DNA from: Candidatus Rokuibacteriota bacterium
GTDB taxonomy: Bacteria > Methylomirabilota > Methylomirabilia > Rokubacteriales > CSP1-6
DNA length: 51,861 nucleotides
Reading direction: 5' to 3'
Assembly (NCBI GenBank): GCA_016188005.1
Contig: JACPIQ010000076.1
Coordinates: 1-51,861 of the forward strand
The position numbers and the translations under genes are program-made. How positions within the stretch are numbered: position 1 is the first letter of the stretch; the number at the start of each line of letters is the position of its first letter. The notes under the pieces were generated by a model. It was not told the DNA's origin and searched no databases. It worked only from the letters and a program-made list of their open reading frames with translations. Positions 1 to 51,861 of the stretch are shown piece by piece.

Positions 1-285
1 CCACGGGTCGTTCGTGACGAGCACATCGCCGGGGCGGAGCGACGCGCCCGGATACACTCTGAGCACGTTCTTGAGGGTGGAGTGCAGCGCGCCGATGTGA
101 CTGGGATTGCCGTGGGAGGCCTGGACCAGCATGTCGCCACACGGATCGCAGATCGCGCAGGAGTAATCGTGGGCATCGCGCACGATCATGGAGAACGACG
201 TCCGGACGAGGGCGGCGGCGACCTCGTCCGCGATGCCGGACAGCCGGCGCCAGAAGACCTCGAGGTCGAGCGCATCCGCCTTCAT
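1..285 (-). CDS. hyuB: Hydantoinase B/oxoprolinase subunit, N-terminal part (runs off window)
   Basis: N-terminal 95 codons of a HyuB-family subunit; the rest lies beyond the window edge. HyuB works with HyuA as an ATP-dependent cyclic-amide hydrolase, or as a carboxylase subunit in acetone/acetophenone-carboxylase relatives. The visible part shows the family's opening (F-W-R-R-L, then V-R-T-S-F-S) and ends in the conserved VLVTNDPW motif. The start ATG overlaps the stop of the upstream hyuA as ATGA, so the two are translationally coupled. Substrate cannot be inferred. Confidence 0.9.
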   Translation of the reverse strand, partial: MKADALDLEVFWRRLSGIADEVAAALVRTSFSMIVRDAHDYSCAICDPCGDMLVQASHGNPSHIGALHSTLKNVLRVYPGASLRPGDVLVTNDPW

Positions 286-2387
286 CGTCCGGCTCCTGCG
301 AAGTGGAGGTGGAGGTTGCCGTGCCGGTCGACGCTGATGTGCCCGGGGTAGGGGAGGACGGTCGTCGACTCCTCCTCCTCGACGATGCACGGGGCGTCGA
401 GCTGGGTCCCGGGACCGAGCGCGTGGCGCTTCGCGACGCGGAACGGCACGAATGCGTGGCTCAGCGGATCGTAGGCGGGGCGACGAACCGCCTCCCGATC
501 GGCGCCGCGCGGGCGCTGGCCCTCCAGCGCCGCCGTGTCGAGACCGACGAGGGGACGCCGCGCCGCCAGCCGGACGTTGATGATCTCCCGCTCGACGCCG
601 ACGAGGATGCGCCCGTAGAGCCGCTCGTACACACGGTCGAATGCCCCGGCGATATCGGCGCGGGCGGGCTGAGCGCCGTTCAGGGGAACCGACACGTCGT
701 ATCCTTGACCCACGTAGCGCATGTCCAGGCTCACGTCCCAGTCGGTCTGGGGCAAGTCGCGGACCTCGAGGAAGTGCATCGCCTCCTCGAGGAGGTTGGC
801 GATGAGCTTCTCGAGGGTCACGGCATCGAGCTCGGACAGCGGGACCTTGTAGGTGCGAACGGCCTCGTAGATCATCGGCGCCGTCAGGAACGACAGCGCG
901 GAGAAGAGCCCGGGCGAGACGGGGACGATGACGTGTCGGATTCCCAGCTTCCACGCGAGGCCGGCGGCGTGGACCGGGCCTGCGCCGCCGAACGCCACCA
1001 GGGTGTAGGCGGCGGGCTCTTCCGCCTTCTCGGCGAAGTGAACGCGAGCGGCGGCGGCCATGTTCTCGTTCACAAGGTCGTGCATCGCCCAGGCGGCGCC
1101 CGGGGTCGCGAGGCCGAGCGGGGTGGCGATCGACGTCTCGATCGCCGTCCTCGCCGCATCCACGTCGAGCGCCATCCGACCGCCGAGGAAGCTCGCGGGG
1201 CTGAGGTACCCGAGGACGAGGTCGGCGTCGGTCACCGTCGGCGCCGTCCCCCCGCGCCCGTAGCACGCCGGACCGGGATCTGCCCCCGCGCTCTCGGGCC
1301 CGACGCCGAGCATTCCGATCGCGTTCCGGGACGCGATGGAGCCGCCGCCGGCGCCGATCTCCAGCAGGTCGACGACGGGGACCCGAAGGGCGATGCCGCT
1401 GCCCTTCTTGAACCTCGCCTCTCGCGCGATCTCGAACTCGTGTGCGCGTGAGAGCCGGCCGTCGTGGACGAGGCAGGCCTTGGCCGTGGTGCCGCCCATG
1501 TCGAACGAGAGGACGCGGTCCAGGCCCAGGCGCCGCGCCAGCACCTCGGCACCCATCGCGCCCGCCGCCGGCCCCGACTCCGCCACCCTGATGGGATACT
1601 CGGCAGCCAGAGCGCTCGAGGTCAGCCCGCCGTTCGAGAGGACGATGTAGAGGCGGCCCCCGAACCCGCGCTGCCGCAGTCGTTCCTCGACCTTTCCCAG
1701 GTAGGCCGCCATCAGCGGCTTGACGTAGGCGTTCGCGACCGCGGTCGACGTCCGCTCGTACTCGCCGATCTCGGGCAGGAGCTGGCTGGACACGGTCAGG
1801 GCGACGTCAGGGAGCGCCGCCCGGAGCACGTCGGCGGCAAGCTGCTCGTGGGTCGGGTTCGTATACGAGTGCAGGAACGAGATCGCGACCGACGCGATGT
1901 TCTCCGCGCCGAGCTTCTCGATCGCCTCGTCAAGGCTCTCCGCCGCGAGGGGGACGTGGATCTCGCCGTCACTGAGGATCCGCTCGCGCACCTCGATCCG
2001 CCACCGCCGGGGGACCAGGGGCTTCGGGTAGGTGATGAAGATGTCGTGCATGTCATAGCGTCGCTCGCGAGCGATCTCGAGGATGTCGCGGAATCCGGCG
2101 GTCGTCAGGAGCGCGGTGCGGCTGCCCTTCCGCTCGATGATCGCGTTGCACGCGAGGGTCGTGGCGTGCAGGAGCACGGCGGTCCTGGCCGGGAGCCGTG
2201 GAATCGCCGAGACCAGCTCGTCCACGCCACGCAGGAAGCCTTCCGAGGGGTCCTGAGGGGTCGTGAGGAGCTTGAAGACCCGGAGGCCCGAGCCACCGGG
2301 GTCCCACACGACGATGTCGGTGAAGGTGCCGCCGATGTCGCATCCCACGACACACGGGTTGCCCTGGCCGTCGCCGATCGTCGCCAC
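282..2387 (-). CDS. hyuA: Hydantoinase A/oxoprolinase subunit (HyuA)
   Basis: About 701 residues, normal for HyuA. The N-terminal actin-like ATP site is visible (CDIGGTFTDIVVWD near residue 14), then the second phosphate loop (SFDMGGTTAKACL) and the glycine-rich GAGGGSIA segment with the PACYGRGG motif. It binds ATP and acts with HyuB to open a lactam, hydantoin or similar ring. Two GTG starts are possible. The one used lies 9 nt after a GGAGGA ribosome site; the other, 9 nt upstream at 2396, overlaps the iclR stop as GTGA but sits directly on that ribosome site. It follows the IclR regulator and precedes hyuB, so it is probably the regulator's target. A frame open further upstream (to 2885) only shadows iclR. 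Confidence 0.92.
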   Translation of the reverse strand: MATIGDGQGNPCVVGCDIGGTFTDIVVWDPGGSGLRVFKLLTTPQDPSEGFLRGVDELVSAIPRLPARTAVLLHATTLACNAIIERKGSRTALLTTAGFRDILEIARERRYDMHDIFITYPKPLVPRRWRIEVRERILSDGEIHVPLAAESLDEAIEKLGAENIASVAISFLHSYTNPTHEQLAADVLRAALPDVALTVSSQLLPEIGEYERTSTAVANAYVKPLMAAYLGKVEERLRQRGFGGRLYIVLSNGGLTSSALAAEYPIRVAESGPAAGAMGAEVLARRLGLDRVLSFDMGGTTAKACLVHDGRLSRAHEFEIAREARFKKGSGIALRVPVVDLLEIGAGGGSIASRNAIGMLGVGPESAGADPGPACYGRGGTAPTVTDADLVLGYLSPASFLGGRMALDVDAARTAIETSIATPLGLATPGAAWAMHDLVNENMAAAARVHFAEKAEEPAAYTLVAFGGAGPVHAAGLAWKLGIRHVIVPVSPGLFSALSFLTAPMIYEAVRTYKVPLSELDAVTLEKLIANLLEEAMHFLEVRDLPQTDWDVSLDMRYVGQGYDVSVPLNGAQPARADIAGAFDRVYERLYGRILVGVEREIINVRLAARRPLVGLDTAALEGQRPRGADREAVRRPAYDPLSHAFVPFRVAKRHALGPGTQLDAPCIVEEEESTTVLPYPGHISVDRHGNLHLHFAGAGR

Positions 2388-2392
2388 GGTTG

Positions 2393-3226
2393 TCACTCCT
2401 CCGCCGGGGTTGTTGGCACGGCGAGCGGCGGGGTCTTGCGTCGCAGAGCGCCTCCGTCGCCCTCGCTGAGCGGGAGCGAGACGGCGAGGGGACGGATCTC
2501 GCGCACGATGAGCGACGCGTACTGCGCCATGACCTCGCGGGTGAAGCGCGACTCCGGCCCGTGAACGCTGAGGGCCGCGACGACGGACCCGCTGACGTCG
2601 GACACCGGCACGCTCACCGCGAAGGCGCCCGAGATGTACTCCCCGAACGACGTTGCGTAGCCATCGGACCGGATCCGGTCGAGCTCTTCGCGCAGCCGGA
2701 CGAGGGAGAGCTCGACGCCGTCCTCCGCCGCTTTCCGCGCGAGCCCCTCCAGCACGCTGGTCTGTTCCGGCTCGGGGATGAAGGCGAGCAGGACCTTGCT
2801 CGGCGCGCCGACGTGCAGGGGTGCGCGCGTGCCGATGCCGGCCCGGTAGCCGATCGGCTGCAGGGTCTCGAGCTCGGCGACACACAACCGCTCCAGGCCG
2901 ACACGGACGTGGAGGGCGACGGTTTCCGCCGTCTGCTTCCAGATCCGGTGGAGCGGATCGCGAAGGGCCTCGGCGATGTGGCGGTGGCGGCGGAGGAGCT
3001 GGCCGGCCAGCAACACCATCCGCGCGCCCACGGAGTAGCCGCCGCTGCCGGTCCGCGTCACCATCCCGGCGCGGCCCATCGTCTCCAGGAGCCGGCTGAC
3101 GGTCGCCTTGTGGAGATGCAAGCGCTCGGAGAGCTCGACGAGCCTGAAGTCCCGGTCCCCGAGCGTGACGAGGATGTCGATCGCCCGATCGACTGCACGG
3201 ACGGTCCGCGGGTTAATGGGTTTCAC
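2393..3226 (-). CDS. IclR-family transcriptional regulator
   Basis: 277 residues, typical for IclR. The N-terminal winged helix-turn-helix spans about residues 14-65, with a recognition helix HKATVSRLLETM at 39-50. The C-terminal effector domain spans about 85-255 (GAPSKVLLAF, FGEYISGAFAVSVPV). It starts with GTG because an in-frame TAG lies 9 nt upstream and there is no ATG before the middle of the DNA-binding domain. It is first in a leftward operon with hyuA and hyuB and probably controls them and itself. A 19-bp direct repeat overlaps its start. The C-terminal tail (about 20 residues, Pro/Thr-rich) is not part of the family domain. Confidence 0.93.
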   Translation of the reverse strand: MKPINPRTVRAVDRAIDILVTLGDRDFRLVELSERLHLHKATVSRLLETMGRAGMVTRTGSGGYSVGARMVLLAGQLLRRHRHIAEALRDPLHRIWKQTAETVALHVRVGLERLCVAELETLQPIGYRAGIGTRAPLHVGAPSKVLLAFIPEPEQTSVLEGLARKAAEDGVELSLVRLREELDRIRSDGYATSFGEYISGAFAVSVPVSDVSGSVVAALSVHGPESRFTREVMAQYASLIVREIRPLAVSLPLSEGDGGALRRKTPPLAVPTTPAEE

Positions 3227-3259
3227 GGTGCGCTATTGAGTCTCACAATGCGCAACTGA
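3221..3259 (-). promoter_or_regulatory. Tandem 19-bp repeat at the iclR start, probable autoregulatory operator
   Basis: Two copies of a 19-bp sequence lie with a 20-bp period (3221-3239 and 3241-3259), matching at 14 of 19 positions and sharing TCAC, TGCGC and TGA. The same stretch reads as an imperfect inverted repeat TGCGC-t-ATTG / CAATGCGCA. It overlaps the regulator's start codon and untranslated leader, where autorepressors commonly bind. No good sigma70 promoter is visible beside it. Function is inferred. Confidence 0.45.
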
Positions 3260-3388
3260 CGACAATCAGCTGTTTGCAGGGTTTTCGTGACCCAAAGTCC
3301 CCAGCCTCAAGAGGCGGGCAGCGATCCCTGCGCCCACGCCCGCTGGCAGGAAGCGGTGAACCGACGCGGGTCGGGTCCGGCTCGTCGA

Positions 3389-4135
3389 TCAGTCGGGGAG
3401 GGGGCTACGGAAGGGCTGCGGGGGCAGCTGGGGCCGGCCCGGGCGGGCCGTCGGCTCCCCCGAGGGCTCGAACACCTCGCGCTCGGCGCGCCGCTTCAGG
3501 TTCGCGAGCTGGCGCGTCTGCATGATCCAGTGCGCGGGCTCCCAGAAGAGCAGGTCCGCGATCAACTGCAGGAGCCGCGGACGAGCGGAGGCGTAGCCGC
3601 TGACCACGAGCCGCGTACGCCTCTCGGGCAATTCTTTCAGCTGGAAGCCCCACAGGGCGTCGATGTAGAAGGGCGGCCGCGGCCCCGCAGTGTCGAAGGG
3701 GCGCCCGCCTCGCAGGTTGATCGGCGCTCGCAACCCAAGAAAGCGCTCCGGGTCGAGCGCTGCGACTTCGAACCAGGTGCTGCCGCTCGGCGTTGACGCC
3801 AGGCGGCCCCCCACCGCCAAGTCCTGCCACTCGGGGTGGATCCGCTCGGCGCTCGGGACGCGACCGTTGTCGAGCCGATCCCAGCTGTACCAGCCGGCCC
3901 GATCGCAGCCCATCTGTACGAGCCACGGCCACACACGTGACGGTGGAGCGTTGATCGTCACGGCCATCGTCGCGCCGCGCTGGCCGCCGGGAACCAGGTC
4001 TGCACCCGGATACGGCGCCCGCACCTCCTCGTCCGAGGCGCCCCACCGAAGGATGCGGGGCCGTATGGCGACCGCGTAGGCCCCGGCCGAGAAGGCGAGC
4101 AGCGCGACGATCCGGCGAGCGTCTGTCACGGCCAC
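3389..4135 (-). CDS. SRPBCC-fold (polyketide cyclase/START-like) membrane-anchored protein
   Basis: About 248 residues. An N-terminal hydrophobic stretch (IVALLAFSAGAYAVAI) could anchor or export it. The body has the SRPBCC pattern: an opening strand (ATMAVTINAPPSRVWPWLVQMG), the WYSWDRLDN segment common in this subgroup, and a long C-terminal helix (PAHWIMQTRQLANLKRRAE). Such proteins bind hydrophobic ligands; the ligand is unknown. The start is uncertain: GTG codons at 4135 and 4129 are the first after the upstream gene's stop, neither with a strong ribosome site. The reading frame remains open to 4228 but would overlap the upstream gene. The proline-rich tail is probably disordered. Confidence 0.75.
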   Translation of the reverse strand: MAVTDARRIVALLAFSAGAYAVAIRPRILRWGASDEEVRAPYPGADLVPGGQRGATMAVTINAPPSRVWPWLVQMGCDRAGWYSWDRLDNGRVPSAERIHPEWQDLAVGGRLASTPSGSTWFEVAALDPERFLGLRAPINLRGGRPFDTAGPRPPFYIDALWGFQLKELPERRTRLVVSGYASARPRLLQLIADLLFWEPAHWIMQTRQLANLKRRAEREVFEPSGEPTARPGRPQLPPQPFRSPLPD

Positions 4136-4151
4136 AGCCGAGGGGGTACCG

Positions 4152-4547
4152 TCAGCGGCAGCCGGCGGGCGGTGTGCCCGGACCCCGGCGGGGCACGAGG
4201 GTGCAGGCGAACGTGGCCGGCTGCTCACGGTACCGGTCGAGGGTGGCCCGCAGCCGGGCCAGCGTCCGGTCCCGCTTCGCCAGGCCGATCCCGTAGATGG
4301 CCATGTCGTTGACCAGGCGGGTGTAGAAGATGTGCGGGGCGTCGCCGCCGCTGCCTATGCAGGGCGACGGCTTCTGGGCCACGCGCAGGAGCGGGCCGAA
4401 GGCCGTCACGTATTCGGCCAGGATGGGCGCGTCCCGGAGGTCACCCGGCACCTCGGGGAAGCGCGCGAGGAACTCGTCCACGGTCATCGGCGCGCAGCCC
4501 GTGCGAGTCCGCTCCCCGAGGTCCCGCGACAGGCGGATCTGAACCAT
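4152..4547 (-). CDS. Hypothetical protein, 131 aa
   Basis: I do not recognise a family. Third codon positions are strongly GC, as in the neighbours, and the gene sits 16 nt before the SRPBCC gene on the same strand, so it is probably real and co-transcribed. No signal peptide or membrane segment is apparent. A second ATG (MTVDEFLARFPEVPG) lies about 20 codons in and could be the true start. The sequence TATACT ends 7 nt before the first ATG, which would put a transcription start on the ATG itself, but there is no convincing -35, so this is weak. Confidence 0.55.
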   Translation of the reverse strand: MVQIRLSRDLGERTRTGCAPMTVDEFLARFPEVPGDLRDAPILAEYVTAFGPLLRVAQKPSPCIGSGGDAPHIFYTRLVNDMAIYGIGLAKRDRTLARLRATLDRYREQPATFACTLVPRRGPGTPPAGCR

Positions 4548-4894
4548 CGCGCCCAGTATAGCCCCGTCCGCGGCCGGCGCCTATCCGCGCCGGCGCCGGA
4601 GGTGGCGCGCCGCGGCGTCGTGGGCCGGCAAGGGGCGTGCCGAGGAAGGTCCCGGCCGGGGTGCAGGGGCGACGGGGACTTGCGCGGCGGCATGGCCGGC
4701 GCTGCCCGTCTCGGCGGCACGCGGCGCCGGGTGCCTCTTCCGCATGCAGGCGCCTCGCGGCTTCCCCCCCTGCAGCCAGGACCCTTGACCGGCTCGTCCG
4801 TTGACGCCAGATGGCGCCATGAGCTCCGGGGGAATATTCTGGAATAGGTGTAAATGATGTGGGGTCGACGCTCGTCCAAGGCGGTGGTGGACCC
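4548..4894. other. Divergent intergenic region, no gene seen
   Basis: About 350 bases between the leftward hypothetical gene and the rightward secreted-protein gene. The half near 4830-4860 is locally AT-richer (GGAATATTC, then GGTGTAAATGATG) and probably holds the promoter of the rightward pair, but no clear -35/-10 pair stands out. The remainder is very GC-rich; short frames in it show no recognisable protein. Confidence 0.4.
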
Positions 4895-5254
4895 ATGAAG
4901 AAGGTACTGCTGGTCCTGCTCCTGGTGGTTGGAGTCCTGGCGTTGACCGTCACACCCGGCGACGCACACGGTCGCTGGCGTGGGGGCGTCTTCATCGGCG
5001 TAGGTCCCTACTGGGCTCCGCACCCGTACTGGTGGTACCCGCCGCCGTACTACGCCTACCCGACCTACGTCTATCCGCCGCCCACCGTGGTGGTCGAACA
5101 GCCGCCCGTGTACGTGGAACAGCAGCCGGCGCCGCCGGCAGCTCCCCCGGCGCCTCCCGCGTACTGGTACTACTGCCCGAGCGCCAAGGCCTACTATCCC
5201 ACTGCGCCGGGCTGTCCGGAGGAATGGGTGAAGGTCCCGGAGCGGCCGCGGTGA
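4895..5254 (+). CDS. Secreted Tyr/Pro-rich small protein
   Basis: 119 residues with a clear signal peptide (MKKVLLVLLLVVGVLALTV, cleavage probably after GDAHG or nearby). The mature part is rich in Pro, Tyr and Trp (HPYWWYPPPYYAYPTYVYPP), followed by a Pro/Ala stretch. It ends in the pattern YYCPSAKAYYPTAPGCPEEW, with two cysteines likely disulfide-bonded; this ending is common in small envelope proteins of proteobacteria and related groups. Function is unknown, probably envelope-associated. An ATG 36 nt upstream is in frame, but only this start gives a normal signal peptide. The stop overlaps the next gene's start (TGATG). Confidence 0.85.
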   Translation: MKKVLLVLLLVVGVLALTVTPGDAHGRWRGGVFIGVGPYWAPHPYWWYPPPYYAYPTYVYPPPTVVVEQPPVYVEQQPAPPAAPPAPPAYWYYCPSAKAYYPTAPGCPEEWVKVPERPR

Positions 5255-5826
5255 TGACCGGGTCCCTCGTGCGCCCTGCTGCGCCCGCGATGCTTGTCGG
5301 GTTGCTGCTCGTGACCGGCTGCGCCACCATTCCGAGCGGCCCGAGCGTCATGGTCTTGCCGGGCACCAGCAAGAACTTCGACCAGTTCCAGACGGATGAT
5401 GCGGTGTGCCGCCAGTGGGCCTCCCAGCAGACCGGGACCACCGCCGAGAAGGCCTCCACGCAAAGCACCCTGGCGGGGGCCGCCATCGGGACGGTGGTGG
5501 GTGCCGCCGCGGGCGCCGCCCTCGGGGCGGCGGCCGGCAACCCGGGCGTGGGAGCGGCCGCCGGGGCCGGGGTCGGCTTGCTCGGGGGAACCGCGGTCGG
5601 CGCCGGCCGTGCCGAGGCCTATGGCGGCTCGGTGCAGCGCCGTTACGATCAGAGCTACATCCAGTGCATGTACGCCAAGGGCCATCAGGTCCCGGTCGCC
5701 CGCGGGTCGCGCGTGCAGCAGCCGGCAGCGCCCCCGCCGCCGCCCCCGCCGGCACCTCCGGCCGCGGTGCCTCCGGGCACGCCGCCGCCGCCCCCCGGGC
5801 CGCCTCCGCCCCCGCCCCCCCGCTAG
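5254..5826 (+). CDS. Glycine-zipper outer-membrane lipoprotein
   Basis: 190 residues. The signal peptide ends in the lipobox LVTGC, predicting lipidation on Cys. A central glycine zipper (about residues 70-120: repeated GAAAGAALGAAAG and GVGAAAGAGVGLLGG) is followed by the family's YDQSYIQCMYAKGHQVP segment, then a Pro-rich tail of about 35 residues ending at the stop. Glycine-zipper lipoproteins sit in the outer membrane and can form membrane-inserted helices; the exact role is unknown. It starts in a TGATG overlap with the preceding secreted-protein gene, so the two are co-translated. A GTG 3 nt earlier is an alternative start. Confidence 0.85.
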   Translation: MTGSLVRPAAPAMLVGLLLVTGCATIPSGPSVMVLPGTSKNFDQFQTDDAVCRQWASQQTGTTAEKASTQSTLAGAAIGTVVGAAAGAALGAAAGNPGVGAAAGAGVGLLGGTAVGAGRAEAYGGSVQRRYDQSYIQCMYAKGHQVPVARGSRVQQPAAPPPPPPPAPPAAVPPGTPPPPPGPPPPPPPR

Positions 5827-5848
5827 GCCTCCGCCTCCGGCTGCCTAG
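5823..5848. terminator. Shared hairpin spanning two convergent stop codons
   Basis: CTAGGC and GCCTAG form a 6-bp perfect stem around a 14-nt loop. The left arm contains the TAG of the rightward lipoprotein and the right arm contains the TAG of the leftward dioxygenase. Position suggests a bidirectional terminator, but there is no T-run on either side. Confidence 0.35.
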
Positions 5849-6540
5849 GCGATGCCCTGGCCGCCGCGGTGCGTATCGGAACGATGACCGCGCACCTGGC
5901 GAAGCGGGAAGATCTGGCGCCCGGAGCGGACTCGCCCGGTGAGGTCCAGCACGAAGTCGAACGTCGCAAGCTTGCTTTCGGGCCCGTCCTGGAGCTTCAC
6001 CACGAGATCCTTGTCGAAGATCGGGTCCCGCTGGTTGCTCGGCTCGCCGGGAAGGTAGAGCTGGGTCGTGAGGACTGGACGGTTCGGCGCCTGGACCTTC
6101 ACGTGGAAGTGGCGCGTGCGGCCGGGATAGGCCCCGGGCACGATCGTGTCGAGCCGGTAACGGCCCTGGTCGTCGGTGAGCTGGTGACCGCGCAGCCGGT
6201 AGCCGGCATTGTCATAGTCGCCGCGGTCGTCCGCGTGCCAGAAGTCGATCAGCGCGCCCGGGACGGGCTTGCAGTCGGTGGACAGGACCCGCCCGGATAC
6301 GACGATCCTCCTTCCGGTGACACCGGGCTCCAGAAACGATGTCCGCCGTGGCGAGTGCGGCTTGAAGAACGGCCCGGCCGTCTGCCTGGGTGTGGGGCCT
6401 GTGCCCTCACCGCAGGCCGGAGTCGGTCTGAGCGGCTGCGCCCGGGCCATCGACGCCAGCGCCCCGCCAAGCGCCAGCACGCCCGGCACTGCGGCGGTGA
6501 CTCTCAGGAAATGTCGACGCGACGTGCTCTTTCTGGTCAT
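5845..6540 (-). CDS. Tat-exported intradiol ring-cleavage dioxygenase
   Basis: 231 residues. A twin-arginine signal (SRRHFLR, residues 7-13, then a hydrophobic stretch to about 34) predicts folded export. The rest matches the intradiol dioxygenase fold (protocatechuate/catechol dioxygenase type). The likely Fe(III) ligands are visible: Tyr109 in WHADDRGDY, Tyr138 in the YPGR motif, and His144/His146 in RHFHVKV. These enzymes cleave catechols between the hydroxyls with O2. It is a small, stand-alone secreted type, not a two-subunit PcaGH. No pathway genes are adjacent, so the substrate is open. Confidence 0.88.
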   Translation of the reverse strand: MTRKSTSRRHFLRVTAAVPGVLALGGALASMARAQPLRPTPACGEGTGPTPRQTAGPFFKPHSPRRTSFLEPGVTGRRIVVSGRVLSTDCKPVPGALIDFWHADDRGDYDNAGYRLRGHQLTDDQGRYRLDTIVPGAYPGRTRHFHVKVQAPNRPVLTTQLYLPGEPSNQRDPIFDKDLVVKLQDGPESKLATFDFVLDLTGRVRSGRQIFPLRQVRGHRSDTHRGGQGIA

Positions 6541-6687
6541 GAGAGGACTCCTCTCCCGTTTGCTCGGTCGATCCCGCTCCAGTGAACGCGGGGTCGGCCT
6601 GTCACATCGAGCTCATCGTACTCCGTGATCATCCGCCCGGACGCGGCAGGCACCTGATCCGCCCACTATCCAAGCATCGGCCATGGA

Positions 6688-6760
6688 CGTATGTAGTCGT
6701 CTTTTAACGTATATATAGAAACTCCTACAAAAACCGATCGGCAATGGTATATTCCATGGT
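6688..6760 (+). promoter_or_regulatory. AT-rich promoter-like island before the zinc-ribbon gene
   Basis: A short run (TTTTAACGTATATATAGAAA around 6702-6721) is far more AT-rich than anything nearby and lies about 25 nt before the first ATG of the small gene. TATATA is a plausible -10; a matching -35 is not evident. ACGTAT occurs twice in it. Confidence 0.35.
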
Positions 6761-6962
6761 GATGGACCTTCGGCAGGTCGCTGAGCAACCAGACGGGCCG
6801 ACGCGACGCTGCCCGGTGTGCCGGGCGAAGGTCGTCGTGAGGCATCCGGACGGTGTCGTCATTCACAACGCGATTCTCAAGATCGACTCGACCGGACGGG
6901 TCGACGCGAAGTGCGCGCACTGCAAGGCCTGGGTGGAGGTGCCCTTGCGTTACGTCGGGTGA
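6744..6962 (+). CDS. Small two-CxxC zinc-ribbon protein
   Basis: 72 residues with paired cysteines at 23/26 (CPVC) and 57/60 (CAHC), a simple zinc ribbon. The arrangement recalls Com-like or other small nucleic-acid-binding ribbons, but that is a resemblance only. Three ATG codons lie close together (codons 1, 5 and 7); none has a strong ribosome site, so the first is used. It is followed by a strong stem-loop, so it is probably transcribed apart from the next operon. Confidence 0.7.
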   Translation: MVYSMVMDLRQVAEQPDGPTRRCPVCRAKVVVRHPDGVVIHNAILKIDSTGRVDAKCAHCKAWVEVPLRYVG

Positions 6963-6977
6963 GGCGGTCCCCGCAAA

Positions 6978-7068
6978 GGCGACAGTCGAAGCCGAAAGAC
7001 ACAAGCCGGGAGGATGGGCGTCGGGCGCGCCCGCCTCCCGGCTTGTCGTCTCAGGGAGCGACGTCGCC
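6978..7068 (+). ncRNA. Structured leader or terminator before the ATP-grasp operon
   Basis: A 13-bp perfect stem (ACAAGCCGGGAGG at 7001-7013 with its complement at 7034-7046) closes a 20-nt loop that holds a further GGGCG/CGCCC pairing. An outer pairing GGCGAC (6978-6983) with GTCGCC (7063-7068) brackets it, ending 14 nt before the next start codon. There is no U-run, so it is not a classic intrinsic terminator. It may be a transcript end for the zinc-ribbon gene or a cis-acting leader. Confidence 0.45.
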
Positions 7069-7082
7069 ACCGGAGCAGAGTC

Positions 7083-8045
7083 ATGCGTATCGAGCGTTCC
7101 ACACCGATCGGCATTCTCGACGAGCACCCGGAGTGGTCGTCCCGGCTGCTCGCCGAGCTCCAGCACCGCCGGCTCCCCTTCGAGAAGATCGACCACTCGA
7201 ACCACGCCTTCGACCCCCAGGATCGGAGCCGGCGATACGCGGTCATCGTGAACCGCACGAGCCCGTCCTCCCACCGGCGGGGGCACGGCGGCGTCCTCTT
7301 CTACGCCGAGGCGCTCTTGAGCCATTACGAGGCGATCGGCGTGCCCGTCATCAATCCCGTGGCGGCCTGGCGCTTCGAGAAGTCCAAGGCGCTCCAGGTG
7401 GGGCTCTTCGAGCGCCTCGGCCTCCGCTATCCACGCGCGGTCGTCGTGAACCATCGCGACCAGATGCGCAAGGTGAGCGAGGGCCTGCGCTTCCCGCTCC
7501 TCGCCAAGCCCAACGTCGGCGGGTCCGGCGCGCTGATCGAGCGCTTCGACTCACGCGCCGAGCTCGAGGCGCGCGCCGACGCGGTCGACCTCGGGCCCGA
7601 CGGCACCGCCCTGCTCCAGGAGTACATCGAGCCGGAGGCCGGCGCCATCGTCCGGGTGGAGGTGATGGACGGCCGCTATCTCTATGCGATCCGGATCGTG
7701 CGGGCTGCGGCCGACTTCAATCTGTGCCCCGCCGACATCTGCCAGGGTCCCGACGAGCCCCCCGCTTCCGATCTCGGGACGTGCCCGGTCGAGGCGAAGC
7801 CGGGGCTCACCGTGACGCGCTACGATGCCCCGCCGACGGTGATCGATCAGGTGCTCGCGCTCACGCGTGCGGCGTCCATCGATATCGGCGGCGTGGAGTA
7901 CCTCGTGGGACGCGCCGACGGGCAGGTCTATTTCTACGACGTCAACGCCACCTCGAACTTCGTCGCCAACGCGGCCAGCGTGCTGGGGTTCGACCCCTTC
8001 CCGCTCTTCGCGGACTACATCGAAAGGAGAGCGTCATGGCACTGA
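7083..8045 (+). CDS. ATP-grasp ligase (RimK/glutathione-synthase-like)
   Basis: 320 residues. The central ATP-grasp region includes the lysine-containing strand (FPLLAKPNVGGSG), the hinge acidic residues (LLQEYIEPEAGA), and the C-terminal metal/phosphate segment ending in YFYDVNATSNFV with its Asp/Asn pair. Such enzymes join a carboxylate to an amine, thiol or similar via an acyl phosphate. Substrate is unknown. The start follows a GGAG site and a strong hairpin leader. Its last 10 nt overlap the peroxiredoxin gene, and carbonic anhydrase follows, so the three form an operon. A biotin-carboxylase-type role is less likely given its size. Confidence 0.85.
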   Translation: MRIERSTPIGILDEHPEWSSRLLAELQHRRLPFEKIDHSNHAFDPQDRSRRYAVIVNRTSPSSHRRGHGGVLFYAEALLSHYEAIGVPVINPVAAWRFEKSKALQVGLFERLGLRYPRAVVVNHRDQMRKVSEGLRFPLLAKPNVGGSGALIERFDSRAELEARADAVDLGPDGTALLQEYIEPEAGAIVRVEVMDGRYLYAIRIVRAAADFNLCPADICQGPDEPPASDLGTCPVEAKPGLTVTRYDAPPTVIDQVLALTRAASIDIGGVEYLVGRADGQVYFYDVNATSNFVANAASVLGFDPFPLFADYIERRASWH

Positions 8046-8692
8046 GACTTGGAGACACCGCACCCGACTTCACGGCCGACTCCACCGAAGGACCGATCCG
8101 CTTCCACGAGTGGATCGGTGACCGCTGGGCGATCCTGTTCTCGCACCCCCGCGACTTCACGCCCGTGTGCACGACGGAGCTCGGCTACGTCGCGCGCCTC
8201 AAGCCGGAGCTCGACCGCCGCAACGTGAAGGCGATCGGCCTCTCGATCGATCCCGTGGACTCGCACAGGGGCTGGGCGGCCGACATCAAGGAGACGCAGG
8301 GGTACGCGCCGAACTTCCCGATCATTGCCGACCCGGCACGCGAGGTGGCGGACCTGTACGGGATGATCCATCCCGCACACGACGAGGTCTACACCGTGCG
8401 TACGGTCTTCGTGATCGACCCCAAGAAGAAGATCCGGCTGACGATCACCTATCCGCAGACCACCGGCCGCAACTTCGACGAGATCCTGCGCGTCATCGAC
8501 TCGCTCCAGCTCACGGATGCGCACAAGGTGGCGACGCCGGTGAACTGGCGGCAGGGCGAAGATGTCATCATCGTGCCCGCCGTGGGCGACGAGGAGGCGC
8601 GGGCGAGGTTCCCGAACGGCTGGCGCGCGCTCAAGCCGTATCTGCGTCTCACGCCACAGCCCGGCCGCGAGCACGGGAGGGCGGTGCCATGA
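8036..8692 (+). CDS. 1-Cys peroxiredoxin (Prx6/AhpC-TSA type)
   Basis: 218 residues, the usual length for the Prx6-type 1-Cys group. The peroxidatic cysteine is Cys45 in DFTPVCTTE, and the long C-terminal domain is present ([15 protein letters not shown], a hallmark of the group). It reduces hydroperoxides and needs an external thiol for recycling. An AGGAG site precedes the ATG, which lies inside the end of the ATP-grasp gene; the stop overlaps the carbonic anhydrase start (ATGA). The tight coupling suggests that the upstream ligase product or the downstream enzyme works in the same stress or metabolite context. Confidence 0.95.
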
Positions 8693-9270
8693 GCAGGGTG
8701 CTCGACGACGTGCTCGAGGCGAACGCCGCGTACGCCCGGAGCTTCGGCGACAAGGGACGACTGCCGATGCCGCCGGCGCGCCGCTTCGCGATCCTCACCT
8801 GCATGGACGCCCGGCTCGACCCGGCGAAGTACGCCGGCCTGGCGGAGGGCGACGCGCACGTCATTCGTAACGCCGGCGGGCGGGCGAGCGACGATGCCGT
8901 GCGGTCGCTCGTGATCTCGCACAAGCTGCTCGGAACGAGCGAGTGGTTCGTCATCCACCACACGGACTGCGGAATGGAGACCTTCACCGATCACGTCATG
9001 CGTGACCTGCTCGCCCGGAGCCTCGACACCGCCCGGGTGGACGCGAACGGCTGGCACGACACGGGACAGGGCGGGGGCTCCACGGAGGGCGAGTTCATCG
9101 ACTGGCTCACGATCGGGGACCAGGCGCAGAGCGTGATCGCCGACGTCCGCCGGCTGCGCAGCCATCCGCTGGTTCCCGGCCGCATCCCGATCTACGGCCA
9201 CATCTACGATGTGCGGAGCGGCGTCCTCGTCGAGGTCACGGAGGCCACGAAGCTCGGGGCCGCCCGGTAG
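8689..9270 (+). CDS. Beta-class carbonic anhydrase
   Basis: 193 residues. Zinc ligands and the catalytic dyad of beta-carbonic anhydrases are visible: Cys38-Met-Asp40-Ala-Arg42, and His91/Cys94 in HHTDCGM. It interconverts CO2 and bicarbonate in the cytoplasm. The size and CMDARLDP motif fit the small bacterial beta type. It is third in the ATP-grasp/peroxiredoxin operon, starting in an ATGA overlap. It could supply bicarbonate to a carboxylating enzyme; no partner is evident here. Confidence 0.93.
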
Positions 9271-9310
9271 CGAGGCGCCGAAGGAGCGTACCGTACGGCA
9301 ACCCCACGGC

Positions 9311-9330
9311 ACAGCCACCCGCAGGGCTGT
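9311..9330. terminator. Weak hairpin between convergent genes
   Basis: ACAGCC and GGCTGT form a 6-bp stem with an 8-nt loop in the 62-nt gap between the carbonic anhydrase gene and the leftward binding-protein gene. There is no T-run. Position is its main support. Confidence 0.3.
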
Positions 9331-9332
9331 CG

Positions 9333-10400
9333 TCACCGCTGGCCGGCCTCCCGGAGGTATGACGGGTCGATGAACGTCTCGGGCCTGAGGCCCGTGATCT
9401 TGTCTGTGCGTTCGATGACCCTGAGCATGCCAGCAAGGTCCTCGGGCGTCAGGGCTGCGTCTTTCACGAAGCCCTTCAGCTTGCCGACGACCGTGTCGTA
9501 CGTGGCCTCGGCCCTGTCCTGGGGCGTCTTCGTGTACTTCGTGAGCACGGACACGGAAGCCGCCCTGTTGGCCGGGTCGAGCAGGAAGCGGTTCGCATCG
9601 CGGATCGCTCTGGCGTAGGCGACGGTGGCCGCGCGGTTCTTCGCGGCGAAGGACTTGCTCACCATGTGGCTGATGAACACGAACCGGGCCGCTTCGTTGA
9701 CGTAGCCGAGCACCCTGAACCCGGCCTTCTGCGCGGTGAGGTCTTCGGGCGGCGAGAGCACCGTGCCTTGCACCGCGCCGGCGGTGATCGCGGCCAGACG
9801 CGTCGGCGTATTGCCGGACAGGACGAATTCGAAGTCCCTCTCGCCGAGCCCGTGGGCCCGGAGCAACTCGATGAGGAACAGAGTGGAGCCGGCCGTGACG
9901 CTCACCACCGCGATTCGCTTGCCGCGAAGCTTGTCGTACGTGTCGATGGTTGGTGCGGTGACGAGGGCGAGCGCGGGATAGGCGCCCCCTGCGATCATCG
10001 CGATCGGCGCGCCCTTGTTGACTCCCCGGATCATCGAGTCGGTCGCGGCGACACCGAAATCCGCCGACCCTGCAACGACCGCCTGAACGGTGTCCGGACC
10101 ACCCAGCGCATCGATGAACTCGGGCCGCAGATTGTTCTTTGCGAAGAAGCCCTGCGTCTCGGCGACCATCGTGTCCCAGTAGTGCGAGCCGGCCTTGAGC
10201 CCGCCCCCGATCGCGACCTTGATCGGGGTCATCGCCGCCAGTGCCGTCTCCCGGGCGCCGGCCGCTCCCGCGGAGGTTCCGGACGACTGTGCCGACGCAG
10301 TCGCGGGCGCGGCAGCGTCGCCGCCGGTGACGCTGACGAGGGCGGCGATCAGGAGGACCGTTGCGGGAATACTCAGCTGTGGCAGGCAACGAATCTTCAT
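9333..10400 (-). CDS. NMT1/TauA-type ABC substrate-binding protein
   Basis: 355 residues with a signal peptide (MKIRCLPQ, a hydrophobic core IPATVLLIAALVSV, then an Ala/Ser-rich linker). The body follows the NMT1 (nitrate/sulfonate/taurine-type) pattern: IKVAIGGGLKAGSHYWDTMVA, GVAATDSMIRGVNKGAPIAM, LRGKRIAVVS and later AAITAGAVQGTVLSPP. It captures a small organic solute in the periplasm. A GGAGG site precedes the ATG. It is last in the leftward operon after the UGSC-like, lyase and DUF6282 genes; no ATPase or permease accompanies it on this strand, so it must use a transporter encoded elsewhere. Confidence 0.9.
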   Translation of the reverse strand: MKIRCLPQLSIPATVLLIAALVSVTGGDAAAPATASAQSSGTSAGAAGARETALAAMTPIKVAIGGGLKAGSHYWDTMVAETQGFFAKNNLRPEFIDALGGPDTVQAVVAGSADFGVAATDSMIRGVNKGAPIAMIAGGAYPALALVTAPTIDTYDKLRGKRIAVVSVTAGSTLFLIELLRAHGLGERDFEFVLSGNTPTRLAAITAGAVQGTVLSPPEDLTAQKAGFRVLGYVNEAARFVFISHMVSKSFAAKNRAATVAYARAIRDANRFLLDPANRAASVSVLTKYTKTPQDRAEATYDTVVGKLKGFVKDAALTPEDLAGMLRVIERTDKITGLRPETFIDPSYLREAGQR

Positions 10401-10479
10401 CGGATGGACCTCCGTGCTTCGATCGTGGCCCAGGGCTTCACTGCGGGAGCCCACTCGGGCTGCCCGGTCACATCGCGCC

Positions 10480-11382
10480 TCATCCCGCCTCGTCCAGCCC
10501 CAGCAGCCTGCTCGGGTTGACCTGAACCATGGTGCGGATGGCATCCGCGCCGATCCCCAGCTGCAGGAGGATCCCGATGAACATGCGCAGCATCTCGGGC
10601 GCTGAGGGACACCATTCCCGAAAGTAGTCGGTCGTCAGCACGCACTTCTCCGGGCTCAGGTCCCGGATCAGTCGCAGGAGTCTCTGTGGTTCAAGCCTCT
10701 GGAATGGAAGCAGACTGAGAAAGCACAGCTCGATGGTGGCGCCGAGTTCCGCCATCCGCAGGATCTGCTCATCGCTGGCGCCGACAGAACCGGAATGAGG
10801 ATGGCCGAACACCAGCCTTCGGAACCCGATCCGGGCCGCCTCTTCCGCCAGTGCGATGCTCTCCACGGGGGAGAGGTGGGACGTGGACAGCGCGAGCTTG
10901 TGAGCGTGGGCGACGGCGAGCACCTCTCTGGCACACGGGAGAAGACGGCCGTCGGTGTCGACCACAGAGATACCCTTGTCCGGCGTCAACCCCTCCAGGC
11001 GCGGAAACCACCCCTTCATGGACTTGCTGGCCGCCTCTCGCCGCAAGTCGTGCGCCGCGCTCCACGTGGGCATGAACACGAGCCTGGCTCCGAGGCGCGC
11101 CGCCGCCTCGACGACCCACGGGTCCACTCCCCCGACAACCGAATTCAACGTGATGCTGCCCAGTACGAGGATGTCAGGGACCATATGCCGCAAGTGGAAG
11201 GCTGGAACCATCGTGGGCCACAGGTGGGACTTGAGGACGATGGCGCGCATACCCAGATCGCGTGCGCACGCCGCCCACTCCCAGTCGTCCAGCCGCTTTG
11301 GGATGTCGAGCCCAACTTCGGGCTGGCCGTGCGTGTGGAGATCCACCGCCCCGCGCATCAGTTCCGTTGCGAGGCCTCTCAT
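10480..11382 (-). CDS. DUF6282-type metal-dependent hydrolase
   Basis: 300 residues. Metal-binding style motifs are spaced as in amidohydrolase/PHP-like barrels: DLHTH (His16, His18), VLKSHLWP, TSHLSP, FGHPHSG and a late LTTDYF. The pattern MRAIVLKSH...LNSVVGG...FMPTWSAAH matches what I recall of DUF6282. The reaction is uncharacterised, probably hydrolysis of a cyclic or amide substrate. It lies 26 nt after the lyase gene, so it is in the same transcription unit. Confidence 0.82.
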   Translation of the reverse strand: MRGLATELMRGAVDLHTHGQPEVGLDIPKRLDDWEWAACARDLGMRAIVLKSHLWPTMVPAFHLRHMVPDILVLGSITLNSVVGGVDPWVVEAAARLGARLVFMPTWSAAHDLRREAASKSMKGWFPRLEGLTPDKGISVVDTDGRLLPCAREVLAVAHAHKLALSTSHLSPVESIALAEEAARIGFRRLVFGHPHSGSVGASDEQILRMAELGATIELCFLSLLPFQRLEPQRLLRLIRDLSPEKCVLTTDYFREWCPSAPEMLRMFIGILLQLGIGADAIRTMVQVNPSRLLGLDEAG

Positions 11383-11408
11383 GTCGTCGCCCTCCCACGC
11401 GCCTCGGT

Positions 11409-12617
11409 TCAGAGACTCCGCCGCAGTTGCTCGGCAAGCGCCCTGAACTCAGCGTCCGTCAGGCGGCGCTTCTTCTCGACCGCGGCCTCATTCACCTGGT
11501 CCACCAGGCGGGCCACCATGGCTTCTGGTACGTCAAGACCCAGCTGTCGAAGCTTCGTCCCGACGCCAACGGCTCCGACCCCTCGACCGAGGTCGATCTG
11601 GAACGACTGGCCAATCAGGCCGGGGCTGTAGGGGAACTGGATGCTCTCGTCGAGGACAATGGTCCGCATGATGTGGTCTCGCTTGTACATCCAGTTCCTG
11701 TCTGCCACGATCGGCTTCTGCTCGTCGATTGGCATTCCGGTGCACTTCGAAAACAGGCGGGACACCTCGGTCAGCTTTTCCGTGGCGTACCCGAGGTCTT
11801 TTTCGTACAGACACATGAGCGCCATCACGATCTCGGCAAGGGGCGCAATCCCGGATCTGGCGGGATCTGAGCCGTTCACCGCGACTTCGGCCCCGCCGGC
11901 TCCAGCATCGAGGGCCGCGAGCGTGTTCGCCGTCCCGAGGCCAAAGTCGTTGTGGCAGTGAACACGAACCTTGACGCCGGTCTCACGGGTCACTTTCTGG
12001 ACCAGGAAGCGCATGAGGGAGGGCTTGGCGACGCCCACCGTGTCATTGAGTACCAGCGTCGATGCCCCGGCTTCGCCGGCCATCCTGCCGGTCTCGATGA
12101 GGAACCCGAGGTCTGTGCGAGGGGCATCGGTGAACCCAAGGGTCACTTTCGGGGCGCCCAGGTCGAAGGCGAGCTTCACCGCGTCCAGCGCGCGTTGCTT
12201 GATGCCTTCGACCGACATGGCAGGCTCGCCGAGGATCCATTTCCGCGGAGTGGTGATCGAGGGGTGAACGAGATCGGCGCCACTCCCGACCGCCACGCGG
12301 ATCTCCTCCTTCCAGTTTGCATATCCATAGGGGTGGTACGGACGGCACTCGACCTCCATCCTCGCCCTCACGCCCGCGTCCCGGCACGCACTGATGACCT
12401 CCTTGCAGCCTTGCGCGTGCAGCTGGAGTGTCGGCACCCCCAGGTCGTCGAGGGCTTTGGCAAGCTGGGCCTTTTGGCTCAGGGTCAGCCGAGCGTCGAA
12501 CACGACCTCCTCCCGCAGCGTGATCTCCACCAACTCGATGGTGTCGACCAGCTGTTCCCCTTGCCGGACCGTGTCCAGGGAATTCAGGCTGCCCACGTAG
12601 ATCTTGCTCTTGTCCAA
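11409..12617 (-). CDS. DRE-TIM metallolyase (HMG-CoA lyase/isopropylmalate synthase-like)
   Basis: About 402 residues. The N-terminal TIM barrel starts with EITLREEVVF (near residue 31), where the usual DxTLRDG has Glu in place of both Asp residues, and contains the metal site VHCHNDFGLG (near residue 219) and LNDTVG. The family makes or breaks C-C bonds next to a thioester or carboxylate. The start is probably TTG: AAGGGGGAGG lies just upstream, no ATG or GTG fits as well, and the frame is open further upstream only because of GC bias. It shares the operon with the UGSC-like gene (110 nt upstream) and DUF6282. The acid substitutions make its exact reaction uncertain. Confidence 0.85.
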   Translation of the reverse strand: MDKSKIYVGSLNSLDTVRQGEQLVDTIELVEITLREEVVFDARLTLSQKAQLAKALDDLGVPTLQLHAQGCKEVISACRDAGVRARMEVECRPYHPYGYANWKEEIRVAVGSGADLVHPSITTPRKWILGEPAMSVEGIKQRALDAVKLAFDLGAPKVTLGFTDAPRTDLGFLIETGRMAGEAGASTLVLNDTVGVAKPSLMRFLVQKVTRETGVKVRVHCHNDFGLGTANTLAALDAGAGGAEVAVNGSDPARSGIAPLAEIVMALMCLYEKDLGYATEKLTEVSRLFSKCTGMPIDEQKPIVADRNWMYKRDHIMRTIVLDESIQFPYSPGLIGQSFQIDLGRGVGAVGVGTKLRQLGLDVPEAMVARLVDQVNEAAVEKKRRLTDAEFRALAEQLRRSL

Positions 12618-12727
12618 TGACCTCCCCCTTCTCTCGCGTTCGACGAAGAATTCTGGGCCCGCCCACCATGGAGCCGCGCGGTCCCGTCGGTGCGTGATGG
12701 CATCGTCAAGGCTCGCCGCGGACGGGG

Positions 12728-14422
12728 CTACCGCACTCGGCCGGAAGCTGGTGCCGTCACCCGTTCCCAGCAGAGCCGGCTCCAGCCCCACGGGACTGCC
12801 ACCATCGACTGGGGCCCCCATCCGCCGGCGACGACGACCCAGATGTCCTCGGGTCGTTCGACAACGGGGATGTCGGCCAGGGCTGACATCCATTTCGGAC
12901 GCGACGCCAGCACGCCGCGGCCGAGAAGGTCCTGTTTCTTGTTTCGGATCTTCTCGTACAGGTATCGCTGCACGTCGGCCTTCGGCCAACCACGGTCCGC
13001 GATGAGCCAGGCGTGCTCGGGATTCAGGATCACGATCAGCTCGGCCGGAAAGTAGGCGTTGTTCGAGCCCGGGGAGGTCGCCGAGCGAGCGACCGTTTCG
13101 AGGATGAGCTCGGGCTCCTTCGCCAGATGCTCGAGAACGTTCCGCGGGCCTTCCACGCGATGGGCGACGACAATGGTGGAATCCTTGTCGCACAGGTCCT
13201 CGTGGAGGCCCGGCCACGGTGACTCGGCGATGTTTTCCGCGAAGCAGTAGGAGTACTGGGCAGGGGATCCCAGCACGGAGAGAGTTCCCTTCCCGGGAAC
13301 AGCCCCCACGGTGTTGATCACCGTCAAGGAGATGGCGCGCCCTATGGTCGCGTTCGACCTGAAGCCGGGCCCCAGGCATGCCATGCCCGAGGCGACGCCC
13401 ACCTCGTCGGCGAGGGGGCCGCTCACCAGGACCATGTTCCCCGAAGGATGGGTGGTGATGGACGCCCATGAGAGTGCGTAGCGCTCCTGGGCCATCGCCT
13501 TGAAGGCAGCCAGCACGATGGGAAAACAGTCGGGCGTGCATCCGGCCAGCACCGCGTTGACCGCGATGTCTTTGACCGTGACGTTCGCGAAGACCGGGCC
13601 GACGCTTGGAGCGACGATGGTCTCGGGTGGCTCGGGCGAACCCCCCAGCATTCGAGATACCTTCTCCACGGTGGGGACCACCACGGGTAAACCATCACCC
13701 AACCGATCCTCGGAGAGCAGATCGAGCAGCGCTTCACTGAAGTCGCTCCGCGTGGAGGTTGGACGAAATGTGACCCCGCCGTCACCGTCCGCGGCGTGCA
13801 GCTCTCCCTCCACGGTCAACTGCTGGTAACGGGCCCAATCGCGCTCTCCCGTCGTCTCGGCCGGACTGGGACCCGTCCGGAGCCGGTCCGCGATCTCGGA
13901 GCTCAGGGCGCGCAAGACGTCAGCCGTGAGCCGGGCCGATCGAGCCGGTATGCGCACGATCGGCAGGTTTGGCATTGATCGCGAGGCCATCGTCTGCGCG
14001 AGGCGAATTCCCAGGTCGTTGCACACCATGACGCACGGAAGACCCTCTTTGATCAGCCGCCTGGTGAGGAGACAGGTTCTGTACGTGGCGCCCGCGTCGC
14101 CGATCCCGACAACAACGCCATCGGGCCTGTGACTCCGGATCTCACCAAGCAGTTGTCCTTCTATGGCCTCATCGTATTCGGAGAGCATGTGCCGCGTGAC
14201 GAGGTGACACGTGACCTGGAGCGTCTGGAACAGGTCGGCCACGACCGGATAGAAGTCCCTGTACACGACGTACTCGGGACTCATCTTGCCGTTGTTGAAG
14301 AATACTACCGTCTTGCCTCCCAGGTGTTCCAGCCAGGCCCTGACATAGGCCGGCTCCAGCGACACCTTCGGTCGCAGGCTCTCAATGCTCCCGAGAGAAA
14401 GCCGCGCCTGTTTCGTGTCCAC
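12728..14422 (-). CDS. UGSC-like domain fused to its large partner domain, UGSC motif absent
   Basis: About 564 residues. Residues about 25-160 resemble UGSC-family (seleno)proteins: GKTVVFFNNGK, then VVVGIGD, EGLPCVMVCND and a final LPIVRIP. Where the family has a Sec/Cys-Gly-Ser-Cys motif this protein reads DAGAT (109-113), so the redox pair is lost. Residues about 230-530 match the large protein that I recall accompanying UGSC proteins (MLGGSPEPPETIVA, CTPDCFPIVLAA, TTHPSGNMVLVSGP, GRAISLTVINTVG, GSNNAYFPAE). GTG is chosen because GGGAGAGG lies 8-10 nt before it; an ATG 18 nt upstream lacks spacing. It heads the leftward operon. Function is unknown. Confidence 0.72.
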   Translation of the reverse strand: MDTKQARLSLGSIESLRPKVSLEPAYVRAWLEHLGGKTVVFFNNGKMSPEYVVYRDFYPVVADLFQTLQVTCHLVTRHMLSEYDEAIEGQLLGEIRSHRPDGVVVGIGDAGATYRTCLLTRRLIKEGLPCVMVCNDLGIRLAQTMASRSMPNLPIVRIPARSARLTADVLRALSSEIADRLRTGPSPAETTGERDWARYQQLTVEGELHAADGDGGVTFRPTSTRSDFSEALLDLLSEDRLGDGLPVVVPTVEKVSRMLGGSPEPPETIVAPSVGPVFANVTVKDIAVNAVLAGCTPDCFPIVLAAFKAMAQERYALSWASITTHPSGNMVLVSGPLADEVGVASGMACLGPGFRSNATIGRAISLTVINTVGAVPGKGTLSVLGSPAQYSYCFAENIAESPWPGLHEDLCDKDSTIVVAHRVEGPRNVLEHLAKEPELILETVARSATSPGSNNAYFPAELIVILNPEHAWLIADRGWPKADVQRYLYEKIRNKKQDLLGRGVLASRPKWMSALADIPVVERPEDIWVVVAGGWGPQSMVAVPWGWSRLCWERVTAPASGRVR

Positions 14423-14572
14423 GGTGTCGACCTCTCCCATCTCTCCGGGTACCGAGGCGACGGTGCTCGCACCCTCGCCTTCACATCGTTTGAGCACCCG
14501 TCGACCGTACCTCTGCTCGCCGTCCCCGTCAACCACCCGCATCATCGCAGGGGTCCGTGACCGAGATGTCTT

Positions 14573-14618
14573 CTGAGTCGATGGGCTCAGTTGACACGGC
14601 GGTCGTGAATGGTATAAG
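14573..14618 (+). promoter_or_regulatory. Sigma70 promoter with upstream CTGAG/CTCAG inverted repeat
   Basis: TTGACA (14591-14596), a 16-nt spacer and TATAAG (14613-14618) make one of the best promoter matches in the window, starting transcription about 30 nt before the binding-protein ATG. Directly upstream of the -35, CTGAG and CTCAG (14573-14590) form an inverted repeat with an 8-nt spacer, the usual place for an activator site. It lies between the divergent operons. Confidence 0.7.
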
Positions 14619-14657
14619 AGGCTGGGGTCGCAACCTCAGAGGGGGAAGGGAGATCAG

Positions 14658-15716
14658 ATGAAGAGCAGACGTGAGTTTCTGAAGATTGCTCTGGCAGTGG
14701 GTGCCACGGCGCCCTCCCGCGGTTGGGCCGCTGGCAGGCAGCTCGAGAAGGAGCTGGTGTTCTCGGGGCGCGGCGGCTCCCTCGGGGACGTTTGGAAGAG
14801 GAGCGTGATCCCCCCCTTCGAGAAGAAGTTCAACTGCAAGGTCACCTACGTGACGAACGACTCGACCCCCGCCTTCGCGAAGATCGTCGCCGAACGGCAC
14901 CGGCCCCAGACCGACGTGCTGTGGGCCACCGACCAGACCCATCAGCAGGGCGTCGCGATGGGCGTCTTCGAGAAGTTCGACGCCAGCCAGGTTCCCAACC
15001 TGGCCAACCTGTATGACTTCGCCAGGTACAAGAACAACGTCGGGGTGTGGTGGAGCGTTGGCGCCGCCGTCATGGAGTACAACGCGCAGATCTACAAGGA
15101 GAGGAACATCCCGGCCCCCACCTCGTGGAGCGACTTCTGGGTTCCAGAGGTCAAGGGCCGCGTCCTCTGGATGGACCTGACAACGCTCCAGGGTCTGGTC
15201 TCCTTCTTGATGATCAACAAGCTCGCCGGCGGCTCCGAGAAGAACGTCGACCCCGGCTTCAACCTCCTCAAGTCCCACCTCAAGGACGTCGTCGGCATCG
15301 TGAGCTCGCCGTCCCAGGTCGACGAAATGCTCCAGCAGAAGTCGGCATGGCTCGTGCCGAATCAGCTGGCCCGCGTCCTCCTGCTCAAGGGCGCCGGCGT
15401 CCCCGTCGAAGCGGGCTATCCGAAGGAGGGAATCCCGGCCACGGGCTTGCAGCTCGAGGTCATCAAGGGCGCACCGCACCCCAACCTGGGCCTGGAGTTC
15501 GTCAACTGGGTCCTGACTGACGAGATGCAGCTCATCGTTGCCCGCGACATGGCGCTCGGACCCGTTTCCAAGACGCTCAGGCTCGACCCGAAGGTGGCCG
15601 CGCGGGTGATCTACGGTGAGGACAAGGTCTCCAGGCTCGTGAACTTCGACTACGACGTCATCGGGGCCAACTTCGGGAAGTGGGTCGAGCGCTGGAACAG
15701 GGAGTTCGCCAGGTAG
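14658..15716 (+). CDS. Tat-exported ABC substrate-binding protein (iron/polyamine-type, family 1)
   Basis: 352 residues. A twin-arginine signal (SRREFLK, residues 3-9) precedes the family 1 solute-binding fold: VWKRSVIPPFEKKFNCKVTYV, ADQ-type TDVLWATDQT, WWSVGAAVMEYNAQIY and the C-terminal GLEFVNWVLTDEMQ. It recognises a solute in the periplasm for the ATPase/permease pair encoded further along the same operon. GGGGGAAGGGAG precedes the ATG. It is the first gene after the strong promoter. Confidence 0.92.
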   Translation: MKSRREFLKIALAVGATAPSRGWAAGRQLEKELVFSGRGGSLGDVWKRSVIPPFEKKFNCKVTYVTNDSTPAFAKIVAERHRPQTDVLWATDQTHQQGVAMGVFEKFDASQVPNLANLYDFARYKNNVGVWWSVGAAVMEYNAQIYKERNIPAPTSWSDFWVPEVKGRVLWMDLTTLQGLVSFLMINKLAGGSEKNVDPGFNLLKSHLKDVVGIVSSPSQVDEMLQQKSAWLVPNQLARVLLLKGAGVPVEAGYPKEGIPATGLQLEVIKGAPHPNLGLEFVNWVLTDEMQLIVARDMALGPVSKTLRLDPKVAARVIYGEDKVSRLVNFDYDVIGANFGKWVERWNREFAR

Positions 15717-15731
15717 CGGAGAGGTGCAACA

Positions 15732-17105
15732 GTGGTCGAGATTCGCGTCCTGGCTCCGACGGGCATGCTGGGCACCGGTTTCTCGGAGGTGTCCTTCTGG
15801 CAGGCCTTCGAGAAGTTTGACCCTCATTTCATCGGCTGTGACGCTGGCTCGACCGACAGCGGTCCCGACAAGCTGGGGACGGGCAAGTGTCAGTTTTCCC
15901 GCCCGGCCTGCAAGCGAGACCTCCGGCTCATGGTCCTGGCGGCACGCCGGTACGGCATCCCGCTCCTGGTCGGTTCCGCCGGGACCGCCGGGGCGGACCC
16001 GAATCTGGCCTGGCTGTCCGACATCGTCGCCGAGATCGCCCGCGAGGAAGGACTGCACTTCCGCCTGGCGCTCATTCATGCAGAGCAGGACCGCAGCTAC
16101 CTGAAGCGACGGCTCCGCGAAGGTCGCATCAGGCCCCTCGAGCCGGCGCCCGAACTCACCGAGGCGGTGATCGACCGCAGCGAGCACATCGTCGGCATGA
16201 TGGGCTCTGAGCCCTTCGTCAAGGCGCTGGACGGTGGGGCTGATGTGGTGCTCGCCGGCCGCTCCAGCGATACGTCCATCTATGCGGCCATCCCGATGAC
16301 GAAGGGGTTCCCGCCCGGCCTTGTCTGGCACGCCGCCAAGATCCTCGAATGCGGGGCGGCGGCGGTTGTCCGACGTTCGGCGCCGGACGGGATGATCGCC
16401 TGGATCCGGAGCGACCACTTCGTCCTCGAGCCGGTCAACCCGACGATGGTCTGCTCCCCGGTGAGCGTGGCCGCGCACACGCTGTACGAGAACGGGAGCC
16501 CCTACATCCTTCACGAACCGTCGGGGCACCTCGACACGTCCGACGCCACCTATGAGGCGGTGAGCGACCGCGCAGTGAAGGTGAGCGGGAGCCGGTTCGT
16601 GCAGGGCGACCAGTATACCGTCAAGCTGGAGGGGGCCGAGAAGGTCGGGTACCAGACCATCGTCGTGGCAGGCGTTCGCGACCCACTGATCATTGCCCAG
16701 ATCGACGACTGGCTGGCCGAGGTCCGGGAGAGGGCAGAGCGCCGCGCCAACGAGTTTCTCGCCGGCTCCTCGTCGAGCAGCTACAGCATCCATTTCCGCG
16801 TCTACGGCAAGAATGGTGTGATGGGCGCCCTGGAGCCGGTCCGGGAGGTCCGCGGCCACGAGCTGTGCCTCATCATCGAGGTGACTGCGAGCACCCAGGA
16901 GCACGCCACGGGCATCGCCGCCAGCACGGCCCACATTGCCGTCCACAACCCGATCCCTCAGTGGACCGGCCTGATCACCGGCCTCGCCTTTCCCCACGCG
17001 CCCCAGGAGATCGAGCGCGGCGCCGTCTACCGGTTCAACATGAACCACCTGGTATTCCCGGACGATCCGTGTGAGATGTTCCCCATTGAGCACGTCCAGC
17101 TCTAG
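15732..17105 (+). CDS. AtuA-family (DUF1446) protein
   Basis: 457 residues, the usual length. The sequence shows the family's signatures: CDAGSTDSGPDKLGTG near the start, IPLLVGSAGTAGADPNL, AVVRRSAPDGMIAWI and HFVLEPVNP. AtuA was named from acyclic terpene utilisation in Pseudomonas, but its reaction is not established. GTG start with GGAGAGG 7 nt upstream. It is followed 12 nt later by DUF4387, a common companion, then HyuA/HyuB, so the four may work as one complex. Confidence 0.9.
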   Translation: MVEIRVLAPTGMLGTGFSEVSFWQAFEKFDPHFIGCDAGSTDSGPDKLGTGKCQFSRPACKRDLRLMVLAARRYGIPLLVGSAGTAGADPNLAWLSDIVAEIAREEGLHFRLALIHAEQDRSYLKRRLREGRIRPLEPAPELTEAVIDRSEHIVGMMGSEPFVKALDGGADVVLAGRSSDTSIYAAIPMTKGFPPGLVWHAAKILECGAAAVVRRSAPDGMIAWIRSDHFVLEPVNPTMVCSPVSVAAHTLYENGSPYILHEPSGHLDTSDATYEAVSDRAVKVSGSRFVQGDQYTVKLEGAEKVGYQTIVVAGVRDPLIIAQIDDWLAEVRERAERRANEFLAGSSSSSYSIHFRVYGKNGVMGALEPVREVRGHELCLIIEVTASTQEHATGIAASTAHIAVHNPIPQWTGLITGLAFPHAPQEIERGAVYRFNMNHLVFPDDPCEMFPIEHVQL

Positions 17106-17117
17106 AGGGACCCGCGC

Positions 17118-17426
17118 ATGCCGAGACTCGGCGAACTGGCCCAGCTCATCCGCAGCAAGAACGCCGGGCCCTTCCAGCTCACCTTTGACATCATGTTCCA
17201 GGACCGGGCCACGTACGAGCGCGTGCTCGGTTCCGGGGCCCTGACCGTGGAGCTGTTCTCTCGGCTGTACAACACGCGGCCGGCCGACGTCCATTTGATC
17301 CCGTACAGCGCCGGGCTGGCGATCAAGGTGACCATCCCGCGGCCCGTCTTCGAGGGCGACCTCAAGGACACCGATATCTACGGCGGGCAGCAGTACGGCC
17401 CGCTGGTGGATCTGGAGATCCCGTAG
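17118..17426 (+). CDS. DUF4387 family protein (AtuA companion)
   Basis: 102 residues matching DUF4387: LIRSKNAGPFQLTFDIMF, ALTVELFSRLYN, IKVTIPRPVFEGDLKDTDIYG and GPLVDLEIP. The family is small and commonly follows AtuA; no reaction is assigned. It starts 12 nt after atuA and is presumably a small subunit or accessory of the AtuA/HyuAB system. Confidence 0.9.
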   Translation: MPRLGELAQLIRSKNAGPFQLTFDIMFQDRATYERVLGSGALTVELFSRLYNTRPADVHLIPYSAGLAIKVTIPRPVFEGDLKDTDIYGGQQYGPLVDLEIP

Positions 17427-17454
17427 GTGGTGGTGTCCCGCTCGATGCAGTGAG

Positions 17455-17500
17455 CTTCACCCACCGTCCCAGCCAAGGTCACAGGCTGCCTTTGGTGAAG
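17455..17500 (+). promoter_or_regulatory. Nested hairpin before hyuA, possible attenuator
   Basis: CTTCACC (17455-17461) pairs with GGTGAAG (17494-17500), enclosing CAGCC (17470-17474)/GGCTG (17484-17488). The outer stem ends 1 nt before GGGAGGAG, the ribosome site of the HyuA gene. It could modulate hyuA translation or trim the mRNA; there is no T-run. Confidence 0.35.
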
Positions 17501-17516
17501 GGGAGGAGAGGCGCCT

Positions 17517-19634
17517 GTGAGCACCACCTGTGATGGCCCGCCGCGACCGAGCATCGCAGTTGACATCGGCGGCACGTTCACGGATGTGGTACTGCGGCGG
17601 CCGGCGGACGAGGTGACGCGCGCCAAGGTCTTGACGGATGCGCGCCAGCCGGCCGAGGGAGTCATGCGCGGGGTGCGGAAGGCCCTCGCGGAGTCCGGTA
17701 TCGCCCTCGCCGATTGCGACGTGTTCCTTCACGCCACCACTCTCGCGACCAACGCCATCATCGAGCGATCCGGGCCTCGTATCGGCCTGATCACCAATCG
17801 CAACTTCCGGGACACGCTCGAAATGGCTCACGAGGACCGCTACGACATCTACCAGCTGAACCTCAGCGTCGCGCCGCCGCTCATTCCGCGGGAGCTCCGG
17901 CTGGGCGTTCGGGGGCGCATCGACGTCCACGGGACGGCAGTCGAGGACGTCGACGACACCGACATCGAGCAGCGGCTCGCACAGTTGGTGGAAGCGGGTT
18001 GCCGGGGCGTGGGGGTCTGCCTGCTCCACTCCTACGTGAACCCTGCTCACGAGCAGCGCGTTCGAGAGATTGCCGCCGGCCACTATCCCGACCTCGATGT
18101 GACCCTGTCTTCCGACGTGCTCCCGGAGATCCGCGAATACGAGCGGACCGTCGTCGTGGTCGTCAATGCCTATCTGCGGCCGATCGTTCGCTCCTACCTC
18201 GAGGCTCTGGTGGGAGCGCTGCGCGCCGAAGGCTATCAGCAAGACGTCTTCGTCATGTCGTCGGCCGGTGGTGTCGTGCCCGTCGAGGAGGCCGAGCGCT
18301 TCCCGGTCCGCCTCGTCGAGTCCGGGCCGGCCGCCGGGGCCGTGTTCGCGGCCTGCTTCGCAGCGAGCGTCGGGATCTATGCCGGCACGGTCCTCTCGCT
18401 CGACATGGGTGGCACCACGGCGAAGGCGTCCGTGATCAGGGGAGGAACCCCGATCGTCGAACCGGAGCTGGAGGTGGCCCGGCAGGAGCGTTTCAAGCCG
18501 GGCAGCGGCATCCCGATCAAGCTGCCCAGCGTCGACCTGATCGAGATCGGAGCCGGCGGCGGCAGCATCGCCTGGCTCGATTCACTCGGCCTGCTCCGGG
18601 TGGGGCCGCGCAGCGCGGGGTCGCAGCCGGGCCCTGCGTGCTACGGTCTCGAGGGCACGCTGCCGACGGTCACCGATGCCGACCTGATTCTGGGCCACCT
18701 CAGCCCCGACTACTTCCTGGGCGGGAATATGCGGCTGGACGTGAAGGCTGCCGAGCAGTCCATTCGCGAATGGATCTGCCGGCCGCTGGACCTGTCGGTG
18801 CCGGAGGCGGCCGCCGCGATCCGGTCCGTCGTGGACGAGCACATGGCCGCCGCCGCCCGGTTGCACGCCGTCGAGCGCGGTCTCGACCCGGCGGTGATGA
18901 CGCTGGTCGCCTTCGGCGGCGCCGGCCCGGTGCACGCCTGTGAGGTGGCAACGCGTCTCGGGATCGACACCGTGGTGTGCCCCCTGGGGGCGGGCGTGGC
19001 ATCGGCGCTCGGGCTGATGGCGTCACGTCAGATCGGCGAAGTGAGCCGCTCGTGGATCCAACGGCTCGACCGCCTCGACTGGACCGGTCTCAACGCGCTC
19101 CTGGAGGGGATGCGTGGGGCCGCGCTCGCGCGGCTGACCGCGAGCGGCGTCTACTCGCGCGATGTGGTCGTCGAGCGGGTGGTCGACGCCCGGTACGTTG
19201 GCCAGGGCTACGAAGTGACCGTCGATCTCCCGCCCGATCGGCTCACCCCCACGTCCGGCGAGGCGCTCCTGGCCGGCTTCAGGGAGTGCTACGAACGCCG
19301 CTTTGGACGGCAAGTCGGTCTGGCTATTCCGATCGAGGGCGTGACGTGGCGAGTCCGGGTCGCACGGTCTCCGCTCGCCAGCCTCCCGCGCGTCTCGCCA
19401 CGGGCGTTCGGCGAGGACGGCCAGGGCGCGCTGAAGGGGATGCGCGCCTGCCTCTTCGACGCCCGCCACGGGTACGTCGAGACGCCGGTGTACGACCATT
19501 ACCGCACGCGCCCGGGGGACCGGTTGACCGGCCCGGCGATCGTCGAGGAGGAGGAGTGCACCGTGGTGGTCCCACCCGACTTCACGGCGTCTGTGCTGGG
19601 AGACCTGAGCCTGGTGATGAGGAGGCGAGGGTGA
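17517..19634 (+). CDS. hyuA: Hydantoinase A/oxoprolinase subunit (HyuA), second copy
   Basis: 705 residues. ATP motifs: VDIGGTFTDVVL (residues 15-26) and SLDMGGTTAKASV (about 295-307), then GAGGGSIAWL and PGPACYG. It energises ring opening or carboxylation together with HyuB. The GTG start follows GGGGAGGAG at good spacing. The stop overlaps hyuB as GTGA. The flanking AtuA and DUF4387 distinguish this copy from the other two in the window and suggest a different substrate. Confidence 0.93.
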   Translation: MSTTCDGPPRPSIAVDIGGTFTDVVLRRPADEVTRAKVLTDARQPAEGVMRGVRKALAESGIALADCDVFLHATTLATNAIIERSGPRIGLITNRNFRDTLEMAHEDRYDIYQLNLSVAPPLIPRELRLGVRGRIDVHGTAVEDVDDTDIEQRLAQLVEAGCRGVGVCLLHSYVNPAHEQRVREIAAGHYPDLDVTLSSDVLPEIREYERTVVVVVNAYLRPIVRSYLEALVGALRAEGYQQDVFVMSSAGGVVPVEEAERFPVRLVESGPAAGAVFAACFAASVGIYAGTVLSLDMGGTTAKASVIRGGTPIVEPELEVARQERFKPGSGIPIKLPSVDLIEIGAGGGSIAWLDSLGLLRVGPRSAGSQPGPACYGLEGTLPTVTDADLILGHLSPDYFLGGNMRLDVKAAEQSIREWICRPLDLSVPEAAAAIRSVVDEHMAAAARLHAVERGLDPAVMTLVAFGGAGPVHACEVATRLGIDTVVCPLGAGVASALGLMASRQIGEVSRSWIQRLDRLDWTGLNALLEGMRGAALARLTASGVYSRDVVVERVVDARYVGQGYEVTVDLPPDRLTPTSGEALLAGFRECYERRFGRQVGLAIPIEGVTWRVRVARSPLASLPRVSPRAFGEDGQGALKGMRACLFDARHGYVETPVYDHYRTRPGDRLTGPAIVEEEECTVVVPPDFTASVLGDLSLVMRRRG

Positions 19635-21250
19635 TTGTCGAGCGCGGCACGTACGGCTCCCTGGAGACTGCCCTGGCCCGGCTGGGCTCGGTGGTCGACG
19701 AGGCGGCGACGGCGATCAAGCGGACGGCGTTCTCGACGATCGTCCGCGAGAGCAGCGACCTGACCTGCACCCTTTTCGACGCAACCGGCCGGTCTTTGAG
19801 CCAATCGGCGGTCAGCATCCCGGCATTCTGCGGGACGATGCCGCTGACGATGCGCGCCTTTCTGGACCACCTGCCGGCTTCGGCATGGCGGCCCGGCGAC
19901 ATGCTGATCACCAACGATCCGTGGCTGGGGACCGGCCACCTGCCCGACGTCAACATCGCGAGCCCGGTGTTTCGCGGCGGCCACCTGGTGGCGTTCATCT
20001 GCGTCGTCGCCCACATGCCCGACATCGGCGGCCGCGTCTGGGCAGCGGACAGCCCGGAGATCTACCACGAGGGGCTGCGAGTCCCGATCTGCCTCTTGGC
20101 CGAGCAGGGACGCGTGAATCAGGCCGTCGTGGACATCTTGCGCGCCAACGTGCGGCTGCCCGATCAGGTCATCGGCGACCTGAACAGCATGCTCAACGCC
20201 GTGCGGGTGGCCGAGACGCGGTTGACGCAGATCATGGCCGACTTGAACCTCGAGCGTTTCGAACCCATCTCGACGGAGATCGCCCGGCGCTGCGAGCAGG
20301 CCATGCGGGCGGCGCTGCGCCGCCTGCCTGACGGCAGATACGAGGCGAGGCGGGAGGGCGAAGGGATCGGCTCCGAGTTCGTCATCGAGCTGGCGGTGAC
20401 GGTGGCCGGCGATGGCCTCACCCTGGACTTCACCGGGACGTCACCGCAGGTTCCCGCGGCGATCAACTCAACATTCGGCTACACGGCCGCCTACGCGTAT
20501 TACGCGCTGAAGTGCCTGCTCAACCCCGACCTCCCCAACCACGAGGGCGCCTTCGCACCGATCACGCTGGTGGTGCCCGAGGGTTCCATCCTGAACTGCC
20601 GGCATCCCGCGGCGACCAGCTCGAGAGGCCTCGTCGGGCAGTGCGTCGTCGACACGATCAATCAAGCGCTGGCCCCCGCCGTTCCGACCGCTCCCGCCGA
20701 AAGCGGGACACCTCGCCCGATCGCGGTCGTGAGCGGCGAGCAGGACGACGGACGGCGCTTCGTCTCGGTGATCCCGCTCCACAGCGGGATGGGCGCGGGG
20801 CCGAGCTGGGACGGTCTTTCATGCGTCGCCTACCCGACCAACACAAGGAACACGCCCACGGAAATCCTCGAATTGACCGTTCCAGTGCTCATCGCCGCCA
20901 AGGGGTTCGCCGCCGGCTCGGGCGGCGCCGGCACGTTCCGCGGTGGCCTGGGCCAGTACTTCGCCTTCACCTTTCGGGGCCGGGCAGGGCTGCTCTCCAT
21001 CCTCGCGCAGCGGGTCCGGTACCCGGCGCGAGGACTGGACGGCGGTGGGCCTGGCTCCCTCGCCCGGTTCCTGGTGAACGGCGAGCCCGCGAATACCAAC
21101 GGGACCACGCCCCTGGCGCCCGGCGATTTCGTCGAGATGTGGACGGCGGGGGGCGCGGGCTACGGCGACCCGGCCCTTCGGGACCCGGCGGCCGCTGCCG
21201 CCGACGAAGCCCGTGGCTACCGCGTGCCGGCCGGGCAGGCCGATTCGTGA
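19631..21250 (+). CDS. hyuB: Hydantoinase B/oxoprolinase subunit (HyuB), second copy
   Basis: 539 residues, normal for HyuB. Conserved family segments are visible: ITNDPWLGTGHLPDV (about residue 93), VAHMPDIGGRVW, DFTGTSPQVPAAINS, GSGGAGTFRGGLGQ and the closing GGGAGYGDPALRD-type motif. GTG start with GGAGG upstream, inside the hyuA stop (GTGA). It acts as the catalytic partner of HyuA. About 66 nt separate it from the ATPase. Confidence 0.93.
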   Translation: MIVERGTYGSLETALARLGSVVDEAATAIKRTAFSTIVRESSDLTCTLFDATGRSLSQSAVSIPAFCGTMPLTMRAFLDHLPASAWRPGDMLITNDPWLGTGHLPDVNIASPVFRGGHLVAFICVVAHMPDIGGRVWAADSPEIYHEGLRVPICLLAEQGRVNQAVVDILRANVRLPDQVIGDLNSMLNAVRVAETRLTQIMADLNLERFEPISTEIARRCEQAMRAALRRLPDGRYEARREGEGIGSEFVIELAVTVAGDGLTLDFTGTSPQVPAAINSTFGYTAAYAYYALKCLLNPDLPNHEGAFAPITLVVPEGSILNCRHPAATSSRGLVGQCVVDTINQALAPAVPTAPAESGTPRPIAVVSGEQDDGRRFVSVIPLHSGMGAGPSWDGLSCVAYPTNTRNTPTEILELTVPVLIAAKGFAAGSGGAGTFRGGLGQYFAFTFRGRAGLLSILAQRVRYPARGLDGGGPGSLARFLVNGEPANTNGTTPLAPGDFVEMWTAGGAGYGDPALRDPAAAAADEARGYRVPAGQADS

Positions 21251-21316
21251 TGCCGGCTGCTCTGGCCACCGGCCCCGTGGGCGTGGTTGCGGCCTTGCAG
21301 GGGGCTTCGAGCTAGC

Positions 21317-22393
21317 GTGTCGAGCATCGAACTACGGGATGTCACGAAGCTCTACGGGTCTGTCGCGGCGGTCGACGGGCTGTGTCTCGACATGGCGTCC
21401 GGCGAGTGCATGGCGCTGCTCGGGCCCTCCGGCTGCGGCAAGACGACGACGCTGAACCTCATCGCGGGGTTCCTCGATCCCGACGCCGGCTCGATCCTGA
21501 TCGACGGCACATCGGTGGAGCGAGTGCCGGCCCACCAGCGCAACATCGGGATGGTCTTTCAGAACTACGCCCTGTTCCCACACATGTCAGTGGCCGCGAA
21601 TGTGGCCTTCGGGCTGGAGATGCGCGGGGTGGCTCGCGGCGAGACCCGCTCGCGCGTGGCCGAGGCGCTGGAGCTCGTCCATCTCACAGGCATGGAGAAA
21701 CGGTACCCGAAGCAGTTGTCGGGCGGGCAGCAACAACGGGTGGCCCTGGCGCGGGCGCTGGTCATCAGGCCGAGCGTGCTCCTCTTCGACGAACCGCTCA
21801 GCAACCTGGACGCCGGCCTGCGGCAGGAAATGCGCTTCGAGATCCGCGCGATCCAGAAGGCGGTGGGGATCACGACGATCTTCGTGACTCACGATCAGGA
21901 GGAGGCGCTGGTCATCGCCGACCGCCTGGCCGTCGTGAACTTCGGCAAGGTGGAGCAAGTGGGGACCCCTTCCGAAGTCTACGGTTCGCCCCGTACCGTC
22001 TTCGTGGCCCGGTTCCTCGGCCAGGCGAATCTGTTTCGGGGGACGGTTCGGCGGCGAGACGAGGGCGGCGGCGTCGTGGAGACCGCGTCGGGGCTGCGAC
22101 TCGCCGTCGGCCGGCCCTCCGGGAGCGAGACGGGGGATCAGGTCACGGTCGTGGTCAGACCGGAGAGTATCGACGTGACCTCGGAACCGACGCCGGCCCA
22201 GAACTGCTTCCCCGCCACGGTCCGGCAGGTCACCTACCTTGGCGCCACCATCCAGCTCTCGCTCGCCTTCGGCGACATGACGGTCCAGGTGTGGTCCAAG
22301 GCGGAAGGGGCGATCCAGCCGACACCTGGTGAACGGGTCTTCGTCAACTGGCCCGCCGAACGAGCGCTGGTGGTGGAGGACGGTACGAGATGA
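21317..22393 (+). CDS. ABC transporter ATPase (PotA/FbpC-type)
   Basis: 358 residues. Walker A GPSGCGKTT (about residues 38-46), signature LSGGQQQR, Walker B VLLFDEP and the H-loop FVTHD are all present, with a C-terminal TOBE domain (RPESIDV to the end). It powers the two permeases that follow and the binding protein at the head of the operon. GTG is chosen because the frame's upstream ATG overlaps poorly conserved sequence; the ribosome site is weak. The stop overlaps the next start as ATGA. Confidence 0.93.
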   Translation: MSSIELRDVTKLYGSVAAVDGLCLDMASGECMALLGPSGCGKTTTLNLIAGFLDPDAGSILIDGTSVERVPAHQRNIGMVFQNYALFPHMSVAANVAFGLEMRGVARGETRSRVAEALELVHLTGMEKRYPKQLSGGQQQRVALARALVIRPSVLLFDEPLSNLDAGLRQEMRFEIRAIQKAVGITTIFVTHDQEEALVIADRLAVVNFGKVEQVGTPSEVYGSPRTVFVARFLGQANLFRGTVRRRDEGGGVVETASGLRLAVGRPSGSETGDQVTVVVRPESIDVTSEPTPAQNCFPATVRQVTYLGATIQLSLAFGDMTVQVWSKAEGAIQPTPGERVFVNWPAERALVVEDGTR

Positions 22394-23310
22394 GCGGGGG
22401 CGTCACCGTCGGGAGCGTGCTCCATCCGGCTTCGGCGAGACGGAGGCGGCGCCCGCCGCTCGAATACCGGCACTGGGCGCTGGTCGGGCCGGCCCTGTTC
22501 CTGTTCCTGGCCTTGCTCGTCTCGCCGATGCTCAACCTGCTGGCCCAGAGCTTCCTCGAGTTTCGCCCGAACGTCGGCATCATCCCACGTCTCACGGTCG
22601 CCAACTACACGACCTTCCTGACGGATCCCTTCTACCTGGGCGTGCTTGCCCGCACCTTGCGGCTGGCGGTCATCGTCGCGGTGGTGTGCGTTGCGGTGGG
22701 CTACCCGGTGGCGTACCAGCTGGCGCGGACGGAGGGACGCCGGCGGGCGTACCTGACCCTCGTGGTCGCGTCGCCGCTCCTCATCAGCGTCATCGTTCGC
22801 ACCTTTGGCTGGCTCGTGATCCTCGGGCCCAATGGCCTGATCAACGCACTCCTCCAGTGGCTGCACCTGATCGACGAGCCGCAGAGATTGCTCTTCACCG
22901 AAGGAGCGGTCGTCGTGGGGCTCGTGCACGTCTTCCTTCCCTTCATGATCCTCTCGATCACGGCGTCGCTGGAGCGCATCGACCCGAGTCTGGAGCGGGC
23001 GGCGCGCAACCTCGGGGCCAGCCCGCGGCGGGCCTTCTGGCGCATCACCCTGCCGCTCAGTCTGCCCGGTGTGCTGGCCGGCACCGTCATCGTCTTCGCG
23101 CTCAGCACCAGCGCCTTCGTGACCCCGGCCATCCTGGGCGGCTCGCAGATCAAGGTCATGTCGGCGCTGATCTACCAGCAGAACCTGCTGCTCCTGAACT
23201 GGCCCTTCGGCGGGGCCATGTCGGTCATCATCCTGTTGATCACCAGTGGGGTCACCCTGGGCTACACGAGGCTGCTGGAGGGTGGCCGATATCGGGTGGT
23301 GTTCCAGTGA
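22390..23310 (+). CDS. ABC transporter permease (PotB-type)
   Basis: 306 residues with six probable membrane helices, first at about 30-55 (ALVGPALFLFLALLVSPML). The cytoplasmic EAA-type loop is ERAARNLGASPRRAFWRITLP. It starts in an ATGA overlap with the ATPase and ends in a GTGA overlap with the second permease. It forms the heteromeric channel of the operon's importer. Confidence 0.93.
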   Translation: MSGGVTVGSVLHPASARRRRRPPLEYRHWALVGPALFLFLALLVSPMLNLLAQSFLEFRPNVGIIPRLTVANYTTFLTDPFYLGVLARTLRLAVIVAVVCVAVGYPVAYQLARTEGRRRAYLTLVVASPLLISVIVRTFGWLVILGPNGLINALLQWLHLIDEPQRLLFTEGAVVVGLVHVFLPFMILSITASLERIDPSLERAARNLGASPRRAFWRITLPLSLPGVLAGTVIVFALSTSAFVTPAILGGSQIKVMSALIYQQNLLLLNWPFGGAMSVIILLITSGVTLGYTRLLEGGRYRVVFQ

Positions 23311-24155
23311 GATCGGCCGCCCGGGCTCCGGCGGCCGCCGGCCACGGCGGGGGTGGTCGACGGCGCCGGGCGCTGCCTTCCCTTCTCTCGCTGTTCAACG
23401 GGGCAGTCTACGCATTCCTGCTCGCGCCCATTGTCCTCGTCCTGGTAGCCTCGCTGACCTCGGCCGGATACGTCAGCTTCCCCCCCGTGGGTCTCAGCCT
23501 CCGCTGGTACGCGGAGATCGGCCGGCGCCACGAGTTCGTCGATGCGCTGATGGTCAGCCTCACGGTCGCGGCGGCAGTCAGCGTCGTCTCCACGGTCCTC
23601 GGGGTGCTGGCGGCCCTGGGCCTCGTCCGTTACCGATTCCTCGGCCGCGATCTCCTGAACGCCCTGTTCCTCTCGCCGCTCATGCTGCCGGGCATCGTCA
23701 TCGCCGTCGCCGTTCTCCAGTTCTATGCCCGCGCGGGGGTCGCGGCCACGCCGCTCACGCTCGTTCTCGGCCACGTGATCATCACGACGCCCTACACTGT
23801 CCGGCTGGCCGCCGCGAGCCTGGCCGGCTTCGACCGGAGCCTCGAGCGTGCCGCCCGGAACCTTGGGGCCAGCCCGCTGCAGACCTTCCGGCGCATCACC
23901 CTTCCGATCATCGCCCCCGGCGTCATCGCTGGAGCCATGTTCGCCTTCATCGTGTCCTTCGATGACGTGAACGTGGCGCTGTTCCTCTCGAGCCCGCAGA
24001 CGACGACCCTGCCGGTGCTCATGTTCAGCTACAGCAGCCAGGAGACCAGCCCGATCCTGACCTCGGCCAGCGCCGTGCTGATCCTCGTCGTCGCTGCACT
24101 GGTGCTGGTCATTGACCGCCTGATCGGCGTCAGGAACGTGCTGGGCGCGGAATGA
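23307..24155 (+). CDS. ABC transporter permease (PotC-type)
   Basis: 282 residues with six probable helices and an EAA loop ERAARNLGASPLQTFRRITLP. GTG start in the overlap with the previous stop. The first 40 residues are Gly/Arg-rich and probably cytoplasmic. It completes the ATPase-permease-permease set; the cognate binding protein is at 14658. Confidence 0.92.
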   Translation: MRSAARAPAAAGHGGGGRRRRALPSLLSLFNGAVYAFLLAPIVLVLVASLTSAGYVSFPPVGLSLRWYAEIGRRHEFVDALMVSLTVAAAVSVVSTVLGVLAALGLVRYRFLGRDLLNALFLSPLMLPGIVIAVAVLQFYARAGVAATPLTLVLGHVIITTPYTVRLAAASLAGFDRSLERAARNLGASPLQTFRRITLPIIAPGVIAGAMFAFIVSFDDVNVALFLSSPQTTTLPVLMFSYSSQETSPILTSASAVLILVVAALVLVIDRLIGVRNVLGAE

Positions 24156-24249
24156 CCGCATCACTCTCGCACGAGGAAGTGGCCAGCTCGCTTCGCTTGG
24201 AGGACTTGGATGTGCGCACCGCGAGTCAACGCTCCGGGAGGAGGGCTAC

Positions 24250-25122
24250 ATGAAGATCGGCGTCGTGCTGCCGCAGACCGAGATCGGGAACGACCCGGCC
24301 GCCATCAAGGCGTATGCGGAGGCCGTCGAGGAGATGGGCTTCACGCATATCCTGGTCTTCGACCACGTGCTGGGCGTCAATCCAGATCGCCCGGGCGGGT
24401 GGAAGGGGCCCTACACGTATCGCCACGGTTTCCACGAGCCCTTCGTGCTCTTCGGATTCCTGGCCGCCGCCACGCGCCGGGTCGAGCTGGTGACGGGCAT
24501 CATCATCCTGCCGCAGCGGCAGACCGCGCTGGTCGCCAAGCAGGCCGCGGCCGTCGACGTACTCTCGGGGGGGCGGCTGCGGCTCGGGGTTGCCGTCGGC
24601 TGGAACCCGGTCGAGTTCGAGGCGCTCGGCGAGGATTTCTCGACCCGGGGCCGGCGGATCGAGGAGCAGGTCGAGGTGATGCGTGCGCTCTGGACGCGGG
24701 AGCTGGTGACGTTCGCGGGGAAGCGCCATCGGATCTCCGACGCCGGCCTCAACCCGCTCCCGGTGCAGCGACCGATCCCGGTGTGGATGGGCGGCGAGAG
24801 CGAGGTCGTCCGGCAGCGGATGGCCCGTATCGCCGACGGATGGATGCCCCACTTCCGGCCCGGCGCGCCGGCGCAGGCCACCGTCGATCGGCTCCACGGC
24901 ATGATCCGCGACGCCGGCCGCGACCCGAAGGCGTTCGGGATCGAGGGCCGCATGACGCTGCCCCAGATCCCGCCGGCGGACTGGCGCAAGGAGCTGGAGG
25001 GATGGCGCGCGATGCGCGGGATCAGCCACCTCTGCATCCACACCTCCGGGATGGGGCTGGCGACGCCGGCCGATCACGTCGAGACGCTGCGCCGCTTCCG
25101 GGAGACCGTCGGCCTCCCGTAG
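24250..25122 (+). CDS. LLM-class flavin/F420-dependent oxidoreductase
   Basis: 290 residues, luciferase-like TIM barrel: KIGVVLPQTEIG, GFTHILVFDHVLG, VELVTGIIILPQR, GRLRLGVAVGWNPVEF and PIPVWMGGES are typical. Such enzymes use FMNH2 or F420 for oxidation or mono-oxygenation; which cofactor is not clear. GGGAGGAGG precedes the ATG. It lies 94 nt after the permease on the same strand, so it may be the last gene of the supercluster. Its stop abuts a decayed cyclase fragment on the other strand. Confidence 0.9.
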   Translation: MKIGVVLPQTEIGNDPAAIKAYAEAVEEMGFTHILVFDHVLGVNPDRPGGWKGPYTYRHGFHEPFVLFGFLAAATRRVELVTGIIILPQRQTALVAKQAAAVDVLSGGRLRLGVAVGWNPVEFEALGEDFSTRGRRIEEQVEVMRALWTRELVTFAGKRHRISDAGLNPLPVQRPIPVWMGGESEVVRQRMARIADGWMPHFRPGAPAQATVDRLHGMIRDAGRDPKAFGIEGRMTLPQIPPADWRKELEGWRAMRGISHLCIHTSGMGLATPADHVETLRRFRETVGLP

Positions 25123-25135
25123 CGCAGGCGCCCCT

Positions 25136-25300
25136 CGAGCCCTGCACGTCGGCGAAGAGCGCCGTGACCTGCCTGCGCTCGCCCTCCAGCGCATCGTGCG
25201 ACGTGAGGATCTCCTCGGCTGGGTGGCGCGGGGTGTAGCTGCCGCGCGGGTTGCAGACGCGATTCCGCGGCGGGTTGGCGGCGGTGCACGCGGGACAGCC
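25136..25300 (-). pseudogene. Remnant of a class III adenylate cyclase N-terminus
   Basis: Reading the minus strand from 25300, 55 codons give a zinc-ribbon-like start (CPACTAANPPRNRVC) followed by SYTPRHPAEEILTSHDALEG, ERRQVTALFADV and QGS. This matches what I recall of the N-terminal segment of class III adenylate/guanylate cyclases carrying a zinc ribbon (YTPKHLAEKILTS..ALEGERKQVTVLFAD). The similarity stops at 25136, 14 nt from the stop of the flavin oxidoreductase, and no ATG opens it. The remaining cyclase domain is missing, so this is a truncated, dead gene. Confidence 0.75.
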
Positions 25301-25436
25301 GAGCGACAGCCGGCCCCCGCGTCGTCCGCAGACCCTCGTGGCGGGCGGATGCGCGCCGCGGCACCGCTGCGCGGCGCCGCCGCACCCGTCTAATTTCGGC
25401 TTGACATCGCACAGGTGTAGACTTCACAGTCTTCAA

Positions 25437-25450
25437 GATTGTCGACAATC
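25437..25450. promoter_or_regulatory. Perfect 14-bp palindrome, likely GntR operator
   Basis: GATTGTCGACAATC is a perfect palindrome 38 nt before the GntR gene's GTG. FadR-group GntR regulators typically bind palindromes with TNGTnnnACNA, which this fits. It lies near the expected transcription start downstream of TTGACA, so self-repression is likely. Confidence 0.6.
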
Positions 25451-25488
25451 GAGCGTGCCGACGGCCGGAGACCGTCGAGGGGAGACTG

Positions 25489-26148
25489 GTGCGCAGAGGT
25501 GCGACCGACATCGCGCGCGTCCTGGAAGAAGACATCGTGGCCGGGCGGCTCCGGCCGCGCGAGCGGCTGGTGGAGACGGAGCTCGCGCAGCGCTTCCAGA
25601 CGAGCCGAGCGCCGGTGCGCGAGGCGCTGCGGCTCCTCGAATCCGACCGGCTCGTTATCAAGCCGCCGGCCAAGGGCGTGCGCGTCGCCGACCTTTCGCT
25701 CGAAGAGGCCGAGGAGATATTCGTGATTCTCGGGACGCTGCAGGGGCTGGCCGCGAGGCTCGCGGCCCGCAGGATGTCCCCGGCCGACCTGAGACGCCTC
25801 GAGCAGACACTCAGGAAGATGGAGCGACTCGGCACCGCGACGGACCTCCACGGCTATTTCGACCTCAATCTCGTCTTTCACGATCTGATCGGCCGGGCGG
25901 CTCGGAACCAGAAGCTGCAGCGGCTGACCGACAGCCTCGGCAAGCAGGCGAGCCGCTACCGGTTCGCGGCGATGGCGGGCGACGGGCGCGTGGCGAAGTC
26001 CATTCGCGAGCATCGGGCGATCTTGGAGGCGATCCGGGCTGGCAAGGGGCGCCTGGCTTTCAAGATCGCCGAAGAGAGCGCGGCCGGCGCCTTCAAGGCC
26101 CTCCGCCGCGCGCGCACGCGGCCGGATTCCCCCGTCCTTCTCGGCTGA
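25489..26148 (+). CDS. GntR-family regulator (FCD/FadR group)
   Basis: 219 residues. The winged helix-turn-helix spans about 1-70 (LVETELAQRFQTSRAPVREAL, DRLVIKPPAKGVRV) and the C-terminal helical FCD domain spans about 75-205. FCD metal-site residues are partly visible (FDLNLVFHDLIG, REHRAILEAI); the usual last His is not evident. GTG start after GAGGGGAG. It stands first in a rightward operon with amidohydrolase, binding protein, HyuAB and transporter and probably senses a metabolite of that pathway. Confidence 0.92.
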   Translation: MRRGATDIARVLEEDIVAGRLRPRERLVETELAQRFQTSRAPVREALRLLESDRLVIKPPAKGVRVADLSLEEAEEIFVILGTLQGLAARLAARRMSPADLRRLEQTLRKMERLGTATDLHGYFDLNLVFHDLIGRAARNQKLQRLTDSLGKQASRYRFAAMAGDGRVAKSIREHRAILEAIRAGKGRLAFKIAEESAAGAFKALRRARTRPDSPVLLG

Positions 26149-26152
26149 GCCG

Positions 26153-27403
26153 ATGCGGCTCGTTCTGCTTGGGGGGCAGGTGATCACCGGTGACGGCACG
26201 CGATGGGAGCGCGGCGTGGTCGTCGTCGACGGCGAGACCATCTCGGAAATCGCCGACGCGCTGGCCTATCGGGGCCGTCCAGAAGATCGAGTGATCGATC
26301 TCGAAGGACACACGGTGCTGCCCGGGATCATCGACTGCCACGCCCACCTGACGCTCGACGGCGGCCCGAACAACGTGCAGCAGGCGCGCGCGGACACGCG
26401 CCCGTGGGCGACCATCCGCGCCCTCCGGAATGCGGCGGCCGCTCTCTCCGCGGGCGTCACGACGCTCCGGGATGCGGGGGGTGACGGTGAGGTCGTGTTC
26501 GCTGTGCGCGACGCGATCGCGCGCGGGCTCGCGACGGGGCCTCGGGTGGTGGCGTGCGGCCGCCCCGTCTGCATCACGGGTGGTCACGGGTGGTGGATCC
26601 CGGGGCTCGAGGCCGACGGGCCGGCGGCCGTGCGGCAGGGCGTGCGGAGCCTCGTGAAGGGCGGGGCCGACGCGATCAAGCTGATGGCGACGGGCGGGCT
26701 CACGGAGGTGTCGCCGGACGTGGGGATGCGCGCCTCGCAGATGGAGGAGGACGAGCTTGCGGCGGGCGTGGCCGAGGCGCGCAAGGCGGGCCGGCGAACG
26801 CCCGCGCATGCGCACGGCGCGGAAGGGGCCAGGCGGGCGGCGCGGGCGGGGGTCGACTCGATCGACCACGGGATCTTCCTCGACGACGAGGCCTGCGGGA
26901 TCATCGCCGAGCGCGGCGCGTGGTACACGCCGACGTTGCGCGCGACCGCGCCGTCGCCGCTGAAGACCGTCGATGCGGGCTGCCCGGCGCACATCGTCGA
27001 ACGTCATCGGATCGCCCAGGGCCATCACGCCGAAAGCTTCCGGCGTGCACTGCGGGCGGGCGTGCGCATCGGTTACGGAACTGACTCGGGATCCACCGGC
27101 AACACCCACGGCGAGAACCTTGCCGAGCTCGCGTTGATGGTGGACCTCGGGCTGCCTCCGCTGGCGGCGCTCCACTGCGCCACGGCCGGCGCCGCGCGGC
27201 TGCTCGGCCTCGACGATCGGCTCGGCACCCTCGCGCCGGGCAAGCAGGCCGATCTCATCGTCGCCCGCGGGGACGTGCTGGCCGACATCCGTTCCCTGGC
27301 CGATCCGCACACCGTACGCGCGGTCGTTCGCGGCGGCGAGATCGTCGTCGCGAAGGACGGGCTCGTTGCCAGGAACACCCTCACCGCCAAGGACTGCCAC
27401 TGA
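26153..27403 (+). CDS. Amidohydrolase (imidazolonepropionase/prolidase-like)
   Basis: 416 residues. Metal ligands of the amidohydrolase barrel are visible: DCHAHL, the lysine in DAIKLMATGG, AHAHG, SIDHGIFL and YGTDSGS, with the small N- and C-terminal beta-sandwich (TVLPGIIDCHAH; LAPGKQADLIV). The group cleaves amide bonds in small cyclic or dipeptide-like compounds; the substrate is not predictable. It begins 4 nt after the GntR stop and its stop overlaps an ATG upstream of the binding protein, so it is co-transcribed. Confidence 0.9.
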   Translation: MRLVLLGGQVITGDGTRWERGVVVVDGETISEIADALAYRGRPEDRVIDLEGHTVLPGIIDCHAHLTLDGGPNNVQQARADTRPWATIRALRNAAAALSAGVTTLRDAGGDGEVVFAVRDAIARGLATGPRVVACGRPVCITGGHGWWIPGLEADGPAAVRQGVRSLVKGGADAIKLMATGGLTEVSPDVGMRASQMEEDELAAGVAEARKAGRRTPAHAHGAEGARRAARAGVDSIDHGIFLDDEACGIIAERGAWYTPTLRATAPSPLKTVDAGCPAHIVERHRIAQGHHAESFRRALRAGVRIGYGTDSGSTGNTHGENLAELALMVDLGLPPLAALHCATAGAARLLGLDDRLGTLAPGKQADLIVARGDVLADIRSLADPHTVRAVVRGGEIVVAKDGLVARNTLTAKDCH

Positions 27404-27417
27404 TGAGGAGGACGCAG

Positions 27418-28410
27418 ATGAGACGCTCGCTTGGGATCGCAACGCTTGCCGCGCTGTTGCTGGTCACGGCCGCCGGCGTTACTCGTGCGGAGTCGATCAG
27501 GATCGGCTGCCCGGCCGCCCTGCCGCTGTACTACCTGCCAGCCAGCGTGGCCGACTCTCAGGGATTCTTCCGCAAGGAAGGGCTGACCGTCGAGATGATC
27601 AACCTGGTCGGCTCCGACGCCGCGAAGGCGCTCCTGGCCAAGAGCGTCGACGTCAGCTGCAACTCGCTCGATCATGCAATCAAGGCGGCCGCCCAGGGCC
27701 AGCAGCTGAAGATGATCGTGGCGTTCCAGCGGACGCCGGCGATGGCGCTGCTCGTCCTGAACAAGCACCGCGACCAGATCAAGTCCGTCCGCGACCTCAA
27801 AGGCCGCGCCGTCGGCATCTCGGTGGTGGGGGCGAGCGCGCACCTGATGCTGCGGTACGTCCTCGACCGGGCCGGGCTCGGCGAAAGGGACGTCCGGCTC
27901 GTCTCCGTGCCGGGCCCCGCATTCATCGCGGCGATGAAGCAGGGCCAGATCGACGCGGGCATGAACTTCGAGCCGTTCGTCACGCGCTTGATCCGCGAGG
28001 GCGTGGCGTTCCCGCTGCTCGACCTGCGCCCCGTGAAAGCCGCCGAGGCCGTGATGGGTGGCCCGGAGTTCGTCCACACCGGGATGCTGGCGCGGGCGGA
28101 GACGATCCGCGACCGGCCGGCGACGATCCAGAAGGTGGTCAACGCGATCGTCCGCGCCCACCGGTGGATCCAGGAGCACTCGCCAGCCGACATCGCGAAC
28201 GCCCTCCCCGACCTCAAGGACAAGGAGGACTTCATCACCGCGATGGGCACGCTCAAGGATGCCTACTACCCGGCGGGGGTGCCAACGGAGGCGGGCGTGA
28301 TCAAGACCATCGGGTTCCACCGGGCGGTCGGCACCTTGACGGCCGATCAGCGGCTCGACCCGCGCGCCCTGCTCGACACGACGTTCGTGCTCAAGGCGTC
28401 GGCGCCGTAG
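27418..28410 (+). CDS. NMT1/TauA-type ABC substrate-binding protein
   Basis: 330 residues, with a signal peptide (RRSLGIATLAALLLVTAAGVT, cleaved near RAES). The body follows the NMT1 pattern: RIGCPAALPLYYLPASVADSQ, FRKEGLTVEMINL, LKGRAVGISVVGAS and AFIAAMKQGQIDAGM. The chosen ATG follows GAGGAGG at good spacing; another ATG 15 nt upstream overlaps the previous stop. It should serve the SsuB/SsuC-type ATPase and permease encoded 3.8 kb further on in the operon. Confidence 0.92.
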   Translation: MRRSLGIATLAALLLVTAAGVTRAESIRIGCPAALPLYYLPASVADSQGFFRKEGLTVEMINLVGSDAAKALLAKSVDVSCNSLDHAIKAAAQGQQLKMIVAFQRTPAMALLVLNKHRDQIKSVRDLKGRAVGISVVGASAHLMLRYVLDRAGLGERDVRLVSVPGPAFIAAMKQGQIDAGMNFEPFVTRLIREGVAFPLLDLRPVKAAEAVMGGPEFVHTGMLARAETIRDRPATIQKVVNAIVRAHRWIQEHSPADIANALPDLKDKEDFITAMGTLKDAYYPAGVPTEAGVIKTIGFHRAVGTLTADQRLDPRALLDTTFVLKASAP

Positions 28411-28441
28411 TCCGTTCACGCTCTTCCACGGGGGATCCTCG

Positions 28442-30529
28442 GTGGCCAAGGCAAAGCGGCTGTTGCTCGGCATCGACATCGGAGGGACGTTCACGGACCT
28501 CGTCCTGCTGGACCCCGCATCATGCGAGATGCGGGTGGAAAAGGTGCTCACCACCCCGGAGGCGATCGAGCGCGGCGCGCTCGACGGCTTCCGCAAGCTC
28601 GTCGCCGGGGGCATGGCGCCAGCCGCGATCGGGCGCGTGATCCACGCGACCACCGTCGCCACGAACGCGGTCATCGAGGGGAAGGGGGCCTGCACGGGCC
28701 TCATTACCACGCGTGGCTTTCGGGACGTCATCGAGATCGGCCGGGAGATCCGTTACGATCTCTATGACCTCGCCATCGCCTTCCCGCCGCCCCTCGTGCC
28801 CCGCGCGCGCCGCATGGAGGTCGACGAGCGCCTCGCAGGGGACGGCTCGGTGCTCCGGCCGCTCGACGGCGCCGCGGTGGAAGCGGCGGCGGCCGGGCTG
28901 CTCGCTGACGGCGTGACCTCGGTCGCGATCGGGTTCCTGCACTCCTACGCCAACGGCGCCCACGAGGCGGACGCGGCGAAGGCGATCGCCGCCCGGCATC
29001 CCGACCTGTCGCTGAGTCTGTCGTCCGAAGTGGCCCCGGAGATCCGCGAATACGAGCGGTTCGCCACCACGGTGGTCGACGCCTACATCAAGCCGCTCGT
29101 CAGGGGCTACCTGGAGCAGCTCGAACGGACGCTCCGGCAGGAGCGCTTCAAGGAACGGCTGTTCATCATGCTCTCGAACGGCGGCATCGCCGCGCCCGCC
29201 GTCGCCGGCGCGACGCCGGTGAAGATGCTCGAGTCCGGACCGGCGGCCGGGACGCTGGCGGCGGCCTTCTACAGCCGGCAGCTGCGGACGGACAACCTGC
29301 TCGCCTTCGACATGGGCGGTACGACGGCGAAGATCTCGCTGGTGGAAGACGGCCAGATCGAGCGGACGCGCGAGTTCGAGGTGGCGCGCGTGCACCGCTT
29401 CAAGCGCGGCAGCGGGTACCCACTTCGCACCTCCGCCATCGAGCTGACGGAGATCGGCGCGGGCGGGGGGAGCATCGCCCGGAGGGATCCGCTGGGACTC
29501 CTGAAGGTCGGGCCGGAGAGCGCGGGCGCGGCGCCGGGGCCCGCGTGCTACGGCCGGGGGGGCACGGAGCCGACGGTGACGGACGCGTTGGTCGTCCTCG
29601 GATACCTGAACGCCGACTATTTCCTCGGCGGCTCGATGGCGCTCGATCGGAAGGCAGCCGAGAAGACCATTGACGCGCTCGCCGAGAAGCTCGGCATGAG
29701 CCCCGTCGACACGGCGGCCGGCATCTACGACGTCATCAACGAGAAGATGGCCGCCGCGATCCGGATGCACCTGGCGGAGCAGGGGCGGGATCCCCGGCTC
29801 TTCTCCCTGTTCGCGTTCGGCGGCGCCGGCCCGCTCCACGCCTCCGAGCTGGCCCGCCGGCTCGGAATCCGGCGCGTGATCTGCCCGCTTGGTGCCGGTG
29901 CCACCGCCGCCTTCGGCGCGCTCGTCGCGCCTCCCGCGATGGACCTCGTCCGTTCCTACCAGACGGACTTGGCGACGGCCGACTGGGCGCGGGTCAACCG
30001 GCTCTTCGAGCAGATGGAAGCGGAAGGGCTCGCGATGCTTGGCGAGGCGGGCGTGCCCCGGCAGGCCGTGCGCTTCGACCGTACCGTCGACGTCCGGTAC
30101 GCCTTCCAGGGGTACGACCTTTCGGTCCCCACGCCGGCGGGGCGCCTCTCGGCGGCGGTCACGGGGCGCCTGCGGGCCTCGTTCGAAAAGGCGCATGCCG
30201 AACGGTACGGACGCCGCTACTCGGACGTCCCGGTGGAGGGGGTGAACTGGCGCGTGTGGGCGTGCGCCCCGGCCCTCTCCCTCCGGACACGGCGCGCGGC
30301 GCCGGCGAGCGCGACGCCACCGCTCAAGGGCAAGCGCCGCGTGTACCTGCCCCAGGGGCGGAAGTTCGTGGAGGCGCCCGTCTACGACCGCTACCTGATG
30401 CCCGCCGGACGCGCGCTGCGCGGCCCCGCCATCCTGGAGGAGCGCGAGTCGACCGTGGTCGTTGGATCGCGATGCACGTTCCGGATCGATCCGCAGCAGA
30501 ACCTCGTCATGGACCTGGAGGAGGCGTAG
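28442..30529 (+). CDS. hyuA: Hydantoinase A/oxoprolinase subunit (HyuA), third copy
   Basis: 695 residues with LGIDIGGTFTDLVLLDP at residues 9-25, AFDMGGTTAKISLVEDG and GAGGGSIARRDPLG. GTG start with GGGGAT upstream. It forms the ATP-binding half of the HyuAB enzyme with the next gene (2-nt gap). The neighbouring dialkylglycine-decarboxylase-like gene hints that the substrate gives a 2,2-disubstituted amino acid (inference). Confidence 0.94.
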   Translation: MAKAKRLLLGIDIGGTFTDLVLLDPASCEMRVEKVLTTPEAIERGALDGFRKLVAGGMAPAAIGRVIHATTVATNAVIEGKGACTGLITTRGFRDVIEIGREIRYDLYDLAIAFPPPLVPRARRMEVDERLAGDGSVLRPLDGAAVEAAAAGLLADGVTSVAIGFLHSYANGAHEADAAKAIAARHPDLSLSLSSEVAPEIREYERFATTVVDAYIKPLVRGYLEQLERTLRQERFKERLFIMLSNGGIAAPAVAGATPVKMLESGPAAGTLAAAFYSRQLRTDNLLAFDMGGTTAKISLVEDGQIERTREFEVARVHRFKRGSGYPLRTSAIELTEIGAGGGSIARRDPLGLLKVGPESAGAAPGPACYGRGGTEPTVTDALVVLGYLNADYFLGGSMALDRKAAEKTIDALAEKLGMSPVDTAAGIYDVINEKMAAAIRMHLAEQGRDPRLFSLFAFGGAGPLHASELARRLGIRRVICPLGAGATAAFGALVAPPAMDLVRSYQTDLATADWARVNRLFEQMEAEGLAMLGEAGVPRQAVRFDRTVDVRYAFQGYDLSVPTPAGRLSAAVTGRLRASFEKAHAERYGRRYSDVPVEGVNWRVWACAPALSLRTRRAAPASATPPLKGKRRVYLPQGRKFVEAPVYDRYLMPAGRALRGPAILEERESTVVVGSRCTFRIDPQQNLVMDLEEA

Positions 30530-30531
30530 CG

Positions 30532-32183
30532 ATGGGCCGCCGCTTCGATCCGATCACGACCGAGATCCTCTGGCAGCGGCTCATCGCGCTCGTGGACGAG
30601 GCGTCGATCAACCTCGTGCGCAGCTCGTTCTCGACCGCGGTGCGCGAAGCGAACGACTACGCTTGCGTGTTGATGGACGCGCGCGGCGATGCCGTGGCGC
30701 AGGCGAGCGTGAGCGTGCCCTCGTTCATCTGCACGCTGCCCATCTCCGTGAAGCATTTCCTGCGTCGCTTCCCGCCCGCGTCGCTCTCGCCCGGCGACGT
30801 GCTGATCTCGAACGACCCGTGGATGTGCAATGGCCATCTTCCCGACGTCAACCTGGCCGCGCCAATCTTCATGGGCCGCCGCCTCGTCGGCTTCGCCGGC
30901 GCGGGCGCCCACTGGCCGGACGTTGGGGGCAACCAGTACTCGGCGGAGTCGCGTTCCGTGTTCGAGGAGGGGTTGCGAATCCCGATCTGCAAGATCGTGG
31001 AGCGCGGGCGCGAGAACCCGGTCGTGATCGACTTCATCCGCAACAACGTCAACGTCCCCGACCGTGTGCTCGGCGACATGCGGGCGCAGCTCGCGGCCCT
31101 GCGCGCGATGAGCGATGGGCTGGTACGGCTGGTCCGCGAGTATCGCTTGGCCGACTTCGGGCCGCTCGCGGCGCACATCCAGCAGCTCGCCGAGGCGGAG
31201 ATGCGCCGGGAGATTCGGAAGATCCCCAACGGGCGCTACCAGGGGTCGGTCGAGACGGACGGCTTCGACGCCCCGCTCCGCCTCGTGGCCACCGTCGCGG
31301 TCGAGGGGGCGAAGTTGATGGTCGACTACACGGGGACGTCGCCCCAGACCGAGCGCGGGCTCAACAGCGTGCCCAACTTCACCTACGCATACACGGCCTA
31401 CACCCTCAAGTGCCTGCTGGCGCCGCATACGCCGAACAACGAGGGGAGCTTCCGTCCCATCTCCGTCACCGCCCCGCTCGGCTCGGTGCTGAACCCGCGC
31501 TTCCCGGCGCCCGTGAACGGCCGCACGATGTCCGGCCATTTCCTGCACGCGCCGATCTTCAAGGCGCTCGCCGCTGTGCTGCCCGACCGTGTGATGGGCG
31601 AGAGCGGGGGGTGTCCGATCTGGGGACCCATGTGGGCGGGCACGCACCGGGGGGAACGCTTCACGCACCTCCATTCGGCGAACGGTGGCCTCGGGGCCTC
31701 GGTCTCGCGCGACGGCGTGTCCTGTCTGCCGTTCCCGAGCAACGTGCCCAACACGCCCGTCGAGATCACCGAAGCGGCGGCGCCGCTTCTGGTCGAATGC
31801 AAGGCGCTGCGCCAGGACTCCGCGGGGGCCGGGGAGTACCGCGGCGGACTCGGCCAGGTAGTGGCCATCCGCGTCACCGCCGCGCAGCCGGTCACGGCCG
31901 CCCTCCGCTGTGACCGCACGCGCCGGCCGGCGGAGGGCCTCCACGGCGGGCAGCCGGGCGCGACGGGCCGGGTGCTGATCAACGGGGCGGTGAATGCGGA
32001 CCCGAAGGCGAAGATGCGGCTCCAGCCCGGCGACGTGCTGACGATGGAGACGCCGGGCGGCGGCGGATTCGGCGATCCCCGGAAGCGCGACCGCGGCGCG
32101 GTCGAGGCGGATCTCCGGAACGGGCTGATCTCCGAGTCGGCGGCGCGCGACATCTACGGCCTCGCCGCGAGTCCCGGGGACCC

Positions 32184-32187
<4 letters not shown>
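30532..32187 (+). CDS. hyuB: Hydantoinase B/oxoprolinase subunit (HyuB), third copy
   Basis: 551 residues. Family segments: LISNDPWMCNGHLPDVN (about residue 93), DYTGTSPQTERGLNS, DSAGAGEYRGGLGQ and ETPGGGGFGDPRKRD. GGAGGAGG precedes the ATG. The stop overlaps the ATPase start (GTGA), so the transporter is translationally coupled to the enzyme. Confidence 0.94.
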
Positions 32188-33001
<814 letters not shown>

Positions 33002-33005
<4 letters not shown>

Positions 33006-33853
33006 CGCCGAGCCGCGACGAGGCGATCATCGAGCGCGAGGCGGCTGAGGCGCGTCCCGTGTCCGCCCCGCTGGCCGAGAGCTCGGGCGACGAGGACGCC
33101 CCCGCGCCGCGACTCTGGGCGGCCCGGCTCGTGCTCGCCACCGTGATCCTCGGACTCTGGGAGGCCATCGGCGGGCGGTGGGTCGATCTCTTCTGGATGA
33201 GTAAGCCCTCGCTCATCATCAAGGACCTGATCGTGCAGGTGCGGACGGGCGAGATCGTCGTTCACCTCGCCGCGACGCTCGAGGAGATGGCCATCGGACT
33301 CGTCGTCGGCGGCGGCGTCGGGGTCTTCCTCGGCCTCGTGCTCGGGCGCCGTCGGGTGCTCGCCGACGTCCTCAACCCGTTCATCATCGCCCTCTACAGC
33401 CTGCCGAAGGTCGCCCTGGCGCCCCTGTTCATCCTGTGGTTCGGGATCGACCTGCTGTCGAAGGTCATTCTCGTAGCTGTCATCGTCGCCTTCCTCGTGT
33501 TCTTCAACACCTATTCCGGCGTGCGCGAGGTGAATCCGAACCTGCTCAACGTGCTCCGCGTGATGGGTGCCACCAACCAGGAGATCTTCCGGCAGGTGAT
33601 CCTGCCATCGGCCGGCTCCTGGATCCTGACCGGATTCCGCATCGCCGTGCCCTACGCGCTGATCGGCGCCGTCGTCGGCGAGCTGATGGCATCGAGCAAG
33701 GGCATCGGCTACCGGCTGACGTACGCCGCCCAGATGTTCGACACCACCCGTGTCTTCACGGCGCTCCTCGTTCTCATGCTCGTGGCCGCCGTGCTCAACG
33801 AGGTCGTGACCCGCATCGAGGCGTGGGCGCTGCGCTGGAAAGCGAAGGGATAA
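33002..33853 (+). CDS. ABC transporter permease (SsuC/TauC-type)
   Basis: 283 residues. A hydrophilic N-terminus of about 35 residues is followed by about six membrane helices. The EAA loop reads LNVLRVMGATNQEIFRQVIL. GTG start within the ATPase stop. It forms the homodimeric channel expected for this importer type. Confidence 0.92.
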
Positions 33854-33871
33854 GCCCCAGAGGGGATCGCG

Positions 33872-35173
33872 ATGGACGACCGACAGCTTCGCCAGTGGGC
33901 GCAGGACCATCTCATCCGCACGGGCCTTCTCATCGATGTCGTCCCGCCGTGGGAAGGGCCCATCTTCGCCCGCGCGCAGGGCAGCGTCATCGTGGACACG
34001 GCCGGCAAGGAGTATCTTGACTTCAACTCGGGCCAAATGTGCTCGGCCCTCGGCCACAACAACCCGCGCGTCGTGAAGGCCATCCAGCAGGCGGCGACCA
34101 CGCTGACCCACGCCAGCTCCGTCTTCTACAACGTGCCGCAGATCGAGCTCGCGAAACGTCTCGCGGACCTCGTCGACCGGCCGCTCGCCAAGTCGATGTT
34201 CATCCAGTCGGGGGCGGACTCGACCGAGGGTGCCATCCTCCTCGCCCGGCGTTACACCGGCAGGACCGCCATCGGCGCCTTCCACCTGGCCTTCCACGGC
34301 TACAGCGACGTGACGCGGGCGATGAGCTTCTGCGCGACCGCGCCGGGCTACGGCCCCGTCTTGCCCGGCATCTACGCCTTTCCGACGCCGTACTGTTACC
34401 GGTGCCGCCAGCGACCGGCCGACGGCGGTTGCTGCATGACGTCGCTCACCGTCGGTCTCGAGGTCCTCGATCGTCAGTGCGGCGGCGAGCTAGCCGGCAT
34501 CATCGTCGAACCGCTCGTCAGCGCGGGCGGTGTCATCGATCTCCCGCCCGGCTTTCTCGGCGCCCTACGGCGCGAGTGCGACAAGCGCGGCGCGCTCCTC
34601 ATCCTCGATGAGGCGCAGACTGGGCTCGGCAAGCTGGGGACGATGTTCGCCTACCAGGAGGCAGGCGTGATACCGGATATCATGACGCTCTCGAAGCACC
34701 TGGGTGGTGGCATCGCGGTGAGCGCCGTCGTGACCACGGCGGCGATCGAGGACCGCGCGGCCGCGGGAGGGATGATCTTCGGCCACTCGCATTCTGGAGA
34801 CCCGTTGGCGTGCGCGGCTGCGGTCGCGAGCATCGAGGAGATCGTGGCCGAGAACCTGCCGGAGAAGGCGCGCCACATCGGCCAGCAATGGCAGTCGCTG
34901 ATGGGCGAGCTTCAGAAGCAGCACGAGGTCATCGGCGACATCCGCGGCCGCGGTCTCCTGCAGGGCGTCGAGCTCGTCCGCGACCGGGAGACCCGGGTAC
35001 CGGCGACCCGCGAGACGACGAAGGTCTTCCAGGAGTGCGTGCGCACGGGCCTCCTCTTCTCGGTCCGCGGCCCGCATCGCAACGTCCTCCGCTTCGTCCC
35101 GCCGTTCACGACGACGCCCGAGCAGCTGGCGCGCGCCGCGGAGATGCTCGACGCCGCGATCCGCAAGGCGTGA
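33872..35173 (+). CDS. Class III PLP enzyme close to 2,2-dialkylglycine decarboxylase
   Basis: 433 residues, usual for the fold. The PLP lysine is Lys275 in TLSKHLGGG, with the DEAQTG motif before it. Compared from memory with dialkylglycine decarboxylase (DGD), the decarboxylase-associated Gln is present (Gln55 in NSGQM), as are the Ser in EPLVSAGG (about 217) and the late Arg in LRFVPP. DGD's Trp138 and Met141 are replaced by Phe141 and Tyr144. So it may decarboxylate-transaminate a 2,2-disubstituted amino acid of different size, or be an ordinary omega-aminotransferase. A Cys cluster (CYRCRQRPADGGCC) is unusual. It is last in the HyuAB/transporter operon, 18 nt after the permease. Confidence 0.85.
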   Translation: MDDRQLRQWAQDHLIRTGLLIDVVPPWEGPIFARAQGSVIVDTAGKEYLDFNSGQMCSALGHNNPRVVKAIQQAATTLTHASSVFYNVPQIELAKRLADLVDRPLAKSMFIQSGADSTEGAILLARRYTGRTAIGAFHLAFHGYSDVTRAMSFCATAPGYGPVLPGIYAFPTPYCYRCRQRPADGGCCMTSLTVGLEVLDRQCGGELAGIIVEPLVSAGGVIDLPPGFLGALRRECDKRGALLILDEAQTGLGKLGTMFAYQEAGVIPDIMTLSKHLGGGIAVSAVVTTAAIEDRAAAGGMIFGHSHSGDPLACAAAVASIEEIVAENLPEKARHIGQQWQSLMGELQKQHEVIGDIRGRGLLQGVELVRDRETRVPATRETTKVFQECVRTGLLFSVRGPHRNVLRFVPPFTTTPEQLARAAEMLDAAIRKA

Positions 35174-35544
35174 ATCCGCGTGCCAGAGCGGCGCGGGCGC
35201 CGGCCCCATCGGAGACGACATTCTTCCGTGACCGTTCCCCGATGACATCTTGGCGTGGCACCAGCACCTGCACCGCCGCGCCCTCGATTCGACGCGTGGC
35301 CGCGATGCTACGGACGCGCTGGCCAGCGACCGTGCCGGCGCGGAGACGAGCCATCGCCGATCAGCGCTGAGCCGCGTGCTTCCCGTGCCTGGAGCGCCGC
35401 CACCGCCGCTCGCGTCTGCTCCCCGTCGCCGCCCTCCGCCTCACGGGCCGAGTGCTCGTTCCCGCGGCCGATCGCGCCGGACGCGCTCCGGAATCGCCGC
35501 GCCAATAGACCATGCGCGGCGCGGAGACCGTCAAGCGCCCGCCG
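35174..35544. other. Convergent intergenic gap, no gene seen
   Basis: About 370 bases between the rightward PLP enzyme and the leftward CMD-like gene. Six-frame reading gives only low-complexity Arg/Pro/Ala-rich frames. A short hairpin (CCGGA/TCCGG near 35488) is present but has no T-run. The region may be a decayed stretch. Confidence 0.4.
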
Positions 35545-35997
35545 TCAGCGGCGTGCAGAGGTCCGGGACCGCGACGCTCGTCGGCCGCCTCGCCCGGTCG
35601 CCGGACGCTCCAGCTCCACTCTGGCCACGGGAAAGCACTCCATCCAGGCCGCCAGTCCCCCCATGAACCGGGGGAGGCCAGCGGCGAGGGCCAGCACTTC
35701 CAGGACCTCGAGGACCTCCACCTTCGTGGCGCCATGCCGCTTCGCCACCTCGATGTGGGCGGCGATGTGCCCCTGGCCCGAGCCGAGGGCGGTGTGGACG
35801 GCGACCGAGATCAGCTCTTTCGTCTTGCGGTCGAGCCGCCGGTTGTTCGTGTAGGAGATCGCGAGCAGGTCGTTCACCGCCTTCATGAACGGCAGGTCCT
35901 CGGCCACCAGCACCTTGTGGTAGTCGAGCACGTAGCCGCGCCGCCGCGCCATCTCCTGCAGGTAGGCGCGCTGGCGGCCGACGTCACTCCGGCTCAT
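35545..35997 (-). CDS. Carboxymuconolactone decarboxylase-like protein, no CxxC
   Basis: 150 residues. The core LISVAVHTALGSGQGHIAAHIEVAKRHG fits the CMD/AhpD helical fold, but the CxxC of AhpD-like redox members is replaced by GQGH, so it is of the decarboxylase-like, non-redox type; the later histidine is kept. The reaction is unknown. Its ATG overlaps the crotonase stop (ATGA) and it ends the leftward operon. The C-terminal 25 residues are Arg-rich and probably disordered. Confidence 0.85.
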   Translation of the reverse strand: MSRSDVGRQRAYLQEMARRRGYVLDYHKVLVAEDLPFMKAVNDLLAISYTNNRRLDRKTKELISVAVHTALGSGQGHIAAHIEVAKRHGATKVEVLEVLEVLALAAGLPRFMGGLAAWMECFPVARVELERPATGRGGRRASRSRTSARR

Positions 35998-36767
35998 CGG
36001 TGGGAGTCCAACGTCGCCAGCGTTTCGAGGCTCAGGAAATAGCCCAGCCCCTCGTCGATCGCCTTCCGCAACGGGTGGATCAGGACGAGCCGCGTGTAGC
36101 GCAGCAAGAGGTCGGGTTTCGCCGCGAGCTGCCGGGCCAGCTCCCAGGCCCGCGGCAACAACGCGCGCCGGGGCATGACCTCGGCCACCAGCCCGAGGTC
36201 CTTCGCCTCCGCGGCCGACAGCACCTGCCCGGTCAGCATGAGGTACCGCGCTCGGTTCAATCCCAGCAGCATCGTATAGACGACGTTGATCCCGTCGCCC
36301 GGCACGTGCCCGCCGAGCTGGAAATGCGCGGTGTCCTCGAACGTCGCGTCTTCGGCCGCGAGGACGATGTCGCACATCAACGCGAGTTCCGCGTGCCGCT
36401 TGGCCGGCCCGTTCACCACCGCGATCATCGGGATCTCGATGTCGAGGAGCCTCGTCACCAGCCGCCGGGCGTTCCAGTGGACCCGGTCCAGCCCCGCCGG
36501 CGTCAGCTCGACCCCGCCCTCTGCATACACCGTCCGGTGGGGATCGGACCGCGGGCCGATGAACTCCTCCCCGGTGCCGGTCAGGATGACGAGCCGGTTG
36601 CCCCGATCCGCTCCGACCGCGCCGAGCGCCTCGACCAGCTGCGCCTGCGGTCGCAGGCCCCACCGCAACGGGCCGCCGTCCGTGTGGAGCGTCATCTGGA
36701 GGGTGCCGTCGCGCCGCTCCATCAGGATGTGGTCATACTGCTGCGAGTACTCGTCGAAGGTGGACAT
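35994..36767 (-). CDS. 6-oxocamphor-hydrolase-like crotonase (beta-diketone C-C hydrolase candidate)
   Basis: 257 residues, crotonase fold. It lines up over most of its length with what I recall of 6-oxocamphor hydrolase: VILTGTGEEF, PMIAVVNGP, CDIVLAAEDATFEDTAHF, VPGDGINVV, LLPRAWELARQLAAKP. His125, His148 and Asp158 match the hydrolase's catalytic His122, His145 and Asp154 in spacing (one extra residue before the Asp). Such enzymes cleave a C-C bond of cyclic beta-diketones by retro-Claisen reaction without CoA. It follows the importer genes in the same leftward operon. A plain enoyl-CoA hydratase is less likely, as the usual Glu pair is not seen. Confidence 0.85.
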   Translation of the reverse strand: MSTFDEYSQQYDHILMERRDGTLQMTLHTDGGPLRWGLRPQAQLVEALGAVGADRGNRLVILTGTGEEFIGPRSDPHRTVYAEGGVELTPAGLDRVHWNARRLVTRLLDIEIPMIAVVNGPAKRHAELALMCDIVLAAEDATFEDTAHFQLGGHVPGDGINVVYTMLLGLNRARYLMLTGQVLSAAEAKDLGLVAEVMPRRALLPRAWELARQLAAKPDLLLRYTRLVLIHPLRKAIDEGLGYFLSLETLATLDSHR

Positions 36768-36808
36768 GGTTTCCTCCGTGGCTGGATCGCGAGGGCCCGC
36801 GCCGCCGT

Positions 36809-37912
36809 TCAGCGCGCGTCGTCCGCGATCAGGCAGATGTGCTCGGGGTCGACCGACACGAACAACGTCTCGCCGACCTCGGCGGAGAAGTCGGCCGGGC
36901 TCTGGGCCTGGAGGACGCGGGACCCCGCGCGCAGCTGGACGATGGTGAGGTTGCCCTGGAACAGGACGCCGTCGACCTGGCAGCGCAGCACGTTGGCGGC
37001 CGCGGGGCGCGTGCGGTCGAGGCGGAGGTGCTCGGGGCGGATGCAGAGGAGGACCGGCCCCCCGTCGCCTCCCTCCCCGGGGACCGGGCGGCCCAGGCGC
37101 AGGGGCCCCTCGGCGACGTCCGCGGCGAGCCGCCCCACCCGGCCGCCGTCGGCGGCGACCGCAACCGTCGCCTCGAGGACGTTCGCGGCGCCGATGAACT
37201 GGGCCACGAACCGGTCAACGGGCCGCGCGTAGAGCTCCCGCGGCCGGCCCTCCTGGCGGATCCGCCCGGCGCTCATGACGATGACGCGGTCGGAGATCGT
37301 GAGGGCCTCGATCTGGTCGTGGGTCACGTAGATCGCCGTGATCCCGACCCGGTGGAAGAGGCGGCGCAGCTCGTCGCGCATCCGCTCGCGCAGCTTGGCG
37401 TCGAGGTTGCTGAGCGGTTCATCGAGCAGTAGGAGCTTCGGCTGATAGGCCAGGGCCCGGGCCAGGGCCACCCGTTGTTGCTGGCCGCCCGAGAGCTCCG
37501 CGGGGTGCCGTCCCCGGAGCTCGTCGAGCTCCACCAGGCGGAGCGCCTCCGCCGTGCGCTCGGCAGCCTCCCGCCGCGGGAGCTTCCTCGCCTTGAGGCC
37601 GTAGGCCACGTTGTCGAACACGGTCATGTGGGGCCAGAGAGCATAGGATTGAAACACCATGCCCAGGCCCCGCCGCTCGGGAAGGGTGAACAGCCCGCGC
37701 GCGACCGACGTGACCGTCTCCCCGTCGATCCGGATCTCGCCGGCGTCGGGCGCCTCCAGGCCGGCGATGCACCGCATCGTCGTCGTCTTGCCGCACCCGC
37801 TGGGGCCCAGGAGCGTCACCAGCTCGCCCTTGTCGACGCTGAACGTCACCTCCGCCACCGCCAGCGCCGGCCCGAACCGCTTCGCGAGCCCGACCACGTC
37901 GAGGTACGGCAC
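36809..37912 (-). CDS. ABC transporter ATPase (iron/polyamine-type)
   Basis: 367 residues with Walker A GPSGCGKTT, signature LSGGQQQR, Walker B LLLLDEP, YVTHDQ and a TOBE domain (ANVLEATV onward). GTG start in a TAGTG overlap with the permease stop. It powers the fused permease just upstream; the binding protein is two genes upstream. The frame is open to 39328, but that part only shadows the permease gene. Confidence 0.93.
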   Translation of the reverse strand: MPYLDVVGLAKRFGPALAVAEVTFSVDKGELVTLLGPSGCGKTTTMRCIAGLEAPDAGEIRIDGETVTSVARGLFTLPERRGLGMVFQSYALWPHMTVFDNVAYGLKARKLPRREAAERTAEALRLVELDELRGRHPAELSGGQQQRVALARALAYQPKLLLLDEPLSNLDAKLRERMRDELRRLFHRVGITAIYVTHDQIEALTISDRVIVMSAGRIRQEGRPRELYARPVDRFVAQFIGAANVLEATVAVAADGGRVGRLAADVAEGPLRLGRPVPGEGGDGGPVLLCIRPEHLRLDRTRPAAANVLRCQVDGVLFQGNLTIVQLRAGSRVLQAQSPADFSAEVGETLFVSVDPEHICLIADDAR

Positions 37913-39582
37913 TAAAAGGCTACGCCCCGGCCGCCCGTCAGCTTCATGAAGACGTAGGTGGCGGCCAGGATGATCACCGCCTGGACGAGGGCCAGCGCCG
38001 CCACCGCCGGCGACGGCTCGAGCTCCGAGAAGATGTAGATCGCCACCGACATCACCACCGACTGATGGGCGTAGAGCAGGCTCGCGATGTCGAATTCCCG
38101 CATGAAGATGATGAACACGATCAGCCACGCCGAGACGATCCCGGGCTTGAGCAGCGGATAGAGGACGTCGCGGAGCATCCGGAAGAAGGAGGCGCCGCCG
38201 ACCCGCGCGCTCTCCTCGAGCTCCGGATCGATGGCGAGCAGGACGGAGGAGATAGGGCGGAGGGCGAAGACCTCGAACCGGGTCAGCAGGCCGGCCACGA
38301 TGATCCAGACCGTCCCGTAGATCGGGGTGTGGATGTACGTCAGCAGCACGCCGACCCCGATCACGACGCCGCCGAAGGCGATCGGCATCGTGACGACGAA
38401 GTCGAGCGGGCCGCCCAGCCGGCTGCGCGAGCGATGGATGGCGTGGGCCAGCACGATCCCGATCCCCACCGCCAGGGTGGCCCCCACCGTCGAGATGAGC
38501 AGGGTGTTGACGATCGCCCGCCGGACGACCTCCGACGCGAACACCGCGCGGTAGTGGTGCGCCGTCAGCAGGCTGGGGTCGAAGCGGCCGGTCCACACCC
38601 GCGACGCCGAGACGAGGACGAGCGTCGCGATCGGCAGCACCAGGGTGAGCGTGAGGAAGCCGAGACAGAACGCGAGGGCCGCCCACCGCCAGCGCCCGAG
38701 CGGGATCACCCGCGGCGCGTAGCTCTTGCCCGTGATCGTGACGAACCGCTGGCCCCGGGTGGCGCGTTGCTGGCCGAGCCACCCGGCCAGCGTGAGGGTG
38801 ACGAGGACCAGGCTCACCGCCGACGCCTTGCCGTAGTCGGGCCGGAACGCGAGGATCTCGAAGATCTGGGTCGAGAGCGTCTTGATGCGGACGGGCGCCC
38901 CCAGGAAGAGCGGGACGGCCAGGGACCCGGCCGCGGTCACGAAGATCAGGAGCAGCGCCGAGACGATGCCCGGCGCGGCCAGAGGCAAAGTGATCCGCCG
39001 GGCGGTCTGGAGGACTCCGAAGCCGGCCACCCGGGAGGATTCCTCCAGCCGAGGATCCATGCCGGCGAGCGTGGCCTTGGCGAACAGGTACATGATCGGG
39101 GTAAGGAAGAGCCCCTCGACGAAGGCCATGCCGCCCACGGTGTGGATGTCGAGCGGGGGCCGCGTGAGCCCCAGCCCGCCCACCAGGAGGCCGTTGAGGA
39201 TCCCGATCTTCGGCGAGGCGAGGAACTTCCAGGCGATCGCGCCCTGGAACGACGAGATGAAGAAGGGAAGCAGGTAGAGCCGGTCGAGCGGCCGGCGCGC
39301 CGGCATGTCGGTGCGGGCGGTCAGCCAAGCCAGGGGGATCCCGAACAGGGCGGCCACCCCCGTGGCCCCGAGGGTGAAGGCCAGCGTGGTGAGCACGGCC
39401 TCCCGGATGCGGTCGTCGGTCAGGACCTCCACGTAGTTCTCGACGGAGTAGACCGTCCTGCCGCTCGGATCCTCGAGCGAGAGGCTGCCGTGGATCAGCG
39501 TGGCGACCGGGCCCAGGACCATCGCCGACGCGGCGACCCCGATGACGACCTTGATGGCCTTCTCGGGCGTCAGCCAGACCAT
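37912..39582 (-). CDS. ABC transporter permease with two fused permease domains
   Basis: 556 residues, about twelve membrane helices in two homologous halves, as in FbpB/AfuB-type importers. Each half carries an EAA loop: LEESSRVAGFGVLQTARRIT and LEESARVGGASFFRMLRDVL. It moves the solute delivered by the Tat-exported binding protein upstream. No clear ribosome site decides the start; the ATG used gives a short hydrophilic N-terminus before the first helix. Confidence 0.92.
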   Translation of the reverse strand: MVWLTPEKAIKVVIGVAASAMVLGPVATLIHGSLSLEDPSGRTVYSVENYVEVLTDDRIREAVLTTLAFTLGATGVAALFGIPLAWLTARTDMPARRPLDRLYLLPFFISSFQGAIAWKFLASPKIGILNGLLVGGLGLTRPPLDIHTVGGMAFVEGLFLTPIMYLFAKATLAGMDPRLEESSRVAGFGVLQTARRITLPLAAPGIVSALLLIFVTAAGSLAVPLFLGAPVRIKTLSTQIFEILAFRPDYGKASAVSLVLVTLTLAGWLGQQRATRGQRFVTITGKSYAPRVIPLGRWRWAALAFCLGFLTLTLVLPIATLVLVSASRVWTGRFDPSLLTAHHYRAVFASEVVRRAIVNTLLISTVGATLAVGIGIVLAHAIHRSRSRLGGPLDFVVTMPIAFGGVVIGVGVLLTYIHTPIYGTVWIIVAGLLTRFEVFALRPISSVLLAIDPELEESARVGGASFFRMLRDVLYPLLKPGIVSAWLIVFIIFMREFDIASLLYAHQSVVMSVAIYIFSELEPSPAVAALALVQAVIILAATYVFMKLTGGRGVAF

Positions 39583-39616
39583 GGCGCCGCCGCCGGCGCG
39601 ACCGGGCGCACCGGCC

Positions 39617-40708
39617 CTAGAGACCGAAGGTCCTGATGAAGGTCTTCCGGAACTGGTCGAGCTCCTTCTGGGCGACCTTCCGGTAGTCGAACGGGATCAG
39701 GTTCAGCTTCGTGATCAGGGGGAGCAGCCGCTCGTTCGGGCTCTCGACGTCCGGCCGGAAGGAGAGATAGCCGGACTCGCCCATGAGGTACTGCTGCCCT
39801 TCCTTCGAGGCGTGGAACAGCCTGACCAGCCGGGCCGCGTTGGGGTGGGGCGCGCTCTTGAAGCTGAAGAAGCCGTCGACCACCGGCACGATCCCGTCCT
39901 TCGGATAGGCGACGCGCAGGGCAGCTTTGTTCTGGGTGACCGCCCGGTAGGCGGAGAAGGAGGTGCTCACGACGATCGGGTACTCGCCGGACACCGCCGC
40001 CTCGACCAGCGTCTCGGAGCTGACGATGAACCCCGGCTTGATCCGGGCCAGGTCCTCGAAGTACTTCGCGGACAGCTTGGTGCGGAGCACGTAGAAGTAC
40101 TGAGTCCACCCCGCCGACTTCGACGCATCGCCGATGGCCACCCGGCCGACGTGCTTCGGGTTCAGCAGGTCGCCCCAGCCCTCGAGGGTGTCCTGGACCT
40201 TCTGCGGGTTCCAGATGATGACCGGCACCCACATCGTCGGCACCCAGTAGCCCGGCTCGGCGTGGATCGTCGCGTAGGCCTTCTCCTCGGGGTTCGCCCA
40301 TTCCTGCAGGAGCCCCTTGGCCTTGAGCCCGAAGAGCCAGGGCCCCATGGGGAAGCGGACGAAGTCCGCCGCGAGCTTGCCAGCCTTGAGCTCGGTCTCC
40401 AACCGCCCCTGGAGATCGGCGGTCTTGTAGACCGCCTCTTCGACCGCGAAGCTCTCGGGCAGCCCGCAGTAGGCGCGGAAGTGCCGGCCGAACTTCTCGC
40501 CCAGGGAGGCCGGCGCGTAGATCACGACCTTGCCCTCCGCCCGGCTCCCCTCGATGAGCCGTGCCACTTCCTGCTTCACCGGCCCGGGCTGGAGGCGAGC
40601 GAGCGCCGGCGGCTCGGCCGCGCCCGCGGTCCGCGGCCGGACGGCGTCGGTCAGGACGTGCACCGATGTCGCACCCAGCCCGACCCTGAGGAACGTTCTC
40701 CGGTTCAT
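39617..40708 (-). CDS. Tat-exported ABC substrate-binding protein (iron/polyamine-type)
   Basis: 363 residues. Twin-arginine signal NRRTFLR (residues 2-8), then a short hydrophobic stretch. The rest is a family 1 solute-binding fold (EGKVVIYAPASLGEKF, AADFVRFPMGPW, VPTMWVPVIIWN, GFFSFKSAPHPNAARLV). The ATG follows AGGAG; a GTG 6 nt upstream sits on that site. It is between the hydantoinase-like gene and the permease in the operon. Confidence 0.92.
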   Translation of the reverse strand: MNRRTFLRVGLGATSVHVLTDAVRPRTAGAAEPPALARLQPGPVKQEVARLIEGSRAEGKVVIYAPASLGEKFGRHFRAYCGLPESFAVEEAVYKTADLQGRLETELKAGKLAADFVRFPMGPWLFGLKAKGLLQEWANPEEKAYATIHAEPGYWVPTMWVPVIIWNPQKVQDTLEGWGDLLNPKHVGRVAIGDASKSAGWTQYFYVLRTKLSAKYFEDLARIKPGFIVSSETLVEAAVSGEYPIVVSTSFSAYRAVTQNKAALRVAYPKDGIVPVVDGFFSFKSAPHPNAARLVRLFHASKEGQQYLMGESGYLSFRPDVESPNERLLPLITKLNLIPFDYRKVAQKELDQFRKTFIRTFGL

Positions 40709-40759
40709 GACCACTCCTCTCTGGATCTCACGCGATGACGACCCAGGCCTTCGTTCCCC

Positions 40760-42130
40760 TCAGAGCGCCGCGAAGCGGCGGCGCCGGATCAGCTTACCCC
40801 GGCCGGGACTTCCCACCACCCGCCCGTTCTCGTAGATCACCTCTCCCCGGGAAATGGTGACCGTCGGCCAGCCCCGCACCTCGAAACCCTCGAACGGATC
40901 GTGCCCGGCCCGGGACAGCATCGCCTTACCGACGATGGTGTGGCGCAGGCCGGGGTCGAAGACGACGATGTCGGCGTCCCCGCCCACCGCGATCGTGCCC
41001 TTGTCGGGGTACAGGCCGAAGAGCTTGGCCGGGTTGGTGGCGACCACCTCGATCCAGCGGTTCAGCGTGAGGCGTCCCCGGGCCACGCCCTCGGAGTAGA
41101 GCATCGGCACCAGGGTCTGGATGGCCGGGGCCCCGGCCGGGATCTCGGCGAAGCTCCGGCACGGGTCCGTCTTGACCTCGGTGGTGATCGGGCTGTGATC
41201 CGTGGCGACCGTCTGGATCAGGCCGCTGCGGAGCCCGTCCCAGAGCGCCTTCTGGTCCTGGGCCGTCCGGAGCGGCGGATACACCACGTACTTGCCGCTC
41301 TCGCGGCCGGGCAGCTCGTACTGCGCGTCCGTCAGGTAGAGGTAGACGGGGCGGGTCTCCACGTAGACGGGGAGGCCGGCCGCCCGGGCCGCGCTCGTCA
41401 CGCCGAGGGCCTGAGCGTTCGAGAGGTGCACGATGTAGACGGGCGCCTCGGCCCCCAGGCAGAAGGAGACCGCCTCGGCGGTCGCGGCCGCCTCGGCGTG
41501 CACGGGGCGACTGAGCGGGAAGTAGCGCGGATCCCCCTTGCCCTGGGCGAGGAGCTGCTCGGTGAGGTAGCTGATCACGGGCTGGAGCTCGCAGTGGACC
41601 GTCGTGAGCGCGTCGTGCCGGCCGGCCTGGGCGATCAGGCGCATGAACTCGGCGATGCGGGCATGGAACTGCCCCCGGTGCATGAAGAGCTTGACACTCG
41701 GGAAGCCGGCGGCCACGACGTCGGGGAGCTCGGCCACCGCGTTCGGGCTCGGGTCGCAGACGGCCAGGTGGAAGCCGTAGTCGACGATCGCCCGGTCGCG
41801 GGCCAGCGCGTCGGCCGCTTCCACCGCCGCGCGCAGTGACCCACCCTCGGTCTGGCAGGCGAAGTCGATGAGGGAGGTCACGCCGCCCGCCGCCGCGGCC
41901 ATCGTCCCGGAGACGAAGTCATCGGCCTTGGGCGTGCCGAACACCGGAGCCAGGTGGACGTGGGCGTCGACCCCGCCCGGGATGACGAGTTTGTCCCGGG
42001 CGTCGATCTCGCGGGCGCCGGCGGGAACGGTGCCGCCCAACTGCACCACCGTGCCCCGTTGGACGCCCACGTCCGCCTGGTACGTGTCGCCCGCAGTGAC
42101 GACCGTGCCGCCCCGAATCACCAGATCCAT
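40760..42130 (-). CDS. hydA: Dihydropyrimidinase/D-hydantoinase-like amidohydrolase
   Basis: 456 residues, usual for the family. Binuclear metal ligands are visible: His57 and His59 (DAHVHL), carboxylated Lys147 (SVKLFM), His179 (TVHCE), His235 (VHLSN) and Asp311 (ATDHSP). These enzymes open cyclic ureides and imides. The substrate-side Tyr that follows FMxY in true dihydropyrimidinases is replaced (FMHRG), so specificity has probably changed. GGGGAGG precedes the ATG. It is first in the leftward operon with importer, crotonase and CMD-like genes. No N-carbamoyl amino acid hydrolase is present. Confidence 0.9.
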   Translation of the reverse strand: MDLVIRGGTVVTAGDTYQADVGVQRGTVVQLGGTVPAGAREIDARDKLVIPGGVDAHVHLAPVFGTPKADDFVSGTMAAAAGGVTSLIDFACQTEGGSLRAAVEAADALARDRAIVDYGFHLAVCDPSPNAVAELPDVVAAGFPSVKLFMHRGQFHARIAEFMRLIAQAGRHDALTTVHCELQPVISYLTEQLLAQGKGDPRYFPLSRPVHAEAAATAEAVSFCLGAEAPVYIVHLSNAQALGVTSAARAAGLPVYVETRPVYLYLTDAQYELPGRESGKYVVYPPLRTAQDQKALWDGLRSGLIQTVATDHSPITTEVKTDPCRSFAEIPAGAPAIQTLVPMLYSEGVARGRLTLNRWIEVVATNPAKLFGLYPDKGTIAVGGDADIVVFDPGLRHTIVGKAMLSRAGHDPFEGFEVRGWPTVTISRGEVIYENGRVVGSPGRGKLIRRRRFAAL

Positions 42131-42614
42131 CCGTCGCCTCCCCGCGCTCGGTGTGCGTGCCGCTGCCCGCTCCGGCAGCCGCCGCCAGCATTGCTCGGGT
42201 CACCCCGGGATGACAATAGTGCGCTCGCTCTAGCTCGGGTGAGCCCGCTCGACGTGTGCGGCGTCGCGTTCGTCCCCGAGCGGCTTGCTCCACCGCCCCG
42301 GTCCATGGCCGCGCCACCATCCTCGCTCGTCACGACCTCCGCTCAGCCACCCGGGGGACGCGGCACCGGAAGCCCACGTCTCGACGGAATTCCGCGGGTA
42401 CGTGTACCAGATGGCCCGGTGGCCCTCGGCTTCCGGTGCTTGAGCGACGTCGAGGGTAGCACGACGCGGCGCCGCCGGCCCGCACTCGGCTCCAGAGCCG
42501 CGTTCATCACGAGGGGCAATCCTCATGCGTCCATCCTCCCCCGCGAGTCGCGCACCGTGCAGCCCCACGACCGGCGGGCCCCCGTGACATCCCGTCCGTC
42601 CGTCCGTTGACGCC

Positions 42615-42643
42615 TTGACATCGAGCCGGCGGGCCTGTATGGT
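42615..42643 (+). promoter_or_regulatory. Sigma70-like promoter upstream of the terminator and csp
   Basis: TTGACA (42615-42620), exact 17-nt spacer and TATGGT (42638-42643; 4 of 6 matches). Transcription would begin about 42650, giving a 160-nt leader for csp. The -35 is perfect and the spacing ideal. Confidence 0.65.
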
Positions 42644-42692
42644 GACTTCAGGTTTCAGGTTCACCCGGCTGCGATTGGAGAGATTCGAGATC

Positions 42693-42732
42693 AAACGCCG
42701 CGAGGACCCCGGGTCCTGCGGCGTTTTTGTTT
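42693..42732 (+). terminator. Intrinsic terminator between the csp promoter and csp
   Basis: A long GC stem (AACGCCGC, one bulged G, AGGACCC; loop C; GGGTCCT, GCGGCGTT) is followed directly by TTTTTGTTT. This is the clearest Rho-independent terminator in the window. It lies about 45 nt after the predicted start site and 80 nt before the csp ATG, so it could end a short RNA of about 80 nt or act as an attenuator. Confidence 0.85.
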
Positions 42733-42812
42733 GTCCTCCATTTCAGGAGGACGCCCCGCCATGGTGGCGGGTTTCACCGAGGCGCGAGCCTCAGAAGAAA
42801 GAGGTCGGTTCA

Positions 42813-43013
42813 ATGGCACAGGGAACGGTCAAGTGGTTCAACGACGCGAAGGGCTACGGCTTCATCACCCAGGAGGCGGGGGAAGACGTGTTCGTGCACT
42901 TCAACGCCATCCAGGCGCAGGGCTTCAAGAGCCTTGCCGAGGGCGATAAGGTGGAGTTCGAGGTGACCAAGGGCCCGAAGGGGCTCCAGGCCGCCAACGT
43001 CCGCAAGATCTGA
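42813..43013 (+). CDS. csp: Cold-shock domain protein (CspA family)
   Basis: 66 residues, a single cold-shock domain with RNP1 KGYGFIT (13-19) and RNP2 VFVHF (26-30), both complete. It binds single-stranded RNA/DNA and in other bacteria melts RNA hairpins, including terminators. AGAGG lies upstream of the ATG. The long leader with an intrinsic terminator is unusual and suggests leader control. It is monocistronic. Confidence 0.97.
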
Positions 43014-43080
43014 CGCCGGAGCGGCGTCGAGTCGGGAGGCCGGGTCCCCGATCGGGGCGCAGAGTCAGGGCAAATGCCCT
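43012..43080 (+). terminator. Cluster of three hairpins after csp
   Basis: GACGCC/GGCGTC (43012-43028) begins inside the csp stop codon; CCCCGATCGGGG (43046-43057) and AGGGCA/TGCCCT (43067-43080) follow. None has a T-run, but the series probably slows polymerase or protects the 3' end. Confidence 0.4.
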
Positions 43081-43324
43081 CTCTGCCCTGCCGATCCAGC
43101 GCGAGCTGGGCGGCGGACCCCCAGGACGAGCCCCGGCCTCCCGCCGGCGCCTGCCGGGTGAAGGAGAGCGCCGCGCCTCCGGCGCTCGAGCCCCCCACTC
43201 GGTCCCCCACAAGTGACGGGCGGCTCAAGCCGACCGGGAGCGCGTTCGTGTCAGCCCGTGGCCGAAGCAGGGCCCCGAGGGTGACAGGTTCCGCTGGGTC
43301 GCGGGACAGGAGGCATGGGAACGC
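43014..43324. other. Intergenic region between csp and the zinc-ribbon gene
   Basis: Just over 300 bases between convergent genes. The first 70 contain the hairpin cluster; the rest is GC-rich with no recognisable coding sequence. Confidence 0.4.
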
Positions 43325-43528
43325 CTACCGGCTCCGCGCTGCCCGGGCTCTCTTGAGCGCCTCGGGGTGCTTGGACCACCAGGTGTGGCCACAGATCCCG
43401 CACTGCAGCTCAGCGCGCTTGCCGTTCGGCCTGAGCCGCCCTGTCGCCACGATGTCCGCCACGAACTCGGGGCCGATGACGAAGGCGCGACTGCACCGCG
43501 GACAGAGGAGCCGCTCAGCACTCTTCAT
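43325..43528 (-). CDS. Small zinc-ribbon protein, 67 aa
   Basis: Paired cysteines at 9/12 (CPRC) and 43/46 (CGIC), then HTWWSKHPEAL and an Arg-rich end. This is the usual layout of MJ0042-like or other small zinc ribbons; function unknown. The ATG at 43528 is used because the ribbon begins directly after it. An ATG 42 nt upstream would add an Arg/Pro-rich extension and lacks a ribosome site. Confidence 0.65.
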   Translation of the reverse strand: MKSAERLLCPRCSRAFVIGPEFVADIVATGRLRPNGKRAELQCGICGHTWWSKHPEALKRARAARSR

Positions 43529-43600
43529 CCTGTCCGGAGCTGAGCGGCGGGGTCGTGGGCGGGCGGGCATGTCGGAAGAGAGTGTGGGCGTCGCCCCGAC

Positions 43601-45370
43601 TCACTCCACCCGAAAGACGAGCCGGTGCGTGTCGGTCGCCGTCTGCCCGCTGGCGGTGTTGCCCTCGATGGACAGCACGAGCGTATTGAGGCCGGGTCCC
43701 AGCGGGATCCGCACGACCTGGTAGCCCTCCGGCTTTGGCGTGAAGCGCCCCGTGATGTTGTCGCCATTCAGCAGCGCGCTGAAGGTGACGGGCCTGACAC
43801 GAGCGCCATAGAAGATGACCAGCGGGAAGCTGGTGACGCCGGCCCTGAGCCGGGTGTCGGGGCTCGTCGGGCTGGCGTACGCGAGGAATCGACTCGCTTC
43901 ACCGTCGAAGCGGCCGCCGAGCGTCAGCGGGGTCCGGGCCGTGGACGCGTAGTCCAGGCGGTAGAGGTGCACGATCCCAGGCTCGGTGGGCACGTCCCGG
44001 AGCTCGGGCCGGGCGGTCGCCGTTCCGCTCCGATCCCAGGCGCGAAGATCCAGGCTGTAGCTCCCCCCGGCGGTGCCCGTCACGTGGAGTGTGTACGCGC
44101 CATCCATCGGCTGCCGGACGTCGAGCACCCTGCTCCGGCGGTCGACCCCCTCGTCCATGTAGGAAGACCTTGGGATCGTCCGGTGCGCCACCGTCGCGGT
44201 GGGGTCGAGGCCGGTGCGCCGGCCCTGCGGATCGGTCAGGATCAGGTTGCTCACCGCCTCCGCTCGGCTGGAGAGCAGGATGGTGACGCGCGAAAGATCG
44301 CGCACCTCGGCGATCGTCACCGCGGGCGTCGAGCCTGGCGCGTAGACCACCTCGTAACGATCGACGGCGCCTGGCTCCGCGGTGCGGCCCGCGTGCCGTG
44401 CGGTCGCCGGCATCCCCGCGCGATCGGGCACACGCACCCCGACGTGGTAGGGGACGCTCGGCGCCGAGGCGGTGATCTGGAGATCGTAGCGTCCTTCCAC
44501 CGGTTCTCGGAGCATGAACCCGCTCTCCGCCGCCGTGCTGTGGGTCACCGCCGGCGCCTCCGAGTGCCAGGCGCCCGTCGCCGGGTCTCGTCCGAGGCGC
44601 CGCCCCCGCGGGTCGGTCAGCATCCAGCTCGTCACCGGACTCGGCGGCCGGCGGCTCGTCCTGTCCTGCTCCCCCGCGGCGACCCGGAGGACGAACGCCC
44701 GGGGAGCCAGGCGGAACGGATCCATCTCGACCACCCGGGGGGGCGGGCGTCGCGCCCGGGTCCAGACCCTGAACGTGTCGAGGATCGCCTTCAGCTCCCC
44801 CAGGTGCGCGGGCTCGCCGCGGGCCAGGAGGATGCGGCCGACCTCGTCGTCAGAGAGGTCGAGCGCGAAGATCGGTCCCCGCGGCCGCGTCTCGATCTTC
44901 CTCGGGGCGAAGCGCTCGTGGACCTCGGTCAGATGGATCTCGAAGCCGCGGAAGCCCTGCGCGGTCTTGAACGTCGAGCGCACCTCGGCCTTCGTGCAGT
45001 GGGTCGAGCTGTCGGGACCGTCCGCGATGCACTGGTTCGTTGCCACCTGAAGCGCGAAGTCCCGGGCCGACGGCGGCGTCCGGGTCTTGGCCGCCTCCGC
45101 CCGGTCGGCGCTCTCCATCTCCCGGATCTCGAGGCTGAAGAGCGCCCGCAGTCGTCGCGCGTCTCTCAGCCCGATGTCGATCCAGGGCGCGCAGGCGTCG
45201 CGGGCGCCCGAGGCCTCGAGGCTGTACGAGGGGGGATACCTGAGCTCGATGCCGCACGTCTGATCCTGATGGCTCTTCCACGGGGCCTCCGCGGCGCCGG
45301 TGCCGAGCGGCGCGGAGAGCGTGAGGACGAGAGCGCCGGCTCCGACGAGCCGAATGGAGTCCGGGATCAC
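43601..45370 (-). CDS. Secreted protein with a duplicated domain, function unknown
   Basis: About 589 residues with a signal peptide (IRLVGAGALVLTLSAPLG, cleavage near GAAEA). The N-terminal third contains cysteines (TCGIELRYPPSYSLE, later NQCIAD, THCTKAEV) and resembles no family I know. The middle has two copies of a beta-rich module: LTDPRGRRLGRDPATG... EGRYDLQITA and LTDPQGRRTGLDPTAT... DGAYTLHVTG. The C-terminus is a beta-sandwich-like domain (VIFYGARVRPVTFSALLNG, GPGLNTLVLSIEG). GTG start in a GTGA overlap with the preceding small gene. Probably periplasmic or surface. Confidence 0.75.
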   Translation of the reverse strand: MIPDSIRLVGAGALVLTLSAPLGTGAAEAPWKSHQDQTCGIELRYPPSYSLEASGARDACAPWIDIGLRDARRLRALFSLEIREMESADRAEAAKTRTPPSARDFALQVATNQCIADGPDSSTHCTKAEVRSTFKTAQGFRGFEIHLTEVHERFAPRKIETRPRGPIFALDLSDDEVGRILLARGEPAHLGELKAILDTFRVWTRARRPPPRVVEMDPFRLAPRAFVLRVAAGEQDRTSRRPPSPVTSWMLTDPRGRRLGRDPATGAWHSEAPAVTHSTAAESGFMLREPVEGRYDLQITASAPSVPYHVGVRVPDRAGMPATARHAGRTAEPGAVDRYEVVYAPGSTPAVTIAEVRDLSRVTILLSSRAEAVSNLILTDPQGRRTGLDPTATVAHRTIPRSSYMDEGVDRRSRVLDVRQPMDGAYTLHVTGTAGGSYSLDLRAWDRSGTATARPELRDVPTEPGIVHLYRLDYASTARTPLTLGGRFDGEASRFLAYASPTSPDTRLRAGVTSFPLVIFYGARVRPVTFSALLNGDNITGRFTPKPEGYQVVRIPLGPGLNTLVLSIEGNTASGQTATDTHRLVFRVE

Positions 45371-45738
45371 GGGGTGTTCGAGAAGGTTCGGCTCAAGGAC
45401 ACGGGCGCAGCCCACAGCGTCTGGCCGTTCCAGGTGAGCAGCGGTTGGCTCCAGCGCACGGTCACCCCGAGCGCGCTCGGCGACGCCGTGACGAGGACGT
45501 CGTCCGGGGTGAGGGGCGCGTCGGCGTGGCTGGCCCGGCTGATGACCTGGGCCTGAATGCGCCCGAGAAGGGCGCCGGGCTCGGCATCAGCGGTACGCCC
45601 GGCGGGTCGGGCGTCGACCACCACGCGCTCGATCACCTCGTTGAGCTCGAGATAGCGCCCGCCCGCCGCGACGGCCACCGAGCCGAGCCAGCCGATCACG
45701 GCCAGGACGACGCCCCAGCGCAAGAGTGTCATGACCAT
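45367..45738 (-). CDS. Small membrane-anchored protein
   Basis: 123 residues with one N-terminal membrane helix (LLRWGVVLAVIGWLGSVAVAA) and an extracytoplasmic domain with a late TVRWSQPLLTWNG segment. I do not recognise a family. AGGAG lies before the ATG; a second ATG follows two codons later. Its stop overlaps the next gene (GTGA), so the two are expressed together and probably act together in the envelope. Confidence 0.65.
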   Translation of the reverse strand: MVMTLLRWGVVLAVIGWLGSVAVAAGGRYLELNEVIERVVVDARPAGRTADAEPGALLGRIQAQVISRASHADAPLTPDDVLVTASPSALGVTVRWSQPLLTWNGQTLWAAPVSLSRTFSNTP

Positions 45739-46270
45739 GGTGTTGTCTTCTCCTCGACCCGGGCCCAGGTCCTCGGCGCCCACGGTGGCGAGGCCGGCCC
45801 GGACCATGGGTACGGAACGAGGGAGTGCAGCCCCGGTGCCAACGCGCCCGCACGCGGAGAGGACCCGATGTGTCGGGGACTTGAGCTGCGCGTCACCCCG
45901 TCGACGGTCCGCGAGGCCGGGCGAGCTGCCACTTCTCGTCCAGCGGGGTCCCAGGAATGGTCGAGGCGACCCGGCTCACGCAGAGCCCGCGCCGACGAGA
46001 ACCGCAGGCGTGCCGCTTGCCTGCACCGGGCGTGTGCCGGCGGTGCACCGGGGTGGGGCAGGGGCCCGCCACCCGGACCCCGCGGGATCGACAGCGCGGC
46101 GAGCGCCTGTGTCCTGACTATGCGCTTGACTCTCCCGCGCCGGCGCCCGTAGAGTTGGGCGGCCGTGAAATGGAGAGCGGTTCCGCAAGATGGAATCGGC
46201 CGACGCCGGGGGGGGCGCGCGGGCTCGGCCGGCACGAGGGCGACGGAGATCACCGGGGAGGGAGCAGACG
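45739..46270. other. Divergent intergenic region
   Basis: About 530 bases between the leftward small membrane-protein gene and the rightward TAXI gene. The TAXI promoter is described separately. The rest is GC-rich without recognisable coding sequence; a leftward frame (46253 to 45729) has no family signature. Confidence 0.4.
46126..46155 (+). promoter_or_regulatory. Sigma70-like promoter for the TAXI-TRAP genes
   Basis: TTGACT (46126-46131), 18-nt spacer, TAGAGT (46150-46155). The match is moderate but it is the only pair of this quality upstream of the TAXI gene, leaving a leader of about 110 nt. Confidence 0.5.
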
Positions 46271-47257
46271 ATGATCCGGACGACGACGTCCATCGGTGTC
46301 GTGCTCGTCGTTTCAGTCCTGGCGCTGGCTTCCTGGAGCGAGGCGGCTGACCCGCCGGCGCCCGGCCTCCGTCCGGTGGCGTCGGCCAGTGTCGCCTGGG
46401 GGACCTCGAGCCAGGGCGGCCTGAGCTATCTCGTTGGCGCCGGCTCGGCGTCGGTGCTGGAGAAGCACATCAAGAACGTGAAGTTCACCGCGCTGGTCTC
46501 CTCGGGATCAGCGGAGAACGCGCGCCGGATCCAGGCTGGCGAGTTCCAGTGCGCCCAGATGACAGCCGACACGGCGCATTTCGGATACCACGGCGGACGG
46601 GAGTTCCAGCAGCCACTCGGGAAGCTCCAGTTCGTCAGCAATCTGTGGATTTCCCCGGAGAACGTGATCGTTCCCCGGGAATCGCCGATCAAGTCGCTGG
46701 GGGACCTGCGGGGCCGGCGCATCACCAGCACGCCGGGGTGGGGGGCGACGATCTTCGCTCGCTCGATCCTGGAGGCGGTCGGGCTCAAGAAAGGCGACTA
46801 TGACATGGTGGTGCTCTCGGCGGCCGATGGGGCCACCTCCTTCCGCGATGGCCGGGTGGATGCCGCGATGTGGGCCTTCGGCGTGCCGACGGCGACGCTG
46901 ACCGAGATCGCCCTCTCGAGAGCCATCCGCTTCATCCCCACCGACACCAAGACGGCGCAGGTCATCCGGGAGAAGTACCCGTACTGGTTTCTCTCGACGA
47001 TTCCGCGCGGGGCGTACCGCGGGGTCAGCGAGGACGTGCCGACCATCGCCAACAACAACGTGTTGCTCTGTTCGGCGGACCTCCCCGACGCGCTCGTCTA
47101 CAACATGACCAAGGTCATGTTCCTCCATGCCAGCGAGATCAAGCAGTCGGTTCCGGCCGCGGAAGCCCTGGGTGTCCCGGCGATGGCGGCCTGGCCGGCC
47201 ATCCCCGCGCACCCGGGCGCCCAGCAGTTCTATCGTGAGGCGGGTCTGATCAAGTAG
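46271..47257 (+). CDS. TAXI-family TRAP solute-binding protein
   Basis: 328 residues with a signal peptide (TTSIGVVLVVSVLALASWSEA). TAXI-type features: SVAWGTSSQGGLSYLVGAGS near the start, SAENARRIQAGEFQCAQ, LRGRRITSTPGWGATIFA and AADGATSFRDGRVDAAMWAFG. GGAGGGAG precedes the ATG. It binds a carboxylate-type solute for the fused TRAP membrane protein 24 nt downstream. Confidence 0.92.
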   Translation: MIRTTTSIGVVLVVSVLALASWSEAADPPAPGLRPVASASVAWGTSSQGGLSYLVGAGSASVLEKHIKNVKFTALVSSGSAENARRIQAGEFQCAQMTADTAHFGYHGGREFQQPLGKLQFVSNLWISPENVIVPRESPIKSLGDLRGRRITSTPGWGATIFARSILEAVGLKKGDYDMVVLSAADGATSFRDGRVDAAMWAFGVPTATLTEIALSRAIRFIPTDTKTAQVIREKYPYWFLSTIPRGAYRGVSEDVPTIANNNVLLCSADLPDALVYNMTKVMFLHASEIKQSVPAAEALGVPAMAAWPAIPAHPGAQQFYREAGLIK

Positions 47258-47281
47258 GGCGGCCGGATCGGGCGCCGCCAG

Positions 47282-49186
47282 ATGTGGGATCGGCTGCGGT
47301 CACTCCCGGGGCTGGGGTCGGGAGCCTGGCTGGGGTGGATGACCGCCGCCCTCGCCGTCACCCTCGCGCTGTTCCACGTCGTGACCGCCCAGTTCGGCCT
47401 GTTGCCCGGCCTGAATCAGCGGATCGCCCATCTCACACTCGTCCTGGCGCTCATCTTTGTCTCGAGCGCGAGCAAGACGGCGACCGTGGGCGGGCCGCTC
47501 GGCCTCCGCCGGTCATGGCCACACCTGGGCCTGGCGCTGCTCGCCGTGGTGGCCGGCGGCTACACCTATCTGGTGGAAGAGTCGATCTCGGACTCGAGCC
47601 GGGTCGGGACGATGACGGCGACGGAGCTGGTGGTGGGCAGCATCCTCATCGTCCTCTGCCTCGAGGGCGGCCGCCAGGTGCTCGGCCTGGCGTTCCCGCT
47701 GATCGCTCTGGCGGGGATTGCCTACATCCTCGTGGGCGGCCAGTTGCCTGCGCCGCTGGGCCACCCGCCGGTATCCTTCTCGCGCGCGATCGAGTTCCTC
47801 TACTTCAGCGCGGAGGGGATCTTCGGGCTGGCGCTCGGCGTCTCGGCGACGTATCTGGCGCTGTTCATCATCTTCGGCGCCTTCATGGCCCGGTCCGGGC
47901 TGAACGACTTCACGTTCGACCTGGCTCGTGCCCTCCTGCGCCGGTCGACCGGGGGGCTGGCGAAGATCGCCGTCTCCGGCAGCGGCGTCATGGCCACCGT
48001 GACCGGAAGCGACATGGCGAATGCCGCGGCGATCGGGGCGGTCAGCATCCCGCTCATGATACGCAACGGCTATCCGCCGGCGTTCGCGGCGGCGGTGGAG
48101 GCGGTGGCCTCGAACGGGGCCCAGCTGATGCCGCCGGTGATGGGCACGGCGGCCTTCCTCATGGCCGAGATCGTGAGAGTCCCCTACGGCCACGTCGCGC
48201 TGGCCGCGGCCCTGCCGGGGGCGCTCTACTACGTCCTCGTCTACGCGATCATCCACCTCCGGGCGGCCCGGCTCGGCCTCCGCGGGAGCGACGAACCGGC
48301 CGCTCGCCCCTGGAGCATCCTGCGCGCCCGGGGGCACCTCCTGCTGCCGATCCCCATCCTGCTCTATCTCGTGACGATGGCCCAGATCTCGATCATGCGG
48401 GCGGCCTACTATTCGCTGCTGTCCGTGGTCCTCGTGACGTTCCTGCGCCGCCGGACCGGGATGAGACCGGCGACGCTGCTCCGTGCCCTGCGCGACGGGG
48501 GTCTCACGCTGACGGGGATCGGTGTGGCGTGCGCGATCGTCGGCATCGTGATGGGCGTGTTCGGGGTGACCGGGCTCGGGTTGCGGCTCTCCGACGCCAT
48601 GATCCAGCTGGCGGCGGGGAATCCCGTGGTCCTCCTCCTGCTGACGGCCCTGGCCAGTCTCGTCCTCGGGACCGGGCTGCCGACGCTCCCGACCTACATC
48701 ATCCTGGCCATCCTGGTGGCGCCGGCCCTCATCCAGCTGGGGATCGATCCGCTCGCGGCCCACCTGTTCATCTTCTACTTCGGCAACGTCTCCTCCGTCA
48801 CGCCGCCCGTTGCCCTGAGCGTGATCATCACCGCCAATATCGCCAGGGCGAACTTCTGGGAGACGGGGTGGCTGTCGATCCGGATGTCCCTGGCCACGTT
48901 CTTGCTGCCGTTTGCCTTCGTCATCGACCCGGCGCTCATCCTCCGAGGCGATCCCGTCAGCGTGATCGTGGCGGCCGGCCTGGCCGGCGGGGGCCTCCTG
49001 GCCCTCGCGGTGGCCCTGGAGGGGTACTGGCGCCGCGAGGTGCCGATCGGGCTCCGGCTCCTGGGGGGCCTCGGAGCGACGATCCTCGTGGTGGCGAAGT
49101 TCCCGGTCGCCCTGGTGGGCGCGGCGCTGGTCGTCCCCGTTGTCTGGCATCAGTGCTGGAAACGTCCGGATCGGGTTCGACCCTAG
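47282..49186 (+). CDS. TRAP transporter permease, fused 4TM/12TM (DctQM-type)
   Basis: 634 residues, a single polypeptide combining the small (DctQ) and large (DctM) membrane parts, as is usual with TAXI systems. The large domain shows GSGVMATVTGSDMANAAAIG and TGLPTLPTYIILAILVAPAL repeats around the transport site. It uses an ion gradient rather than ATP. The start has no strong ribosome site. Confidence 0.93.
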   Translation: MWDRLRSLPGLGSGAWLGWMTAALAVTLALFHVVTAQFGLLPGLNQRIAHLTLVLALIFVSSASKTATVGGPLGLRRSWPHLGLALLAVVAGGYTYLVEESISDSSRVGTMTATELVVGSILIVLCLEGGRQVLGLAFPLIALAGIAYILVGGQLPAPLGHPPVSFSRAIEFLYFSAEGIFGLALGVSATYLALFIIFGAFMARSGLNDFTFDLARALLRRSTGGLAKIAVSGSGVMATVTGSDMANAAAIGAVSIPLMIRNGYPPAFAAAVEAVASNGAQLMPPVMGTAAFLMAEIVRVPYGHVALAAALPGALYYVLVYAIIHLRAARLGLRGSDEPAARPWSILRARGHLLLPIPILLYLVTMAQISIMRAAYYSLLSVVLVTFLRRRTGMRPATLLRALRDGGLTLTGIGVACAIVGIVMGVFGVTGLGLRLSDAMIQLAAGNPVVLLLLTALASLVLGTGLPTLPTYIILAILVAPALIQLGIDPLAAHLFIFYFGNVSSVTPPVALSVIITANIARANFWETGWLSIRMSLATFLLPFAFVIDPALILRGDPVSVIVAAGLAGGGLLALAVALEGYWRREVPIGLRLLGGLGATILVVAKFPVALVGAALVVPVVWHQCWKRPDRVRP

Positions 49187-49197
49187 ACGGCGCCCGC

Positions 49198-49215
49198 GCC
49201 CTCGCCCGAGAGGGC
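49198..49215. terminator. Weak hairpin between convergent genes
   Basis: GCCCTC (49198-49203) and GAGGGC (49210-49215) form a 6-bp stem with a 6-nt loop between the TRAP gene and the leftward hydrolase. No T-run. Confidence 0.3.
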
Positions 49216-49274
49216 ATCGGCCAGGCGCCGCCGGCGGGATCGGCCGCGCGTGATCGAGAAGCCCGGCAGTGGGC

Positions 49275-50087
49275 TCAGGCCAGGCCGCGGTGCCTCGAGA
49301 GGAAGCCCCGCAGCTCCTCCGCGCACCGCTCGGGGGCGGCATCGGCGATGTTGTGCGGCAGCCCGTGGTAGACCACGAACTCGCAGTCCCGGATGCGGTC
49401 GCGGAGCACCTCGTACTGCGCCATCGAGCTGATGGGGTCGTGCTCCGGGACGACGGCGAGCGTCGGGCAGCGGATCCGCCCGAGCGCCTCCGTGAGGTCG
49501 ATCGTCGCCATGAGCGACACGAACCGCGCCAGCAGCTCCGGGCTCGTCTTCGCCGATTCGTCGAGGAACCAGTCGACGAAGCCCGGCTCGACCGTCGCGA
49601 GGTCGAACCGGTCGGCGATCCGGTCGCGGAGAAATCCGCGCACCCCTTTCGCGCGGATCTCGGCGCCCCACCGCTCCGCGTCCACGTTGGAGGGCTTGAG
49701 GCCCGGTGTGCTGGCGAACGCCGCCAGCGTGCGCACGCGTTCGGGGTACCCGATCGCGACCGCCAGCGAGATGATCGCGCCGCCCGACACGCCGGCGAGG
49801 TGGAAGCGCGCGGCACCGAGGTGGTCGGCCAGCTCGATCACGTCGCGGGCGAGCCGGTCGAGCGTCAAGCCGTCCGGCCCCGGGACCTCCGACGCGCCGT
49901 GGCCGCGGAGGTCCGGGCGCACGACGCGGCAGACGCGCCCGAGGATCGGCACCCACGCGTAGAAGCGTCGGGCGCTACCCATCCCGGCGTGCAGCAGGAG
50001 GAGCGTCTCCGGCGGCTTCCACGGGTCGGTGAAGTCGTCGACCAGGTACTCCAGCCGCAGCCCATCGCTCGCCGCGAAGCTCGGCAT
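49275..50087 (-). CDS. Alpha/beta-hydrolase fold enzyme
   Basis: 270 residues. The nucleophile elbow is GVSGG (Ser101), with Asp217 (PEHDP) and His245 (GLPHN) as the rest of the triad and LLLLHAGMGSARRF for the oxyanion region. The 3-oxoadipate enol-lactonase (PcaD)/ester-hydrolase group is a good guess, no more. GGAGGAGGGGAGC leads into the ATG. It stands alone, facing the TRAP genes and divergent from the ABC operon at 50195; the shared intergenic region holds a palindrome that may serve both. Confidence 0.88.
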   Translation of the reverse strand: MPSFAASDGLRLEYLVDDFTDPWKPPETLLLLHAGMGSARRFYAWVPILGRVCRVVRPDLRGHGASEVPGPDGLTLDRLARDVIELADHLGAARFHLAGVSGGAIISLAVAIGYPERVRTLAAFASTPGLKPSNVDAERWGAEIRAKGVRGFLRDRIADRFDLATVEPGFVDWFLDESAKTSPELLARFVSLMATIDLTEALGRIRCPTLAVVPEHDPISSMAQYEVLRDRIRDCEFVVYHGLPHNIADAAPERCAEELRGFLSRHRGLA

Positions 50088-50194
50088 GCTCCCCTCCTCC
50101 ATCGGATCCGCGCCGCGGGTGCCGCGATGCGACGCGCGTCGAAACGCGGGCCCAGCTCGGCCGGGCACCGGGCGGCCCGGTGCCGGTCGAGGTC

Positions 50195-50223
50195 TTGACT
50201 CCTCCAGGAGTTCCCCGTACAGT
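50195..50223 (+). promoter_or_regulatory. Sigma70 promoter of the right-end ABC operon
   Basis: TTGACT (50195-50200), exact 17-nt spacer, TACAGT (50218-50223). Transcription would begin about 50230, just before the palindrome. Confidence 0.65.
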
Positions 50224-50235
50224 GTGGCATCCGCA

Positions 50236-50256
50236 ATACGGAGATAATCTCCGTAT
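50236..50256. promoter_or_regulatory. Perfect 21-bp palindrome, likely IclR-type operator
   Basis: Half-site ATACGGAGAT, a central A, then the exact inverted copy. It lies just after the predicted transcription start. IclR itself binds GGAAATnATTTCC; this site has the same spacing and a near-identical core (GGAGATnATCTCC), so an IclR-family protein is the first candidate. No regulator gene is adjacent within the window. Confidence 0.7.
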
Positions 50257-50298
50257 CTTGGAACCCCCGTCAAGGGGGCAGGAGCCAAGGAGCACGCG

Positions 50299-50415
50299 GT
50301 GAACCAGCGGCAACTGGGGGTCCTGCTGCTCATCGTCGCCGGCGGCGCGGGGGCCGGTCCTGCGTCCCCACGCCCGTGCCACGGCGCGGCGGAGCCCCGA
50401 TGGCCCTCCGCCTAG
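50299..50415 (+). pseudogene. Signal-peptide-only reading frame before the ATPase
   Basis: GTG with AAGGAG 6 nt upstream opens a 38-codon frame: NQRQLGVLLLIVAGGAGAGP is a normal signal peptide, but the frame ends at TAG 15 nt into the ATPase gene. In the other NMT1-type operons a full binding-protein gene accompanies the ATPase and permease. This looks like the remaining front end of such a gene after an internal deletion. It could instead be a real coupling leader peptide. Confidence 0.55.
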
Positions 50416-51191
50416 AGGGCGTCTCCAAGACGTACGGCGCGGCGCACGCGGAGACCGAGACCGCCGCCATCGCGAACATCGACATGGTCATCAACGACCA
50501 CGAGTTCGTCTGCGTCGTCGGTCGCAGCGGGTGCGGGAAGACGACGCTGCTCCGGATGGTGGCTGGGCTCACCACGCCCACCGCCGGGCGGATCGTGCTC
50601 GACGACAGGCCGGTGCGGGGACCGGGGCCGAATCGGGGCGTGGTGTTCCAGGACTACGCGCTCTTCGCGTGGCGTACGGCCGCCGAGAACATCGCGTTCG
50701 GTCCGAAGATGAAGGGCCTGTCCGTTGCGGAGCGTGACAGGATCGTCAAGCGATACGTCAAGCTCGTCGGACTGGAGGGTTTCGAGGACCGCTATCCCTC
50801 CGCGCTGTCGGGCGGAATGCAGCAGCGCGTGGCCGTGGCACGCGCTCTGGCCAACCAGCCGGCGGCGCTCCTGATGGACGAGCCGTTCGCCGCGGTCGAC
50901 GCGCTGACGAGGGCCTCGCTCCAGGAGGAGCTGACGAAGATCTGGCTCGCGGAGCGGCCGATGGTGCTGTTCGTCACGCACAGCGTCGACGAAGCCGTCT
51001 TTCTCGCCGATCGCGTCGTGGTGCTCGGGGACCGTCCCTCGGTGATCGTGGCCGAGTTCCGCGTGAACGTCGATCGCCCCCGGCGCTGGAAGGAGCTGAT
51101 GGACGACCCGGCGTTCAGCGACCTTCGGCACCGGGTCCTGGAGGCGATCGGGCAGGCGGCCGAGACGGCCAACGGAGGAAGCCATGGCTAG
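50400..51191 (+). CDS. ABC transporter ATPase (SsuB/TauB-type)
   Basis: 263 residues. Walker A GRSGCGKTT, signature LSGGMQQR, Walker B LLMDEPFAAVDA and FVTHSVDEA, with a typical nitrate/sulfonate/taurine importer layout. The ATG lies after GCGGAG and inside the short signal-peptide frame, so its translation may be coupled to that frame. The stop TAG overlaps the permease start region. Confidence 0.93.
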   Translation: MALRLEGVSKTYGAAHAETETAAIANIDMVINDHEFVCVVGRSGCGKTTLLRMVAGLTTPTAGRIVLDDRPVRGPGPNRGVVFQDYALFAWRTAAENIAFGPKMKGLSVAERDRIVKRYVKLVGLEGFEDRYPSALSGGMQQRVAVARALANQPAALLMDEPFAAVDALTRASLQEELTKIWLAERPMVLFVTHSVDEAVFLADRVVVLGDRPSVIVAEFRVNVDRPRRWKELMDDPAFSDLRHRVLEAIGQAAETANGGSHG

Positions 51192-51861
51192 CGGGAAGGC
51201 GACGGTTTCCCCGGCGGGTATCGCCCCTCGGCCTGGCGCCGCCGCCCGCCCCCCCCGACGGGCGCTCTCGACCATCGGCACGCTCGTGCTGGGTCCGTTC
51301 GTGCCCCTCCTGATCGTCTGGGAGGTCGTGGCCGACCTCCGGATCTACCCCGCGTACCTCTTCCCCGGCCCATCGGCGGTGGGCATGGCGTTCTGGGAAC
51401 TCGCCGCATCGGGCGCCCTCTGGCCCCACATCGCCGACAGCCTGCTGCGCGCCGTGCTCGGGTTCGTGGCTGGCGTCGCGATCGCGCTCCCCCTGGGGCT
51501 CCTCATGGGCATCAGCCGTCCGATCGCCCGCTACTTCAACCCCCTCGTCATCTTCTTCCAGGCGATTCCCGGTCTCGCCTGGATCCCGCTCGTCATCCTC
51601 TGGCTCGGCATCGGCTACAAGGCCGTGACCTTCATCATCTTCATCAGCGTGTTCTTCCCGGTGCTCCTCAATACCATCGTCGGCGTGAGGGCGATCCGGG
51701 CGACGGTCATCGAGGCCGCCCGGACCCTCGGCGCGTCGCGTCTGGCGCTGGTCCGGGAGATCTACATCCCCGGCGCCCTGCCGTCCATCATGGCCGGCTT
51801 CCGTCTGGGCTTCGGCTTCGGGTGGCGCGCGCTGGTGGCGGGCGAGATGATCGCGTCCTCG
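51184..51861 (+). CDS. ABC transporter permease (SsuC/TauC-type), N-terminal part (runs off window)
   Basis: 226 codons with no stop before the window ends. A 35-residue hydrophilic N-terminus precedes the first helix (LVLGPFVPLLIVWEVV). The EAA loop reads VIEAARTLGASRLALVREIY. The start overlaps the last 8 nt of the ATPase gene. Its binding protein may be lost (see the short frame upstream) or encoded further right. Confidence 0.92.
   Translation, partial: MASGKATVSPAGIAPRPGAAARPPRRALSTIGTLVLGPFVPLLIVWEVVADLRIYPAYLFPGPSAVGMAFWELAASGALWPHIADSLLRAVLGFVAGVAIALPLGLLMGISRPIARYFNPLVIFFQAIPGLAWIPLVILWLGIGYKAVTFIIFISVFFPVLLNTIVGVRAIRATVIEAARTLGASRLALVREIYIPGALPSIMAGFRLGFGFGWRALVAGEMIASS

What the first reader, a model, noticed from the sequence alone, without database searches (positions are those of the whole stretch)
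28442..35173. HyuAB, importer and dialkylglycine-decarboxylase-like enzyme in one operon: possible 5,5-dialkylhydantoin route
Seen: HyuA, HyuB, ATPase, permease and a DGD-like PLP enzyme are consecutive and tightly spaced. The enzyme keeps Gln55 and other DGD residues but has Trp138 to Phe and Met141 to Tyr changes. Known: DGD converts 2,2-dialkylglycines such as 2-aminoisobutyrate to CO2 and a ketone with amino transfer. Inference: hydrolysis of a 5,5-disubstituted hydantoin or similar cyclic amide would give just such an amino acid, so this operon may import and fully degrade such compounds, with the pocket changes fitting a different side chain.
Basis: partly seen in the sequence, partly recalled or inferred. 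Interest (0 to 1): 0.62.

Follow-up and report, generated by a model that had tools for sequence, protein, structure and literature searches.

The report
Cyclic-amide operon with DGD-like enzyme
A bacterial operon carries an importer, an ATP-driven ring-opening amidase and a pyridoxal enzyme from an uncharacterised sister family of dialkylglycine decarboxylase, so it probably breaks a cyclic or amide-bound compound down to an unusual alpha-amino acid, but nothing shows that compound to be a 5,5-dialkylhydantoin.

Summary
28442-35173 encodes HyuA, HyuB, an ABC ATPase, a permease and a class III PLP enzyme, nearly abutting. The operon is larger than reported: gntR/FCD (25489), a COG1228-type amidohydrolase (26153) and the importer's binding protein (27403) precede hyuA without a break. 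The PLP enzyme is not an omega-aminotransferase. It belongs to an apparently uncharacterised family (82 members gathered) that is sister to dialkylglycine decarboxylase (DGD). The family keeps Gln52, Lys272 and Arg406 in 82/82 members and lacks the Glu211 of GABA aminotransferase. It always replaces Trp138 by Phe and Ser215 by Ala, so these are family traits, not tuning in this operon; only Met141-to-Tyr varies. Two close relatives, this genome's second copy and orthologues of that copy sit in operons with polar amino acid importers, which points to a free alpha-amino acid as substrate. HyuAB meets published two-gene hydantoinase/lactamase criteria, not ketone-carboxylase ones. HyuAB next to the PLP gene recurs in only three of 85 other loci, one of them with a D-hydantoinase. 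The general scheme (amide precursor to alpha-amino acid to PLP enzyme) is likely. The 5,5-dialkylhydantoin substrate is a guess: the operon has no known carbamoylase, and decarboxylation is untested.

The parts
25489..26148 (+). GntR/FCD-family regulator, probable local regulator of the operon
   Evidence: Pfam FCD and GntR; 43-46% identical to the GntR/FCD gene beside the second family copy in this genome and in two relatives
26153..27403 (+).
   Evidence: Pfam Amidohydro_1; PDB 2qs8, 3mtw, 4c5y homologues; NCBIfam Xaa-Pro dipeptidase model 290 bits, below its 500-bit cut-off
27403..28410 (+).
   Evidence: Pfam NMT1 2e-29; SsuA family below cut-off
28442..30529 (+). HyuA: ATP-binding subunit of an ATP-dependent amidohydrolase
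   Evidence: Pfam Hydant_A_N, Hydantoinase_A; ATP motifs DIGGTFTDL, DMGGT, GAAPGP present; caprolactamase alpha 503 bits against acetophenone carboxylase 278/190
30532..32187 (+). HyuB: metal-dependent ring-opening subunit, 551 aa
   Evidence: Pfam Hydantoinase_B 4e-148; aligned to CapB (6yra_B) with metal ligands D41, H99, D102, H124 kept; start codon
32184..33005 (+). ABC importer ATPase (nitrate/taurine/sulfonate type)
33002..33853 (+). ABC importer permease (SsuC/TauC/SaoP-like)
33872..35173 (+). Class III PLP enzyme of the family sister to dialkylglycine decarboxylase; Q55, F141, Y144, A218, K275, R399, R407

Best explanation
An eight-gene operon (gntR, amidohydrolase, binding protein, hyuA, hyuB, ABC ATPase, permease, PLP enzyme) imports a small cyclic or amide-linked nitrogen compound. 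HyuAB opens the amide using ATP. The COG1228-type amidohydrolase may cleave a further amide bond to free an alpha-amino acid. The DGD-sister PLP enzyme then acts on that amino acid, most likely as a decarboxylating transaminase or alpha-aminotransferase, with its carboxylate held by Arg407 or placed against Gln55 for loss as CO2. Shown: gene content, spacing, family placement and active-site residues. Inferred: order of steps, substrate class and reaction type. The precise precursor (hydantoin, lactam, diketopiperazine or other) cannot be named from sequence.
For: Eight genes with overlaps or gaps of at most 31 bp. PLP family sister to DGD, SH-aLRT 97 for the family and 100 for family plus DGD; nearest PDB sequence and fold are DGD. 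Gln52, Lys272 and Arg406 invariant in 82/82; the GABA-aminotransferase Glu211 position is Ala in 82/82, so Arg407 is free for an alpha-carboxylate (the equivalences I50-Q52 and E211-S215 are also visible in PDB titles 1szs and 1szk). Relatives lie in operons with polar amino acid importers: L008, L011, the own second copy L091, L125, L126, L127, once with an alanine racemase (L008). GntR/FCD beside the PLP gene recurs (window, L025, L091, L125, L126). HyuAB satisfies the Hyd criteria of PMC5214803: two genes, no gamma subunit, HyuB 551 aa. PLP gene directly abutting HyuAB recurs in L025, L047 and L076; L047 also has a D-hydantoinase above its cut-off.
Against: The operon has no twin: in the order (60 genomes) only this genome has the window subfamily's PLP gene, and none of the other 58 genomes searched has a close amidohydrolase. 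Most family members (78 of 85 loci) have no HyuAB within reach. Host genomes hold 7-25 HyuA copies, so chance adjacency is not negligible. L025's HyuA is not especially close to the window's. No activity is known for any family member.
Confidence: 0.5

Rival explanations
1. One reading: HyuAB hydrolyses a 5,5-dialkylhydantoin, a carbamoylase frees the 2,2-dialkylglycine, and the PLP enzyme converts it to CO2 and a ketone with amino transfer to pyruvate.
For: DGD-sister enzyme with Gln52, Lys272 and Arg406; HyuAB of amidohydrolase type; a D-hydantoinase lies beside related PLP genes in L047 and L008 and at 40760-42130 in this window; carbamoylase-type genes exist elsewhere in the genome.
Against: No classical carbamoylase in the operon; nothing specific to a quaternary carbon; the window D-hydantoinase is on the other strand in another cluster; one full-text search for dimethylhydantoin degradation by hydantoinase found nothing; pocket changes are family-wide.
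Confidence: 0.12
2. The PLP enzyme is an ordinary alpha-amino acid transaminase (or racemase/epimerase) that does not decarboxylate; the operon simply salvages a common amino acid, possibly a D-amino acid, from a cyclic or N-blocked form.
For: W138F and S215A alter two of the six published DGD subsite residues in every member; relatives sit with polar amino acid importers and once with an alanine racemase; the fold also resembles amino acid racemases.
Against: Gln52, the DGD-specific position (Ile in GABA aminotransferase), is invariant in 82/82 and shared only with the DGD clade in this tree.
Confidence: 0.3
3. HyuAB opens a lactam to an omega-amino acid, which a class III omega-aminotransferase then deaminates, as in caprolactam degradation.
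For: Nearest NCBIfam models are caprolactamase subunits; caprolactamase opens a lactam in this way (PMC8453981).
Against: Family lacks the Glu211-type residue (Ala in 82/82); DGD, not omega-aminotransferases, is the nearest relative.
Confidence: 0.07
4. HyuAB is a ketone carboxylase acting after the PLP enzyme: dialkylglycine to ketone, ketone to beta-keto acid.
For: Carboxylases are homologous; DGD would release acetone from 2-aminoisobutyrate; HyuA has Lys at the Apc-alpha' Lys281 position of the proposed bicarbonate site.
Against: No gamma subunit, two-gene layout, HyuB 551 aa against about 720 in acetone carboxylase, model scores far better for lactamase; the Lys motif is common to a whole HyuA branch.
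Confidence: 0.05
5. The PLP gene is at the end of an amide-catabolic operon by chance of gene gain and serves an unrelated pathway.
For: HyuA genes are very numerous in this and host genomes (14 here; 7-25 elsewhere); co-location within 10 kb is not significant at the own-genome density (P 0.056); no conserved twin operon.
Against: 18-bp gap and shared strand; three other adjacent cases (P 0.002 at own-genome density, weaker at host densities); recurring GntR/FCD partner.
Confidence: 0.15

Closest known systems
2,2-dialkylglycine decarboxylase (DGD, Burkholderia cepacia; PDB 1dka, 1dgd, 1z3z)
   Same: Nearest relative by sequence and fold; Q52, M53, K272, R406, D243, Q246 kept; sister clade
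   Different: About 40% identity; W138F, S215A, V396R, T302H and T273H in all 82 members of the new family; Y301 lost; four-cysteine motif in most members; activity unknown
Caprolactamase CapAB (Pseudomonas jessenii; PDB 6yra)
   Same: Two-subunit ATP-dependent amide hydrolase; ATP motifs and D/H/D/H metal ligands kept
   Different: Below the caprolactamase model cut-offs (503 and 202 against 1000 bits); HyuA has Lys where CapA has Asp302
N-methylhydantoinase (PDB 7hk5) and Pseudomonas NS671 HyuAB
   Same: Same family; 7hk5 is the best PDB match of both subunits
   Different: Separate branch in the HyuA tree (7hk5; NS671 itself was not compared); the classic second step (N-carbamoyl hydrolase) is not in the operon
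COG1228 dipeptidases/carboxypeptidases (PDB 2qs8, 3mtw) and ochratoxinase (4c5y)
   Same: Homologous to the operon's amidohydrolase along most of its length
   Different: Substrate unknown; below the Xaa-Pro dipeptidase cut-off

Membership tests
Dialkylglycine decarboxylase | Groups with DGD rather than omega-aminotransferases | tested here: met
   Sister clade; family plus DGD supported 100; PDB E-values 1e-93 against 3e-65
Dialkylglycine decarboxylase | All six published subsite residues Q52, W138, M141, S215, K272, R406 (PMC10169451) | tested here: not met
   Q52, K272, R406 kept; W138F, M141Y, S215A changed. One DGD-clade row also has S215A and one has W138Y
Dialkylglycine decarboxylase | Lies inside the DGD clade itself | tested here: not met
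   Separate clade, SH-aLRT 97
Dialkylglycine decarboxylase | Decarboxylation of 2-aminoisobutyrate coupled to pyruvate transamination | not testable with these tools
   needs enzyme assay
Omega-aminotransferase (GABA/ornithine type) | Glu at position 211 (E. coli GabT) pairing with the carboxylate Arg | tested here: not met
   Ala in 82/82
ATP-dependent hydantoinase/lactamase (Hyd) | Two-gene hydAB, no gamma subunit, short beta subunit (PMC5214803) | tested here: met
   HyuA 695 aa, HyuB 551 aa, no third subunit
ATP-dependent hydantoinase/lactamase (Hyd) | ATP motifs and D/E-H-D-H metal site | tested here: met
Acetone/acetophenone carboxylase | Gamma subunit and about 720-aa (Acx) or Apc-type subunit set | tested here: not met
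Hydantoin utilisation pathway | N-carbamoyl amino acid hydrolase in the cluster | tested here: not met
   No such Pfam or NCBIfam match among the operon genes; two TIGR01879 genes lie elsewhere in the genome
Hydantoin utilisation pathway | Hydrolysis of 5-substituted hydantoins | not testable with these tools
   needs enzyme assay

The most novel reading that the evidence does not exclude
A second, uncharacterised family of decarboxylating transaminases, sister to DGD and present in marine, sponge-associated and soil bacteria of several phyla (Pseudomonadota, SAR202-type Chloroflexota, SAR324, Nitrospinota, Armatimonadota), degrades quaternary or otherwise unusual alpha-amino acids. In this operon it is coupled to an ATP-dependent ring-opening amidase that releases the amino acid from a cyclic precursor.
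Probability: 0.3. Interest if true: 0.62.

Novelty: new variant of a known kind. Interest (0 to 1): 0.42.

Why it matters
DGD is a rare class III PLP enzyme that binds the alpha-amino group and decarboxylates. A large sister family that keeps its key Gln and Arg but always changes Trp138 and Ser215 is a natural test of which residues decide decarboxylation against transamination. If members act on 2-aminoisobutyrate or isovaline, they would give a bacterial sink for quaternary amino acids (for example from fungal peptaibols) in sea and soil, and an operon linking it to amide ring opening would point to its natural precursors.

Tried and rejected
Omega-aminotransferase identity: rejected by tree, PDB ranking and missing Glu211. 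HyuAB as ketone carboxylase: rejected on gene layout, lengths and model scores. A conserved HyuAB-PLP cassette: not found; HyuA beside relatives is not specially close to the window's, and the operon has no twin in the order. A 2-hydroxyisobutyryl-CoA mutase clue (mutase genes upstream of PLP relatives L077, L078, L081): the active-site motif reads RQYAGF, as in methylmalonyl-CoA mutase by my recollection, so dropped. Reading pocket geometry from the AlphaFold model: the loop with F141-Y144 has pLDDT about 51 and no coordinates were available. Promoters and terminators: no informative hits. Plasmid records: closest HyuA 47%, no close amidohydrolase. Literature on dimethylhydantoin with hydantoinase: none in the library. 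Placing more genomes around L076: the tool gave only that one genome.
Full report
WHAT IS THERE. The five reported genes are present at 28442-35173 on the + strand with the stated identities. The run is longer: gntR/FCD 25489-26148, an amidohydrolase 26153-27403 and an NMT1/SsuA-like binding protein 27403-28410 precede hyuA with a 4-bp gap, a 1-bp overlap and a 31-bp gap. Then come hyuA 28442-30529, hyuB 30532-32187, ATPase 32184-33005, permease 33002-33853 and the PLP gene 33872-35173. Third-position GC supports all eight as coding.

THE PLP ENZYME. phmmer against the PDB ranks DGD first (1dka, 1e-93); the next family, GABA aminotransferase, is at 3e-65. An AlphaFold model (mean pLDDT 88.9) has DGD entries as its four best Foldseek matches, TM about 0.93. 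In a maximum-likelihood tree of 71 proteins the window enzyme and its relatives (55 rows) form one clade (SH-aLRT 97), sister to a DGD clade of seven rows that holds 1dka, and the two together are supported at 100. E. coli GabT and ArgD fall outside. The tree is a short search, and several outgroup rows are long, so only the deep grouping should be trusted.

ACTIVE SITE. The published DGD subsite residues are Q52, W138, M141, S215, K272 and R406 (PMC10169451). In 82 aligned family members Q52, K272 and R406 are invariant, W138 is always Phe and S215 is always Ala; M141 varies (Met 36, Leu 25, Tyr 19) and Y301 is lost. V396 is Arg, T302 His and T273 His in all 82. So most of the 'pocket changes' are family traits and cannot be read as fitting a substrate peculiar to this operon. 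The position of GABA aminotransferase Glu211, which by established knowledge pairs with the carboxylate arginine in omega-aminotransferases, is Ala in 82/82, so the arginine should be free for an alpha-carboxylate (inference). Gln52 retention favours, but does not prove, decarboxylation. In this window's numbering the residues are Q55, F141, Y144, A218, K275, R399 and R407.

CONTEXT OF RELATIVES. Eighty relatives were fetched from genome contigs, with further ones from this phylum. The second copy in this genome (55% identical) and its orthologues in two relatives lie in an operon GntR/FCD, PLP enzyme, ATPase, SBP_bac_3 binding protein and permease. L008 and L011 have SBP_bac_3 importers directly downstream, and L008 then has an alanine racemase. 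L127 has an SBP_bac_3 importer. The L060-L068 group and L128 have peptide-type SBP_bac_5 importers; L047 and L076 have branched-chain-type importers. An alpha-amino acid substrate fits all of these (inference).

LINK TO HYUAB. Only seven of 85 other loci have HyuA or HyuB in the stretch examined; at this genome's HyuA density 3.4 genes would be expected (P 0.056). Direct same-strand adjacency occurs in three (L025, L047, L076; P 0.002 at the same density). The host genomes are HyuA-rich (17-25 copies in those three), so the true P is weaker; about 0.03 by my arithmetic if all genomes were as rich as the richest. L047 carries, after PLP-hyuA-hyuB, a dihydropyrimidinase/D-hydantoinase above its curated cut-off; L008 has one within 7 kb, and this window has one at 40760-42130 on the other strand. 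This is the best evidence in favour of hydantoin-like precursors, and it is thin. L025's HyuA fragment is no closer to the window's than to HyuAs without a PLP neighbour.

HYUAB TYPE. Subunit number, lengths and lack of a gamma subunit place HyuAB with the hydantoinase/lactamase branch by the criteria of PMC5214803. ATP motifs and the D-H-D-H metal ligands described for caprolactamase (PMC8453981) are kept. Model scores favour caprolactamase over carboxylases, but all lie far below the curated cut-offs, so the substrate is open. HyuA belongs to a branch with DMGGTTAK, which places a Lys where CapA, N-methylhydantoinase and ApcC have Asp and where Apc-alpha' has Lys281; its meaning is unknown.

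THE MISSING STEP. Hydantoin opening gives an N-carbamoyl amino acid (established knowledge). No known carbamoylase is in the operon; two TIGR01879 proteins lie on other contigs. The operon's amidohydrolase belongs to the group of Xaa-Pro dipeptidase, arginine carboxypeptidase and ochratoxinase, which cleave amide bonds to a C-terminal amino acid (established knowledge). It would fit a dipeptide from a diketopiperazine, or an N-acyl amino acid, at least as well as an N-carbamoyl one. This is why the precursor is left open here.

DISTRIBUTION. Among 60 genomes of the order only this one has the window subfamily's PLP gene, and none of the other 58 genomes searched has a close amidohydrolase. The operon is therefore an isolated, probably acquired or assembled unit. 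Base composition does not differ from the surroundings.

VERDICT. Observation confirmed and extended; interpretation partly supported. A likely amide-to-alpha-amino-acid catabolic operon ends in a member of an uncharacterised DGD-sister family. The 5,5-dialkylhydantoin reading remains possible (about 0.12) but unproven.

Noticed in passing
window 33872-35173, residues 175-191 of the PLP enzyme; L001-L082: A cysteine motif, absent from Burkholderia DGD, occurs in 64 of 82 family members in three spacings: CxxC..CxxxC 31, a shifted form 28, CxxC..CC 5 (including the window). It is missing in 18. It looks like a metal site that moved or was lost.
   Followed up: partly
window 28442-30529, HyuA motif DMGGTTAK; also the HyuAs at 17517 and 291: Lys at the position of Apc-alpha' Lys281 (proposed bicarbonate site), where CapA, N-methylhydantoinase and ApcC have Asp; typical of a whole HyuA branch without a characterised member among the references used.
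   Followed up: partly
window 14658-23310: A second HyuAB cluster with SBP_bac_8 binding protein, AtuA-domain protein, HyuA, HyuB, ABC ATPase and permease.
   Followed up: no
window 35994-42130, - strand: D-hydantoinase/dihydropyrimidinase (above TIGR02033 cut-off) with binding protein, fused permease, ABC ATPase and a crotonase-family gene.
   Followed up: partly
window 282-3226, - strand: A third HyuA gene next to an IclR-family regulator; the genome holds 14 HyuA copies.
   Followed up: no
L077, L078, L081: Methylmalonyl-CoA mutase-like large subunit upstream of the PLP relative in Chloroflexota; in the L060-L068 group a biotin-dependent acyl-CoA carboxylase-like gene and a peptide importer precede it.
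   Followed up: partly
L047 3810-8000 and L076 1531-4943: A different class III aminotransferase, with Met at the DGD Q52 position, also sits beside a HyuA/HyuB gene in both loci, so class III aminotransferase plus HyuAB recurs beyond this family.
   Followed up: no
window 24250-25122: F420-type LLM-class oxidoreductase (TIGR03619, above cut-off) 366 bp upstream of gntR; relation to the operon unknown.
   Followed up: no

Follow-up and report, generated by a model that had tools for sequence, protein, structure and literature searches.

Does an apparent gene start that has no gene behind it, lying directly in front of an ABC ATPase gene, mark the place of a lost binding-protein (SBP) gene? The question arises near one end of the window, the 51,861-nucleotide stretch analysed here (G+C 69%), which is an entire contig (C76) from a draft genome of a Candidatus Rokuibacteriota bacterium (5.37 Mb, 140 contigs, estimated contamination 4.67%).

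The short frame and its signal peptide

The 38-aa product of the frame is VNQRQLGVLLLIVAGGAGAGPASPRPCHGAAEPRWPSA. GTG 50299 is the earliest ATG, GTG or TTG past the preceding in-frame stop, and the closing TAG lies 16 nt within the ATPase gene, taking ATG 50400 as the ATPase start (Table 1). The first 19 codons specify a brief n-region with a single arginine, a hydrophobic run with a mean Kyte-Doolittle value of 2.61 across 11 residues, and an A-G-A end at residues 17–19, which would suit signal peptidase. The original prediction described a GTG with a strong ribosome site and a signal peptide, stopping inside the ATPase start; the AAGGAG, codons 1–19 and the TAG at 50413–50415 all agree with that description.

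Table 1. Features at the start of the operon (positions in the window)
Feature	Position	Strand	Remarks
Candidate sigma-70-like promoter, TTGACT-17-TACAGT	50195–50223	+	9/12 consensus matches; likeness in sequence, not function
Perfect 10-bp inverted repeat, 1-nt centre	50236–50256		directly 3' of the -10; possible operator (putative function)
Short inverted repeat, CCCCC-GTCAA-GGGGG	50264–50278	+	presumed 5' untranslated region; sequence reading
Ribosome-binding site of the short frame, AAGGAG	50287–50292	+	6 bases 5' of the GTG; sequence reading
38-codon frame	50299–50415	+	codons 1–19 (50299–50355) gene-like signal peptide; next 19 not gene-like; TAG
Presumed junction region	50356–50399	+	clearly coding in none of the three + frames (codon model)
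ABC ATPase, PF00005	50400–51191	+	ATG 50400; ORF open from GTG 50376
ABC permease, PF00528	51184–51861	+	cut by the contig end

A chance frame without meaning would be conceivable, the frame having a mere 38 codons within GC-rich DNA. Shuffling argues against it: among 2000 dinucleotide shuffles of 50094–50412, none gave a + strand frame equalling the observed one in ribosome site plus hydrophobicity, and one qualified at laxer limits (SD at least 5, h at least 2.0). A control on the genome itself covered the window and 20 further stretches (420,351 bases, both strands), at limits set after the short frame had been seen (SD at least 6, h at least 2.0, net charge at least 1). It returned 19 starts belonging to 18 distinct frames, 17 of them of at least 80 aa, and the sole short one is the frame at 50299; all 18 starts of long frames are followed by coding-like codon positions (GC3-GC2 above 0.2). 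Short frames made up 1 of 31 at SD of at least 5 and h of at least 2.0, and the rarity weakened at the laxer settings, with 4 of 42 at SD of at least 5 and h of at least 1.6, and 8 of 61 (one truncated by the end of its stretch) at SD of at least 4 and h of at least 2.0. The post hoc choice of limits and the count at the laxest of them favour chance; given the shuffles and the single short frame among 18 in 420 kb, we consider a meaningless frame extremely improbable.

With 276 predicted ORFs as the training set, a codon model gave coding log-odds of +9.46 for codons 1–19 and -5.41 for codons 20–38, with the switch from gene-like to non-gene-like sequence at about 50355. The score is driven largely by the hydrophobic residues, the synonymous component being only +2.75 versus +0.81. 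Judged by its sequence, the frame would combine a genuine start with a coding-like part that breaks off, as a truncated gene remnant does. A strong ribosome site with an export signal and no protein is rare here (one of the 18 frames), and a gene remnant can be recognised by its start alone.

The operon and its upstream region

The nearest NCBIfam models of the ATPase are of the nitrate/taurine/sulfonate type, all under their cut-offs; the substrate of the transporter is left unnamed, because no displayed NCBIfam cut-off was reached. A divergent alpha/beta hydrolase gene lies upstream of the operon. Two promoter-like sites occur in 50050–50500, where shuffled sequences average 0.0 (sd 0.2). 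The palindrome at 50236–50256 is unique in the genome when up to 3 mismatches are allowed; it overlaps a promoter-like site of the - strand and lies just 3' of one of the + strand. A second perfect 10-bp inverted repeat, also with a 1-nt centre, is found at 50164–50184, and both repeats lie between the hydrolase gene and the operon. Known RNA regulatory elements were not recognised in 49900–50700 (no Rfam match at E ≤ 1). The hydrolase did not lead to a conserved neighbourhood: its relatives, at 72% (G001) and 70% (G089), show, on the upstream side of the hydrolase, no DNA similarity that reaches past that gene.

If the frame encoded a working leader or a small membrane peptide, it would be translated, and its overlap would couple translation of the ATPase, or the peptide itself would serve the transporter. 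Several features suit such a role, namely the strong ribosome site, preceded by a promoter-like site and a palindrome, the stop within the ATPase gene, the folding of 50228–50430, which is better than that of 200 of 200 shuffles (z -3.11), and the energy predicted to be needed to open the ATPase start, which falls from 14.3 to 11.6 kcal/mol when the leader region is cleared (values with no background set). Against it, the ATPase start is of usual accessibility, 64 of 120 background starts being more open, and codons 20–38 are not gene-like. Short frames 5' of the ATPase, at SD of at least 4 and h of at least 1.8, turned up in just two of 108 other operons, three of which have fewer than 100 bases upstream; the two are a weak 32-aa frame (L100) and the end of a permease (L126). 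A search with the 38-aa peptide in 95 genomes of the class gave no convincing match among those listed, the next (E 0.0017) covering 19 hydrophobic residues at 79% within a 614-aa frame. A short frame kept in front of the same gene was not found in these 108 operons and 95 genomes, a set that includes no close relative. The functional leader coupling translation, which the original prediction had offered as its alternative, loses ground, as no relative was found to carry a like frame and the ATPase start is not unusually closed, and we consider it rather unlikely. Translational coupling may operate in this one genome, because of the lower opening cost after clearing and the better-than-shuffle folding.

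Gene order in related operons

The 109 operons compared were located by profile searches for the ATPase, the permease and the SBP, the SBP profile being seeded with two proteins only (L136, L137). They comprise the window, 80 loci taken from the matches listed in a pattern-based search of 84,980 species genomes, and 28 of 29 stretches from the same genome and from genomes of the class, one 100-base stretch being left out. The class stretches are the 20 best ATPase matches after the window plus 8 hand-picked ones, and are not a random sample. In the ATPase tree, the window falls inside a 43-row clade (support 100/98), the internal order of which the tree leaves unsettled. Among the 42 other operons of this clade, an SBP gene stands directly 5' of the ATPase in 30, which do not amount to 30 independent cases because the rows are related. 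The remaining orders are permease(s)-ATPase-SBP (8) and ATPase-permease(s)-SBP (3), with one operon cut by a contig edge. The gap from the SBP stop to the ATPase domain is 27–151 nt in 28 of the 30 SBP-first operons, and 513 and 596 nt in the other two.

The permease tree, which resolves more sharply than that of the ATPase, places the window in a four-row clade (99/98) with L056 (a Reyranella MAG), L137 (genome G031) and a sister operon of the same genome, L136 (contig C30), and pairs it with L056 at 97/79 on a long branch. Two of these three nearest operons by permease, L056 and L137, have the order SBP-ATPase-permease, with the SBP stop and the probable ATPase start of L137 sharing bases in GTGA. 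The sister operon has the order ATPase-permease-SBP. The SBPs of all three, L136 by its first 141 aa, match PF09084 (NMT1). The sister operon also leaves its contig, inside its SBP gene (6748–7173); its ATPase frame may start at an ATG after GAGGAG (4923–5010), which would add some 20 residues, rich in arginine, at the N-terminus.

The best identity to the window among the matches listed is 58–59% for the ATPase and 57% for the permease. A closer ortholog was found neither in the 95 class genomes nor in 388 relatives, nor among the listed matches from the 84,980 species genomes, in which the best of the 80 loci reaches 56% and from which the records nearest to the window's genome may be missing. 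No intact predecessor has been seen, because of this lack of a close ortholog.

A proposed loss of a binding-protein gene

The short frame occupies the usual SBP slot and resembles a gene start without a gene, which makes the loss of an SBP body the simplest account. It would be the surviving front of an exported-protein gene, with ribosome site, start codon and export signal. The lost gene would most likely be an NMT1-type SBP, which heads many operons of this family. A deletion reaching from about codon 20 to just before the ATPase gene would have removed the gene body, and ribosomes starting at 50299 would now translate 19 meaningless codons and halt just within the ATPase start, so that the 38-mer would have no function of its own. 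From sequence evidence, we favour with moderate confidence that the frame is the front of a deleted exported-protein gene, most likely the SBP gene of the operon, and we infer both that the deletion arose in vivo and that the peptide is functionless. An SBP-first ancestor is uncertain, because the sister operon is ATPase-first with the SBP last and has no such leader.

When 96 signal peptides were compared, a specific likeness of the short frame's signal to those of SBPs was not found, the SBPs of L136 and L056 ranking 9th and 29th, and by eye no SBP tail was recognised in 50356–50399 in any of the three frames. The eight best pairwise scores belong to starts of other frames of the genome, not to the SBPs compared, which would suit the front of a different exported-protein gene, or a start imported with its promoter, rather than the operon's own SBP. 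In position and strand the frame fits the slot that an SBP fills in 30 of 42 relatives, and this origin appears highly improbable. The claim that the frame is a trace of a deleted SBP gene is supported as to what looks like an exported-protein gene start without its body in the SBP slot, and is presumptive as to the SBP identity and as to a loss in the cell instead of in the assembly. The check proposed along with it, a full SBP gene at the same locus in relatives, found an SBP in the slot in those 30 of 42, with no close ortholog and no specific match to the signal peptide. On the whole, we regard the short frame as an ordinary gene remnant, an interpretation that is partly supported. An 8-bp direct repeat with copies at 50319 and 50356 was discarded as a possible deletion scar, since a deletion between repeats would have spared only one of the two copies.

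The same repeat speaks for a fault of assembly, in which the cell would carry an intact SBP gene that the draft skipped or collapsed at about 50355. The state of the draft, with 140 contigs and 4.67% estimated contamination, and the contig end 1.5 kb downstream, with no continuation recognised in the bin, are compatible with such a fault. Opposed to it, 48000–51861 contains no N, 50080–50430 holds no direct repeat longer than 8 nt at distances up to 100, the next match of 50150–51191 in the genome is 71% and starts 3' of 50499, and a second SBP near that of the sister operon was not found in the genome (the next has 36% identity; query, first 141 aa). An assembly fault is in our view unlikely.

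Does the transporter have a receptor?

According to the original prediction, the deletion leaves the transporter without its own receptor. This claim is not supported: the contig stops in the permease gene at 51861, and the SBP of the sister operon comes behind the permease. A receptor known to be missing was rejected on these two grounds, the contig end and the SBP-last order of the sister. No continuation of the contig was recognised in the bin with the last 160 bases as query, and with the sister's permease tail as query, matches beyond C30 were weaker (best E 7.4e-8) and inside longer frames. As neither a continuation nor a second sister-like SBP was recognised in the bin, the missing part of the operon was not assembled, was not binned or differs too much for the queries used.

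The genome has other SBP-like proteins, with two matches on the window's contig at 9897–10250 (-) and 27424–27822 (+). Such proteins enter a variant in which all that remains of the SBP gene is its signal peptide, still translated and retained to provide a start site. The ribosome site that once served the SBP would now supply the ATPase through the overlap, and one of the genome's other NMT1-type proteins would lend the receptor; we hold this to be very unlikely. If the SBP is truly gone, the operon would be a natural case for how an importer obtains its receptor. Elsewhere in the window, 9322–10239 recurs at 83% DNA identity on another contig of this genome, C62 (L214:3280–4194), and 46265–49186 encodes a binding protein of the NMT1-like family PF16868 and, after it, a 634-aa PF06808 DctM protein, a TRAP-type pair that we take to be probably of the TAXI kind.

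Comparison with known systems

The operon shares with NMT1/SsuA-type ABC importers (PF09084 SBP, PF00005, PF00528) an ATPase followed by one permease, as in L056 and L137, and differs from them in that its ATPase gene is not preceded by a complete SBP gene. Small hydrophobic first genes head transporter operons, KdpF being an example. The short frame resembles these in being a short hydrophobic frame heading a transporter operon, and differs in its run of about 15 residues and its A-x-A end, which are like those of a signal peptide, and in that conservation was not found in the 108 operons and 95 genomes.

In the titles and abstract beginnings of the papers listed, nothing concerns a leftover signal peptide in front of an ABC ATPase. 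In Clostridioides difficile, an ABC transporter is reported to have lost both its SBP gene and its ATPase gene (PMC5951980). The point in common would be an ABC operon that loses its binding-protein gene. There, the ATPase gene went as well, many genomes were compared and a phenotype was measured, whereas the window comes from one draft genome and would retain the ATPase gene behind a remnant consisting of the signal peptide only.
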